This document shows positions 1 through 48,614 of a stretch of 48,614 nt of DNA, piece by piece (position 1 is the first letter of the stretch; each line of letters begins with the position of its first letter). This stretch comes from Thermoproteota archaeon. Lineage in GTDB: Archaea; Korarchaeota; Korarchaeia; B14-G2. The position numbers were made by a program, and so were the translations under genes. Under the pieces are notes generated by a model. It had not been told where the DNA came from. It did not search any database and was given only the letters and a program-made list of their open reading frames with translations. The stretch covers positions 1-48,614 of the forward strand of contig QMWA01000001.1 in NCBI GenBank assembly GCA_003661385.1. The letters run 5' to 3'.

Positions 1-1
1 C

Positions 2-136
2 ATAATACCAGGAAGAGCAGCAAGGCTCAAGGGAGAGATAGAGGACGCCACAGGATGGGGTGTGATGGTAGGGCCACTAGACTCCTCTGGGATTCCGAAG
101 TACCTAGCTGACAACTGGCCTCCTGAAGAGACCTAG
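2..136 (+). CDS. cdhE: C-terminal end of CODH/acetyl-CoA synthase corrinoid Fe-S protein large subunit (CdhE), partial
   Basis: Only the last 44 codons are in the window, ending at TAG 134-136. The tail reads IIPGRAARLKGEIEDATGW, then a VGP...SGIPKYL segment. This resembles the end of the TIM-barrel domain of the large (gamma) subunit of the corrinoid iron-sulfur protein, which carries the methyl group to acetyl-CoA synthase. The call rests on this short tail and on the tail-to-tail CooC gene, whose product serves the same enzyme system. The stop codon overlaps the CooC stop on the other strand. The rest of the cdh cluster should lie to the left. Confidence 0.72.
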   Translation: MIPGRAARLKGEIEDATGWGVMVGPLDSSGIPKYLADNWPPEET

Positions 137-936
137 GAGACTCCAAGCAGCTCAAGCAGCATAGTATCTGGCACAAGCCCTACCTTCTCAGCTATTTTTC
201 TTGCTGCTACTACTGAAGGGCTATCTGGTGGCAGCTCAAGTAAAGGCCTCCCCTCTAGGTTAAAGCTGGCTACATTAGGGTCCTGTGGGATAACTCCCCC
301 ATATCTCAGTCCCATTTCAAGTGCCTTCCTCCTCACAAGCCCTTCTAGTCCTCTGGGGAACATGTTCCCTATCAGATACATTTCTCTAACGTTTATGTGG
401 ACTTCTTCAGCTAGCTCTCTTATCCTCCTCGCTGTCTCGAATCCCATCTTAGATGGATCTGTTACGATCAGCATGATGTCAACGTCTCTGTCTGTTCTTC
501 TACTCAAGTGCTCTAGCCCAGCTTCCATGTCCATCAGTGTGATCTTGTAGTTTGCAGTCAGCTTGTCGAGTATCCTTGTCAGCAAGCTGTTAACAAAGCA
601 GTAGCATCCTTCTCCCTCGGTTCTCCCCATAGCTAGGAGGTCGAATTCATCCCCCTCGACTAGGGTCTCAAAAACCCACGACTCAAGCAGGTCTCCCTTA
701 GAGACGCCTGGAGGGAGCTTATCCGCTTCTATATCTCTCTTAAGCTTGGTTGCTACGTCTCCAACGGTTTTAGCTACCTCCACCCCGAGGACATCTGGCA
801 GGTTTGTAGCTGGGTCAGCATCAACCACCAGGATAGGCCTTTCTCCTCTTTCAAGCAGCACCTTGAGGATGAGCGCTGTCACAGCAGTCTTCCCAACACC
901 ACCTTTACCTGAAACCGACACGACGATCTTATCCAA
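133..936 (-). CDS. cooC: CooC-type nickel-insertion ATPase for CO dehydrogenase
   Basis: The 267-residue protein has the deviant Walker A GKGGVGKT at residues 10-17, the VVDADP Walker A' region near residue 38, and the CxC pair C111/C113 in EGCYCFVN. This pair is the metal-binding signature of CooC, which dimerises and delivers nickel to the C-cluster of carbon monoxide dehydrogenase. A generic MinD/ParA would lack the CxC. The start is TTG at 934-936, preceded on this strand by a GGTGAT ribosome site. It lies tail to tail with the cdhE fragment, which supports the role. The protein is cytosolic. Confidence 0.9.
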   Translation of the reverse strand: MDKIVVSVSGKGGVGKTAVTALILKVLLERGERPILVVDADPATNLPDVLGVEVAKTVGDVATKLKRDIEADKLPPGVSKGDLLESWVFETLVEGDEFDLLAMGRTEGEGCYCFVNSLLTRILDKLTANYKITLMDMEAGLEHLSRRTDRDVDIMLIVTDPSKMGFETARRIRELAEEVHINVREMYLIGNMFPRGLEGLVRRKALEMGLRYGGVIPQDPNVASFNLEGRPLLELPPDSPSVVAARKIAEKVGLVPDTMLLELLGVS

Positions 937-940
937 GCTA

Positions 941-1690
941 TCACCTGACCTGCCTCAATTCAATGTGTACTTTATCAGAGTACTCTATGTATGCGTAGTT
1001 CCCCCAGCTTAGAGGCCCAGGGTTCACGACCATGCTCTCCCCTACCCTGTCTACGCACTTGGATTCGTGTATATGGCCACATAAGCAGATTTTCGGCTTT
1101 CTCTCCTCTATAAACCTCCTTATGCTCTTGCTCCCCACGTGCTTTATTCTCATAGCCTTATCACATCTCGTTCCATAAGGAGGGGCATGCGTTACGAGGA
1201 TGTCTATGTCTCCATGTAACAGTGAAAGCCCCTCTGATATCTCGTTCTCAGATAGCTCAAATGGGGTATGGAAGGGAGACTTGTTTCCTCCGCCAAAGCC
1301 CGCTATTCTAGCTCCACTGTACTCTATCACTTTCCCATGCAGGTTAACTGCTTCCTCTAGCTTGTCAACTTGAGCAAGAAGAGGAAGATCCATGTTACCA
1401 GGTACAAACATGATACTACCCCACCTCTCCTTTAAGGCTGCCAAGACCTCTCTTGCCTCATCTACTCCCCCTCTATCTGTGAGGTCTCCTGAAATAACTA
1501 TGAGATCTGCTTCAGCACTGCTATCTGATGCGAGTTTTTTCACTGCAGCCAGGTTGCCATGTATATCTGTCACCCCCACTATCCTCAGCAATCTCCCCCT
1601 CCTCAAGCTATCTACTGCTCTGCATACATCTTTAAAGCTAGCTTGCTTGAATCGGACATCCAAGCAGCTAACTTCTGCTACTACCGACAT
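941..1690 (-). CDS. Calcineurin-like metallophosphoesterase
   Basis: The motifs of the family are in order: VTDIHGN, ISGDLTD, VPGNMD, THAPPYG and CGHIHES. These supply the D, H, N and H ligands of a two-metal phosphoesterase centre. The protein resembles the archaeal YfcE/MJ0936-like group, and the substrate is unknown. I chose ATG 1688-1690 (MSVVAEV) and not a start 24 bases further up, because the shared TATA box 1717-1724 would leave no room for a leader at the upstream codon. It is transcribed away from speD, and its stop lies 5 bases from the cooC start, so read-through into cooC is possible. Confidence 0.88.
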   Translation of the reverse strand: MSVVAEVSCLDVRFKQASFKDVCRAVDSLRRGRLLRIVGVTDIHGNLAAVKKLASDSSAEADLIVISGDLTDRGGVDEAREVLAALKERWGSIMFVPGNMDLPLLAQVDKLEEAVNLHGKVIEYSGARIAGFGGGNKSPFHTPFELSENEISEGLSLLHGDIDILVTHAPPYGTRCDKAMRIKHVGSKSIRRFIEERKPKICLCGHIHESKCVDRVGESMVVNPGPLSWGNYAYIEYSDKVHIELRQVR

Positions 1691-1716
1691 CCTGAAAGCT
1701 GCTTGGTATAGCAAAA

Positions 1717-1724
1717 CTTATAAG
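1717..1724. promoter_or_regulatory. Symmetrical TATA box serving both divergent genes
   Basis: CTTATAAG is its own reverse complement and lies between the metallophosphoesterase (minus) and speD (plus). It is 27 bases from the minus-strand ATG, which would make that transcript leaderless. It is about 50 bases from the speD ATG, leaving a leader of roughly 30 bases. No other TATA-like run is seen in the gap. Confidence 0.5.
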
Positions 1725-1772
1725 CCGCCGCCTCAGAGGACAAGTAGCAAAAAAGATAGCAAATTAGGAAAG

Positions 1773-2153
1773 ATGTGGGTGAGAAACCTAGGTAGGCACC
1801 TAATACTGGAATTCTATGGATGTCCTAAAGAGCTACTGGATAGTATAGAGTACATAAGGGATGCACTAGTCAAGGCAGCAAAGGAAGCCAATGCTACAGT
1901 TCTAAGCAACACATTTCACAAATTTAACCCGCAGGGAATAACAGGTGTTGTCGTCATCTCAGAATCTCATCTATCCATACACACTTGGCCAGAATACGGG
2001 TATGCTGCAGTCGACATATTCACATGCGGAGACCACACAGACCCATGGGCTGCATACGAGATTCTAGTAAGAGCTCTTAAGCCAAGAAGGGTTACAGTAA
2101 CAGAGATGAAAAGAGGAATCTTAACAGAAAGTGAGCTAGCAGCTCTGACTTGA
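1773..2153 (+). CDS. speD: Pyruvoyl-dependent S-adenosylmethionine (or arginine) decarboxylase proenzyme
   Basis: The 126-residue protein belongs to the class 1B AdoMet decarboxylase family, which cleaves itself to make a pyruvoyl cofactor. The self-cleavage motif is ESHLSIHTWPE, with predicted cleavage between E64 and S65. H70 and C85 fit the processing and proton-donor residues of the Thermotoga enzyme. AdoMet decarboxylase supplies aminopropyl groups for spermidine. In some Crenarchaeota a close paralogue decarboxylates arginine instead, and sequence alone does not separate the two here. ATG 1773 gives the normal family length. The next gene, a histone-deacetylase-fold hydrolase, may also act on polyamines. 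Confidence 0.88.
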   Translation: MWVRNLGRHLILEFYGCPKELLDSIEYIRDALVKAAKEANATVLSNTFHKFNPQGITGVVVISESHLSIHTWPEYGYAAVDIFTCGDHTDPWAAYEILVRALKPRRVTVTEMKRGILTESELAALT

Positions 2154-2179
2154 CTAACAACTGACATAGGCTGCAGAAG

Positions 2180-2187
2180 TATAATAA
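2180..2187 (+). promoter_or_regulatory. TATA box of the HDAC-fold gene (leaderless)
   Basis: TATAATAA lies 24-31 bases before the ATG at 2211. No ribosome site precedes that ATG, so the transcript probably starts at the start codon itself. Confidence 0.5.
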
Positions 2188-2210
2188 ACCCCCAGCTAAT
2201 ACCCAGCTAG

Positions 2211-3269
2211 ATGAAGCCGGTACCCATAGTTTACGATGACTCAATTAAGAAGTATAGCTTCCCTGGTACTCACCCATTCAAGGGAAGCAGGTTTGAGAAG
2301 TTCATAAGATACCTAAAAGAGAGCAAGCTAGTCAAAGAGGACCTATGCAAGATAATAGGATTCATAGGTCCTCCTCCATCAGAAGAGGAGCTTCAGCTAG
2401 TGCACTCCCCCTTTTATGTAAGGAGAGTTGCAGAGATGTCCAGGTCAGGGATCGGCTTGCTCTCAATAGATACACCAGTCTTTAAAGGTGCTTACGAGGC
2501 CTTCCTAAGCATACTTCACTCCACTCTCTCAGCTTACAGAGCTATAGCCTCCGGTGAGGCTGAGGTAGCTGTCGGAATAGGTGGAGGTCTGCACCATGCT
2601 GGAAGGAGCTATGGTGAGGGGTTCTGCATATTTAATGATGTAGCCATTGTCGCCAAGTATGCTCAGAAGGAAGGCTTCAAGAAAATCTTCATATTCGACT
2701 ACGACGCCCACCAGGGGAATGGAACAATGGATATCTTCTATAGCGACCCAACAGTCTTCTACTTAAGTATACACCAAGATCCGCTCACCTTGTACCCTGG
2801 AACAGGCTTCGTAGAGCAGGTTGGAGTAGGGGAAGGTGAGGGATACACGTGTAACATACCGCTTCCTCCTGGAGCTGGGAGGAGCTGCTATGAAAGGGCG
2901 ATCAAAGAGGTTTTTCTCCCGCTAGTGGAGTGCTTCAAGCCAGACCTCATAATATGCAATGGAGGAAGCGACCCCCATTACAATGACCCTCTCACCATGC
3001 TAAGCTTAGACCTCAAAGGCTTCTGGCTCATAGGCCGCTCTATAAGAGAAGCAGCAGATGTAGCTGGAGCACCTGCTATCGACTTGATAGCTAGCGGATA
3101 TGACGAGGAAATCCTGCCGAGAGCATGGACTTGCATAATAGCTGGGATAGTGAGCTTCGAGGAAGAGCCATGCAGCGAGCCGCCTAGAGAGCTACCTGAG
3201 GCAGCTTCAGCATTCGAAAACACGCTAAGAGAAGTCAAGCAGGTTATGAAGAGGTACTGGAGCATATAA
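2211..3269 (+). CDS. Histone deacetylase / acetylpolyamine amidohydrolase family protein
   Basis: The 352-residue protein has the arginase/deacetylase fold. Visible motifs are the paired H128-H129 of GGLHHAG, the zinc ligands D165 and H167 in DYDAHQGNG, D254 in GGSDPHYNDPL, and a candidate transition-state tyrosine Y297 in ASGYDEE. The family removes acetyl groups from lysine or acetylated polyamines; bacterial members include AcuC and APAH. All catalytic positions look intact. It starts 57 bases after speD, which makes a polyamine substrate worth considering, but this is inference. Its last 26 bases overlap the convergent dephospho-CoA kinase gene. Confidence 0.88.
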   Translation: MKPVPIVYDDSIKKYSFPGTHPFKGSRFEKFIRYLKESKLVKEDLCKIIGFIGPPPSEEELQLVHSPFYVRRVAEMSRSGIGLLSIDTPVFKGAYEAFLSILHSTLSAYRAIASGEAEVAVGIGGGLHHAGRSYGEGFCIFNDVAIVAKYAQKEGFKKIFIFDYDAHQGNGTMDIFYSDPTVFYLSIHQDPLTLYPGTGFVEQVGVGEGEGYTCNIPLPPGAGRSCYERAIKEVFLPLVECFKPDLIICNGGSDPHYNDPLTMLSLDLKGFWLIGRSIREAADVAGAPAIDLIASGYDEEILPRAWTCIIAGIVSFEEEPCSEPPRELPEAASAFENTLREVKQVMKRYWSI

Positions 3270-3798
3270 TTGGCTCAAAGAGCACGAGAAGCCTCCTGAC
3301 GACCTCTCTTCTCCCCTCATCAACCCAGACAACTACAGCTCCAACCCCAGGCTGCCCATAGACCCATGCTCCACCTGGAGGTGTAAAGTATGACACAGGA
3401 AACCCTAGCAAATCCTCTTCGCCATCTACTACAACACACACATGCTTGCCAGAGAGAGCTTGCTTAAAGGCCTCCTTTATGGTCCTCCAAGCCTCTCTAG
3501 TAATGAGCCCTGCAGGGTTCCTACACCTGTAAGCTATATACCCCTCTGGAATCCTGACCCCAACATTCCTCCTCTCTACCTTCCCATCAATCACAGCAAC
3601 TCTCGGTCTAATGCCCTCTCTAATCAGCCACCACGTCACGTAGTCTCCGACAGATGAGAGGAAAACCCCCGCAATCTCCTTGAGATCCCTTATAAGGGAG
3701 CCCCTAGGCCTCCTGACAGCTTCAGCAAGCCTCCTAGTAGCTCTCAGATCGAACAAAAGCTCGTCGTCATCTAACACCTTCTGGCTCTCAGCTGTCAT
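3244..3798 (-). CDS. GTP-dependent dephospho-CoA kinase (DUF359 family)
   Basis: This family catalyses the last step of archaeal coenzyme A synthesis, phosphorylation of dephospho-CoA with GTP. Typical blocks are GDYVTWWLIREGIRP with a following VIDGKVER, then the NPAG segment, VDGEEDLLGFPV and the glycine-rich YGQPGVGAVVV near the C-terminus. Length is about 184 residues, normal for the family. I place the start at ATG 3796-3798 (MTAESQ), which has an AGGTG ribosome site six bases upstream. A GTG nine bases earlier is possible. The 3' end overlaps the HDAC-fold gene by 26 bases. Confidence 0.88.
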   Translation of the reverse strand: MTAESQKVLDDDELLFDLRATRRLAEAVRRPRGSLIRDLKEIAGVFLSSVGDYVTWWLIREGIRPRVAVIDGKVERRNVGVRIPEGYIAYRCRNPAGLITREAWRTIKEAFKQALSGKHVCVVVDGEEDLLGFPVSYFTPPGGAWVYGQPGVGAVVVWVDEGRREVVRRLLVLFEPIICSSTSS

Positions 3799-3877
3799 CT
3801 TCAGCACCTAAGTTAGCATAGATGATAAACTGGAACCTTTTTAAGACGAGCCCCCCAGTGACTTAGAGTGTTGAAGT

Positions 3878-5047
3878 ATGTCAAGAGACATCGCCAGCGT
3901 GCTATGGGACATCAAGCCAGTAATAAGCCCGAGAATATCCGAGATAGCCGCTGGGAGGAGGGGAAGTGGAGTATGGAGGGTTGCTGACCTCCCAGTCGAC
4001 AACAGGATATTTCGTGGCCTCAGTGTCCTTGCTGACTCACGTGACAAGAGGCTCAGCATAATACTCACGCTTAGCATAACTCCTGCACTATGGGAGCTCT
4101 GGGAGAGCCACCGTGCGAGGCTATTCAAGTCCATAACAAGCAAGCTAAGAGAGCATGGTGTCATGTTCTCAAGGGACCTCTGTAATGTATACGTATACTC
4201 AATGCAAAAGGACATAGCTGTGATTACACTAGAGTCCACCTTCTACCACCATGGCCCTCCTCCAGCACACATCAGAATAGCTACTCCAGGCTACAGCAGG
4301 TTATCAACCTCCTATGACTGGCTTGAAGAGCAGCTTGAAAGGCTCATCCTACTCGCTGAGATCATAACAGCAGTGATAACTGAGAGGCTAGAGGAAGCCC
4401 AGCTCGAGCATGACGTGGAGAAGGGGTGGAGCCAGCTTGAGCTGAGAGCTCACGTCGGTAAGGCTCTGAGAAGGCTATCTGAGCAGAGAGACAAGCACCT
4501 AGCATGGATTAGGAGGAGCCTGATCGAGGCGAAAGGCTGGGTTAGTGGCCCAGTTGACATGTGGACTGGCAACCGCCCCTACCCTCCAATAGGCAGGCTT
4601 ACGTCATTCTTCGATGACCTAGTCTCTGAGACAATGCACTTGGGAATAGAAAGCAGGCCAGTTAAAGCCATAGACCAGATAGCTTACATCCTCTACATGT
4701 CCTCCGCCAACATGGAACTCATCCTGAGCAATGCAGAAGTTGTTAAAGCAGCTGAAAAGAACTCATCGTTCTTCAGCGGTCTATCAGGGTACTACCTAAT
4801 CCTGGCAGACGCCCTAAACAGCATAGAGCCAAGAGGAAGGAGCTTCTCTGAAGCGACTTCAATAGAGTCTGAGGGTGATATGCTTCTACCAGTATCCCCG
4901 CATGGAGATACTTGGGTAGATTGGGGCAGCTTCAAGCGTGAGCTGGAGATCAGCAGAGAAAAGCTGATAGAAACATGCCTAGCCCTATCCAGGACCCTAG
5001 CTGGGATAGGGGAGAGTATAAGGGAGAAGAAGGAGGCTAGGAGCTGA
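3878..5047 (+). CDS. Protein of unknown function, helical, 389 residues
   Basis: I do not recognise this protein. It is a well-formed gene with archaeal codon use like its neighbours and a TATA-like CTTTTTAAG run about 35 bases before ATG 3878. The N-terminal half looks alpha/beta, with a hydrophobic stretch SIILTLSITP near residue 60. Residues about 145-225 are rich in Glu, Leu and Arg and look like long helices or a coiled coil (EEQLERLILLAEIITAVITE). No metal motif, nucleotide-binding loop, signal peptide or membrane segment is visible. It is divergent from the dephospho-CoA kinase gene and lies ahead of pgk. Confidence 0.7.
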   Translation: MSRDIASVLWDIKPVISPRISEIAAGRRGSGVWRVADLPVDNRIFRGLSVLADSRDKRLSIILTLSITPALWELWESHRARLFKSITSKLREHGVMFSRDLCNVYVYSMQKDIAVITLESTFYHHGPPPAHIRIATPGYSRLSTSYDWLEEQLERLILLAEIITAVITERLEEAQLEHDVEKGWSQLELRAHVGKALRRLSEQRDKHLAWIRRSLIEAKGWVSGPVDMWTGNRPYPPIGRLTSFFDDLVSETMHLGIESRPVKAIDQIAYILYMSSANMELILSNAEVVKAAEKNSSFFSGLSGYYLILADALNSIEPRGRSFSEATSIESEGDMLLPVSPHGDTWVDWGSFKRELEISREKLIETCLALSRTLAGIGESIREKKEARS

Positions 5048-5099
5048 TCTACCACCGGGAGAAGTATAGTTTTAATCACATCTGTTAATAGGGGGAAGT

Positions 5100-6317
5100 T
5101 TGAGAGACTATTTCAAGGATACTAGACCATATTGGCTGACAAACCTGGCTGAGCAGCTTGAAACCCCCACTCTAGTTAGGGTGGACATAAATCAGCCGCT
5201 TAAAGGTGATAGAGTTCCGGAGATAACGCTTAGAGCAAGAGTGTACGCATATGTGCTCCAGGTGATGGCAGAGTACGCTGGCCTCGTTGTCCTAGCACAT
5301 CAAGGGAGGCCTGGTGACAAGGACTTCACAGGCTTAAGAAGCCACTTTGCTCAGCTCAGAAAGCTGCTGCCACTTGACATAGAGGTGGAGTTCATACCAT
5401 ACAGGAAAATGTACTCAAGCGAGACAATAGAGAAGATAAGGAAGCTACGTGAAAAGCAGATAATTCTCCTAGATAACGTGAGGATGTTCGAAGAAGAATT
5501 CAGCTTCAACCCTGAGACATCCACCATGGTATCCAGATTCAGAGGCGTGGTAAAGAAGTGTGTCAATGATGCAATGCCAGCGTGGCACAGAGCTCATACA
5601 AGCCTGATGGCACTACCTCACATAGCCTACACCTACATCGGGATGAGGTCAGTGTATGAGCTAAAGGTGCTAAGTGACCTTGTCAATGAGGACTGGGAGA
5701 ACTGTGCCATAGTGATGGGGGGAAAGAAGTTAGAGAAGCTGGAAGTCCTAGAAAGGATCCTAAGAAAAATGGAGGGCTTCACAGGAGGTATACCAGGTCA
5801 GCTCATAGCTAGAGCAAAAGGTTATGATCTAGGATCAAGGAATAACGCTTTCCTAGAGAAGATTGCTAGCGTCAAGCAGTTTAAGGCAGCTAAAAGGCTA
5901 GCTGAGCTTGGAGTACATCACCCTATAGACTTCACAGTATTCGAGAATGGTGAAGCTGAGAACGTGCCTATAGAGAAAATGAGACACAAAGATGGTCTCA
6001 TAGTAGACATAGGCGAGGAAACTGTTAGAATGTACTCGCAGCTACTCAGCAAGAAGACCTTCAGAATAAGAGCAGGCCCGCTTGGAATCTACGAGAAGGG
6101 ATTCCTTAACGGCGTAGAGCTGACGAAGAGAATAATGGGAAGTGGCCTAATATTTCTGGGAGGAGATACTTCCCAAGAAGCCCTTGAAACAGGGATAATA
6201 GACCAAATAAGGGACACTGGAGGGAGATTCCTGCTCAGTGGAGGGGCTTTCCTACACGGCCTAGCGGGGCTACCCTATCCGTCAGTTGAAGAGATACTGA
6301 AGCAGAAGCCCAGATAG
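5100..6317 (+). CDS. pgk: Phosphoglycerate kinase, archaeal type
   Basis: It converts 1,3-bisphosphoglycerate and ADP to 3-phosphoglycerate and ATP, or the reverse in gluconeogenesis. The N-domain shows LVRVDINQPL, VLAHQGRPGDKDFT and LLDNVRMFEEE, followed by NDAMPAWHRAHTS. The C-domain shows VMGGKKLEKLEVL, RAGPLGIYEKG, and the nucleotide-site residues in LGGDTSQEAL and LSGGAFLHGLAG. At 405 residues it has the normal archaeal length. The TTG start at 5100 is preceded by GGGGGA. The gene ends directly against the stop of the convergent Hsp20 gene, with no spacer. Confidence 0.95.
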   Translation: MRDYFKDTRPYWLTNLAEQLETPTLVRVDINQPLKGDRVPEITLRARVYAYVLQVMAEYAGLVVLAHQGRPGDKDFTGLRSHFAQLRKLLPLDIEVEFIPYRKMYSSETIEKIRKLREKQIILLDNVRMFEEEFSFNPETSTMVSRFRGVVKKCVNDAMPAWHRAHTSLMALPHIAYTYIGMRSVYELKVLSDLVNEDWENCAIVMGGKKLEKLEVLERILRKMEGFTGGIPGQLIARAKGYDLGSRNNAFLEKIASVKQFKAAKRLAELGVHHPIDFTVFENGEAENVPIEKMRHKDGLIVDIGEETVRMYSQLLSKKTFRIRAGPLGIYEKGFLNGVELTKRIMGSGLIFLGGDTSQEALETGIIDQIRDTGGRFLLSGGAFLHGLAGLPYPSVEEILKQKPR

Positions 6318-6734
6318 CTACTCTATCTCTATCTCATATCCTGCTGCCTTCTTGGGGAGCCTCACCTCCAACACTCCATTTCTGAATTTAGCTCTAGCCA
6401 TGTGAGGCCTGACCCTAGCTGGCAGGTAAACGATCTTATAATACTTGCAGGTTATGGTCTCCTCCCCTCTCAGCCCTCTGAACCTAACGATATTCCTGGC
6501 TTCAGCTCTAAGCTCGACGGTAGTCTCAGTAGCTCTCAGAGATATGTCCCTCTTATCTACACCAGGGAGGTCAAATGACACAATCACCTCGCTTGGTGTC
6601 TCAACGACTTTATGAAGTGGCTCAAGGCACCCAGATGTCCTCTCAGATGTTGTGAAGAACGACTCTAGAGCGGTTTCAACGCTCTCAAAGTAGCTATCGA
6701 TTATCTTACGTATCCTCTCAAACCACTCCTCCAC
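6318..6734 (-). CDS. hsp20: Small heat-shock protein, Hsp20/alpha-crystallin family
   Basis: This is an ATP-independent holdase chaperone that forms oligomers in the cytosol. The alpha-crystallin domain runs from about VVETPSEVIVSFDLPGVDK to KFRNGVLEVRLPK, with the conserved DLPGV near its start and the GVLEVRLPK signature near its end. The tail EIEIE is a short hydrophobic-alternating end like the usual I-x-I/V motif. I prefer GTG 6732-6734, since GGTGGT lies just upstream of it. A TTG at 6767 would extend the protein by 11 residues into the upstream PAC2 gene. It probably forms an operon with PAC2. Confidence 0.9.
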   Translation of the reverse strand: MEEWFERIRKIIDSYFESVETALESFFTTSERTSGCLEPLHKVVETPSEVIVSFDLPGVDKRDISLRATETTVELRAEARNIVRFRGLRGEETITCKYYKIVYLPARVRPHMARAKFRNGVLEVRLPKKAAGYEIEIE

Positions 6735-6744
6735 ACTTACCACC

Positions 6745-7494
6745 CTAGATGAAGTATGACGGCGCAATCTGAGATGCCCCTGTAACAGGGCTTTTCATTG
6801 CAGCCACCGTCCTCTTCATAAGCTCCTTCAGCTTTATACGCATTTCCTCTGCCTGCTGAAGCAGAGGCTCAACCTTAATCTCGATAGTCAGATAGCTGGC
6901 AAGCACTTTGAGCACCTCGGCTGCTGCACCAGGGTCAGGGTACTCGCCAAAGGCCTCTGCTAGCAGAGCTACTGTGGGCACTCCACGCATTATGGCCTCT
7001 CTCACTATCATAGCCTTAACTCCACCTAGTAGCCCCTCTGACATGAACTTCACGCCAGCCTTCTCAAGCTTCTTCTTGTCTACACCGTCCCCGACGATGC
7101 AGTAGACCTCTGGCCTCTCTATGTCTATTCTATTAGGTGTGTTGAGTCCTCCGAGTGAAACAACCTGCTCAACTCCCTTATCAGTCCCCCACTCGATGAC
7201 CGCCTCTGCTACAGGCCTAGCTATCACTGGATGTATCGGTATCTCAGAGATTAAGACGAGGATGTTATCTCCAGCATAAAGCCTAACTGGCTCCAGCACC
7301 TCAGAGTTATGTAGCACTATAAACGGAGGGAAAAGTGGTGAGTCTAAGAAGGCAACCTCTTCTAACTGCAGCTCAGAAACCATGTAGCTTGCTGCAATGG
7401 CTCCAACGAGCCCAGGATCAGGTACCCCCTCAACCAGCACAGCTCCATCATATCTCTTCTCCTTTTTCTCAACCACCCTAACCTTTCTCTCCAT
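6745..7494 (-). CDS. PAC2-family proteasome assembly chaperone homologue
   Basis: PAC2 proteins help assemble or regulate archaeal proteasomes; the archaeal PbaA/PbaB proteins are the studied relatives. Seen here: VLVEGVPDPGLVGAIAASYM, LVLISEIPIHP, VSLGGLNTPNR and the TVALLAEAFGEYPDPGAAAEVL block, ending in a predicted helix with EEMRIKLKELMKR. Start chosen at ATG 7492-7494 (MERKVRV). A longer start at 7578 would overlap the DHH gene and add 28 residues that do not resemble the family. It is downstream of the DHH phosphoesterase and just upstream of hsp20, a protein-quality-control pairing. Confidence 0.85.
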   Translation of the reverse strand: MERKVRVVEKKEKRYDGAVLVEGVPDPGLVGAIAASYMVSELQLEEVAFLDSPLFPPFIVLHNSEVLEPVRLYAGDNILVLISEIPIHPVIARPVAEAVIEWGTDKGVEQVVSLGGLNTPNRIDIERPEVYCIVGDGVDKKKLEKAGVKFMSEGLLGGVKAMIVREAIMRGVPTVALLAEAFGEYPDPGAAAEVLKVLASYLTIEIKVEPLLQQAEEMRIKLKELMKRTVAAMKSPVTGASQIAPSYFI

Positions 7495-7558
7495 CCAAAC
7501 CCCAACTTCCCCCTGCTCTAACAATATTAACTTATTCCACCTGTCAGCCTCTAGCTCC

Positions 7559-8521
7559 CTAGGAGAGTCTTCTCGCATCTCCCTCCATATCTACGACCTC
7601 GATGTCACCAGCTTCACTTATCTTAACAAGCCTAGCTCCACTCAAAGGCAGCACCTTGCCAAGGACTTCAAGTAGCTCCTCCAGGCTCTCAGCTTCAACC
7701 GTAGCTCCTGAAGCTGCTCTATGCCCCCCTCCTCCAAGGGCCTGAGCTATCTTAGAGCAGTTGAACTCTCCCCTACAACCGAGCATAACCTTCCACCTCC
7801 TGCTTGACAGCCTATAGCACAGCGCTACAAGCCTAGCTCCTCTCTTCTCTAAGCTCAGCATAAGCCCTCTATAGGATATCTTCTTGCTCCTACCTCGCTC
7901 TACCACGAGCACAGTAATCTCAAGAGGCTCTATCCTCTCAGATAGCTTCTCTGTATTCTCTCTGATTCTCCTATTCGCTTCAATCCAGCCTGCTACCTCC
8001 TCAACGGAGAAGGCATCTAGGCCCTTCTCAGCCAGGAGCTTAGCGAGCTTTACTCTCATCTTCGCTGGGCTGCCTTTCACCGCGTCATTAAGTAGCCAGC
8101 CCTCAGCGCTCTCTATGCTTGCAGTATCCGTCTCTACCGCTAGCTGCGCCAGCTTCACCGATAAGGAGTCCTCTTCCATGTCTAAGGCCTTAACAGCTAG
8201 CACAGCTGCACACGGCGCTCTCGGGTCATGGATGCTCTTCTTAGCTCTAGGAATGTTGCTCTCATGGTGGTCTATCCAGAGGGCAGCTCTCCTAGGGCAA
8301 GGCAAGTCCAGCACTACATCCCACTTAACCATGTTTATCAGGCTAAGTCTACCTGCTCTCTGTACTTCATGTGGTGTTGCTAAAGCTAAAACAGCATTTG
8401 GATACCTTCTCAAAGCTATTGCAGCTGAAGCTATGCCGTCTCCATCCTCCCCATGAGAAAGGATCCTGGGCTTCCTGAGAACTGGTGCAAACAGCAGCTT
8501 AAGCACGCTCTCTACTATCAA
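7559..8521 (-). CDS. DHH-family phosphoesterase (RecJ/NrnA-like)
   Basis: Motif I is SHGEDGDGIAS in place of the usual SHxDxDGxxS. Motif III, WIDHHES, is the DHH signature, and GGGGHRAASGATV is the C-terminal DHHA1 glycine-rich motif. The family uses two metal ions to hydrolyse single-stranded nucleic acid, short oligonucleotides or cyclic dinucleotides. The exact substrate is not given by the sequence. At 320 residues it is close to archaeal stand-alone DHH-DHHA1 proteins. TTG start at 8519-8521, overlapping the stop of the upstream YkgJ-like gene by four bases, so the two are probably co-translated. Confidence 0.87.
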   Translation of the reverse strand: MIVESVLKLLFAPVLRKPRILSHGEDGDGIASAAIALRRYPNAVLALATPHEVQRAGRLSLINMVKWDVVLDLPCPRRAALWIDHHESNIPRAKKSIHDPRAPCAAVLAVKALDMEEDSLSVKLAQLAVETDTASIESAEGWLLNDAVKGSPAKMRVKLAKLLAEKGLDAFSVEEVAGWIEANRRIRENTEKLSERIEPLEITVLVVERGRSKKISYRGLMLSLEKRGARLVALCYRLSSRRWKVMLGCRGEFNCSKIAQALGGGGHRAASGATVEAESLEELLEVLGKVLPLSGARLVKISEAGDIEVVDMEGDARRLS

Positions 8522-8961
8522 GCTACTCTCCTCATGTATCCTAGCTTAATAAGGGTCCTCCTTAAGGCCTTCTCGAGAGGAACTCCTCTTCCTACACCAG
8601 GGCAGTCATCCCTGACATAAACATAAACTCCTCTATCTCTGCCAGTAGGGTAGTATGCTAGCTTGTCGCTTTCTCCTCTCAAAGGTCTTCTGGTTATGAC
8701 AAATGGAAAGCTGACGCAAGCTCTAGGCTTATCCATGTTTATCAAGCAGTAAGACCGCCCATACTGGTCTCTCCTAAGAAATGGACAAGGCTCTCCGGCT
8801 CTCTTAAGCCTCCACCCCTTTGGAGTGAGCTCAATATGTATACCATATGCTCTAGAGATCCACTCAGCTTCCCAGCTAGTCAAGTACACGTTGTACTCTA
8901 CACAGCAGTAAAAGCACCTTAAACAAGTCCAGGCGTCGACTTTCCTCCATGGGATAAGCAT
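8518..8961 (-). CDS. YkgJ-type cysteine-cluster protein
   Basis: The 147-residue protein shows the cysteine pattern of the YkgJ family (UPF0153), proposed to bind zinc or an Fe-S cluster. It has CLRCFYCCVEY near residue 14, then PCPFL, YCLINMDKPRACVSFPF and a last DDCPGVG. The biochemical role of the family is not established. The ATG at 8959-8961 is about 27-35 bases from a GTTTAAATA box, so it is probably leaderless. It heads a likely operon with the DHH phosphoesterase, PAC2 protein and Hsp20. Confidence 0.82.
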   Translation of the reverse strand: MLIPWRKVDAWTCLRCFYCCVEYNVYLTSWEAEWISRAYGIHIELTPKGWRLKRAGEPCPFLRRDQYGRSYCLINMDKPRACVSFPFVITRRPLRGESDKLAYYPTGRDRGVYVYVRDDCPGVGRGVPLEKALRRTLIKLGYMRRVA

Positions 8962-8987
8962 CCATATATACCTGCCCTTGCTAATCT

Positions 8988-8996
8988 ATTTAAACT
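8988..8996. promoter_or_regulatory. TATA region between YkgJ and FAH genes
   Basis: TATTTAAAC, read as GTTTAAATA on the minus strand, lies about 30 bases from both divergent start codons (8961 minus, 9022 plus). It is nearly symmetrical and could position transcription in either direction. A GGAGGTC ribosome site follows at 9010-9016 for the plus gene only. Confidence 0.4.
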
Positions 8997-9021
8997 ACAA
9001 CAAGTTGAAGGAGGTCTCAAA

Positions 9022-9897
9022 TTGAAGATCTGCAGGTTCGTTTACAGCCATAGAGAGTCCATAGGCGTAGTTGAAGGGGACTTCATCACAGATATATGTG
9101 CGACTGCAAGAAAAGCAGGCCTCCCTCCCCTATCCACCACGGATGCTCTCATGGCATTGGGTCCAGTACTAGAGCTCTACATAAGGGAGCTACAGGCTCA
9201 GGCTGGGGCTCCAGTCGAGGTAAAGCTCAGCGAGGTCAAGCTGCTTCCCCCAGTTGAGCCAAGCAAAGTCATCTGCCTGGGCCTAAACTACTGGGATCAC
9301 GTCGAGGAGCAGAATGCAAAGCCACCTAAAGACATCGTGATATTCCTAAAGCCGCCGACATGCCTAGTAGGCCACATGCACCCTATCGTGAAGCCAAAGC
9401 TCACTGAGAAGCTCGACTATGAGGGTGAGCTGGCTGTAGTCATAGGCAAAGAGTGTCGGCATGTAAGCCCAGGTGAAGCATACAAGTACATCTGGGGCTA
9501 CACCATACTAAACGACATAACTGCCAGAGACATACAGTTCAAGGACAGACAGTGGACCAGAGGTAAAAGCTTCGATACATTCGCTCCAGTAGGCCCACAT
9601 GTAGTGACCTCGGATGAGATAGAAGACCCATCTGATCTCAGAATCAGGACAAGAGTGAATGGTGAGCTAAGACAGGACTCTACTACAGCGAACATGATAT
9701 TCAAGATACCTGAAGTAGTTTCAAAGCTCAGTCAGGTCATGACCCTGAAGCCAGGAGATCTGATAGCTACAGGCACACCAGCCGGCGTAGGTGTGTTCAT
9801 GAAGCCAAGGCCCAAGTTCCTAGAGCCTGGAGACGTTGTCGAGGTTGAAATAGAGAGGATAGGCTTGCTCAAGAATCCCATAGTAGCTGAGGAGTAA
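9022..9897 (+). CDS. Fumarylacetoacetate hydrolase (FAH) family protein
   Basis: The 291-residue protein has an N-terminal cap region and the FAH core from about residue 80 (VICLGLNYWDHVEE). The metal ligands are visible: two glutamates in DYEGELAVVIG and the aspartate in YTILNDITARD. The K in the WTRGKSFDTFAPVGP block is the usual active-site partner. GDLIATGTPAGVG is the standard C-terminal motif. Members cleave C-C bonds or decarboxylate small oxo-acids such as oxaloacetate and acylpyruvates; the substrate here is unknown. It starts with TTG 9022 behind GGAGGTC. The flanking genes give no pathway hint. Confidence 0.9.
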   Translation: MKICRFVYSHRESIGVVEGDFITDICATARKAGLPPLSTTDALMALGPVLELYIRELQAQAGAPVEVKLSEVKLLPPVEPSKVICLGLNYWDHVEEQNAKPPKDIVIFLKPPTCLVGHMHPIVKPKLTEKLDYEGELAVVIGKECRHVSPGEAYKYIWGYTILNDITARDIQFKDRQWTRGKSFDTFAPVGPHVVTSDEIEDPSDLRIRTRVNGELRQDSTTANMIFKIPEVVSKLSQVMTLKPGDLIATGTPAGVGVFMKPRPKFLEPGDVVEVEIERIGLLKNPIVAEE

Positions 9898-9910
9898 GCT
9901 GCCATCTTGT

Positions 9911-9924
9911 AAGCTGTACAGCTT
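9911..9924. repeat. 14-base perfect palindrome between FAH and asnS
   Basis: AAGCTGTACAGCTT is self-complementary over 14 bases. It lies 14 bases after the FAH stop and upstream of a CTTTAAG TATA-like box at 9937-9943, which fits asnS. It could be an operator. It could also be a stem at the end of the FAH transcript, though it would leave almost no loop. Confidence 0.4.
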
Positions 9925-9977
9925 CACTTGTGACAACTTTAAGAGCTTGTTCTAGGTGCCTCAGTTAGAGTGGGAGA

Positions 9978-11285
9978 TTGACAGCGAAACTCTCACAGCC
10001 AGTAGACACCAGGATAGCTAAGATAGATAGCAGCTTTGAAGGTAAGCTTGTGAGGCTTAGAGGATGGGTCTATAAGAGGAGAGATATAGGCGGAGCAGCG
10101 TTCATAATCCTAAGGGATGGCTCTGGCTTAATTCAGGTAGCATTCAAGAGAGGCTCTCTGCCACCAGAGCAGTATGAAACAGTACGCCGTGTAGGGCTTG
10201 AGTCAAGCTGCGAGGTCACTGGCGTAGTCAAGTCGGATCCGAGAGCGCCAGGAGGCCTAGAGGTTCACGCTGTAAGCTTCAGGCTGGTAGGAGACTGCAA
10301 AGACTACCCCATAGCGAAAAAGAAGCATGGAGTAGAGTTCCTGCTGGATCACAGGCATCTATGGATCAGGAGCCCGAAGGTAGCTGCTGTCCTCAGAGTC
10401 AGAGCTGAGCTGCTTAAGGCTGCGAGGGAGTGGTTTGAGGCACACGACTACATAGAAGTCACTGCCCCAAGCATAGTGACAGCTGCAGTTGAAGGAGGTG
10501 CAACACTGTTCGAGCTAGAGTACTTCGGGAGAAAAGCCTATCTGACTCAAAGCTCTCAGTTCTACCTTGAGGCAGCAATATTCTCCCTTGGGAGAGCATA
10601 CACGATCCAACCCAGCTTCAGGGCAGAAAAATCCAGAACCAGAAGGCACCTCACAGAGTTCACACACATGGAAGGTGAGGCAGCATTCATGGATCTCAAT
10701 CAGCTGATGATAGAGCTAGAAGACCTAGTATCATACATGTGCAGAGAGGTCGTTGAGAGGAGGAAGAGAGAGTTGGAGGAGCTAGGGAGGAGGTTTACTC
10801 CCCCAGAGCCGCCGTTCCCAAGGATATCCTATGACGAGGCTATAGAGATAGCTCAAAGCAAGGGCGTTCCAATAGAGTGGGGAGAAGACCTGTCAACAGA
10901 GTCCGAGAGAGCCGTCTCATCAGAGTTTGAGAAGCCTGTGCTAGTACACAGGTACCCTCGCGAGGTCAAAGCATTTTACCACAAGCCAGATCCAGAGAAC
11001 CCCAAGGTAGTGCTGTGCACAGACATGTTAGCACCAGAAGACACAGGGGAGATAATAGGCGGAGGCCAAAGGATCCACGACTACCAGGAGCTTGTCAAGA
11101 GGATAGAGGAGTGTGGCCTAGACGTGGAAGACTACGAGTGGTACTTAGACCTGAGGAGATATGGTAGTGTACCTCACTCAGGGTTCGGCTTAGGTGTCGA
11201 GAGGGTAGTGAAGTGGATATGCGGCTTAAGCCACGTCAGAGAAGCAACCCTCATTCCGAGGACACCAGTTAGAGTCTACCCTTAG
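9978..11285 (+). CDS. asnS: Asparaginyl-tRNA synthetase, archaeal type
   Basis: The 435-residue class IIb synthetase charges tRNA-Asn with asparagine. An OB-fold anticodon-binding domain (GWVYKRRDIGGAAFIILRD) precedes the catalytic domain. Motif 2 is FRAEKSRTRRHLTEF and motif 3 is GFGLGVERVVKW. It is AsnRS and not AspRS because of EGGATLFELEYFG with YLTQSSQFYLEAA, the RAEKSRTRRH form of motif 2, the GGGQRIHDYQEL segment, and the C-terminal IPRTPVRVYP; AspRS has RAEDSxTxRH and FPRDPxRLxP. TTG 9978 follows a GTGGGAGA ribosome site. A direct AsnRS makes the amidotransferase route to Asn-tRNA unnecessary. Confidence 0.93.
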   Translation: MTAKLSQPVDTRIAKIDSSFEGKLVRLRGWVYKRRDIGGAAFIILRDGSGLIQVAFKRGSLPPEQYETVRRVGLESSCEVTGVVKSDPRAPGGLEVHAVSFRLVGDCKDYPIAKKKHGVEFLLDHRHLWIRSPKVAAVLRVRAELLKAAREWFEAHDYIEVTAPSIVTAAVEGGATLFELEYFGRKAYLTQSSQFYLEAAIFSLGRAYTIQPSFRAEKSRTRRHLTEFTHMEGEAAFMDLNQLMIELEDLVSYMCREVVERRKRELEELGRRFTPPEPPFPRISYDEAIEIAQSKGVPIEWGEDLSTESERAVSSEFEKPVLVHRYPREVKAFYHKPDPENPKVVLCTDMLAPEDTGEIIGGGQRIHDYQELVKRIEECGLDVEDYEWYLDLRRYGSVPHSGFGLGVERVVKWICGLSHVREATLIPRTPVRVYP

Positions 11286-11366
11286 CTTCAGCTTTCTTCG
11301 AAATGCTTTTAACTAGTAGAGGTGTGTAGCCTCCAAGTCTCCCGCAGAGGACAGAGAGGTGAGTAG

Positions 11367-11576
11367 ATGTCTGGTATCCTATTATCCGACAAGATTCTTG
11401 AGGAACTGAAGGCAAAAGCCCCGACTGCAAAGGTCTGGAAGATCTTCTATCCAATGAGAGAAGAAGAGCCGATCAAGGTTTCAATAATACCAGGAACCGC
11501 AAAGACTCCAATAGAGTTCGAGATAGAGGGCAAGAAGGTCGAGGTAGTAGAGGAGGAGAGGCCGAGAAGAGGTTAG
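11367..11576 (+). CDS. Small protein of unknown function, 69 residues
   Basis: The short gene has its own signals: a GCTTTTAACT TATA-like box near 11304-11313 and a GAGGTGAG ribosome site just before ATG 11367. The product starts with a helix (LSDKILEELKAKAP), then strands (VSIIPGTAKTPIEFEIEG), and ends in a charged tail EEERPRRG. I do not recognise a family. It follows asnS by about 80 bases and may share its transcript. The stop is 9 bases from the convergent AIR-synthase-like gene. Confidence 0.72.
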   Translation: MSGILLSDKILEELKAKAPTAKVWKIFYPMREEEPIKVSIIPGTAKTPIEFEIEGKKVEVVEEERPRRG

Positions 11577-11585
11577 CAGCGGGGG

Positions 11586-12599
11586 CTATCCCCCACTTCC
11601 TATTTTTCCCTCTTCTATAAGCCTAAACAGCTCATCTTGATCTGGTGGGCTCACAATCCCTCGCCTTACATCTACAACTCTGGCCTCACCGGCTGATGTG
11701 ACCTCACCTACCACAGTGGCATTAATGCCTTTTCCTCTAAGGAGCTTGACTAGTCTGCTACACAATGCTCTAGGCACTGATATCAGCAAAGATCCAGAAC
11801 CAATCAGCTTCAGCGGGTCAGCTCCGAGTGCACGGCATATCTCAGCTGTCTCAGGCAAGACAGGTACTCTACTCAAGTCTACTCTGATCTCAACACCTGA
11901 TGCATAAGCCATCTCCCACAGCCCACATAGGATCCCGCCTTCAGTTGGGTCATGCATAGCATTGGCTAAGCCAGCTCTAGAGGCTGAAATCCCTTCCCTT
12001 ACAACGCTGATCTGGCTTCTGAGCTTAAGCCCTCTTGCAATGGCTTCTCTGCTTACCTCAGCTTCGCTCTTCTCCTCAAGCTCTTTAGCTAGAATGTAAG
12101 TCCCCTCTATCCCAGCGTATTTTGTCATGACAATCAAGTCTCCAACCTTGCATGCTGAAGCTGGTGTAGGCTTTGGTCCAGCTAGCATTCCTACCATGAA
12201 ACCCACTATAACAGGGCTCTTAACAGGTGGAGCAACCTCACTATGCCCTCCAATAACTCCTATCCCAAGCTCTGCTGCAGCCTCCTTCATTCCTCTCACG
12301 ATATCAGAGAGCTCGCTGACACCAGCTCCCTCTGGGAGGAGTATGCAGTTCAGAAACCACTTTGGCATGAACCCTGAGGCTGCTGTGTCATTAGCGCATA
12401 CGTGAACGCACAGCCACCCTGCATCCTTCGTTGCTCCAGTTATCGGGTCTGATGTAAGGGAGAGAAGCTTTCCATCGACTTGGATGACTGCGCTATCAAG
12501 CCCAATTCCAGGGCCAACTACTACGTCACTAGCCTCTGGTAGGGCTTTTAAGACAAGCTCCTCGAGCTTCTCAGCAGGAAGCTTACCTGCCCGGAGCAC
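11586..12599 (-). CDS. AIR synthase-related (PurM/HypE-fold) ATP-binding protein
   Basis: The protein belongs to the PurM/HypE/SelD/ThiL superfamily. Seen are an N-terminal PGIGLDSAVIQVDGK segment with SLTSDPITGA, the VCANDTAASG motif, GGHSEVAPPV, and MHDPTEGGILCGLWE in the C-terminal domain. True HypE ends in a conserved PRxC whose cysteine receives the carbamoyl group. This protein ends in KIGSGG with no terminal cysteine, so hydrogenase maturation is unlikely. Archaeal relatives are usually just named AIR synthase-related. GTG start at 12597-12599, 31-38 bases downstream of a CTTTAAAC box. Confidence 0.85.
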   Translation of the reverse strand: MLRAGKLPAEKLEELVLKALPEASDVVVGPGIGLDSAVIQVDGKLLSLTSDPITGATKDAGWLCVHVCANDTAASGFMPKWFLNCILLPEGAGVSELSDIVRGMKEAAAELGIGVIGGHSEVAPPVKSPVIVGFMVGMLAGPKPTPASACKVGDLIVMTKYAGIEGTYILAKELEEKSEAEVSREAIARGLKLRSQISVVREGISASRAGLANAMHDPTEGGILCGLWEMAYASGVEIRVDLSRVPVLPETAEICRALGADPLKLIGSGSLLISVPRALCSRLVKLLRGKGINATVVGEVTSAGEARVVDVRRGIVSPPDQDELFRLIEEGKIGSGG

Positions 12600-12646
12600 C
12601 CCAGGTCACAGAGGCCTGAAATCATGCAGCGTTTAAAGGTGAGGGA

Positions 12647-13249
12647 TTGAAGCTAGAAGTGGAGGTTAAGCTGAAGATCAGCAGATCTCACATCCTAGCT
12701 CTAATGAAGAGGCGAGGTATAAGGCTGAAGAAGGTGAGGGAGGTAAGCCAGAGGGACATATTCTTTGACTTCAGTGACCTAAGGCTGTTCAAGCGAGGAT
12801 GCGGCTTAAGAGTTAGAATAGAGCCAAGCAGGGTGGTCTTATGCTATAAGGGGCCGAAGACTAGCATCATGGGGGAGAAAGCCAGAGCAGAAGTAGAGTG
12901 GGAGCTTGGAGGAAGAGAAGAGGCTTTTCTCGAGATACTCGAGGGGGTAGGAGTCCAGAATGTGAGCCCACCAGCTTCTCTCAGGGATCTACTGGAGATG
13001 CTGAAGGATGCAGGGCTTAAGGAGACAGTTCGCGTAGAGAAGCTAAGAGAAGAGTTCCTGCTGCCAGAGCTAGGGTGCAAGCTATGTATAGACAGAGTAA
13101 AGGGGCTAGGAGAGTTTGCTGAGCTAGAAGGCCCAGCATGCATGCGTATCGTCAGAGATCTAGGCCTAGAAAGATACATAGTCAGAGAGACCTATGCTGA
13201 AATGGTAGCATCAAGTTTCCTCAAGAGCTTTAGAAAAAGCCTCCACTAA
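12647..13249 (+). CDS. CYTH-domain protein (class IV cyclase / triphosphatase fold)
   Basis: The N-terminal LEVEVKLKI is the ExExK signature of CYTH proteins. They form a tunnel of strands binding triphosphates with metal ions. Further family features are the QRDIFFDF block, LRVRIEP, VVLCYKGPK, EVEWEL, VRVEKLREEF, CIDRVKGLGEFAELEG and a final ETYAEMV. Archaeal members may be tripolyphosphatases, thiamine-triphosphatase-like enzymes or AdoMet-independent CyaB-type cyclases; the activity cannot be fixed here. TTG start 12647 behind AGGTGAGGG. The last 39 bases overlap the convergent macro-domain gene. Confidence 0.88.
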   Translation: MKLEVEVKLKISRSHILALMKRRGIRLKKVREVSQRDIFFDFSDLRLFKRGCGLRVRIEPSRVVLCYKGPKTSIMGEKARAEVEWELGGREEAFLEILEGVGVQNVSPPASLRDLLEMLKDAGLKETVRVEKLREEFLLPELGCKLCIDRVKGLGEFAELEGPACMRIVRDLGLERYIVRETYAEMVASSFLKSFRKSLH

Positions 13250-13747
13250 GTCTGGAGTGAACCCCACTAACAGCACTCTCCTAACATTTCTGCTTCCACG
13301 CAGAAACTCCACCACCGTGCTGACAATCACAGCAGCTGCCTCCTCGGCTTTAAGCCCACCTACACCAGTACCCATACCAGGAAACGCTATGCTCTCAGCT
13401 CCAACATCCTCAGCGACATTAAGGGCTGCTCTAACAGCCCTCTTAACTTTATCGAGAGAGGTTCTTCCAGCTGGCCTCTCCATGGTAGGCGCGTGGACCA
13501 CATACCTAGCCTTCAGCTTTCCAGCTGTCGTAGCTATAGCAGACCCGACTGGAATGGGCGCCTTCCTCATAGCCTCCTTCTCTATCTCAGCGCCACCCTT
13601 CTTCTTGATTGCGTAAGCAACTCCTCCTCCCATTATGCCAAGTGAGTTGGCTGGATTAACTATGGCATCTACATCTGCATCAGTTATGTCGCCTTCCCAG
13701 ACTTCAATACGCCCTCCCTCTAGATCTCTTCCAAGAATGAACCTCAC
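13211..13747 (-). CDS. Macro-domain (ADP-ribose binding / de-ADP-ribosylating) protein
   Basis: A single macro domain of 178 residues, like Archaeoglobus AF1521. Motifs: GDITDADVDAIVNPANS, the glycine-rich MGGGVAYAI, YVVHAP, and FPGMGTGVGGL near the distal ribose loop. Macro domains bind ADP-ribose, and many remove it from proteins or hydrolyse O-acetyl-ADP-ribose. Start GTG 13745-13747, following GGGGTGG on this strand. It lies downstream of an unknown 131-residue gene, and its 3' end overlaps the CYTH gene. No sirtuin or ADP-ribosyltransferase is near it. Confidence 0.92.
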   Translation of the reverse strand: MRFILGRDLEGGRIEVWEGDITDADVDAIVNPANSLGIMGGGVAYAIKKKGGAEIEKEAMRKAPIPVGSAIATTAGKLKARYVVHAPTMERPAGRTSLDKVKRAVRAALNVAEDVGAESIAFPGMGTGVGGLKAEEAAAVIVSTVVEFLRGSRNVRRVLLVGFTPDLVEAFSKALEET

Positions 13748-13781
13748 TACACCACCCCTTATCCCAGCGCCCAGCTTGTTT

Positions 13782-14177
13782 TTAGCTTCTAATGCTCTTA
13801 TTTAACAAGACCTCTGCCCAAGGGTTGTCGTCGAATACAGAGCTGTTAACAGCTGGAGCCCACCTGCTAGCCTCCCAACCTACTGCGGCAACTCCACTTA
13901 GCCTGTCCAACACTTCATTAAGCTTGCATCTAATCTCATGCACCTCATGGATGAGCTTCTCCTGCATATCTATCTGCTTCATCAGCATCCTAGCTAGCGT
14001 CCTGATCTCCCTTGCAAGCTTGCCTGAAGAGCTTCTTCCAGAGGAGCCGTCTTCAACTCCAAGCAGATAAGCTCTAGCTATGATGTCAGCTACCATGTCA
14101 GAGAACCTGCTGTCCTTTAGGCTCTCCTTCAAAGCCTTTACATGCTTTTCTTTACTCGACCTCTTGCGTGCTGGCAA
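13782..14177 (-). CDS. Unknown protein of 131 residues with central coiled coil
   Basis: No family recognised. The N-terminus is very basic (MPARKRSSKEKHVK). A helical region with LARMLMKQIDMQEKLIHEVHEIRCKL at about residues 60-90 shows heptad spacing of hydrophobics and could dimerise. The C-terminus holds a tryptophan-containing tail (GWEASRWAP). TTG start at 14175-14177, about 26 bases from CTTATA (14203-14208, read as TATAAG on this strand), so it looks leaderless. It precedes the macro-domain gene on the same strand with 34 bases between and may be co-transcribed. The basic N-terminus could suit nucleic-acid binding, but this is only a guess. Confidence 0.65.
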   Translation of the reverse strand: MPARKRSSKEKHVKALKESLKDSRFSDMVADIIARAYLLGVEDGSSGRSSSGKLAREIRTLARMLMKQIDMQEKLIHEVHEIRCKLNEVLDRLSGVAAVGWEASRWAPAVNSSVFDDNPWAEVLLNKSIRS

Positions 14178-14299
14178 GGAGCCCCCAACTGATATTCAGC
14201 TGCTTATAGGGCTTTCTGTCAGAAAAGAAGGGGGTACCTGAGAGTATTACCGAATATGCTTCACTGTGCTACTGAAGCAGGCTATATCCCCCTTGAACT

Positions 14300-15202
14300 C
14301 TACTTGCTCTCGCTTTTACCCCCAGCTACTGCTTTCTCAGCTAGCCCAGCTATGGGCTTTATCAAGCTAGTGAACTCTAGTGGCAGCACTATCTTTGTAG
14401 CTGGGCTGGCAGCTATCGCTTTAAGGGCTTCAAGGTACTGCAGGCTCAGCGTCTTGGGGTCTATCTCTCTGGCAACCTCGAATACTGTCTTTAAGGCTAT
14501 AGCATAGCCCTCTGCTTTGAGGATTGCTGCCTGCCTTTCTCCCTCTGCTTTGAGGATTGCTGCCTGCTTTTCCCCCTCTGCCACTCTAATTGCTGCCTCC
14601 TTCTTACCTTCAGCCTCCGTTACCATAGCTCTCCTAGTTCTCTCAGCTGCCATCTGCTTAATCATAGCTTCCTGCACATCTGTTGGAGGCTTTATCTCCC
14701 TTATCTCGACGCTAGTGACTTTAACTCCCCACCTCTCAGTGACTTCATCAAGCTTCGTCCTCAGAATCTGGTTTATCCTATCCCTTTGTGCCAGTGTCTC
14801 ATCTAGGGTGATATCTCCGACGACAGCTCTCAAGGTGGTTGTAGCAAGCCCGAGTGCAGCAGCCTTAAAGTCCTGGACATTTATCACAGAGGCCTTTGGG
14901 TCTATAACCTTGTAGTAGACTAGGAAGTCTATGTCAGTTGGCGCGTTGTCTTTCGTTATGCATGTCTGATGTGGGACTGAGAAGAAGCCCTCTCTTAAGT
15001 CCACTTCAATAGGCCTATCTATGATCGGTATCAGGAACACTATACCAGGGCCTTTTACACCAAAGAACCTGCCAAGCCTGAATACCACGATCCTCCTGTA
15101 CTCTGGGACTATCTTAATTGCCTGGGAGAGCAGCCAGAGCAGGAAGAACACTACTATCAGTAGAGTTATCAGAGTGATTGGATCTACAGTAGGCAACTGC
15201 AT
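14300..15202 (-). CDS. Slipin / stomatin-like SPFH membrane protein
   Basis: A 300-residue stomatin-family protein. A hydrophobic segment at about residues 10-30 anchors it in the membrane, followed by the SPFH domain (VPEYRRIVVFRLGRFFGVKGPG) and a helical region with three 11-residue repeats near residues 195-227. The last hydrophobic part includes IAASPATKIVLPLEF. In Pyrococcus the partner NfeD protease cuts the C-terminal hydrophobic stretch of stomatin. Here the NfeD gene lies directly upstream on the same strand with under 50 bases between, a conserved operon. These proteins organise membrane microdomains. Confidence 0.94.
   Translation of the reverse strand: MQLPTVDPITLITLLIVVFFLLWLLSQAIKIVPEYRRIVVFRLGRFFGVKGPGIVFLIPIIDRPIEVDLREGFFSVPHQTCITKDNAPTDIDFLVYYKVIDPKASVINVQDFKAAALGLATTTLRAVVGDITLDETLAQRDRINQILRTKLDEVTERWGVKVTSVEIREIKPPTDVQEAMIKQMAAERTRRAMVTEAEGKKEAAIRVAEGEKQAAILKAEGERQAAILKAEGYAIALKTVFEVAREIDPKTLSLQYLEALKAIAASPATKIVLPLEFTSLIKPIAGLAEKAVAGGKSESK
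14508..14605 (-). repeat. 33-base tandem repeats inside the slipin gene
   Basis: Three 33-base units start at 14508, 14541 and 14574. The first two are identical over their first 27 bases; the third has diverged. They encode the 11-residue units EGERQAAILKA, EGEKQAAILKA and EGKKEAAIRVA. An 11-residue period fits a hendecad coiled coil. The near identity at silent positions points to a recent duplication or gene-conversion event. Confidence 0.85.
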
Positions 15203-15249
15203 GCTACCCCTCCCTCAGCTACAGCGCTCAGTTAATAAGCATTTCACTG

Positions 15250-16461
15250 CTATTGAACTTTCTCGACTATTAGTGTAAGCCCCTCTACCCCGACCACCCT
15301 CACTCTTTCACCTGACCTTATGGTAACTGGCCTCTTAGCCTTAGCACTCCATAGCTCTGCCTCGACAAGGACCACCCCAGTCTTATATGGCTCTATATCC
15401 TCTCTTACCTCCCCTTCTTTGCCTAGAAGCTGAGCCTTATAGTCAAGGAGCTTCTCTTTCTTCAATAGAACCTGCCTTATCTTATGCATGTAGAAGCCAA
15501 CTACCCCAGCGAAGAAGAAGCTCAGCAGGCTCACGGCCACAAGAGAAGACCTGGGTTTAAGCAGAGGCTGCCCACTGTACAGCAGCAGCAGGCCCAGACA
15601 GGCTAGCCCAACTCCAACGAGCGCATTTATCCCATGCCCGGTTTTGAGCTCAAAGAGCATTGTTATAACCCCTATTAGGGCTAGGAGCGCCGGAACTACC
15701 CCACCGCTCACTATTCCCAGCCCATATATGCCAAGGAGTATCAGTGTCAGCCCAACTCCCTCACCGATGAAGGTTGGGTGAGTTAACCCAACCAGTAGTA
15801 TGAGCCCACCTAGCACTGTAAGAATCCAAGCTGTAATCGGGTTTCCCACAAGTGATAGTAGAGTAGACTTAGCATCAGGCCTTATGTACAGGATGCGGTC
15901 TACTGTTATGTTCAGTGCCTTAAGCAGCTCATGGGTATCTGAGGCAACCAGGTCTATCACCCCACTCTTGGCAGCTTCCTCTGATGTCATCACAAGGTTC
16001 TCCTTGACCATCAAGGATAGTGCAGTCCTGTTTCTCCCTCTAGCGTTTGCTATGCTCTCCATCCACTTTTCCATTGCATTGACTACCTTGGGGTCTGGTG
16101 GCCTAGGCTCACATGCCCCAACTATCGTATCTGGGGCCATCGCAGCGTACTTTGTAGAGAGGAGGATGTATGCTCCAGCAGACAGAGCTCTACCCTGAGG
16201 GGGGACGTAACCGATCGTAAGCATCCCAGATCCAACTATACTGTTGACTATCCTCCTAGTGGGGTCTAGGATGCCTCCATCAGTATCAACCAAGAGGACT
16301 ACAGCTTCAGCTCCGCTCTCAGCTGCTGACCTCAAGGTCCTCTCGACAAGGTCTGCTTTACCGAGGTCTATCATCCCAGTTAGCTCGATAACCACAGCGA
16401 TTCTCTCCTCGCAGCTCAAAAGGCTGACTCGAAGCATGCTTAGAGCCACTAGCACTAGCAC
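15250..16461 (-). CDS. nfeD: NfeD-family membrane-bound serine protease (ClpP-class)
   Basis: The N-terminal ClpP-like domain carries the catalytic Ser-Lys pair of the Pyrococcus PH1510 protease: S in RALSAGAYI (residue 94 from the start used here) and K in SLMVKENL (residue 153). VLLVDTDGG is the substrate-strand region. Then come several membrane helices (about residues 210-335) and a C-terminal OB-fold NfeD domain (TGVVLVEAELWSAKAKR). I prefer GTG 16459-16461, which gives a short signal-like start (LVLVALSML) behind AGGAG. A TTG at 16506 would sit almost on the TATA region. The gene forms an operon with slipin, its presumed substrate. Confidence 0.92.
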   Translation of the reverse strand: MLVLVALSMLRVSLLSCEERIAVVIELTGMIDLGKADLVERTLRSAAESGAEAVVLLVDTDGGILDPTRRIVNSIVGSGMLTIGYVPPQGRALSAGAYILLSTKYAAMAPDTIVGACEPRPPDPKVVNAMEKWMESIANARGRNRTALSLMVKENLVMTSEEAAKSGVIDLVASDTHELLKALNITVDRILYIRPDAKSTLLSLVGNPITAWILTVLGGLILLVGLTHPTFIGEGVGLTLILLGIYGLGIVSGGVVPALLALIGVITMLFELKTGHGINALVGVGLACLGLLLLYSGQPLLKPRSSLVAVSLLSFFFAGVVGFYMHKIRQVLLKKEKLLDYKAQLLGKEGEVREDIEPYKTGVVLVEAELWSAKAKRPVTIRSGERVRVVGVEGLTLIVEKVQ

Positions 16462-16530
16462 CCAGCTTCTCCTGATGCACACCACCTGTCGTAGATGCCT
16501 TAGCAAGGTTCATAAACGTTACAGGCTACG

Positions 16531-17166
16531 TTGCCTAGCTTGGATCCAAGACGTCAGCTTATCAGAGAGATATTAAAGGCGCTCAAAGCCACCACTAAGT
16601 CTCCAGTAATAGAAAAGGGCAGCATGCAGCTGTCAGTTCCCATGTTGGTTGACACCGGAGTAGCAAGAGATAGAGGAGAGTTCATAGAAGTAGATAGGCC
16701 GAGAGCTCTACTAGAGTACTTGAGGGCTGGAGGAACCTACTGGGAGGTAGCTCACTTGGTGACTTGGCGTGACTTCGAGCAGTTCACCTCGCTAGCACTA
16801 GAGGCCTTCGGCTACAGCGTGATAAGAGACTACCGGTTCAAGTTCAGAGGGAAAAGACATCAGATAGATGTGATAGGGTTCAAGCCAGGTACCGTGGTCT
16901 GCTTTGAGTGCAAAATGCTTAGGAAAAGGATGTCTAGCGTAGCCAGGGCAGCTAAGCTACACGCTGACAGAGTCCGAAAGCTGTGTTTAGCAAAGCCCAG
17001 CTGGCTCCCGAGCTCGTCGAGAGTGTACCCCGTGATCGTAACTGTGCTAGAGTACAGGGAGAAGGCTGTGGATGGCGTCCCAGTTGTGCCCTTCTACATG
17101 CTGAACAGCTTCCTCATGGACATCGAGTATGCCCCTATACCTGGCGCTGTATTCTTCACCACATAG
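16531..17166 (+). CDS. Predicted PD-(D/E)XK nuclease (restriction-endonuclease-like fold)
   Basis: The 211-residue protein contains FEQFTSLALEAFGYSVIRDY followed by HQIDVIGF and VVCFECKML. This is the Mrr-like/archaeal Holliday-type arrangement E...D-x(n)-ExK of the PD-(D/E)XK fold: a helix glutamate, then D in QIDVIG, then E and K in ECK. The N-terminal 90 residues have no recognised motif and may bind DNA. The target is unknown. A TTG at 16540 is an equally good start, since a CATAAAC box near 16511 places the transcript start there. It is divergent from nfeD. Confidence 0.75.
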   Translation: MPSLDPRRQLIREILKALKATTKSPVIEKGSMQLSVPMLVDTGVARDRGEFIEVDRPRALLEYLRAGGTYWEVAHLVTWRDFEQFTSLALEAFGYSVIRDYRFKFRGKRHQIDVIGFKPGTVVCFECKMLRKRMSSVARAAKLHADRVRKLCLAKPSWLPSSSRVYPVIVTVLEYREKAVDGVPVVPFYMLNSFLMDIEYAPIPGAVFFTT

Positions 17167-17230
17167 CTAGTGCTTCCCAGAGCACGGCAGCGGGTAACTT
17201 TATTAGTAACTCGCTCTCCCAGCAGCTAAC

Positions 17231-17239
17231 TTATATTAA
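17231..17239 (+). promoter_or_regulatory. TATA box of the por operon
   Basis: TTATATTAA, followed by AGGGTGGGG at 17240-17248. The box is about 20-30 bases before the TTG at 17256 and the GTG at 17262. The purine-rich run would serve as ribosome site only if transcription starts further upstream than the usual 25 bases, so the exact porD start remains uncertain. Confidence 0.5.
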
Positions 17240-17255
17240 AAGGGTGGGGTTAAGC

Positions 17256-17516
17256 TTGGAGGTGAAGATATACCTCCCTCTTTCAAGCCCTACTGTCGGT
17301 GCTATAGGCAAAACAGGCTTATGGCGTGTCTTTAAGCCAGTCATAGACCAGGAGAAGTGCACGAAGTGCCTACAGTGCTGGCTCTTCTGCCCAGATGCCT
17401 CGATAAAGAGGGCTGAAGACGACTCCGTATCAGTGGACTACGAGTACTGCAAGGGCTGTGGGATATGCTCAGATGTCTGCCCAGTTGGAGCCATAGAAAT
17501 GGTCAAGGAGGGTTAA
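17256..17516 (+). CDS. porD: 2-oxoacid:ferredoxin oxidoreductase delta (ferredoxin) subunit
   Basis: An 86-residue ferredoxin with two [4Fe-4S] sites, CTKCLQCWLFCP and CKGCGICSDVCP, and a typical PorD N-terminal extension (GLWRVFKPVID). It passes electrons from the TPP-containing catalytic subunits to external ferredoxin. Start TTG 17256; GTG 17262 also fits. It is followed after one base by porA and then porB, in the usual delta-alpha-beta order. The gamma gene, normally the first of the set, is absent upstream, where a nuclease gene is found. Confidence 0.92.
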   Translation: MEVKIYLPLSSPTVGAIGKTGLWRVFKPVIDQEKCTKCLQCWLFCPDASIKRAEDDSVSVDYEYCKGCGICSDVCPVGAIEMVKEG

Positions 17517-17517
17517 C

Positions 17518-18702
17518 ATGGGAGAGTGGAAGATCATAACTGGTAACCGAGCTGCAGCTGAGGCAGCTAAGCTAGCTAGAGTACAGGTTGTCGCAGCCTA
17601 CCCGATAACACCACAGACCACAATAGTAGAGTACATAGCTCACATGGTCGAGTCAGGTGAGCTAGATGCCAAGTACATCAGAGTCGAGTCAGAGCATAGC
17701 GCTATGGCAGCGTGCATAGGAGCAGCTTCAGTGGGCGCAAGAGCCTTCACAGCAACCTCCAGCCATGGCCTGCTGCTCATGCACGAGATGCTGCACTGGG
17801 CAGTCGGAGCAAGGCTTCCCATAGTCATGGCTGTTGTAAACAGGTCTTTAGGCCCGCCATGGAACATACACTCAGAGCATCAGGATGCTATTTCGCAAAG
17901 GGACACAGGATGGCTTATATCCTTTGCATCAGACCCACAGGAGGTGCTAGATAGCATAATAATACTCTACAAGGTATGTGAGACGCATGGAGTATATCTA
18001 CCTGGATTCGTGTCGTTAGATGCCTTCGTACTCAGCCACACCTCGATGCCTGTTGACATCCCACCACAAGAGGACGTAGACAGGTTCCTCCCCCCATACA
18101 AGCCAAGACATTACCTAATAGACGTAGAAAACCCCAAGACCTACGGAAACATAGCCTTCCCAGACAGGTACATGGAGCTGAGGTGGAGCATCCAGAGGGG
18201 ACAGGAGCTTGCAGCCCAGAAGATCAAGGAGTACACCCGAGAGTACGCTAAGGCCTTCGGCAGAGACTACCAGGGGCTTGTCGAGCACTACAAGACAGAA
18301 GACGCCAGGCACTTGCTTGTGACGGCAGGCGCCATGGCTTCCGAAGCCCGGATTGCAGTAGATAAGCTGAGAGATGAGGGGGTGAAGGCTGGCCTCCTCA
18401 AGATAAGGTTCTATAGGCCCTTCCCAAGGGAGGACATAGAGAAAGTTGTTGAAGACATCGAGTCTATAACCGTAATAGACAGGAACATCTCATTTGGGAT
18501 GGGGGGAGCTATGGCGACAGACCTGACTGCTGTCCTCTACGACATGGGTAAGAGCATAACACTAGGCAGGTTTATAGCCGGCTTAGGAGGGAGAGACGTG
18601 ACATTTGAGCACATGGCTCAAATGGTCAAGCACACACTTAAAGCCCACCACTCAGGTGAAAAGCTGCCTCCCGCAGTCTGGTTTGGGTTAAGAGAGTGGT
18701 AG
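17518..18702 (+). CDS. porA: Pyruvate (2-oxoacid):ferredoxin oxidoreductase alpha subunit
   Basis: 394 residues, the normal length of a four-subunit-type alpha chain. Motifs: GNRAAAEAAKLARVQVVAAYPITPQTTIVE at the N-terminus, RVESEHSAMAACIGAASVGARAFTATSSHGL and the WNIHSEHQDA segment around the TPP/CoA site. The C-terminal transketolase-like domain contains GLLKIRFYRPFP. This subunit with PorB decarboxylates pyruvate oxidatively to acetyl-CoA, or runs backwards in autotrophs. With a CODH/ACS cluster in the same region, either direction makes sense. Pyruvate is the likeliest substrate, but related oxoacids cannot be excluded. Confidence 0.93.
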   Translation: MGEWKIITGNRAAAEAAKLARVQVVAAYPITPQTTIVEYIAHMVESGELDAKYIRVESEHSAMAACIGAASVGARAFTATSSHGLLLMHEMLHWAVGARLPIVMAVVNRSLGPPWNIHSEHQDAISQRDTGWLISFASDPQEVLDSIIILYKVCETHGVYLPGFVSLDAFVLSHTSMPVDIPPQEDVDRFLPPYKPRHYLIDVENPKTYGNIAFPDRYMELRWSIQRGQELAAQKIKEYTREYAKAFGRDYQGLVEHYKTEDARHLLVTAGAMASEARIAVDKLRDEGVKAGLLKIRFYRPFPREDIEKVVEDIESITVIDRNISFGMGGAMATDLTAVLYDMGKSITLGRFIAGLGGRDVTFEHMAQMVKHTLKAHHSGEKLPPAVWFGLREW

Positions 18703-18703
18703 C

Positions 18704-19597
18704 ATGATGACTGTAAAGAAGCTTTCGAGAGAAGAGCTTCTCCTACCTGGACATGCAGCCTGCCCTGGATGCGGTGCGATGATAGCTCTGAGAACAATGC
18801 TGAAGACGCTAGGCAGGAGAACAATCTTAGTGATCCCAGCATGCTGCACCTCAGTAATACAAGCCCTTGTACCGAAGACCAGCATAGGAGTCCCTGTGCT
18901 CAACATAGCCTTCGCTGCATCTGGTGCTGCTGCAAGCGGGGTAGTAGAGGCGCTAGAGAAGCTGAGGAGGAAGGACATAAACGTCGTGGTGTGGGCTGGC
19001 GATGGTGGGACAGCAGACATAGGAATACAGGCCCTATCAGGTGCAGCTGAAAGGAAGAACAATATCATATACATATGCTATGACAACGAAGCCTACATGA
19101 ATACAGGAATACAGCGCTCTGGAGCAACACCATACGGAGCCTGGACTACAACGACCCCGATCAAGGGGAAGACAGAGTTCAAGAAGGACATGCCCATGAT
19201 AATGGCAGCTCACGGCATCCCATACGTGGCTACAGCATCAGCTGGCTTCCCACTGGACTTCGCGAACAAGCTGCTCAAGGCGTCTAAGCTAAAGGGCTTG
19301 AAGTACATACACTTGCTGGCACCATGCCCAACAGGCTGGAGATATGACAGCAAGCTTACAGTCAGGCTTGGGAGGCTAGCTGTATGGACATGGATGTGGC
19401 CTCTATTCGAGGTAGAGCATGGGGTCTTCAAGCTCACATTGAAGCCGAAGCCTAGGCCTGTCAAGGAGTTCCTAGAGCCGCAAGGCAGGTTCAGGAGGAT
19501 GACTCCAGAGGAAATTGAGCTCCTACAGAAGTGGGTAGACCAGAGAAGGGAGCTGCTGCTTAAAATGGATGGAGCTAGGCTCTTCCCTCAGGCTTGA
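18704..19597 (+). CDS. porB: Pyruvate (2-oxoacid):ferredoxin oxidoreductase beta subunit
   Basis: 297 residues. The TPP-binding motif GDGGTADIGIQALSGAAERK with YDNEAYMNTGIQRS is complete. The proximal [4Fe-4S] cluster cysteines start in CPGCGAMIALR and include ACCTS and the late CPTGW cysteine. The gene starts two bases after the porA stop at ATG 18704 (a second ATG follows at once). It ends four bases from the convergent metallopeptidase stop, so the por operon has only three genes here. Confidence 0.93.
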   Translation: MMTVKKLSREELLLPGHAACPGCGAMIALRTMLKTLGRRTILVIPACCTSVIQALVPKTSIGVPVLNIAFAASGAAASGVVEALEKLRRKDINVVVWAGDGGTADIGIQALSGAAERKNNIIYICYDNEAYMNTGIQRSGATPYGAWTTTTPIKGKTEFKKDMPMIMAAHGIPYVATASAGFPLDFANKLLKASKLKGLKYIHLLAPCPTGWRYDSKLTVRLGRLAVWTWMWPLFEVEHGVFKLTLKPKPRPVKEFLEPQGRFRRMTPEEIELLQKWVDQRRELLLKMDGARLFPQA

Positions 19598-19600
19598 GCC

Positions 19601-21484
19601 TCAAGTATACACGTCACGTCCCCCCCAAGCCTGGTACACATAATCTAAGACGCCTCTCTCATGCGCGTAGAGGAGGAGCAAGTCGACCTCGCTTACAGTG
19701 TGCTCTGGCAGGTTATACCTCTTCCTAAGCATCCTAATCAACTCATCAATGGTCAAAATCACCATCCCACCATAGAACTCCATGTCCTCCACAGCTTGCC
19801 TCAGGCAAAGGTCTCTGAGGGCAGCTAAAGTCTCAGGGGTCACTGGATATCTGGATCTCAAGTCTGAGAGCAGCTTCAGGAGCTCCTCCCTCCTCCTCTT
19901 AACCCTAGCCATATAGCTCAGCAGCAAAGCTCCTCCACCTGCAGCTCCGATTACAGCTGCAAGCAGCAGCACAGGCCCGTAGTTGAGGATGAACTCCACT
20001 TTCCTAAGCCTGGTAGCAGCCTCCTCTACATCCCCTCTAGCTATAGCGTCCTCTGCCTGCTTCAGCTCTTCCTCCAGGTACCCTCTGAAGGGCTTAAGAA
20101 GAGGGTTCATGTCCTTAAGCCTCTCTCTCACTCCATTTAGCTTGTTATGTATCCCTAGGAGGCTGGAGACAGCGAACCCCCACTTTCTGAACTCTGGTGC
20201 CAGGTCCTTGCCTGCTGCTATGCTCAGATAGTAGACGAGGTTATCTATTGTTTTAAGCCTAGTCCCTGAGCTAGTGAGCTCCTTAAAGAACCTGGAGTAG
20301 AACTCCAGCCCACCATACTCGTCTCCAAGCGTCTTCACTATGTAGAGGCTTGCAGTATAGTAGAGGCCTGGGTTTGGAGAGGGATTCCAAGGCTTCCATG
20401 CTGAGAGGAAGCTCAGGTCGTTGCCAGCTCTCTCAAGGTACCTGATGAACCTGGATAGGTCCTTATAGGAATCTTCCCTCACCTCTGGGAAACCATGCTT
20501 TGCTGCAAGTTCGCTGCTAATGTACTCAGCCATTCCCTCATGGAACCACAGGAGCTCAACGTCGACTCCAGCCTTGTCGAGGTAGTGATGTGTGAGCTCG
20601 TGAAGAGCTACTGCTTCAATCATCCCTCTTATCATCCTCACTGTCACGAGGTTTATGCTGATGTCTCCTAGCCCACCTGAGGGCGTATACGGCGTGTAGC
20701 CCAGTGTGGTAAGGAACTCCTCTAGCGTGGAGGGGACATAGAAGTGGAATGTGACGTTCTCTAGCTTGACATGAGTTATGCTCTCAAAGTCAGCTATAGC
20801 CTTCTCATATATGTCCAGAACTCTCCTAGCTATGCTCACATACCTCTCTGGTGTCTCGAAGACAGCTCTCCCATTTACCCCCTTTATCATCTTGAAGGTA
20901 GCTGGCCTGGTCTTGAAGCTTATGAATATCCTCCCGTCTTCTGAGAGCCTGTTGTAGTAGAGAACCAGCCACCCTTCCTTACGCGTGCTGCTGGAATATG
21001 ATGGCCTGCTGCTGACCTCCTTGACTGTAGGGGGCAGCTCAACATACCCCCTCCATCTACATCCTTTCTCGAATGTTATCTGGGTTGAGAAGAACACCCC
21101 ATCTGGCTCAACTATCAGAGCACCATACTCGTATCTAAATTCACTTCTCATGACGAAAGAGCCTCCCCGGGAGGTGTATTCAAATGTCAGGTTGCTATAG
21201 AATATGTACTCGTCTCCAGATGATGTTATAGCTCTGCCAATAGACTTGTGCAGCAGTTTACCCTTCATGATCTCAAGCGTGTAGTTCTGGAACTTAGGAA
21301 CCAGAAGCCAGCTTTCTCCACGTGGTAGCGTAGACCTGAAGGTTACAGTGACCTCCATGGTGCCATTGCTATACACCCTATATCTGTATACGTACTCCTC
21401 CCCTACCTGAGGGCTCACATACCCGGTTGGAGCAAGCAGTACCAGGCTTATGGCGATTAGCACCACAGTACACTTTCTTTCCAA
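19601..21484 (-). CDS. Membrane-anchored gluzincin metallopeptidase
   Basis: A 627-residue protein with an N-terminal signal segment (residues 5-22). A large outer region follows with beta-rich sequence and Asn-x-Thr/Ser sites. The zinc site is HELTH at residues 295-299, then 16 residues to E316 in HEGMAEY, the gluzincin third ligand. One C-terminal membrane helix lies at about residues 505-527, followed by a basic stop-transfer and a cytosolic domain of about 100 residues. It resembles M1/M61-like basic peptidases, but no named family is clear. It probably faces the outside and may trim envelope proteins or take up peptides. TTG start at 21482-21484. Confidence 0.82.
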   Translation of the reverse strand: MERKCTVVLIAISLVLLAPTGYVSPQVGEEYVYRYRVYSNGTMEVTVTFRSTLPRGESWLLVPKFQNYTLEIMKGKLLHKSIGRAITSSGDEYIFYSNLTFEYTSRGGSFVMRSEFRYEYGALIVEPDGVFFSTQITFEKGCRWRGYVELPPTVKEVSSRPSYSSSTRKEGWLVLYYNRLSEDGRIFISFKTRPATFKMIKGVNGRAVFETPERYVSIARRVLDIYEKAIADFESITHVKLENVTFHFYVPSTLEEFLTTLGYTPYTPSGGLGDISINLVTVRMIRGMIEAVALHELTHHYLDKAGVDVELLWFHEGMAEYISSELAAKHGFPEVREDSYKDLSRFIRYLERAGNDLSFLSAWKPWNPSPNPGLYYTASLYIVKTLGDEYGGLEFYSRFFKELTSSGTRLKTIDNLVYYLSIAAGKDLAPEFRKWGFAVSSLLGIHNKLNGVRERLKDMNPLLKPFRGYLEEELKQAEDAIARGDVEEAATRLRKVEFILNYGPVLLLAAVIGAAGGGALLLSYMARVKRRREELLKLLSDLRSRYPVTPETLAALRDLCLRQAVEDMEFYGGMVILTIDELIRMLRKRYNLPEHTVSEVDLLLLYAHERGVLDYVYQAWGGRDVYT

Positions 21485-21548
21485 GAGGTTCCCTAGTAGC
21501 GGTAGCCTAGCTCATATTTTAAGTTGAAGCTTAGAGCATGGGGGTTTC

Positions 21549-22847
21549 ATGATACTCCTCAAGAACGCCATAGTAGTGACTCAGGATGCTGAGAGGAGGG
21601 TGCTCCCAGGATACGATGTCTTAATAGACCACGGGAGGATAGCAGATGTTGCCCGCGGACTGCATCCAGAGGGATGTGAGGTCATAGATGTCTCAGGGTG
21701 CATAGTTGCTCCAGGGCTGATCAACACGCACACCCACATCGCAATGACCTTCCTCCGTGGGATAGCTGACGACATGCCTCTCAGAAAGTGGCTTGAAGAG
21801 AAGATATGGCCTCTGGAGGCGAAGCTCACAAGAGAAGACGTATACAGGTTCTCAAAGCTTGGGATAGCAGAGTCCCTGCTTTCAGGGGTCACATGCTTCG
21901 TGGACATGTACTTTTATCCTGAGGAGGTGGCTAAAGCCGCTGAGGAGCTAGGTAGCCGAGCTGTAGTCTGTGGACCGATAGTAGACTTCCCAACATGCTA
22001 CTCAAAGGGTCCTGACCACGCTCTGAGGCTAGCTGAAGACCTCATAAAAATGTACTCCAGCTCTGAGCTCATAAAGCCTGCTGTAGGCCCACATGCCCCC
22101 TACACCTGCTCCAAAGAGACTCTCATGGCATCAAGCAAGCTAGCCAGAGAGCATGGTGTAATGCTCCACATACACCTATCAGAAACCAAAGACGAGGTCG
22201 AGGAAATCAAGCAGAAGCATAACGCGACACCAACAGGCTACCTGGAGTCAATAGGGTTCTTCGAGGGCAACAGGGTGAACGCTGCTCACTGCGTGTGGCT
22301 TACAGAGGAGGACATGGACATAATAGCCAGCAGAGAGGTCTACGTGTCACATAACCCAGTCAGCAACATGAAGCTAGCATCAGGTATAGCTCCAGTCTCC
22401 AAGCTGATCAAGAAGGGAGCTCACGTGACCCTTGGAACAGATGGCCCAGCAAGCAACAACATCCTAGACATGTTCCAGGCGATGAAGATGGCATGCCTCC
22501 TCCAGAAGCTGGCATCAGGTGATCCAACAGCTCTAACAGCTCAGCAAGCTCTAGACATGGCTACCATAGAGGCAGCTAAGTCGATAGGCTTGGGCTACGA
22601 GCTAGGATCCATAGAGCCAGGCAAGCAAGCTGACATCATCGTAGTAGACTTCGAGAAGCCTCACCTTAAGCCGCTGTACAACCCAGTATCCCATCTAGTC
22701 TACGCAGCGAGGGCAGGTGATGTCAAGATGGTCCTTGTGAGAGGCGAACTCTTGGTACAAGATGGGAAGCTCACAAGAGCTGATCTCCGTGATGTAATTC
22801 GTGAAGCTGAGTATGCTGCTAAGAGAATAGTAGGAGATGTCTCTTGA
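21549..22847 (+). CDS. mtaD: 5'-methylthioadenosine / S-adenosylhomocysteine deaminase (amidohydrolase family)
   Basis: A 432-residue metal-dependent amidohydrolase. Metal and substrate motifs are THTHIAMTFLRG, HAPYTC, HIHLSETKDEVE, NAAHCVWLTEED, SHNPVSNMKLASG and LGTDGPASNN with DMF. These match the MtaD/DadD group, which deaminates MTA and SAH to the inosyl compounds for recycling. MTA is a by-product of polyamine synthesis, and a speD-like gene is present 20 kb away. ATG 21549 follows GGGGGTT. Its stop overlaps the start of the presenilin-like gene (TTGA), so the two are co-translated. Confidence 0.92.
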   Translation: MILLKNAIVVTQDAERRVLPGYDVLIDHGRIADVARGLHPEGCEVIDVSGCIVAPGLINTHTHIAMTFLRGIADDMPLRKWLEEKIWPLEAKLTREDVYRFSKLGIAESLLSGVTCFVDMYFYPEEVAKAAEELGSRAVVCGPIVDFPTCYSKGPDHALRLAEDLIKMYSSSELIKPAVGPHAPYTCSKETLMASSKLAREHGVMLHIHLSETKDEVEEIKQKHNATPTGYLESIGFFEGNRVNAAHCVWLTEEDMDIIASREVYVSHNPVSNMKLASGIAPVSKLIKKGAHVTLGTDGPASNNILDMFQAMKMACLLQKLASGDPTALTAQQALDMATIEAAKSIGLGYELGSIEPGKQADIIVVDFEKPHLKPLYNPVSHLVYAARAGDVKMVLVRGELLVQDGKLTRADLRDVIREAEYAAKRIVGDVS

Positions 22848-23668
22848 GCTTGATGTCAATAAGGCCACCATACTTCGTTCCTGTTGTAGCCTCAGTGTCC
22901 TTAGCCTACATAGTCAGCATAGCAACACTGGAGGTGAAGCCAGCTCACCCAATGCCTATCTCAGTAAGCTTAGGTGTATCTATAGCGTCAGTCACGTCAG
23001 CTGCTCTAGCTGCACTACTCATCGCATTTCTGATAAGGATAGGGAGGCTGCATGTCGTGAAGGCTATCCTAGCATTTGCAATGGCATATACGTCAGTGGT
23101 TTCGTCTGCTATGCTAGCAAGTAGAGCTGCACCCCAGCTTCCATTTCCAGTAGTAGCTGCCGTAGGCATTCTGATAGCTTTGGCCTCCCTGAACACAGGC
23201 ATAGTCGGCCTAACAGGCCAGGTGGCTCTTTCAGCCATATTCTCCAATGCGATAATCTCCACGTTCGGTGTGAAGCTTCCGATAGCGCTCTTAGCCTTCC
23301 TATCTATCTATGACCTCTGGTCCGTATACCGGGGCCCAATCAGGAAGCTCATAAGGGAGGTTGAAAGAGCATATCAGGGAAGCCCTAGGAGGGAGGCTAG
23401 CAGAAGCAAGGCTCCAAGCTTTGCTCCAATGGTGATAGAGGTCAAGGAGGGCTTTATAGGCTTTGGAGATATGATCTCGTATGCTCTGGCTTCATCTGTA
23501 GCTGGCAGAATATGCCCAACTCTTCTATCAATTGCTCCTCTAGGGGCTTTACTCGCCGGAGTATACCTGAGCTTCAAGATTGCAGCGAAACTCAAGCATA
23601 TACCCGGCCTCCCTATACCCATCTCCTTATGGGCTGCTACAGCAGCCATAGTCAGGCTTCTGGCATAA
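22844..23668 (+). CDS. Presenilin / signal-peptide-peptidase-like intramembrane aspartyl protease (A22 family)
   Basis: Several hydrophobic helices carry the two-aspartate signature of this family: YD at Y156-D157 (SIYDLWSVY), GxGD at G206-D209 (IGFGDMISYAL), and a PAL-like GLPIPI at 255-260 near the C-terminus. A basic, hydrophilic loop (about 165-200) separates the two aspartate helices, as in archaeal presenilin homologues such as PSH. These enzymes cut transmembrane helices of membrane proteins. TTG 22844 overlaps the mtaD stop; ATG 22853 is also possible. The link to mtaD appears to be only transcriptional. Confidence 0.87.
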   Translation: MSLMSIRPPYFVPVVASVSLAYIVSIATLEVKPAHPMPISVSLGVSIASVTSAALAALLIAFLIRIGRLHVVKAILAFAMAYTSVVSSAMLASRAAPQLPFPVVAAVGILIALASLNTGIVGLTGQVALSAIFSNAIISTFGVKLPIALLAFLSIYDLWSVYRGPIRKLIREVERAYQGSPRREASRSKAPSFAPMVIEVKEGFIGFGDMISYALASSVAGRICPTLLSIAPLGALLAGVYLSFKIAAKLKHIPGLPIPISLWAATAAIVRLLA

Positions 23669-23687
23669 ACTTCTTAACCCGACAGCA

Positions 23688-23695
23688 GCTATAAG
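23688..23695 (+). promoter_or_regulatory. TATA box of the HD-hydrolase operon
   Basis: GCTATAAG lies after the presenilin-like stop. A start of transcription some 25 bases further on (near 23718) would give a leader of about 55 bases, filled by the two inverted repeats described at 23722-23759. Confidence 0.4.
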
Positions 23696-23721
23696 GTCAG
23701 GGGGATGAGGAGAATTGGCAA

Positions 23722-23759
23722 GAGGCCTAGCTTATGGCCTCAAGAGGGTCAGCTGACCC
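23722..23759 (+). promoter_or_regulatory. Two hairpins in the leader of the HD-hydrolase gene
   Basis: First stem GAGGCC 23722-23727 with GGCCTC 23736-23741 and an 8-base loop. Second, the palindrome GGGTCAGCTGACCC at 23746-23759 (5-base stem with AGCT loop). The AGAGGTG ribosome site of the HD gene follows within a few bases. The arrangement could tune translation, or the second palindrome could bind a protein on DNA. No known riboswitch was recognised. Confidence 0.45.
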
Positions 23760-23771
23760 CCACCAGAGGTG

Positions 23772-24554
23772 ATGACCTTGGAGTTCAAGCTGGATTGGCG
23801 TGATAACACGAAGCTCAGGAAGTTGTGTGAGTTCCTAGAGAGCAGCTCCTTCGTCAACGCGCTATGGAAGCAATCTAACATAGTGGCAGTTGGGAGGTTA
23901 AAGTACACAGACCATGGCCCAGTGCACGCGAAGATAGTAGCAAAGCGGAGCTTAGAGATCATAAGGCTGCTCTATAAGGGAGGTGTGAAGCCAACCATGG
24001 TCACAGCTCATGGAATGGGCTTCCATGACTCAGAGTTGGTAGTCGTAGCTGCATCTGCTCTGCATGACATCGGCCATGTTGTACACAGGCATGACCATGA
24101 AATACATGCGATACCATTTGCCATGAAGATCCTTGATGAGGTTCTCCCGTCGATATACAGCGGAGAAGAGTACCCAATAGTCCTCAGTGAGATCCTGCAT
24201 GCAATATACTGCCATGACGCTATGACACCGCCTCTAACAGTGGAAGCTGGGGTGGTTTCCATAGCAGATGCCCTTGATATGGAGCAGGGTAGGGCTAGAA
24301 TCCCCTTCTCGATTGGCAAGGTGGACATACACAGCGTTTCAGCTCTCTCAGTGGAGAGGGTCATTGTGACAGAGGGAAGAGAGAGGCCGGTCATGATAAT
24401 AGTCAAGATGAGGGATCCATCAGGGATCTTCCAGCTAGACCAGCTGCTAAGGAGGAGAATAGAGAACTCAGGGCTAAAAGACCACATATACGTGCGGGGA
24501 GAAATAGAGGTGACAGGCGAGCCACCACTGAAGATGTTTGAGATGAAGCTCTAG
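23772..24554 (+). CDS. HD-domain metal-dependent phosphohydrolase
   Basis: The HD motif is visible: H in TDHGPVHAKIV, the HD pair in SALHDIGHVVHRHDHE, and D in SIADALDMEQGR. These give the H..HD..D metal site of HD hydrolases, which act on nucleotides or cyclic nucleotides. It resembles archaeal stand-alone HD proteins of about 260 residues; the substrate is unknown. The C-terminal part (VIVTEGRERPVMIIVKM) may be a small alpha/beta domain. Start at ATG 23772, with GTG 23769 just before it. The DNA glycosylase gene follows after one base and is probably co-transcribed. Confidence 0.83.
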   Translation: MTLEFKLDWRDNTKLRKLCEFLESSSFVNALWKQSNIVAVGRLKYTDHGPVHAKIVAKRSLEIIRLLYKGGVKPTMVTAHGMGFHDSELVVVAASALHDIGHVVHRHDHEIHAIPFAMKILDEVLPSIYSGEEYPIVLSEILHAIYCHDAMTPPLTVEAGVVSIADALDMEQGRARIPFSIGKVDIHSVSALSVERVIVTEGRERPVMIIVKMRDPSGIFQLDQLLRRRIENSGLKDHIYVRGEIEVTGEPPLKMFEMKL

Positions 24555-24555
24555 C

Positions 24556-25506
24556 TTGAGGCTCAGAATCAAGCCTGAACTGTACAGCCTAGAGCTAACC
24601 TTCTACCCATCATTCCTCTCATCGCTATACGAGAGACGTGGAGGCTGGCTGGTCAAGATAGCTGGGGTACATAAGGGCCTTGCGCTAAGGCAGCTCCCAG
24701 ATGGCACCCTAGAGGCTAAGCTGCCCCTTGGCCTGGATACGCCTATAGAGGCCGTATTAGAGCAGACAGGGCTATGGCATAAGCCATTTGAGTACAAGCT
24801 GCATCAGCTAGCTGAGCCCTTGAGAAGCTACGCTGAAGCTCTAGCAGAAGGCCTTCCTGGCCTTAGAATCCCGGTTTCGCCAAGAGACTTACAGCAGATA
24901 ACCGTTGCTGTCTTGCTATCTAAGAGGACAGACTACCACAGGTTCACCCTCAAGTGGTGTAAGAGGATATGGCTAGAGATTGGTGAGACATGGAACCTAA
25001 TAACGTCATCAGCATCTCTCAGCGGAGTAGGGTCAAGCTATCAGATAGAAGAGATGAGGAAGTCTCTCTCATGCCTCCTGAAGCTTCAGCCCATGCTTGA
25101 AGCTCTAGCAGTAGAAGGGAAGGCATCTCCCATGAGAAAGCTTCTCATGTCATGTTGGGGCATAGGCCCAAAGACTGCAGACGCCATAGCCCTATGTACA
25201 ACCCGATGTACATCCGTATATCCATGTGACACAAACCTCATGAGAGTGCTAACAAGGGTAGGACTACTGTCAAGCTTGCACTCTCCTCCAGAGAAAGCCT
25301 ACTGCCTGAAGTACACGTGCCAAAGCTGCCCCAAAGAGAGCTGCACAGTGAAGGCGCTCAAAGCTGGAGAGCTCGGCGGCTGGCTCCAGTCACTAACATA
25401 TGTGGTAGGGAAGGTGTACTGTAGGCCTCTAAGGCCGCGCTGCTCGAGCTGCCCCGTGCAAGCTGTCTGTTCTAGCTTCTCACAGCCTTTTCGACGGCAT
25501 TCTTGA
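24556..25506 (+). CDS. HhH-GPD DNA glycosylase with [4Fe-4S] cluster
   Basis: A base-excision-repair glycosylase of 316 residues. The first 100 residues resemble the OGG1/AlkA-type N-terminal beta domain. The helix-hairpin-helix is WGIGPKTADAI with candidate lyase lysine K206, and the catalytic aspartate is D225 in YPCDTNLMRV. The Fe-S loop is an exact endonuclease III pattern: C289-x6-C296-x2-C299-x5-C305. A second set of cysteines (C250, C255, C258, C263) is unusual. The base specificity cannot be read from the sequence. TTG start 24556, one base after the HD gene. The last 35 bases overlap etfA on the other strand. Confidence 0.86.
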   Translation: MRLRIKPELYSLELTFYPSFLSSLYERRGGWLVKIAGVHKGLALRQLPDGTLEAKLPLGLDTPIEAVLEQTGLWHKPFEYKLHQLAEPLRSYAEALAEGLPGLRIPVSPRDLQQITVAVLLSKRTDYHRFTLKWCKRIWLEIGETWNLITSSASLSGVGSSYQIEEMRKSLSCLLKLQPMLEALAVEGKASPMRKLLMSCWGIGPKTADAIALCTTRCTSVYPCDTNLMRVLTRVGLLSSLHSPPEKAYCLKYTCQSCPKESCTVKALKAGELGGWLQSLTYVVGKVYCRPLRPRCSSCPVQAVCSSFSQPFRRHS

Positions 25507-26422
25507 GCGCTGGGATCACCTTATAGAGGTCTCCTACTATCCCGTAGTCAGCTACCTTGAATATCGGTGCTTCAGGGTCCTTGTTTATAGCGACTATGAT
25601 CTTCGAGTCTCTTATGCCAGCAATGTGCTGCAGGGCTCCTGATATCCCAACTGCAATGTAGAGATCTGGCTTCACTTTCACTCCAGATAGCCCTATCCAC
25701 TGTGGGAACCAGCCTCTATCTGCCGCTACAGGCCTACTGCACCCGACCTCACCGCCTAGCAGCTCAGCTAGCTCTCTAAGCATCTCGAGATCCTGCTTTG
25801 CCTTCACTCCCCTGCCAGCTGACACAATGACTCTAGCCTCATCTAGCTTAGCTCTAGCTACCTCCTTCTTCCTCACCTCGACAACCTTGACCCTAGGCCC
25901 CGGAAGCTCCAGAGAAACCTGCTCAACGCTGCCCTTTTCAGCTGCCTTCTCTGCTGCCTCAAACTTCCTAGGTGGAATGGTCACTACGAGTGGCAGAGGA
26001 GACACCATAGTGGCTATAGCTACTCCGCCATACGCAGACCTCTTAGCGTATATCATGTCATCCTTGTAGCTGAGCTCGATGCAATCCGTTACACAGCCTG
26101 CATCGAGCTTTGTCGCCAGCCTCGGAGCAAGCTCCTTACCCCTCTTAGTTCCTCCCACCAAGACTAAAGTCGGCTCACTGCCTACTAGCTTAGCTAAGGC
26201 TTTAGCGTAAACCTCTGCATCAAATTGCTCAAAAACAGCTCCCGATACCGCTACCGCCTTGTCGACTCCGTGCTCAGCCAGCTCCTCAGCTCTCTTCAGG
26301 GCGTCAGCTCCTAGAGAAGCCGATACAAGGCTCCATCCAGTGGCCTGCTTGAGCTGGAGGCCAGCTCTAACTAGCTCTAAGGCTACAGACTGAACCTCAG
26401 AGTAAACCCATATGCTAGGCAT
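25472..26422 (-). CDS. etfA: Electron transfer flavoprotein alpha subunit
   Basis: 316 residues. The C-terminal FAD domain shows the signature [20 protein letters not shown], then [13 protein letters not shown], the QWIGLSG loop, [15 protein letters not shown] and [13 protein letters not shown]. With EtfB it carries electrons between flavin dehydrogenases and, directly or through a quinone oxidoreductase, the membrane quinone pool. It is translated after etfB with only a few bases between. No FixC/FixX or acyl-CoA dehydrogenase gene is adjacent, so its redox partners must lie elsewhere. Confidence 0.94.
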
Positions 26423-26426
26423 GCTA

Positions 26427-27218
26427 TCACCTCAACACTCCCTCCTGGAGAAGGTACTTCACAAGCTCCTCAGCAGCCTCCTCAGCAGGCTTCTCCTCGA
26501 TTATCACGCCTTTCCTCTTGACCTCAGGCGCATAGACGTCCGCTACCTTGACTTTAGACCCCTTCTCCCCAACCACGTCTGCACCGACCTCTAGGTCGCC
26601 TGCTCCCCAGTACACTATAGGCTTCTTAGATGCTCTTAGTATATCCCTCAGCGATGGGAGTCTTGGCTCATTTATCTCTCTCGTGACTGTAACTACAGCT
26701 GGCAGCTCCACCTCAACGACCTCATACTCCTCCTCTAGGTCCCTCTCAGCAGTGAGCTTCTCTCCCTCAACGCTGAGCTTCCTGACATAGGTTACCTGAG
26801 GTAGGTCTAGTAGCTCAGCTAGCCTAGGGCCCACCTGGGCTGAGAGCCCGTCCAGGGCCATTTCACCACACAGGATGAGCTTGTAGTCTCCTAGCTTTCT
26901 AGCTGCTGCTGCCAGCAGCCTCGCAGTAGCAAGGGTATCTGAGCCCTCGAATGCAGGGTCACTTAGAATGTAGACTTCATCAAGCCCCATTGCTAAGGCT
27001 TCTCTAGCAGCCTCTCTTGCAGCTTGGGGCCCAACGCAAAGCCCGGTTGCAGTCCATCCTGTCCTCTCCTTTACTCTTATTGCCTCCTCTATGGCCCTCT
27101 TGTCTATGTCTCCCGTCTTCCTTTTAGCTCCCTCAACCACAGGCTTCCTTGTAGAGGGGTCTATTCTGAGTTCTGAGGCGTCAATTGAGTACTTGAAGCA
27201 TGCTATGACGCGAGGCAA
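26427..27218 (-). CDS. etfB: Electron transfer flavoprotein beta subunit
   Basis: 263 residues. Features: DPSTRKPVVEGAKRKTGDIDKRAIEEA at the N-terminus, LCGEMALDGLSAQVGPRLAELL in the centre, and the signature VTVTREINEPRLPSLRDILRASKKPI. It binds AMP or a second FAD, depending on subgroup. Whether this ETF bifurcates cannot be told from this chain alone. The TTG start at 27216-27218 lies behind GGTGGTGAT. It is divergent from the PhoU-family regulator across a 68-base gap containing a perfect inverted repeat. Confidence 0.94.
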   Translation of the reverse strand: MPRVIACFKYSIDASELRIDPSTRKPVVEGAKRKTGDIDKRAIEEAIRVKERTGWTATGLCVGPQAAREAAREALAMGLDEVYILSDPAFEGSDTLATARLLAAAARKLGDYKLILCGEMALDGLSAQVGPRLAELLDLPQVTYVRKLSVEGEKLTAERDLEEEYEVVEVELPAVVTVTREINEPRLPSLRDILRASKKPIVYWGAGDLEVGADVVGEKGSKVKVADVYAPEVKRKGVIIEEKPAEEAAEELVKYLLQEGVLR

Positions 27219-27260
27219 GCTATCACCACCAGCCCTTGTGTAGAGTATTAAAATCTCAGG

Positions 27261-27279
27261 CCTCTATAAAATATAGAGG
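27261..27279. promoter_or_regulatory. Inverted repeat in the etfB / AbrB-PhoU divergent promoter
   Basis: CCTCTATA and TATAGAGG form a perfect 8-base inverted repeat around a 3-base centre. Its AT core can act as the etfB TATA box on the minus strand. Its right arm overlaps the GAGGTG ribosome site of the plus gene. A second TATA-like run, TATTAAAAT, is at 27246-27254. The symmetry suits binding of a dimer such as an AbrB-type domain, which the adjacent gene encodes. Confidence 0.55.
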
Positions 27280-27286
27280 TGCTGAC

Positions 27287-28312
27287 ATGCTGAACAGGGA
27301 AGGCTTTCTCAGGAGAGTACAGCTGGTTGGGGGGTCAACGCTCACTATCTCCATACCAAAGAGGTGGGCTTCATCAGTAGGTCTTAAGCCTGGAGACTAT
27401 GTGGCTGTCCTCCCACTGGAAGATGACTCTCTGCTTCTTATTCCCAAGGGCCTTCCAAGGAAAGAGCTTACTGAGAAAGCCATGTATGTGTCTCATGATA
27501 AGCCACCAGAGTCAGCAGTGAGGGAGTTCATAGCATACTACCTCGTTGGCTATGATGTAATAAAAGTGAAGTTCGCTTCTGGGACTTCAAGACACAAGCT
27601 TCTGATAAGAGAGGCAATAAGGAAGAAGCTCATTGGAGTAGAGCCCATAGAGGAGTCAGCTAAGGAGCTGGTGGTAAGATGCCTGATTGGATCCAGTGAG
27701 CTCCCAGTCTCAATTGCACTGAACAGGATGGGCGTCATCACGAGCTCAATGATTTCAGATGCAGTGGAGGCGCTCATGACATGCAACAGAGAGCTAGCAC
27801 ACGAGATCATGGAGAGAGACGATGAAGTAGACCGCATATACCTTTACATAGTCAGGCAGCTAAAGAAAGCTGTAAGAAACAGGCTGATGCTGAGCGAGCT
27901 GGGCCTATCGAGCGCAAGAGACTGCCTAGGCTACAGACTCGTGATAAAGAGCGTAGAGAGGTCTGCTGACCACGCATGTAAAATAGCTCAAATAGCCTCG
28001 CTCCTGAGAACTCCACCTGCCTCCCATCTCTCAGCCCTGATAAACACTATTGCGTCAAGATCCCAGAGCATATTCAGAGACTCCCTCAAGTCGCTGATGA
28101 GCTTAGACCTCAACCTCGCAAACGAGACAATAAACAGGATAGAGGAGGTCAGAAGCCTAGAGCAGAAGGCGATAGAAGTCCTGCTATCTCAGCCAATAGA
28201 CATAGAGGACGCATCTAACATAAGGCTGGCCTTAGAAAGCTTAACAAGGATCGCAGAGTACGGTGCTGACATAGCTGAAATAGCAGTCAACCTCTCGGTG
28301 AAAGTCCCTTGA
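27287..28312 (+). CDS. phoU: AbrB (SpoVT)-PhoU domain regulator
   Basis: 341 residues. An N-terminal AbrB-like domain (VGGSTLTISIPKRWASSVGLKPGDYVAV, about residues 12-45) is joined to two PhoU helical repeats. They contain the metal-binding-type ERDDEVDRIY and the later RIEEVRSLEQKAIE. Archaeal proteins of this layout are annotated as phosphate-uptake regulators. No pst or phosphate transporter gene is nearby, so the target is open. ATG 27287 follows GAGGTG. The divergent etf genes and the shared palindrome suggest it might control ETF expression or itself. Confidence 0.87.
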   Translation: MLNREGFLRRVQLVGGSTLTISIPKRWASSVGLKPGDYVAVLPLEDDSLLLIPKGLPRKELTEKAMYVSHDKPPESAVREFIAYYLVGYDVIKVKFASGTSRHKLLIREAIRKKLIGVEPIEESAKELVVRCLIGSSELPVSIALNRMGVITSSMISDAVEALMTCNRELAHEIMERDDEVDRIYLYIVRQLKKAVRNRLMLSELGLSSARDCLGYRLVIKSVERSADHACKIAQIASLLRTPPASHLSALINTIASRSQSIFRDSLKSLMSLDLNLANETINRIEEVRSLEQKAIEVLLSQPIDIEDASNIRLALESLTRIAEYGADIAEIAVNLSVKVP

Positions 28313-29243
28313 CTCCCTTGCCAAATGATGCATGAAGCTTCAGCTCAAGGCTGCGAGCTCTAGCCTCGGCTTTCTCTGCCCTCTGTCTGTCTCCAGCCTT
28401 GCTCCAGCACCAAGCTGCATCCCTGAGAGCATGCCTAGCAAGGTGTATGAGCTTTATCTTCAAGTACATGCTAGCCTCACTTTCATAAATGCTAGCTGCC
28501 GTTCCATAGTCTCCATCTATCTCAGCTGATAAAGCAGGCCAGAAGCCTAGATAGCGGTGTGGTGGAGGCAAGTACCCTATTGACTCGTTCAGCTTCGCTT
28601 CAAACGAGGACTTAACTTCTCCTCTCACCTCATAGCCAGCAGACCCGCTGAAGTCTCCGCTTGTATTCACGTTAACAAGCCCCCTAGCTTCTTCACTTGG
28701 GAGCTCGCTTACAGCTTGGAAGAAAGCACCCCTAGCTCCTCTAACAAGGTCTCCTGGCCTCCTTCTTCCTAAGCTGCACAGTATGCTTGATATCAGCTTA
28801 AGGGCTCTCAGCCTGAACACCGATGCAAGAGGCTCTATGGTTCCATCAGGCCACACTGGTGTGACGCAGTCTCTTTCACTTAGCCTTGAAGCTAAGGTCC
28901 TGAGGAGCTTGCTGCTGATGTACGGCATGTCAGATGCGAGAAGAAAGCAAGCTTCTCCACTCACATGCGGTAGTGAGGAGACTATGCCTCTTAGCGGCCC
29001 ACGGCAGCCCAGCTGCAAGTCTACAACGACCATGACGTCTACACCAGCTTTCTCGCTCAAGTTAAGCTCCATGATCGCGTCCTTGAGCTGACTGCTGGTA
29101 GACACTACTATCTCAGAGGCTACCTCACTTAGTGCAGTGCATACCTTCTCAAGCATGGTCTGCCCGCTGATCTTAAGCAGCGGCTTAGGCTCTCCAAGCC
29201 TGCTTCCCCTTCCTCCAGCCAGGATTATGCCAGAGCACTTCAA
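28287..29243 (-). CDS. MobA-like nucleotidyltransferase with C-terminal helical extension
   Basis: Residues 1 to about 190 match MobA/MobA-like NTP transferases: GIILAGGRGSRLGEPKPLLKI is the nucleotide loop, and LLASDMPYIS carries the metal aspartate. Family members attach GMP or CMP to molybdopterin or to other acceptors. About 120 additional residues follow. They are helical, with alternating alanine and aromatic residues (DYGTAASIYESEASMYLKIKLIHLARHALRDAA), and resemble a TPR-like or HEPN-like bundle. No molybdenum genes are adjacent. The gene starts directly after the DNA ligase stop (TTG 29241-29243), and its 3' end overlaps phoU by 26 bases. Confidence 0.78.
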   Translation of the reverse strand: MKCSGIILAGGRGSRLGEPKPLLKISGQTMLEKVCTALSEVASEIVVSTSSQLKDAIMELNLSEKAGVDVMVVVDLQLGCRGPLRGIVSSLPHVSGEACFLLASDMPYISSKLLRTLASRLSERDCVTPVWPDGTIEPLASVFRLRALKLISSILCSLGRRRPGDLVRGARGAFFQAVSELPSEEARGLVNVNTSGDFSGSAGYEVRGEVKSSFEAKLNESIGYLPPPHRYLGFWPALSAEIDGDYGTAASIYESEASMYLKIKLIHLARHALRDAAWCWSKAGDRQRAEKAEARARSLELKLHASFGKGVKGLSPRG

Positions 29244-30875
29244 CTACCTCACCTTAAGCTGCTTAGCAAGCTCCTGCACGGTGTCAACTTCGCTTACGCT
29301 CTTGTCCTCTCTTATCCTCTTTATCCTAGCCAGCCTGAGAGCTATCCCAGCCCTGTACTTCGGGCTAGGCTGTACTTCGTCATACTCCACCTCTACTACA
29401 ACCTCTGGCCTAACCACTATCCCTCTCTTAAACTCACCAACCTTGATGGACAGCAGCCTCCTAGTCATCTCCTCAAACTCCTCGTCTGTGAGCCCTTTAA
29501 ACGTCTTTCCAACGACCAAGAGCTCTCCTGTCTCCTCGTCTCTAGCTGCCAGGTGGTAGTTACTAAGCCAGCCAGTCCTCCTCCCATAGCCCCATTCAGC
29601 AGCCACTATCACGAGGTCTGCTGTGAGAGCTCTCTTCAGCTTCACCCAGTTAAAGCCTCTCCTCCCAGGCACATACTTGGATCTGGGGTTCTTCAAGACG
29701 AGCCCTTCATACCCCAGTTCAATTGCCTTCCTGAACTCCTGGCTAACATCACCGGTCGACTCCACTACAGTATTCTGAACCAGCAGCTCTTCACCGGCAA
29801 CGCTTGCTAGAGTTCTACGCCTCTCAAGGTAGCTCTTGTCTATGAACACGTCTCCGTCAAGCAGGATTGCATCAAACAGGTAGATCCTAACCTTAACCTC
29901 TTCAGCTGGCTCTCTTCTCCTAAACCTCCTCATCAGCACGTTGAATGGGAGAGGCCTTTCCCCTGACATGGCTATGATCTCTCCCTCCAATATACCCTCC
30001 CTGCCATCAAGTACGCTAGCCAGGCTATCAGCTACATCCAGAAAGCTCCTAGTAATGTCGTGTCTCCTCCTACTGAAGATCCTAACCTCCCCTTTCCTGA
30101 AGTGCACCTGCACCCTAGCGCCATCGAGCTTAGGCTCAGCGTAAGCTGGGCTTCCAACAAGCTTAAGCGCCTCCTCTGGGCTAGTAGCCTGCTGAGCAAG
30201 CATCGGCTTAATAGGCTTGAATACCTGCGGCTTAACCTCCCTTAAAGCCTCTACTCCACGGTTTAATGCTATTGCAGCAGCTTCCCACGGCCCCCCTAAG
30301 ACCCCCATCACGTACTCTCCAGTCTCGTGGTCGACCCCTAGCGCCTTGATGACTGCCTCCTCTATGACTCCCTCAGCCACGCCAGCTCTCATATCACCAA
30401 GAAGTATCCTGGCTATAAGAGCTCCCTCCTTAGGAGATGCTCTCCTAAACACAGATCTCAGCAGCGCAACCCTCTTTTCAATAGCACCTTCTCCCTTAAC
30501 TGAGGCTAGTGCCTTAAACAGCTCATAGACCTCTGATATCGTAATGGGCCTATCCTCGAGTGCTGCCTGAAAGCTCCCTCTATGCCTCAAAGCAATCTCA
30601 ACGAGCTCACCGGCATCCTCTATGCTCCCTCTAGCTGGTGGCTTGGTAGGCAAGCTCTTCAAGACAGTCTTCCACCCGACCATGACCTTAGAGTCGTCCT
30701 CTCCTGGCAATCTCCTCCCAGTGAGCATAACTATGGCTGGAACAGCTTCTCTTGCACTTAGGCTCCTAAGGAACTCAGCTATCATAGCAACCTTGGTGTT
30801 CCTGCTAGATGTACTCCTAAGCTTCTCATGGAGCTCAGCTAGCTTCTTAAACTCCACCAAGCGGTCAGACTCCAT
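29244..30875 (-). CDS. lig: ATP-dependent DNA ligase, archaeal LigI type
   Basis: 543 residues. The N-terminal DNA-binding domain contains LARILLGDMRAGVAEGVIEEAV. Motif I, AEPKLDGARV, has the adenylated lysine K249. Motif III lies near LFDAILLDGD, motif IV is EGLVLKNP, and motif V is NWVKLKRAL. The OB-fold is PEVVVEVEYDEVQPSPKY. It seals nicks in replication and repair. The length is slightly below the usual 560-600 of archaeal ligases, but all motifs are present. ATG start at 30873-30875. The MobA-like gene follows with no gap. Confidence 0.95.
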   Translation of the reverse strand: MESDRLVEFKKLAELHEKLRSTSSRNTKVAMIAEFLRSLSAREAVPAIVMLTGRRLPGEDDSKVMVGWKTVLKSLPTKPPARGSIEDAGELVEIALRHRGSFQAALEDRPITISEVYELFKALASVKGEGAIEKRVALLRSVFRRASPKEGALIARILLGDMRAGVAEGVIEEAVIKALGVDHETGEYVMGVLGGPWEAAAIALNRGVEALREVKPQVFKPIKPMLAQQATSPEEALKLVGSPAYAEPKLDGARVQVHFRKGEVRIFSRRRHDITRSFLDVADSLASVLDGREGILEGEIIAMSGERPLPFNVLMRRFRRREPAEEVKVRIYLFDAILLDGDVFIDKSYLERRRTLASVAGEELLVQNTVVESTGDVSQEFRKAIELGYEGLVLKNPRSKYVPGRRGFNWVKLKRALTADLVIVAAEWGYGRRTGWLSNYHLAARDEETGELLVVGKTFKGLTDEEFEEMTRRLLSIKVGEFKRGIVVRPEVVVEVEYDEVQPSPKYRAGIALRLARIKRIREDKSVSEVDTVQELAKQLKVR

Positions 30876-30939
30876 GGTGCCTCATCTATTCCAGCTTGTT
30901 AAGCAGTGGACTTAACCTCTACAGGGGAAAAAGTGGCAG

Positions 30940-30959
30940 GTCAGGCGCCGTCGCCTGAC
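30940..30959 (-). terminator. Strong hairpin between membrane protein gene and DNA ligase gene
   Basis: GTCAGGCG and CGCCTGAC form a perfect 8-base GC-rich stem with a 4-base CCGT loop. It lies downstream of the zinc-ribbon membrane protein and about 65 bases upstream of the ligase start on the same strand. No T-run follows on the minus strand, so a classical terminator is not certain. It could instead protect or process the mRNA. Confidence 0.4.
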
Positions 30960-30997
30960 ACACGCCGTCCATAGGCTGGTCTCCATGCTACAAGCTG

Positions 30998-31459
30998 CTA
31001 AAGGTATTTGCGGCAGTAGTCACACCACCACCTCTGGTACTCTTTTATGTACCTAGCTGGCCTACCGCATGTCGGGCATGTAACAGCTGCAGTGACGGGC
31101 TTCTCAGCTTCAACATATCTTACAGCAGCTACAGCCTTAGCGAGCTCTACTTCGACTCCACCAACCCGCCCTGCGATGAAGTTGTATATCGCTGCCTCTA
31201 TAGCTAGTATGATCGCTGACACCACTCCACCAATCAAGCCCATCAGAAGCCCCATGACTACCATCATTGCAGCAACTACACCTCCTCTGATTCCAGGGTA
31301 CCTGGTAGGCATCCCTGGTATAGGTAGCATTCTAACTGTAGTACCAAAGACGACAGCATATATCACTCCCAGTATCAGGCCTAGGATTATCCCTATGAGC
31401 AGGGCGACCTTAAAGACGGAGGCAACTCCAACGCTTTTAATCTCATATCTCTCACTCAT
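30998..31459 (-). CDS. Membrane protein with C-terminal zinc ribbon
   Basis: A 153-residue protein with two clear membrane helices: VFKVALLIGIILGLILGVIYAVVF, and a second stretch rich in Met, Gly and Val (VVAAMMVVMGLLMGLIGGVVSAIILAI, positions about 60-90). The C-terminus has CPTCGRPARY and CDYCRKYL, a CxxC...CxxC zinc ribbon. The pattern (DUF3566-like two-helix domain plus ribbon) occurs in archaeal proteins of unknown role. Start at ATG 31457-31459, with GGTG a few bases upstream. A TTG at 31483 would put extra residues inside the probable promoter. Confidence 0.72.
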   Translation of the reverse strand: MSERYEIKSVGVASVFKVALLIGIILGLILGVIYAVVFGTTVRMLPIPGMPTRYPGIRGGVVAAMMVVMGLLMGLIGGVVSAIILAIEAAIYNFIAGRVGGVEVELAKAVAAVRYVEAEKPVTAAVTCPTCGRPARYIKEYQRWWCDYCRKYL

Positions 31460-31714
31460 TGTTGCACCCACCTCGCCTACCAAGCAATCTTACATAAACT
31501 TTCTCTAAGCTGATGTCCTCTAGCTCGAGTGTCTGGTGCAGCAAGAGGGCTCTACTAGAGGTACGCCAGCCTATTGATCTGGTAGCACTTGGTGCTTGAA
31601 GCTAATCTATGGGGGTGCCAGGTAAGGTCTAGCTGAAGCCTCATAACGGCTTCATGCCCGCCAGCTGGAGGCAGGCTATAGTCCCTAAGGGTTATTAACT
31701 ATGCTGTGAGTCAA
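31460..31714. other. Intergenic region with several consecutive hairpins
   Basis: No gene is apparent in this stretch between divergent genes. It contains AGCAC/GTGCT (31584-31588 and 31592-31596), TGAAGCC/GGCTTCA (31634-31640 and 31648-31654) and GCCCGCC with GGCAGGC, one mismatch (31656-31662 and 31670-31676). A CCCTAAGGG palindrome follows at 31683-31691. A TTACATAAA run near 31490 can serve as TATA for either strand. GTTATTAAC at 31691-31699 is probably the TATA box of the CoA-binding gene. A structured small RNA on the plus strand is possible; no tRNA, SRP or RNase P signature was recognised. Confidence 0.4.
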
Positions 31715-32170
31715 ATGAATATGCCTGTTGCTGACGTAGATGTTGGGGCTCTTCTATCGAAGAGGAGGGTCATAGCTGTAGTAGGCTTGTCCAGAAATCC
31801 GAGCAAGGACAGCTACAGGGTAGCTGAGTACCTTAAGAGCAGAGGCCACAGGATTATTCCAGTGAACCCATTTGCATCTGAGATACTCGGTGAGAGGGCA
31901 TATCCTTCTTTGTCAGCTGTCCCTGAAGAGCTCAAGCAGCAGATCGACATCATTGACATATTCAGGCCCTCAAGCGATGTCCTTCCGGTAGTTGAAGAGG
32001 CTGTCGAGATCAGGAAGAAGTACGGGAAGCCTGATGTCATCTGGATGCAGGAAGGCATAGTAAACGAGGAAGCAGCTGACCTAGCTAGAAAGGCAGGGAT
32101 GAAGGTCATCATGGACCTTTGTATAATGACAGAGAGCAAAAAGCTCGAGAAGCTAGAGTTCATGGTTTAG
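31715..32170 (+). CDS. CoA-binding (YccU-type Rossmann) protein
   Basis: About 151 residues. The CoA_binding fold is clear: VIAVVGLSRNPSKDSYRVAEYL with the glycine-rich first loop, RIIPVNPFASEILG, DIIDIFRPSSDV, and VIWMQEGIVNEEAADLARKAG with the final DLCIM. Stand-alone members of this family resemble the nucleotide domain of succinyl-CoA synthetase. They bind CoA but have no established reaction. ATG 31715 or 31721 lies about 20-25 bases after GTTATTAAC, so it is probably leaderless. The convergent FpoF-like gene ends 7 bases away. Confidence 0.9.
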   Translation: MNMPVADVDVGALLSKRRVIAVVGLSRNPSKDSYRVAEYLKSRGHRIIPVNPFASEILGERAYPSLSAVPEELKQQIDIIDIFRPSSDVLPVVEEAVEIRKKYGKPDVIWMQEGIVNEEAADLARKAGMKVIMDLCIMTESKKLEKLEFMV

Positions 32171-32177
32171 CGGGCAG

Positions 32178-33209
32178 TTAGTGCCCGCCATGCTTGCTTT
32201 TCTTCATTTCAGCAAGCTTCTCCACAGAAGTAAGCTTTCCAAGCTCCACCGCCTCTATGCACCCTGCTTCAACAGCTCTAGCAAAGAGCCTGCTCCCAAC
32301 CTCTGTTCTCACGAGCACAGTGGAGAAGCCTGCTTTCGTCCCCACTGAGCCAACTGAGATGTCTGCGAGCTCGCTTGTGAAGTCTGTGCAGGCCTTACAG
32401 GACCCGCGTACATACTCCTTCATCTCGCTAACTGGCCTTGAGAACACCTCCTCACTGCCACGGTAGGCTATGAACTTACCCTTCTTGATGTCAAACTTCG
32501 TTACTTCACTTAAGCTAACTGAGCTCTCCTCCAACAGCTTAGCAAGCTTGCTGTAGTCAAAGGACTCCATACAGAAAAGCCCTACCACAAGCTTCACTCT
32601 GCTACCCAGCTTAAGAGCACTCTCAGGAGAGTGCTGCATCCTCCTCACTCCTCTGACCACGCATGGCGTCCCCACTACGCCGACTTTCTCAGCTCCATAG
32701 CAGTAGACTGCGTCCCAGATGGCAGAAGCCATGTATGGGGGGGTGTACTTCGTGCCAGCTGCGTCTATAACCTCCTTTGCTGTCAAAGCGACCTTCGCAA
32801 AGGGCCTCCAAGGCTCCTCTCTCGAGGTGCCTGCTACAATCACTGCATCAAGCACCTTCTCCTCTAGAGCATACTTCAGCAGAGCAGTCACAACGCCTCC
32901 ATCCTGCCCCCTCTCACGTATCACTGGGTCTACAGCTCTAGCCTTATAGGCTTTGGTGAACACTCCAAGGGGCCCTGGCTTACTCTCGCCGAACAGCATA
33001 CCATATATCTCGTCACCGCCAGTCTGAGGACAGCTATTGTAGCAGAAGCCACACCTAAGGCATGGTCCAGCAAGCTTTGGGGTGTCATCGGCTATCGTGA
33101 TCGAGTTCACGAAGCACGCTGAGACACACGCCCCGCAGGCAGTGCAGATGCCTGCTCTAATGACCTCCTTAAGCAGGTGCGCGAACATCTTCCTAGGTAA
33201 GGAGCTCAC
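32178..33209 (-). CDS. FpoF/FrhB-type F420-dependent flavoprotein with two [4Fe-4S] sites
   Basis: About 343 residues, the length of FpoF. An N-terminal ferredoxin domain (CTACGACVSAC and CLRCGFCYNSCPQ) is followed by the FrhB core: RERGQDGGVVTALLKYALE, GTKYTPPYM, VGVVGTPCVVRGVRRMQ, GLFCMESF and SCKACTDFTSELADISVGSVG. FpoF oxidises F420H2 and passes electrons to a complex I-like module. Other family members serve sulfite or glutamate enzymes, so F420 use is inferred. I prefer GTG 33207-33209 behind GAGGAG, a one-base gap from the preceding gene. Last gene of the NuoCD-like operon. Confidence 0.83.
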   Translation of the reverse strand: MSSLPRKMFAHLLKEVIRAGICTACGACVSACFVNSITIADDTPKLAGPCLRCGFCYNSCPQTGGDEIYGMLFGESKPGPLGVFTKAYKARAVDPVIRERGQDGGVVTALLKYALEEKVLDAVIVAGTSREEPWRPFAKVALTAKEVIDAAGTKYTPPYMASAIWDAVYCYGAEKVGVVGTPCVVRGVRRMQHSPESALKLGSRVKLVVGLFCMESFDYSKLAKLLEESSVSLSEVTKFDIKKGKFIAYRGSEEVFSRPVSEMKEYVRGSCKACTDFTSELADISVGSVGTKAGFSTVLVRTEVGSRLFARAVEAGCIEAVELGKLTSVEKLAEMKKSKHGGH

Positions 33210-33210
33210 C

Positions 33211-33522
33211 TCACAGCTCCTCAAAGCCTAAGACTCGCCTGACAACCAAGTCTATGGCTTCTCCGATGTCTGCCTCGAGTATCCTGCTAGCTTTCTTCTC
33301 AGCCTCCTCCTCTATCCTCTTTGCCTCAGCACTAGCCTCCTTGATCTTCTTCTCCTTGATCTCCTCAGCTTTCTCTAGCGCCTTTCTCTTCTCTCTCTCG
33401 AGTATCTCCTTGGCCTTCTCCTCTGCTTCAGCAAGTATCTCGCTACTCTTCCTCTTAGCCTCTTCAACTATCCTCTTAGCCTCCTCCTCTGCTTTAATGA
33501 TCTCGAGAAGAACCTCGCTCAT
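33211..33522 (-). CDS. Coiled-coil protein resembling A-type ATPase subunit H
   Basis: About 103 residues, almost entirely a charged helix: long Glu/Lys/Ala heptads (EEEAKRIVEEAKRKSSEILA), then a short C-terminal segment IDLVVRRVLGFEEL. The size and composition fit AhaH, a peripheral-stalk subunit of archaeal ATP synthase. However, no other ATPase gene is here, and any long coiled coil could look like this. Start at ATG 33520-33522 with GGTG six bases before it. It lies between the NuoCD-like gene and the FpoF-like gene in one operon and may be a structural linker for that complex. Confidence 0.62.
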   Translation of the reverse strand: MSEVLLEIIKAEEEAKRIVEEAKRKSSEILAEAEEKAKEILEREKRKALEKAEEIKEKKIKEASAEAKRIEEEAEKKASRILEADIGEAIDLVVRRVLGFEEL

Positions 33523-33557
33523 CAGCTCCACCCAGCCTCTGACTCCAGTTTTAAAAT

Positions 33558-35069
33558 TTAACCTGAGATCCTGATGAGCTTCACCTCACCCGTGGTTTTG
33601 TCCCTAATCTTGAGCTTTACTGTCTGCGGCGTCATCAGAGCCATGTAGTACAGCCCTTTAACAGCCTCTTCAACTGAAAGCCCTATGGTAGCCTCCAACA
33701 TAGCTGCTGCATTCACGACATATGGGTGCTTAGCCCTATAGCAGCTCACCCTATCTCCACCTGCTGTCTCAATGAGTACCACATGCTCTCCTCCTGGGCT
33801 TTCTACCCTAGCCACACATAGCCCTCTACCAGCTTTCCTAGCTACCCTAGACCTGAACGCGCCTGCAGGCGCTGTCCTAAGGGCTTCAGCAGCTATATCC
33901 ATGGCTTCAATGGCTTCTCTAAGCTCAAGCTCCATGATGCTAGCTAGGTCTCCCCCACTCTCTACGAGAGCTGCCTTCTTCAGCTCACTGTACACCGCAT
34001 AAGGCTCGTCGACCCTAACATCCAAGGCAGCTCCACATGCCCTTGCAACTACGCCAGTAGCCCCCTCCACTAGGCTCCCCCTTACTTTGCATACACCACT
34101 GAGCTCTTCGCAGGCCTTGTCTACCACCTCACTTGACTCAAGCTTCTCTCTGGCTTCACTTAGCCTGCTAGCCAGCTTACTCTCCTTATCTCCGCTGATA
34201 TCGAAGGCGACGCCCCCGATCAGAATAGCTCCAAGCCCTAGAGGGCTTCCAGTTGCAGCCACAAAGCCGCTCCTCAGGAGCCTTTCAGCCTCATGCCCCT
34301 CGCTCCAGCTGTATCCAAGCCATCTCAGAAACCTAACTAGGTGCTCCACATGTGCTAGTGCTCTCTCGGCTTCAAGGAGCACAGCTCTGAGGTACTCGCC
34401 TCGTAACGGTGGGCTCACACCAAGAGCTTCCTCAGCAGCCATCGAGTAGCATGCTGCCTGAGCTATGGGGTATCTTCCAGCCCTTTCAGCTAGAGGAAGG
34501 CTTCTGAACAGCCCTTGCTCCTCAGCTCTCCTCTCAACGCCGTAGTGTAATCCCCCTAGAGCGAGAACCCCGCCTTCCACCATGCCCTTCTCAGCTGAGA
34601 CCTCGAAGAAAGCCCCTCCCCTCAAGCTAGCAGAAGCCAGCTTACTTCTCACGTCCTCAGCTCTGGCTCTAAGCGGATAAAGCTCACTAGGCCACCCTTC
34701 GGGCAGAAAGAGCACCATGGATTTGCCTCTCCCGCTGTATTCCACTCCAAGCAGGCTAGCTGTCTCTGCTTCATAAACTGCTGCAGCAGGATATACACCT
34801 GAGCTGGAATCCAGCTTCCACCCTTCAGCCGCCAGGATAACGACCCCTTCTCTGCCAGCTAGCAGGTACCTGACCAGGGGCCTCTCCTCTCTCAGGCATG
34901 CAGCTATGTAGGCTAGCCTGAAGCCGGCTTCCTTAAGCTTTCTGAGGGCCTCAACTAGAGCAGCAGCCTCAACCTGGGCTTCTACCTTCCCTCCTTTAAG
35001 CTCCCTAACCTCAGCAGCCCCCTCTCCAACAGAGCTCTTGACAAGCTCAAGTAAGCTGCCTGCCATCAT
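33558..35069 (-). CDS. NuoC-NuoD-like fusion (hydrogenase large subunit-like) without nickel cysteines
   Basis: Residues about 30-150 resemble NuoC (the VYPAAAVYEAETASLLGVEY and LFLPEGWPSELYPLR blocks). The rest resembles NuoD or group 4 [NiFe] hydrogenase large subunit (LALGGLHYGVERRAEE, RGEYLRAVLLEAERALAHVEHL). In real hydrogenases the first nickel motif is ERxCGICxxxH; here it reads LAERAGRYPIAQAA, with no CxxC. The C-terminus ends in IRDKTTGEVKLIRISG, also without a DPCxxC pair. It therefore cannot bind nickel and is a NuoCD-like adapter. Start at ATG 35067-35069; a GTG at 35087 is possible. It heads an operon and is divergent from the NuoB-ferredoxin fusion. Confidence 0.78.
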   Translation of the reverse strand: MMAGSLLELVKSSVGEGAAEVRELKGGKVEAQVEAAALVEALRKLKEAGFRLAYIAACLREERPLVRYLLAGREGVVILAAEGWKLDSSSGVYPAAAVYEAETASLLGVEYSGRGKSMVLFLPEGWPSELYPLRARAEDVRSKLASASLRGGAFFEVSAEKGMVEGGVLALGGLHYGVERRAEEQGLFRSLPLAERAGRYPIAQAACYSMAAEEALGVSPPLRGEYLRAVLLEAERALAHVEHLVRFLRWLGYSWSEGHEAERLLRSGFVAATGSPLGLGAILIGGVAFDISGDKESKLASRLSEAREKLESSEVVDKACEELSGVCKVRGSLVEGATGVVARACGAALDVRVDEPYAVYSELKKAALVESGGDLASIMELELREAIEAMDIAAEALRTAPAGAFRSRVARKAGRGLCVARVESPGGEHVVLIETAGGDRVSCYRAKHPYVVNAAAMLEATIGLSVEEAVKGLYYMALMTPQTVKLKIRDKTTGEVKLIRISG

Positions 35070-35103
35070 AGCACCATTGGGGCTCACTCTGAGCCTTCAA
35101 TAA

Positions 35104-35131
35104 GGTTACTAACCTAGCTGCATGCAGCTAG
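35104..35131. promoter_or_regulatory. Adjoining palindromes in the divergent promoter of the NuoCD-like and NuoB-like genes
   Basis: GGTTACTAACC at 35104-35114 (5+1+5 inverted repeat) shares its last base with an 18-base perfect palindrome, CTAGCTGCATGCAGCTAG, at 35114-35131. They lie between the minus-strand start near 35069-35087 and the plus-strand start at 35165. A GCTTATC run at 35138-35144 may be the TATA box of the plus gene, which would then be leaderless. The layout looks like an operator controlling both halves of the module. Confidence 0.55.
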
Positions 35132-35164
35132 AGCAAAGCTTATCTTCAGAGCTAGAAGCCCCCC

Positions 35165-35755
35165 ATGGGGCTTCACTTGCAGGCTAGCTCAGGGCTTAAG
35201 CTAGTTCATGTAGCTGTTGGCCTGTGCAGCGGCTGCCTCAGGCAGGTTGAAGCTGCTCTAAGCTCTGGGGGAGAGTTGCACGAGAAGAGCATCCTAGTTG
35301 TCTCAGGTGCTCCTTCTCACATACATGCACGCGAGATACAGGAGGCTTGGAGGTCTCTACCAGAGCCTAAGGTCGCTATCGCTGTAGGTGCATGTGCTTG
35401 CAGCGGTGGAGTATTCAGGGAGTGCTATGCTTTTAGGGCTCTAAACAGCATTATACCAGTCAAAGTGATGGTGTCAGGCTGCCCCCCTCCTGAGGAAGCA
35501 ATCCTCAAAGCTCTTAGAGAGGAAGCTGCCTCAGCTGATGTAGATGGCTATAGAGGGGCTCCAGCTATAAACGAAGAACTCTGTGTAGCTTGTGGGCTAT
35601 GTAGCCGGGAATGCCCACCTGGAGCATTAGAGGCGGGGGAAGGAGAGAAACCGAGGCTTAACCAGTGGAGGTGCATAAGCTGCAGCCGATGCGAGATGAT
35701 ATGCCCTAGAGGAGCCATTGAGATGACACCTAGATTCACCATATCGCTCACTTAA
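35165..35755 (+). CDS. NuoB-like [4Fe-4S] subunit fused to a two-cluster ferredoxin (NuoI-like)
   Basis: The 196-residue protein combines two complex I modules. Residues 1-120 follow the NuoB/hydrogenase small-subunit pattern with four cluster ligands: CSGC in GLCSGCLRQVE, the C in GACACSGG, and C in SGCPPPEEA. Residues 130-190 carry two [4Fe-4S] motifs, CVACGLCSRECPPGA and CISCSRCEMICPRGA, like NuoI or HycF. Such a fusion, outside a full hydrogenase operon, is unusual. It probably docks onto the divergent NuoCD-like protein and takes electrons from the FpoF-like flavoprotein. ATG 35165 lacks a ribosome site and is probably leaderless. Confidence 0.8.
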   Translation: MGLHLQASSGLKLVHVAVGLCSGCLRQVEAALSSGGELHEKSILVVSGAPSHIHAREIQEAWRSLPEPKVAIAVGACACSGGVFRECYAFRALNSIIPVKVMVSGCPPPEEAILKALREEAASADVDGYRGAPAINEELCVACGLCSRECPPGALEAGEGEKPRLNQWRCISCSRCEMICPRGAIEMTPRFTISLT

Positions 35756-35759
35756 GTGC

Positions 35760-36773
35760 TTAGCTAGGCTTGCACGCCTCTCTAAGCATTTTTCTCACAG
35801 CATACTCCGGGAATTCCTCTAGAACCCTCCTATACCTGCTCTCTGGGAACACTGATATCGCCTCTCTAGCTAGCCTGCACTTCTCACATACATATCTGAA
35901 TGCACTCCTCGCAACCCTCTTCAGAAACTTCCTCTCACGCCTAATTACAGCTGCTCTTAAAGCAGCTCCATACCCGGGTATGAGCATAAACACCCCTCCA
36001 GGCCCCCTAGCAAGCACAAGCTTCCTAAAAAGCTCTATAGCAGCTTCTCTACCTGAGAAGAATGCTACCATGGGGAATATCGATGTCATCAGGTCTGCTT
36101 CAGCAGCTCCATTCTGGAGGAGCTTACTCAAGTCAACGAGGTCATCTGCTACCTGGAAAGCCATTCCACATAGGAGCCCATAGACGTATGCTCTCTCCCG
36201 CAGCTCTGAAGGGGCTTTAGCTGCTATGGCCCCCAGCTTACAGGCTGTAGCAAAAAGCTCACCTGCCTTCAGCTTCACTATGCTTTCATAAAGCTCCTCC
36301 TGTATGCTCCCATAGATCAAGCTTGAAGCTATGTCCTTGAATCCAAGAGGCTCCATGACAGCTCCTCTAGCAACGTTGTACACAGCCTCGCTTAAAGCAT
36401 CCTTGCTGCCGTCCTCGCTCTTGGTCAGCTTTATGGCGGCGCTCATAAGCAAGTCAGCGAGTAGCACAGCCTTTCTAGGGCCTATAACTGCGTAAAGAGG
36501 AAGCTTCCCCCTTCTAACCTTATGCCTGTCAACGTAGTCGTCGTGGGTCAGTGTTCCAGCGTGTATCATCTCAATTGCTGCAGCATACTCCAGCGCATCT
36601 TCTCTTCTCCCTCCGAGCGCTTCACATGTGAGCAGGCACAGGACTGCGCGGAGCCTCTTCCCTCCAGTGAGTTGGAATAGCATGTGTCTGCTGAAGTGGA
36701 GCCTTCTAGCCATCTCAGCTAGCTTAAGGTCTATCAGAGGCCTAGTTTCCCTAGCATAGCTCTCGATATCCAA
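35760..36773 (-). CDS. Polyprenyl diphosphate synthase (trans-isoprenyl type, GGPP synthase-like)
   Basis: 337 residues. Seen are the IPP-binding GGKRLRAVL (about residues 37-45), the first aspartate-rich motif DDYVD (residues 78-82) preceded by MIHAGTLTH, and the second DDLVD in FQVADDLVD. The products of the family are C15-C50 chains for ether lipids or quinone tails. The neighbours (reductase and MenA-like transferase) favour a quinone side chain, but a lipid GGPP role is equally possible. The C-terminal part is longer and more basic than usual (RRERKFLKRVARSAFRYVCEKC). TTG start at 36771-36773. Confidence 0.88.
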   Translation of the reverse strand: MDIESYARETRPLIDLKLAEMARRLHFSRHMLFQLTGGKRLRAVLCLLTCEALGGRREDALEYAAAIEMIHAGTLTHDDYVDRHKVRRGKLPLYAVIGPRKAVLLADLLMSAAIKLTKSEDGSKDALSEAVYNVARGAVMEPLGFKDIASSLIYGSIQEELYESIVKLKAGELFATACKLGAIAAKAPSELRERAYVYGLLCGMAFQVADDLVDLSKLLQNGAAEADLMTSIFPMVAFFSGREAAIELFRKLVLARGPGGVFMLIPGYGAALRAAVIRRERKFLKRVARSAFRYVCEKCRLAREAISVFPESRYRRVLEEFPEYAVRKMLREACKPS

Positions 36774-36821
36774 TGTCCCCTCCCAAGCTCAGCACCACCT
36801 CCTCATAAGCTTGGCGCTCCA

Positions 36822-37835
36822 CTAGCCCCTAAGCAAGGCGGTTCCCAGAGCTTTCACCAGCTCTAGGACAGGAACTCTGCTGCCAGAGTAAAGCTGGGTA
36901 ACGAGGCTGTCTCCAGCTTCAGCTATAACCCTACCTCTAAGCCCTTCTGGAGTAGCGATGATAGCCTTAAGCACAGCCTTACCCCGCTGAAACCTCCTAC
37001 CGAAGGCGGATTTCCACAGCCTCTCATAGCTCTTAGTGAAGCATATCCTACCAGAGAAGAGGGCGTACTTTATTCCCTCTCCACTAGATGGCATCACGAG
37101 GCCGGCTGCCTCACCAGCAGCCACAACACCCTTAGCTGTGAACCTCCTTATAGGCCCACTGACGCATACTGGTGCAGCTCTAATGTGCCCGCTTAAGCTG
37201 AGCTTAAGCTTCCTTAAACCCAGCCTAAGCCACGCCTCGAGAGCACGCAAGCTGGAGAACCCTCCTACACCAAAGTTCACTGTCCTGTCTCCTCTTGGGA
37301 AAGCCCACCCATATCCAGAGGGAAGTATGCTTATCAAGATTTCATCTTCACTCAATCTCCCCTTACAGTAGCACTGCAAGGCTGGAATAGATCTGTACCC
37401 ACGGTAGTCAAGGCCTCTCCACCTAGCTATGCTACCTGGGTTCCCGCTTGCATCTACGATGAGATCGCATTCAAGCCTGCTCCACGGCCTTACTCTGCTT
37501 CCCATCTTGACCACTGCTCCCTCTGACTCCGCTGCCTCCTTAAGCTCTCTCAGCATAGCCTTCTTGTCTATTATGTACCCGAATGTGCTAGCTGACTCTA
37601 CCCTCCGAAGGGGCCTCCAGTATAGGCAAAGCAGGCACCCAGCTACCCTATTCAGTATAAAGTCACCGCAGCCTGGTGGCAGGTGCCTCATCGTGTCCTC
37701 TGGTATACCCTCGCCACATGGTTTAGCTCCGAGCTCGCGGCTCTTTTCATACACCACCACACCATGCCCAGCTCTAGAAGCCCAGTATGCGCAGCTCAGC
37801 CCGGCTACTCCGGCTCCCACAACTACTAGCCTCAA
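36822..37835 (-). CDS. Geranylgeranyl reductase-family FAD protein
   Basis: 337 residues. An N-terminal GxGxxG FAD loop (VVVGAGVAGLSCAYWASRAG) is followed by PCGEGI, the DLIVDASGNPG strand, and the family signature GYGWAFPRGDRTVNFGVGG. AAGLVMPSSGEGI is the C-terminal FAD motif. Archaeal GGRs saturate the isoprenoid chains of ether lipids and of menaquinone. The gene belongs to the large FixC/GGR superfamily, but no FixX ferredoxin is nearby, so isoprenoid reduction is the better guess. TTG start at 37833-37835, close to the TATA box shared with ubiA; probably co-transcribed with the prenyl synthase. Confidence 0.88.
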   Translation of the reverse strand: MRLVVVGAGVAGLSCAYWASRAGHGVVVYEKSRELGAKPCGEGIPEDTMRHLPPGCGDFILNRVAGCLLCLYWRPLRRVESASTFGYIIDKKAMLRELKEAAESEGAVVKMGSRVRPWSRLECDLIVDASGNPGSIARWRGLDYRGYRSIPALQCYCKGRLSEDEILISILPSGYGWAFPRGDRTVNFGVGGFSSLRALEAWLRLGLRKLKLSLSGHIRAAPVCVSGPIRRFTAKGVVAAGEAAGLVMPSSGEGIKYALFSGRICFTKSYERLWKSAFGRRFQRGKAVLKAIIATPEGLRGRVIAEAGDSLVTQLYSGSRVPVLELVKALGTALLRG

Positions 37836-37857
37836 GCTTCATCCCACTGCTTCGTAA

Positions 37858-37865
37858 CCGTTATA
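37858..37865. promoter_or_regulatory. Shared TATA box between geranylgeranyl reductase and UbiA genes
   Basis: GTTATAAG (CTTATAAC on the other strand) lies 24-31 bases before the ubiA ATG at 37889 and a similar distance from the divergent TTG at 37835. Both genes look leaderless. Confidence 0.45.
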
Positions 37866-37888
37866 AGCTGCTCCATTAGCAGCCAGCT

Positions 37889-38782
37889 ATGCTCGGCAGC
37901 TGGCTCAAGCTAATTAGAGCGAACTTCCTCCTCCTTACTCCAGTAGTCTACTCGCTGGGCATAGCCTCTCTCCTATACGATGGCATCCCAATAGATGCTG
38001 TAGATGCAGCCTTAGCTTTGGTCGCAAGCATACTATCACACATGTCGGTCAATGTGCTGAACAACTACTTCGACTACAAGAGCGGAATAGACCTGAAGTC
38101 CAGGAAAACACCCTTTAGTGGAGGTGTCGATGTCCTGGCTAGAGGCGAGATATCACCGAGAGGGGCTCTCGCACTTGGGCTCACCTCAGGTCTCACTGCA
38201 GCTGCTATAGGAGCCTACTACATGCAAAAGTGCCCCAAGCTCATTGGAGCCATAGTGGCCTATGCTGCAGCCTGCGTTACCTTATACACCCCTGTTCTAT
38301 CTCATGTTCCAGCTTTATCAGAGGTTGTCGCTGGAACAGGCTTCTCGCTGATGTGCCTGTGGGCTTACGTGGTTCAAGCCAGAGCTTTGAGTTCGACAAT
38401 AGCCTCACTATACGTGTTCTCATCGATACTCGTCGGAGTCCTGCTGCTTCTAAACGAGTTCCCCGACATGGAAGTGGATAAGGAAGCTGGTAGAAGACAC
38501 ACTGTAGTGCTATTGGGGAGAGGTGGGGCAGCAAGGGTGTACGCAGCTCTAGTAGCTGCAGCTTACATCACTCTCATCGCTGCAGTGGCTGCCCGCATCC
38601 TACCACTAGCTGCTCTCCTAGCTCTGGCGACAGCGCCTCTGGCAGTAGACTCCTCAAGAAGGGTGCTAGCTAGCCCAGATAGCTTTGAAAGCATGCTTCA
38701 AGCGATGGCCAGGAACCTAGCTGTGGTCCTGCTGTCCATAGCTCTAGCCTCAACGGGGTTATCTGCTGCAGCGCTGCTATGA
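37889..38782 (+). CDS. UbiA-family prenyltransferase, MenA-like
   Basis: 297 residues with about eight or nine membrane helices. The two aspartate motifs of the family are NNYFDYKSGID (about residues 56-66) and NEFPDMEVDKEAGRRHTVVLLG (about 190-211). The FSGGVDVLARGEISP segment and the second motif resemble MenA, which attaches a polyprenyl chain to dihydroxynaphthoate in menaquinone synthesis. Archaeal digeranylgeranylglyceryl phosphate synthases belong to the same superfamily and are the main alternative. Its place beside the prenyl synthase, GGR and the complex I operon supports quinone synthesis. It is probably leaderless. Confidence 0.88.
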   Translation: MLGSWLKLIRANFLLLTPVVYSLGIASLLYDGIPIDAVDAALALVASILSHMSVNVLNNYFDYKSGIDLKSRKTPFSGGVDVLARGEISPRGALALGLTSGLTAAAIGAYYMQKCPKLIGAIVAYAAACVTLYTPVLSHVPALSEVVAGTGFSLMCLWAYVVQARALSSTIASLYVFSSILVGVLLLLNEFPDMEVDKEAGRRHTVVLLGRGGAARVYAALVAAAYITLIAAVAARILPLAALLALATAPLAVDSSRRVLASPDSFESMLQAMARNLAVVLLSIALASTGLSAAALL

Positions 38783-38818
38783 AGGCAAAAGCTGAATTCG
38801 CCTCCTTCATGTGTTAAT

Positions 38819-38828
38819 GTTTTTAAAC
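38819..38828 (+). promoter_or_regulatory. TATA box of the nuo operon
   Basis: GTTTTTAAAC lies about 50 bases before the ATG at 38870. With a start of transcription about 25 bases downstream (near 38848) the leader holds a G-run at 38860-38865 that can act as ribosome site. A CCCC run at 38854-38857 just before it could pair weakly with the site. Confidence 0.5.
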
Positions 38829-38869
38829 AATTCAATGTGGAGGTTGCTGAGAGCCCCTCGGGGGGTTAT

Positions 38870-39268
38870 ATGCTTGCTCCAGGCTTCGACTTGGCAGCAG
38901 CCATCACACTCGCCCTCGCCTTCGCTATAGGCGTCGTTATAGGGGCTATTGGCTTTGTACTCGGCAGAATAATTTCACCAAGGCGAGAGCTCCCGATGAA
39001 GCGTGAGAGATACGAGTGCGGCAACAAGCCAATGGGGAGGGCTAGAGGATGGTTTGCAATGCAATACTACCCGTACCTCATAGTGTTCCTCACAGTAGAG
39101 CCCATAGCGATATACTGCTTCCTATCACTGATACTTGCCAAAGAAGCCCTCCTCCAAGTCTCAGCTATTCTAGCTCTGATAGTAGCTATGCTAGCTCCAA
39201 CCCTGCTCTTCGGTTTAGAGGCAGCTAGGAGGGTTGAGCTATGGCTTGTTCAGGAGGATTCATCCTGA
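38870..39268 (+). CDS. nuoA: NADH/F420H2:quinone oxidoreductase subunit A
   Basis: About 132 residues, three membrane helices. The second part shows the signature YECGNKPMGRARGWFAMQYYPYLIVFLTVEP, typical of NuoA/FpoA in the membrane arm near the quinone site. Start at ATG 38870 (MLAPGFD). The GTG at 38837 lies only about 10 bases from the TATA box and is less likely. First gene of an operon of eleven overlapping or nearly touching genes in archaeal order A-B-C-D-H-I-J-K-M-L-N. Confidence 0.93.
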   Translation: MLAPGFDLAAAITLALAFAIGVVIGAIGFVLGRIISPRRELPMKRERYECGNKPMGRARGWFAMQYYPYLIVFLTVEPIAIYCFLSLILAKEALLQVSAILALIVAMLAPTLLFGLEAARRVELWLVQEDSS

Positions 39269-39771
39269 TAGGTGAGCTTGAGGAGGTAGCGCGAAAAGCT
39301 GCTCAGTGGCTAGTGGAGAAGACACCTATCAAGACGATAAGAGACTGGGGCATAAGGTTCTCCCTTTGGCCGGTGCACTTCACCACAGCATGCTGTGGGG
39401 CAGAGTTTGCAGCTACATCAGGCCCAAGGTACGATGCTGAGAGATACGGGTTCCTCCCGTTTACAGCCCCAAGGCAGTGCAACCTTATGCTGATAGAAGG
39501 CACGCTAACCAAGAAAATGGGCAGAGCTGCAAAGATAGTCTATGACCAGATGCCAGAGCCGAAGTTCGTCATAGCAATGGGAGTCTGTGGCTTAGATGGA
39601 GGGATATTCTGGAACAGCTATAACATAGTGAGGCCATGGCAGATCCTGCCAGTCGAGGTGTTCATACCAGGATGCCCACCTAGACCTGAAGCTGTAGCTA
39701 GAGCAATACTGATGCTACAGGAGAAGATAAAGAAGGAGGGTGTCAAAGTTGAAGCTAGAGGAGGTACTTGA
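39241..39771 (+). CDS. nuoB: Complex I subunit B, [4Fe-4S] cluster N2 protein
   Basis: 176 residues. N2 ligands: the tandem CC of TACCGAEF, C of GVCGLDGG and C of PGCPPRPE. Also GPRYDAERYGFLPFTAPRQCNLMLIEG. It hands electrons to the quinone. ATG 39241 overlaps nuoA by 28 bases. An AGGAGG run at 39250-39255 fits better to a CTG or ATA codon near 39265-39268, so the real N-terminus may be eight or nine residues shorter. Confidence 0.96.
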   Translation: MACSGGFILIGELEEVARKAAQWLVEKTPIKTIRDWGIRFSLWPVHFTTACCGAEFAATSGPRYDAERYGFLPFTAPRQCNLMLIEGTLTKKMGRAAKIVYDQMPEPKFVIAMGVCGLDGGIFWNSYNIVRPWQILPVEVFIPGCPPRPEAVARAILMLQEKIKKEGVKVEARGGT

Positions 39772-40228
39772 GCTCCTAAAAGCCGCGCTCAGCGGCGTCG
39801 AGTGCCTCATCGGAGAGGAAAGTGGGATACCGACGGTGAGAGTCCACCCAGAGAACCTCCTTGAGGCAGCTAAGAAGCTGAAGGAAAGCGGATTCGACCA
39901 CGTGAAGTCGGTAACCGGGTTAGACTACCCAGATGAAGGGGAGATAGAGGTAGTATACCATGTCTCATCATACACCAAGCCTGAGCTGACGAAGGTCATA
40001 GTAGCCTTGAAGGCTAGAGTCAAGAGGGACTCGCCAAAGCTCACGTCACTTTACGGGATATGGCCTAGCTCAGCCTACCTGGAGTCAGAGACCTACGACC
40101 TGATGGGGGTGGAGTTCGAGGGAAACCCGAAGCAGAGGAGGCTTCTTCTACCTGAAGACTACGAGGGAATCCCTCCACTCAGGAAGGACTTCAAGATACC
40201 TGTCGAGGGGGTTGATGCGGTTGAGTGA
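39749..40228 (+). CDS. nuoC: Complex I subunit C (30 kDa)
   Basis: About 159 residues, matching NuoC/FpoC: FDHVKSVTGLDYP, IEVVYHVSSY, LTSLYGIWPSSAYLESETYDLMGVEF, LLLPEDYEGIPPLRKDF. It connects the N-module side with subunits B and D. TTG 39749 has AAGGAGG nine bases upstream. GTG 39740 is another in-frame start but touches the ribosome site. It overlaps nuoB by 23 bases. Confidence 0.95.
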   Translation: MKLEEVLELLKAALSGVECLIGEESGIPTVRVHPENLLEAAKKLKESGFDHVKSVTGLDYPDEGEIEVVYHVSSYTKPELTKVIVALKARVKRDSPKLTSLYGIWPSSAYLESETYDLMGVEFEGNPKQRRLLLPEDYEGIPPLRKDFKIPVEGVDAVE

Positions 40229-41384
40229 GAGGACAATCGAGCTCTATATAGGCCCCCAGCACCCCGGCTCAGGCCACATGAGGTTTGACATAACGCTTGA
40301 CGGGGACATAATAGTGAAAGCTGAGCCTAGCATAGGCTACGTACACAGGTCAGTCGAGAAAATAGCAGAGACTAAAACCTACATCCAGATAGCTCCCCTG
40401 GTTGAGAGGCCTTCTCTGGCTGACACAGTCAACCCAAACCTAGGCTACATCCTAGCACTGGAGAAGCTTCTAGGAATTGAGGCTCCACCCAGAGCACAGT
40501 ACCTGAGGACACTAGCAGCTGAAGCAAACAGGATCCACAGCCACTTCTACGGTATAGGGATCCTAGGCATAATGCTAGGCTCCTCAACGGCATTCATGTG
40601 GGCCTTCGCAGACAGGGAGATCATGATAGAGCTCCTCCAGATGCTGACTGGAGCTAGGATAACATACTCATATGTAATACCAGGTGGAGTCAGGAGAGAC
40701 CTCCCAGTAGGCTTCAAGGAGGCAGCTGAAAAAGCGCTGAGGTACCTGGAGAGGAGGCTAAAAGACTACGAGAAGCTCTTCTTCGAGAACCCCGTCACAG
40801 TAGCTAGGCTCAAGGGCGTTGGGGTGCTGAAAAAGGAGGATGCTATAGCCCTAGGGATAGTGGGCCCAAACCTGAGGGCTTCAGGGGTCCACTATGATGT
40901 CAGGAGGATAGAGCCCTACGCTGCCTATGACGACCTAGACTTCGAGGTAGTGGTCAAGAAGGAGGGAGACTCCTACGCCAGGCTCATGGCTAGAGTCGAG
41001 GAGATAAAGCAGAGCATGCGTATAATAAGGCAGGTGCTCGAGAAGATACCTGATGGCCCAATACTCCACGAGAAGTACTACAAGATGATCCCTCCGAAGA
41101 CTAGAAAGCAGATAGAGGAGACTGGCAGGCTCAAGTTCCCAGCTGCATTCGCAACGCTAAAGCCCCCCAAGGGGGAGGCTTTGTCCAGGGTTGAGGGGGC
41201 TAGAGGAGAGTTCCTCTATTACGTTGTCAGCGATGGCTCACCTAGGCCATACAGGTTCAGAATGGTCTCCCCGTCATTCAGGAACGTATGGCTATTTGCC
41301 CACCTGCTTCCAGGCCACAGGCTAGCTGACATACCAGCCATATACGGTAGCATAGACTACTTCCCGCCCTGCGCTGACAGGTGA
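40212..41384 (+). CDS. nuoD: Complex I subunit D (49 kDa)
   Basis: 390 residues. Seen are GPQHPGSGHMRFDITLDGD, the quinone-pocket region, EPSIGYVHRSVEKI, RAQYLRTLAAEANRIHSHFYGIG and, late, AHLLPGHRLADIPAIYGSIDYFPPCADR. It has no nickel cysteine pairs; only a single C-terminal cysteine remains. The conserved H of GPQHPG and Y-region of the quinone site are in place. Start TTG 40212 (ATG 40215 directly after), overlapping the end of nuoC. Confidence 0.96.
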   Translation: MMRLSERTIELYIGPQHPGSGHMRFDITLDGDIIVKAEPSIGYVHRSVEKIAETKTYIQIAPLVERPSLADTVNPNLGYILALEKLLGIEAPPRAQYLRTLAAEANRIHSHFYGIGILGIMLGSSTAFMWAFADREIMIELLQMLTGARITYSYVIPGGVRRDLPVGFKEAAEKALRYLERRLKDYEKLFFENPVTVARLKGVGVLKKEDAIALGIVGPNLRASGVHYDVRRIEPYAAYDDLDFEVVVKKEGDSYARLMARVEEIKQSMRIIRQVLEKIPDGPILHEKYYKMIPPKTRKQIEETGRLKFPAAFATLKPPKGEALSRVEGARGEFLYYVVSDGSPRPYRFRMVSPSFRNVWLFAHLLPGHRLADIPAIYGSIDYFPPCADR

Positions 41385-41393
41385 GGTGGTTTC

Positions 41394-42419
41394 ATGCAGG
41401 TGTCTGAGATTATAAGCTGGCTGATAAACCTCCTCTTCTACAAGCCTGAGGTGTTCTGTCCAATATTCTATCCTGGGCTAGTCACAATCCTAGCTCTCCT
41501 CATATTCATAATCTGGCTTGAGAGGAAGATAGCTGCCAAAGTACAGCTCAGATATGGCCCACTCTATGTCACAAGGAAGGCTGGTGGAATCCTTCAGCTT
41601 CTAGCAGATCTCCTCAGGTACATGTTCCAGGAGCCAATCATACCGAAGACTGTAGACAAGATAGCGTTCATAGCAGGCCCAGTCCTCCTGTTCGCGACGG
41701 CATACGTGCCTGCTGCCCTCCTGCCGGCTACAGCAGAGTTCACAGGGCTGAGGAGCGAGCTCAGCCTGCTAGCTGTGCTAGCTCTCCTCACCCTAGCACC
41801 GATATTCGACATAATAATAGGCTGGGGAAGCAACAACAAGTTCAGCCTGATAGGCAGCATGAGAGAAGGGTACATTGTGATGTCATATGAGATACCAATG
41901 TTCCTCTCTACTCTAGCAATAGCCATGGTATACGGGAGCCTAAACATAGTTGAGATAGTTGAGATGCAAAGCCGCTGCTGGGGCATCTTACTCAACCCCA
42001 TTGCAGCAGCCACGTTCCTCCTGGTTGCCCTCATATCCACAGCCAGGTTCCCCTTCGAGATAGCTGAAGCTGAAACAGAGATAGTCATGGGGCCATACAC
42101 AGAGTACAGTGGGATCCTATATGGGCTGCTGATGGGCGCCAGCTACGTCAAGTTCTATGTGCTTAGCATGCTCTTCGCCCTCCTGTTCCTAGGAGGATGG
42201 CACCCTAGCATCACGTGGCTCGAGAAGATACACCCCGCTGCACCTGGCCTAGTAGTGTTCATCAAAGCTCTCATCATAATGGTATTCGGCATATTCCTGA
42301 GAGCTGTATACCCAAGGTTCAGAGTAGACCAAGCGATAAGGGTAGGCTGGCACCTGCTGTTCATGCTCTCAATGCTCTCAATAGCATACTCCCTAGCTGT
42401 AATCTGGCTAGTAGGGTGA
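41394..42419 (+). CDS. nuoH: Complex I subunit H, quinone-channel membrane protein
   Basis: 341 residues with about eight membrane helices. Signatures: WLERKIAAKVQLRYGPLYV, GGILQLLADLLRYMFQEPIIP, STARFPFEIAEAETEIVMGPYTEYSG. The acidic residues of the E-channel are present in the FEIAEAETEI loop. It forms the link between the peripheral arm and the antiporter-like subunits. ATG 41394 starts behind GAGGTGG. Confidence 0.96.
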   Translation: MQVSEIISWLINLLFYKPEVFCPIFYPGLVTILALLIFIIWLERKIAAKVQLRYGPLYVTRKAGGILQLLADLLRYMFQEPIIPKTVDKIAFIAGPVLLFATAYVPAALLPATAEFTGLRSELSLLAVLALLTLAPIFDIIIGWGSNNKFSLIGSMREGYIVMSYEIPMFLSTLAIAMVYGSLNIVEIVEMQSRCWGILLNPIAAATFLLVALISTARFPFEIAEAETEIVMGPYTEYSGILYGLLMGASYVKFYVLSMLFALLFLGGWHPSITWLEKIHPAAPGLVVFIKALIIMVFGIFLRAVYPRFRVDQAIRVGWHLLFMLSMLSIAYSLAVIWLVG

Positions 42420-42423
42420 TAGC

Positions 42424-42900
42424 ATGGAGCTCCCTAAGAGAGTTGTTCACCACATTGAAGCCCTCTTGACTGGAGCTAAGTACCTGGTTGCAAAGCCTAG
42501 GATGACAGTGATGTACCCTGAGGAGGCTCAGATCCTCCCAGAAGGCTACAGAGGGATGCCTAAGTTCAACAGGGAGAAGTGCAGGAGCTGCAGCCTATGT
42601 GCAAGGATCTGTCCAGCTAACGCCATAAAGATGTACACAGTTGAGGTTGAAGGCGAGAAAAAGAAGAAGTACCCTGGGATAAACTACAACAGGTGCATCT
42701 TCTGTGGGTTCTGCGTGGACATCTGCCCAGCTGGCGCCCTGGAGTTCACCGACATCCACGACTACGCCTCATACAGCCTCGAGGACCTCGTGTTTAAGCC
42801 TGACAGGTTTGCTGAAGGACCTCCCCCGAGGCCTTTCAAGCCTAAGCTCGTTAAGCCCATGCTAGATGAGGAGGTGGGGTTGAAGTATGTTCCAGGCTAA
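42424..42900 (+). CDS. nuoI: Complex I subunit I, two [4Fe-4S] ferredoxin-like protein
   Basis: 158 residues. Cluster motifs CRSCSLCARICPANAIK and CIFCGFCVDICPAGALEF. In the absence of NuoEFG it is the usual entry point for electrons from ferredoxin or from an FpoF subunit. The C-terminal tail of about 40 residues after the second cluster is rich in proline and lysine (GPPPRPFKPKLVKP). It overlaps nuoJ by 14 bases. Confidence 0.96.
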   Translation: MELPKRVVHHIEALLTGAKYLVAKPRMTVMYPEEAQILPEGYRGMPKFNREKCRSCSLCARICPANAIKMYTVEVEGEKKKKYPGINYNRCIFCGFCVDICPAGALEFTDIHDYASYSLEDLVFKPDRFAEGPPPRPFKPKLVKPMLDEEVGLKYVPG

Positions 42901-43372
42901 CATAGTTGAAGGTCTAATATTTACCTTAGCTGCAGCTCTCACAATAGCTTCAGCTGCGCTGGTTGTGTCAGCGAAGTCGCTGGTCTACTCCGCCTTCTTC
43001 CTAGCACTAGTGGGCGCAGGCAACGCTGTCTTCATGGCTATGCTAGGCTTCCCAGTAATATCGCTGTTCCAGCTGTCTGTCTACGTTGGAGCTGCAGTCA
43101 CATTCATCCTGTTCTCCATAACCATGTTCAGGAAGCCTGTGAGAATAGAGCCTACAGCTGGTATACTGGCCTTAGATGCTGCAGTGCTAGCTACAGCAGG
43201 CCTCCTCTATGCTTTCCAGTCAGTCACAGGGACCCCTGTCTCAGTAGGCTTCAAGGAGATCTCGTCCCTGCTCATAGGCAAGTACAGGTTTGCTCTGATT
43301 ATAGCGTCCCTAGCCCTCGTTACCACGCTTATTGAAGCCATAACCCTAGCTATGAGAGGTGAGATGAAATGA
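42887..43372 (+). CDS. nuoJ: Complex I subunit J
   Basis: 161 residues, five hydrophobic helices. The pi-bulge helix region SLFQLSVYVGAAVTFILFSITMF is recognisable. This small membrane subunit helps form the proton path between H and the antiporters. Start ATG 42887 inside the nuoI end; the stop overlaps the nuoK ATG by four bases. Confidence 0.92.
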   Translation: MFQANIVEGLIFTLAAALTIASAALVVSAKSLVYSAFFLALVGAGNAVFMAMLGFPVISLFQLSVYVGAAVTFILFSITMFRKPVRIEPTAGILALDAAVLATAGLLYAFQSVTGTPVSVGFKEISSLLIGKYRFALIIASLALVTTLIEAITLAMRGEMK

Positions 43373-43671
43373 CGGTCCTACCTTATCTTGCTGTGTCGGC
43401 CTGCCTGTTTGGAATAGGCCTATATGGCCTGCTGTCAAGTAGGAACTTCATCAAGATGCTCCTGTCAGCTGAGGTTATATTCAATGGCGGCCTGCTTGCG
43501 TTGCTGTCTTTGGCAGCTGCCTCAGGTGCGCCCCCAACAGGCGGTACTATAGCGATACTAGCCATAGCGATTGCTGCAGCCGAAGTTGGTGTGGCGGTCT
43601 CTATAGCAATCCTCATGTTCATGCTGAAGGGAGATGTAGATGTGTATAAGCTTGAGAAGTTTAAGGGGTGA
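43369..43671 (+). CDS. nuoK: Complex I subunit K
   Basis: 100 residues, three helices. The typical GLYGLLSSRNFIKMLLSAEVIFNGGLLALLSL carries the membrane glutamate, and the third helix IAIAAAEVGVAVSIAILMF carries the second. Start ATG 43369 (ATGA overlap with the nuoJ stop); stop overlaps the nuoM GTG. Confidence 0.94.
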   Translation: MTVLPYLAVSACLFGIGLYGLLSSRNFIKMLLSAEVIFNGGLLALLSLAAASGAPPTGGTIAILAIAIAAAEVGVAVSIAILMFMLKGDVDVYKLEKFKG

Positions 43672-45215
43672 TTGATGTGCAGCTAGAGTTCCCAGTCCTA
43701 ATGTCCACAGTGGTCGTCCCTATATTAGGGTCGCTGTTACTGCCGCTATTCGGTAGAGAGGAAAGCCCAGAAGCCAACGCTACAGCAGCTACCATACTCC
43801 TACTATGGCCTCTAGTCGCCATAGCAGGGCTAATGGCTACAACAGGCCTTAAGGAGCCGGTCATAGACCCGCCTGTCTTCTCAAGCACCAGAGCAGGCAC
43901 CTTCACCATGATACTGGATGGCTTAAACGCTCCGCTAGCCATATCCATAGCAGTTGTCACAGCGTTCGTAGCTATGTACTCACTGCCTTACATGAAGCAC
44001 AGGTTCGAGGAGATGGAGCACGAAGGTGAGAAGCCCCCATCCTGGGGAGTATACTATATGCTCTATGTCATGTTCTCTGCTGCAATGCTAGGCACAGTCC
44101 TCTCGACAAATGTCCTCGAATTCTACCTATTCCTAGAGCTTAGCCTGCTTCCAAGCTTCCTCCTAATAGCCTTCTACGGGTACGGTGAGAGAGCTAAGAT
44201 AGCAATCCTCTACCTGATCTGGACTCACGTAGGTGCTCTATTGTTCCTAGCTGGAGCAATGGTTCTAGGCTTAAAGACCGGGATATTTGACATAATAAAC
44301 CCAGCTACCCTACAGCACTACATCGCGCTGGGAGAAAGGCTCCCTGCAGCCGTAAGGATGCCTGTTGCAATAGCTCTCATAGTAGGATTGTTCGTCAAGA
44401 TGGCTGTCTTTGGTGTCCACATATGGCTGCCATACGCTCACGCTGAGGCCCCAACTCCCGTGTCAGCGCTCCTATCACCAAATCTGATCGGCATAGCAGG
44501 CTACGCGCTAGTCAGGATAAGCTACACATTCTTCCCAAAGGAGTTCAAGGCTGTATCACCATACCTGACATTCCTAGCATTACTGACAATGATATATGGT
44601 GGTTTCATGGTTCTTGCACAGGATGACTTCAAGAGGCTGCTAGCATACTCCAGTATAAGCCAGATGGGCTACATACTCCTTGGCGTGTCAAGCCTGCTTC
44701 CAAGCGGCATAGCTGGAGCAATGCTCCACTACGCCTCTCATGCAGTCGGGAAAGCACTACTCTTCATGACTGCAGGAACCCTGATAGTGCAGCTGCATGG
44801 GCTGAGGAGCATAAGCAGGATGGGTGGATTGGCGCCTAGGATGCCATACACAGCTGCACTGGCTCTAATAGGCTTTATGCACATCACAGGAGTACCTCCA
44901 TCTCTAGGTCTCTGGAGCGAGATCCTCATAGTCATGGGTGCAGTCAACAGGGCGATAGAATCAGGGTCAAACTACTTCATAGCCCTGGTAGCTGGCTTGC
45001 TGGTAGCCATAGGGCTGTCCACAGCATACGCCTTCGTCACGATGAAGAGGATATTCTTCGGAGAGCCATCTAAGGCAGCTGAGGAAGCTAAGGAGGCTGG
45101 AAGAGGCATAATCCTACCGATGGCTCTCATAGCTGCCATGGGCATGATCTTCTTCCTGATGCCATACAAGCTCGTCAACCCGCTAGTAGACTTGGTAACC
45201 TCTCTGCTGAGGTGA
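43668..45215 (+). CDS. nuoM: Complex I antiporter-like subunit M
   Basis: 515 residues, about 14 membrane helices. Placed as M by EFYLFLELSLLPSFLLIAFYGYGE with its glutamate, and by VHIWLPYAHAEAPTPVSALLSPNLIGIAGYAL, DDFKRLLAYSSISQMGYILLG, HYASHAVGKALLFMTAGTL. Key lysine and histidine residues are in place. GTG 43668 overlaps the nuoK stop. In this operon M precedes L, a frequent archaeal order. Confidence 0.93.
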   Translation: MIDVQLEFPVLMSTVVVPILGSLLLPLFGREESPEANATAATILLLWPLVAIAGLMATTGLKEPVIDPPVFSSTRAGTFTMILDGLNAPLAISIAVVTAFVAMYSLPYMKHRFEEMEHEGEKPPSWGVYYMLYVMFSAAMLGTVLSTNVLEFYLFLELSLLPSFLLIAFYGYGERAKIAILYLIWTHVGALLFLAGAMVLGLKTGIFDIINPATLQHYIALGERLPAAVRMPVAIALIVGLFVKMAVFGVHIWLPYAHAEAPTPVSALLSPNLIGIAGYALVRISYTFFPKEFKAVSPYLTFLALLTMIYGGFMVLAQDDFKRLLAYSSISQMGYILLGVSSLLPSGIAGAMLHYASHAVGKALLFMTAGTLIVQLHGLRSISRMGGLAPRMPYTAALALIGFMHITGVPPSLGLWSEILIVMGAVNRAIESGSNYFIALVAGLLVAIGLSTAYAFVTMKRIFFGEPSKAAEEAKEAGRGIILPMALIAAMGMIFFLMPYKLVNPLVDLVTSLLR

Positions 45216-47326
45216 AGCCCTTGGAGCTAGCTACAGCCTCAGCTGTACTCACATGGCTACTACCATACATCGGGGCTCTGGTAGCACTGGTAGCTAAGGG
45301 CAAGGCTAGAGACTACACCTGCGCAGGGGTCCTGCTAGTCAGCGCCCTCTTCTCCACAGTGCTCTGGAGGTCTGTGATAGCTGGAGGCGAGCCTGTGGTC
45401 TTCAAGAAGCCGTGGATCGAGGCCCTAGGCCTAGAGATAAACCTCGGAGTGTACGTGGACAGCCTAGCAGCCTACATGGGGCTGGTAGTAGCCTGGCTCT
45501 GCTTCCTGATAGGCTTCTACAGCCTGAAGTACATGGAAGGTGACCCAGGCTTAACCAGGTACTGGTTCTTCTTCGACTTCTTCGTGGGCTCAATGCTCCT
45601 CCTAGTCTACGCTGAGAACCTGATAACGATGTTCCTGGGATGGGAGGGGACAGGCCTAGCATCATACGCCCTAATAGGCCACTGGTACACCGACGAGGAG
45701 GAGCGCTGGGTGGGAGACCCAGGCAGAAAGGCGCTAGGGGTCCCAATGTGGTTCCCACCAAGCCACAGCGGAGTGAGAGCCATAGTCTTCACCAGGCTAG
45801 GCGACGTCGGCTTCATAGCTGGCATAGCAGTGCTGTACGCGCTGACAGGCACGTTCAGCATACCTGAGCTAGCTGAGCACCCAGAGTACTGGGCTCTACC
45901 ACTAGCAGCAAGAGGCCTCCTCTACCCATTCCTACTCGTATTCTCGCTAGGAGCCTTAGCTAAAAGCGCCCAGTTTCCATTCCATGAGTGGCTTGTCACA
46001 GCTATGACAGGCCCAACCTCAGTCTCAGCTCTGATACACGCGGCGACAATGGTTAAGGCCGGGGTCTTCTTCATGCTCAGATTCGCTCCCATATTCGTGG
46101 CGGCAGCCCACATACCTGAAGCAGCACCTGCAGTGCACAGCTTCTTCGCGACTATAGCCCTGATAGGGGGCTTCACAGCATTCTTCATGGCAACCCAGGC
46201 TACAGTAGCCAGAGAGCTGAAGCTCATCCTAGCCTTCTCGACAGCATCCCAGCTAGGCTACATGTTCCTGGCAATCGGCTCCTCAGGGCTTCTACACGAG
46301 TTCGTGAGTGGGTTCGCAGCATGCTTCAACCACCTGATGAGCCACGCAGTATTCAAGGCATCACTGTTCCTAGCAGCTGGAGCAGTGATACACGCCGTCC
46401 ACTCTAGGTTCATAGACGACATGGGAGCCCTCTCAAAGTACATGAAGCTCACATTCATAGCAATGCTCCTGGCAGCACTGAGCCTATCAGGTGTCCCGCC
46501 GTTCATGGGCTTCTGGACGAAAGACTCCGTAGTGGAGGCTGCCAAGCACGCGCACCTAGCGCTCCCGACTGCATTCGGCGCTGTGACCTCGCTTCTGACA
46601 GCATTCTACTCAATGAGGATGCTCTGCATAGTATTCCTCGGGAGGGAGTCCAAGAACGTGGAGCACGCGCTAGAAGAGCACAAGCTCCATGAGGCACACC
46701 CGATAATGCTAGCCCCATACCTGCTGCTGGCCCTGGTGTCAATAGGCCTAGGCATAGCATGGCCCCTAGCATACCCAGCTCTGATGAAGACCCTGACACA
46801 CAGTGTCATAGGCCTGGAAGAAGTCCCACATGAGTTCCACCTGCATATCGACGTGCAGCTCACAGCTACATGCTCCACACTGGTAGCAGCAGGCCTTCTA
46901 CTGGCCATAGCAAACTACTTCAAGCCAGCTCTCAGACTAGACTCAGCTCTGCTAAAGCAGCCGCCGCTGAAGGCTCTCAGAGAGTTCCTCTATGACAGGT
47001 GGCTTCTTAACTCAGTGTACTACAAGATATTCGTCTACGGTGGAGCAGCGTTTGCTAGAGCAGCCTTCAAGTGGTTCGACACTCTAGTGGTAGACGGCCT
47101 ATACCACAGGCTAATACCATGGCTCACAATGTGGTTCAGCAGAGAAGCTTTCAAGAACTTTGAGACACCAGTGATAGACGAAGGCTACCACAGCAAGATC
47201 CCGCATGCCTTCATTAAGGCTGGAAGCGTGTTCAGGAGAGCTCAGACTGGGAGAATAAACCACTATCTACTCACATTCTTCACAGGCTTGGTTATCGTAG
47301 CCATATTAGTCCTCTGGGTGATATAA
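45212..47326 (+). CDS. nuoL: Complex I antiporter-like subunit L
   Basis: 704 residues. The core shows FLGWEGTGLASYALIGHWY, AKSAQFPFHEWLVTAMTGPTSVSALIHAATMVKAGVFFMLR, ELKLILAFSTASQLGYMFLA and NHLMSHAVFKASLFLAAG. The long C-terminal part (about 560-704) includes the lateral helix HL and last membrane helix, as in full-length NuoL. GTG 45212 overlaps the nuoM stop by four bases. It is a complete proton-pumping subunit. Confidence 0.95.
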   Translation: MKPLELATASAVLTWLLPYIGALVALVAKGKARDYTCAGVLLVSALFSTVLWRSVIAGGEPVVFKKPWIEALGLEINLGVYVDSLAAYMGLVVAWLCFLIGFYSLKYMEGDPGLTRYWFFFDFFVGSMLLLVYAENLITMFLGWEGTGLASYALIGHWYTDEEERWVGDPGRKALGVPMWFPPSHSGVRAIVFTRLGDVGFIAGIAVLYALTGTFSIPELAEHPEYWALPLAARGLLYPFLLVFSLGALAKSAQFPFHEWLVTAMTGPTSVSALIHAATMVKAGVFFMLRFAPIFVAAAHIPEAAPAVHSFFATIALIGGFTAFFMATQATVARELKLILAFSTASQLGYMFLAIGSSGLLHEFVSGFAACFNHLMSHAVFKASLFLAAGAVIHAVHSRFIDDMGALSKYMKLTFIAMLLAALSLSGVPPFMGFWTKDSVVEAAKHAHLALPTAFGAVTSLLTAFYSMRMLCIVFLGRESKNVEHALEEHKLHEAHPIMLAPYLLLALVSIGLGIAWPLAYPALMKTLTHSVIGLEEVPHEFHLHIDVQLTATCSTLVAAGLLLAIANYFKPALRLDSALLKQPPLKALREFLYDRWLLNSVYYKIFVYGGAAFARAAFKWFDTLVVDGLYHRLIPWLTMWFSREAFKNFETPVIDEGYHSKIPHAFIKAGSVFRRAQTGRINHYLLTFFTGLVIVAILVLWVI

Positions 47327-47327
47327 G

Positions 47328-48614
47328 ATGGCTACAGTCTCAGCTCTGTTCTCCCTCGCCTCATTTATCCTAGCTGGAGCTGGCCTCTCGATCCCAGCTC
47401 TCGACTACATCCTCATTAGAAGAAGGAGGACTGCCCCCTACCTCACTTTGGCTACTCTAGCCGCAGCCTTAGCCATATACACGGTGATGGCAGTATCGCT
47501 AGCATCATCAAGCAGCATAGTGGTGTTTGGTGGTGCTCTCAGGCTAGACTTCTATGGTGCATTCCTTGGGGTTCTGGTGGCAGCTGGAGCGCTGCTAGTT
47601 GCCATAGCTAGCCTACCAGAGGTATCGAAGTGGCCTCTTTCACCGAGCTTCTACTCACTAGTGCTCCTGGCGCTCACGGGAGTCGAGGTCATGCTCTACA
47701 TAGCAGACCTAGTAGTGCTGCTAGTCACATGGGCTCTGGTAGCTGTAGCCTCCTATGTGCTAGTCGGCATAAAGAAAGATGAGCCTTCTGTCGAGGGGGC
47801 AGCCAAGTATGCCTTGATGGGAGTAGCATCCTCCTCGCTGATGGTATATGGGATAGCAATACTCTATGGTCTCACTGGGTCGACAGCTCTCCCACTGAAG
47901 TCGCCACAGCAAGGCTTCCTCCTGTTCTCAGCTGGAGTACTGCTCTTAGTAGCTTCATTCGGCTTCAAGCTGGGTGTAGTACCATTCCACGGGTGGCTTC
48001 CTGATGTCTACGGTGGAGTACACCCACTCGTGGTATCCTATATAGCTGGTGTAGTTAAGGTAGTTGGAATCATAGCTCTAGTCAGAGTACTATACCCGCT
48101 AGGTCCAGCTCTAGGCGTGAAGTGGACTCAGCTTCTAGCAATACTCTCGATAGCGACGATGACCTTCGGCAATGTGGTCGCTCTAGTACAGCAGAATGTC
48201 CAGCGGATGATGGCATACAGCAGCATAGCCCATGCAGGCTACCTCCTAGTGGGGCTAGCAGCTGCAATAAGCCCAGCTGGAAAATCCTACGGGATACAAG
48301 GTGTAGCACTACACATGACAGCCTACATACTAGCTAAAGTAGGCATATTCCTAGGGCTAGCATACCTAGCTCGGAAGGGAGTAGAGCTGACGCTAGCAGG
48401 CATAAGGGGAGTAGGTAGAACAATGCCTGCCATATCCCTAGGGATAGCCATCCAGATAATAAGCCTGATGGGAGTCCCACCATTCCTAGGATTCTGGAGC
48501 AAGTTCATCTACCTGTTCCTATCAGTGTTCGACGTGGCACCAGGACTAGCTCTCGCAGCAATAATCAACAGTGGGATCTCAGTAGGCTACTATGCTCAAG
48601 TACTAAGGCAAATG
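47328..48614 (+). CDS. nuoN: Complex I antiporter-like subunit N, 3' end outside the window
   Basis: Open from ATG 47328 to the window edge (429 codons, no stop), one base after the nuoL stop. Antiporter-like signatures: FGFKLGVVPFHGWLPDVYGGVHPLVVSYIAGVVKVVG, then NVQRMMAYSSIAHAGYLLVGL, and GVPPFLGFWSKFIYL near the edge. About 14 helices are expected in the whole protein, of which roughly 12 are visible. It is the usual last membrane gene of archaeal nuo/fpo operons. Confidence 0.95.
   Translation, partial: MATVSALFSLASFILAGAGLSIPALDYILIRRRRTAPYLTLATLAAALAIYTVMAVSLASSSSIVVFGGALRLDFYGAFLGVLVAAGALLVAIASLPEVSKWPLSPSFYSLVLLALTGVEVMLYIADLVVLLVTWALVAVASYVLVGIKKDEPSVEGAAKYALMGVASSSLMVYGIAILYGLTGSTALPLKSPQQGFLLFSAGVLLLVASFGFKLGVVPFHGWLPDVYGGVHPLVVSYIAGVVKVVGIIALVRVLYPLGPALGVKWTQLLAILSIATMTFGNVVALVQQNVQRMMAYSSIAHAGYLLVGLAAAISPAGKSYGIQGVALHMTAYILAKVGIFLGLAYLARKGVELTLAGIRGVGRTMPAISLGIAIQIISLMGVPPFLGFWSKFIYLFLSVFDVAPGLALAAIINSGISVGYYAQVLRQM

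Follow-up and report, generated by a model that had tools for sequence, protein, structure and literature searches.

In the 48,614-nucleotide stretch of archaeal DNA analysed here (the window), three neighbouring genes, P0001, P0002, and P0003, encode what we judge, with about even confidence, to be a soluble F420-linked oxidoreductase without nickel, descended from the peripheral portion of a [NiFe] hydrogenase of the group 4 type. This proposal is built on features that were observed directly, i.e. the genes, their domain make-up, the Fe-S ligands, the lost nickel ligands, the lost quinone-site features, and the F420 genes of the host genome. The contig was assigned to the korarchaeal lineage because its NuoD is 67–77% identical to the NuoD proteins of class-mates; the host genome (1.74 Mb, 91% complete) is the sole member of its own family.

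Three genes of the locus are encoded on the minus strand in the order P0002 (33558..35087, 509 amino acids), P0004 (33211..33531, 106 amino acids), and P0001 (32178..33224, 348 amino acids), with a gap of 26 bases between the first two and an overlap of 14 bases between the last two. The fourth, P0003 (35165..35755, 196 amino acids), is located on the plus strand and is divergent from P0002, the two start codons being separated by a 77-base intergenic region (35088..35164); the start of P0002 is uncertain, with an ATG at residue 7 or 8 as a possible alternative. The original prediction had placed all four genes in the same operon, which holds for P0002, P0004, and P0001 and not for P0003, and it had delimited the module as 33211–35755, an interval that leaves out the FpoF-like gene P0001. 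Its descriptions of the proteins, namely a NuoC-NuoD-like fusion, a NuoB-NuoI fusion, a coiled coil, and a protein of the FrhB/FpoF type, were borne out, and the domain matches of the module proteins are far above chance. The claim that the module has no membrane subunits of its own also stands: neither the ORFs nor the profile searches revealed a membrane gene in 32178–35755. The codon usage of the module genes resembles that of the neighbouring genes. The surrounding region contains genes for a polyprenyl synthase, a geranylgeranyl-reductase-like protein, and UbiA (35760–38782), which separate the module from a nuo operon, and homologues of the first two are also found upstream of nuo in a class-mate (L226). 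Elsewhere in the window, EtfA- and EtfB-like genes lie side by side on the minus strand (25472–27218).

P0002 matches the Pfam families Complex1_30kDa (36 bits; cut-off, 22.5) and Complex1_49kDa (60 bits; cut-off, 24), and among solved structures the closest in sequence is HycE of the Escherichia coli formate hydrogenlyase (75 bits), which is likewise a C-D fusion. As originally predicted, the protein lacks both CxxC nickel motifs, and careful alignment (A1) disclosed none: the first hydrogenase motif is degenerate and reads LAERAGRYPIAQAA (34452..34493, minus strand) where relatives have RICGxC, and the second reads MTPQTV (33618..33635, minus strand) where relatives have DPCxxC. This loss of the nickel ligands rules out normal hydrogenase chemistry. 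The second motif is followed by a hydrogenase-like C-terminal tail, KLKIRDKTTGEVKLIRI, which is absent from the NuoD of complex I. In the same alignment, the GPQHP segment, which contains the quinone-site His of NuoD, is replaced by KLASASLRGG, with the loss of the GPQHP histidines; a loop deletion at this site was considered and rejected, as the residue count indicates a substitution instead. The invariant structural residues identified by alignment with hydrogenases and NuoD proteins are retained. A structural model of P0002 has a pLDDT of 76 overall and >90 in the helical core, and its D domain can be overlaid on the 49-kDa subunits of complex I and on HycE (Z-scores of 38.9 and 38.7, approximately 331 residues, 2.2 Å), a match that partly reflects the 11-row alignment of relatives on which the model was built. 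P0002 is thus predicted by the model to keep the full NuoD fold. In the D-domain tree its branch (4.7 changes per column) is too long for placement, leaving the hydrogenase and complex I sides both possible, and a grouping with Fqo and korarchaeal Nuo is disfavoured (p-AU, 0.03).

P0003 consists of a NuoB-like domain (Oxidored_q6, 62.7 bits) fused to a NuoI-like domain (Fer4_7, 47 bits; 35546..35734, plus strand), the latter containing two CxxCxxCxxxCP motifs and a GYRG motif. All four proximal-cluster cysteines (C21, C24, C77, and C106) and all eight ferredoxin cysteines are present, giving 12 ligands for three [4Fe-4S] clusters, in agreement with the original description of the Fe-S ligands as intact. 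The first pair of proximal-cluster cysteines, C21-x-x-C24 (CSGC; 35225..35236, plus strand), is a CxxC of the hydrogenase type and not the tandem CC of complex I (N2 ligands), which is carried by the window NuoB (alignment A3). The same alignment indicates that approximately 10 residues are absent from P0003 at 35261..35287 (plus strand), corresponding to the PRxDxERxG segment, i.e. the beta1–beta2 loop of the complex I PSST subunit. The PSST loop and the GPQHP loop of complex I line the quinone pocket beside NuoH. In the B-domain tree, P0003 groups with the B-I fusions of another archaeal family, designated f34 (93/85), on the side of the group-4-type hydrogenase small subunits and apart from the complex I/Fqo clade (100/99); the P0003 branch (2.7 changes per column) and the f34 branch are both long, and long-branch attraction is possible.

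P0001 was identified as an FrhB/FpoF-like F420 oxidoreductase with two N-terminal [4Fe-4S] motifs. It scores above the curated cut-off of the NCBIfam FrhB subfamily NF006807 (276.1 versus 269 bits) and above that of PF04432 (157 versus 23 bits), and below that of FpoF (NF040616; 169 versus 475 bits). Its best solved match is 8riu_B (216 bits), with an N-terminal 2x[4Fe-4S] region and an FrhB domain; going by the described subunit layout (PMC11493965), we take 8riu_B to be the F420-reductase subunit of an ethanotroph's CO dehydrogenase. All eight ferredoxin cysteines are present, and C188, C218, C276, and C279 are presumably the four cysteines expected in this family for the FrhB cluster. P0001 is the only FrhB-family protein that a family search found in the 91% complete genome, which also contains CofC, CofD, and CofE genes clustered on contig C81. 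The family match and these genes support the predicted F420 link at the level of sequence. The cluster on C81 (L124:1455–5111) comprises the CofE, CofC, and CofD genes together with a nitroreductase-family gene. Among the genomes examined, CofD was missing from all 25 class-mates and present in one of three other members of the phylum.

The nearest homologue of P0001, from Baldrarchaeum (51% identity), stands alone without adjacent NuoBCD genes, and other relatives stand alone or form part of hydrogenase or fqo/fpo operons. Members of the FrhB family couple F420 to CO dehydrogenase (CODH) and Fwd (PMC11493965), and genes of this family cluster in ANME-1 with those for Pfor, CODH, HdrA, and NuoF (PMC9012536). 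Soluble FpoF/FqoF has been proposed to act as a ferredoxin:F420 oxidoreductase (PMC10667645, PMC9012536). A Wood-Ljungdahl role for F420 was considered and rejected, as Mtd was not found in the host genome, though five other genomes of the phylum have it. An frhB-hdrA-mvhD arrangement has been described for other Korarchaeia (PMC10667645); a complex of P0001 with HdrA and MvhD receives no support from gene order in this genome, where HdrA and MvhD genes are adjacent on contig C43 without frhB. On another contig of the host (C23; L220:7246–11730), an 848-amino-acid protein combines a helix-turn-helix-like N-terminus (DUF7347) with HdrA-like and MvhD (FlpD) domains and its gene immediately precedes a pair encoding the small and large subunits of a [NiFe] hydrogenase.

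The best named match of the coiled-coil protein P0004 is subunit H of A-type ATP synthase, at 34.5 bits and below the cut-off of 48.5. P0004 is also the best match to this family in the host genome, and sequence inspection revealed no subunit H gene with the partial ATPase operon (E, F, D, and I) on contig C35. P0004 may therefore not be a redox part and may belong elsewhere, making its link to the module uncertain.

No P0002 orthologue was found in the phylum or in approximately 780 sampled archaeal genomes (two partly overlapping sets of approximately 390), where no match was better than 1e-33 or exceeded 35% identity. A pattern scan of 84,980 genomes, which detects only close relatives, likewise yielded no relative of P0002. 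A survey of whether the four genes co-occur in other archaea, as suggested with the original prediction, accordingly returned no orthologous set in the sampled archaea. The same survey did identify a membrane-less NuoC-HdrB-NuoD-NuoB.I cluster in seven other archaeal genomes, all of family f34 (L204–L210), which encode the strong homologues of P0003; the nickel ligands are kept there, with both CxxC motifs present in all seven D proteins. The gene order is (ferredoxin)-NuoC-HdrB-NuoD-NuoB.I, with housekeeping genes on the flanks, and the clusters occur in two or more distinct genomic contexts. In the up to 18 kb examined around them, homologues of NuoH, NuoL, and NuoM were not detected, whereas a control locus contained such genes. 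The family is probably hadarchaeal, judging from the similarity of its other hydrogenases to those of Hadesarchaea DG-33. The f34 cluster appears to encode a soluble, HdrB-linked [NiFe] hydrogenase of the complex I type and, among the genomes examined, comes closest to the korarchaeal module by sequence comparison. Reports of membrane-less NuoBCDI or of group 4 hydrogenases linked to HdrB were sought in the literature and none of relevance emerged, which is weak evidence of absence. Separately, Nuo/Fpo-like operons with an FpoF-like gene and a D protein containing both nickel CxxC motifs were observed in Hadesarchaea DG-33 (L140:6428–12794) and Methanophagales ANME-1-LC (L144:345–8987), and these operons are candidates for F420-linked membrane-bound [NiFe] hydrogenases.

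The module was compared with these and other known systems. It shares with the f34 cluster a NuoB-I fusion (35–41% identity over both domains), NuoC/NuoD-like partners, and the absence of NuoH/L/M, whereas the f34 cluster has HdrB in place of FrhB, separate C and D proteins, a nickel-type D protein, and a largely present PSST loop. The subunit folds, the CxxC proximal cluster, and the C-terminal tail of the large subunit are common to the group 4 [NiFe] hydrogenases (FHL HycE, Mbh, and Ech), but the module has neither nickel motif and no membrane subunits. Ehr and Mbx also possess a group-4-like large subunit without nickel ligands (PMC6349859) but have Mrp-like membrane subunits. Frh (group 3a) similarly combines a small subunit, two ferredoxin clusters, and an FrhB protein, whereas P0002 is of the NuoCD type and nickel-less, and P0003 matches FrhG (TIGR03294) at 45 bits against a cut-off of 245. 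Fpo and Fqo contain the same B, C, D, I, and F-type parts and differ in the tandem CC, the quinone-site features, the membrane subunits, and the FpoF score noted above. The F420-reductase subunits of CODH and Fwd in ethanotrophic archaea (8riu/8rja) have the same layout as P0001, with a different partner enzyme.

The chemistry left to the module would be that of F420/FAD in P0001 and approximately six [4Fe-4S] clusters, and a soluble F420-linked electron-transfer enzyme working with ferredoxin is the most economical reading; that the enzyme is soluble, one of the options originally put forward, is plausible from the sequences. We infer that P0001–P0003 form one complex, as well as its direction of flow and its partner. 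P0001 would exchange hydride with F420 at its FAD, and electrons would travel via its [4Fe-4S] clusters to P0003, reaching the two clusters of the I domain and the proximal cluster of the B domain. P0002 would serve as a scaffold or docking subunit, with a large-subunit fold and no nickel, H2, or quinone chemistry. The likeliest partner would be ferredoxin, making the enzyme an F420:ferredoxin oxidoreductase, and a protein acceptor bound at P0002 is possible. The f34 clusters show that such a membrane-less arrangement does exist. The co-function of P0001–P0003 rests on adjacency, because P0003 is on the other strand and the nearest homologue of P0001 has no NuoBCD genes beside it. Since one genome (one MAG) carries the set, complex formation and mere adjacency are inseparable and conservation is not demonstrable. 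The very long branch of P0002 also speaks against the proposal.

The main rival explanation assigns P0001 to the neighbouring complex, which has no F subunit of its own. This nuo operon (38837..47326, plus strand), defined by profile searches and comparison and not part of the module, is a separate unit approximately 3 kb away that encodes NuoA, B, C, D, H, I, J, K, M, and L and no EFG; the NuoN gene probably extends beyond the end of the contig. Its NuoD is 46–51% identical to Archaeoglobaceae FqoD and shares with it an unusual GPQHxGSGHMR start and YFPPxADR end, by which similarity the operon encodes an Archaeoglobus-Fqo-like complex. P0001 would then be FqoF, the F420H2-input subunit, with P0002 and P0003 an unrelated or auxiliary pair. 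We regard this as a less probable explanation that nonetheless deserves weight, as the fqo operon ends with FrhB-family genes in Archaeoglobaceae loci, P0001 is the only candidate FqoF in the genome, and menaquinone-type prenyl-chain genes lie between the module and the nuo operon. However, P0001 belongs to the transcription unit of P0002 and not to the nuo operon, and the Nuo complex probably works without F420, since the same complex is present in korarchaeal genomes without detectable CofD. No homologues of P0001–P0004 were seen upstream of nuo in the korarchaeal relatives examined; as relatives without detectable CofD keep the complex without the module genes, the complex does not need the module.

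The original prediction had also allowed that the module is an alternative peripheral arm docking on the nuo membrane arm. That arm is encoded close by and P0002 and P0003 retain the CD and B domain folds, but the nuo operon already encodes B, C, D, and I subunits itself, P0003 has CxxC instead of CC, and the loss of the PSST loop and GPQHP argues against both quinone chemistry and docking, so that we consider this very improbable. Slightly less remote, and still unlikely, is a new active site, with a new substrate occupying the former NiFe pocket of P0002. The same pocket has been reused in complex I and sulfane reductases, and the fold and many invariant residues of P0002 are kept despite extreme divergence; however, no candidate ligand residues were identified, and there are no orthologues to reveal conserved pocket residues. 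We hold it equally doubtful that P0002 and P0003 are decaying hydrogenase relics. Their very long branches and their occurrence in a single genome fit decay, whereas the intact frames of 509 and 196 codons, the host-like codon usage, the complete set of P0003 cluster cysteines, and the structural invariants of P0002 do not.

The preferred reading, a soluble F420-linked oxidoreductase, bears on F420 oxidation and reduction in an archaeon where no F420-dependent Mtd was found. We further suggest, tentatively and with rather less confidence than in the enzyme itself, that archaeal complex-I/group-4-type B-C-D-I modules are soluble redox hubs with swappable partners (HdrB with nickel in f34, FrhB without nickel here), and that the window encodes an F420 oxidoreductase, free of both membrane subunits and nickel, of a type that has not been described before. 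Complex I is held to stem from hydrogenases whose nickel was lost while they were joined to a membrane pump. With neither nickel nor pump, the present set would mean that these parts had also taken another path and, alongside the membrane-less clusters with HdrB, would identify the B-C-D-I core as an electron-transfer unit that can be reused independently.
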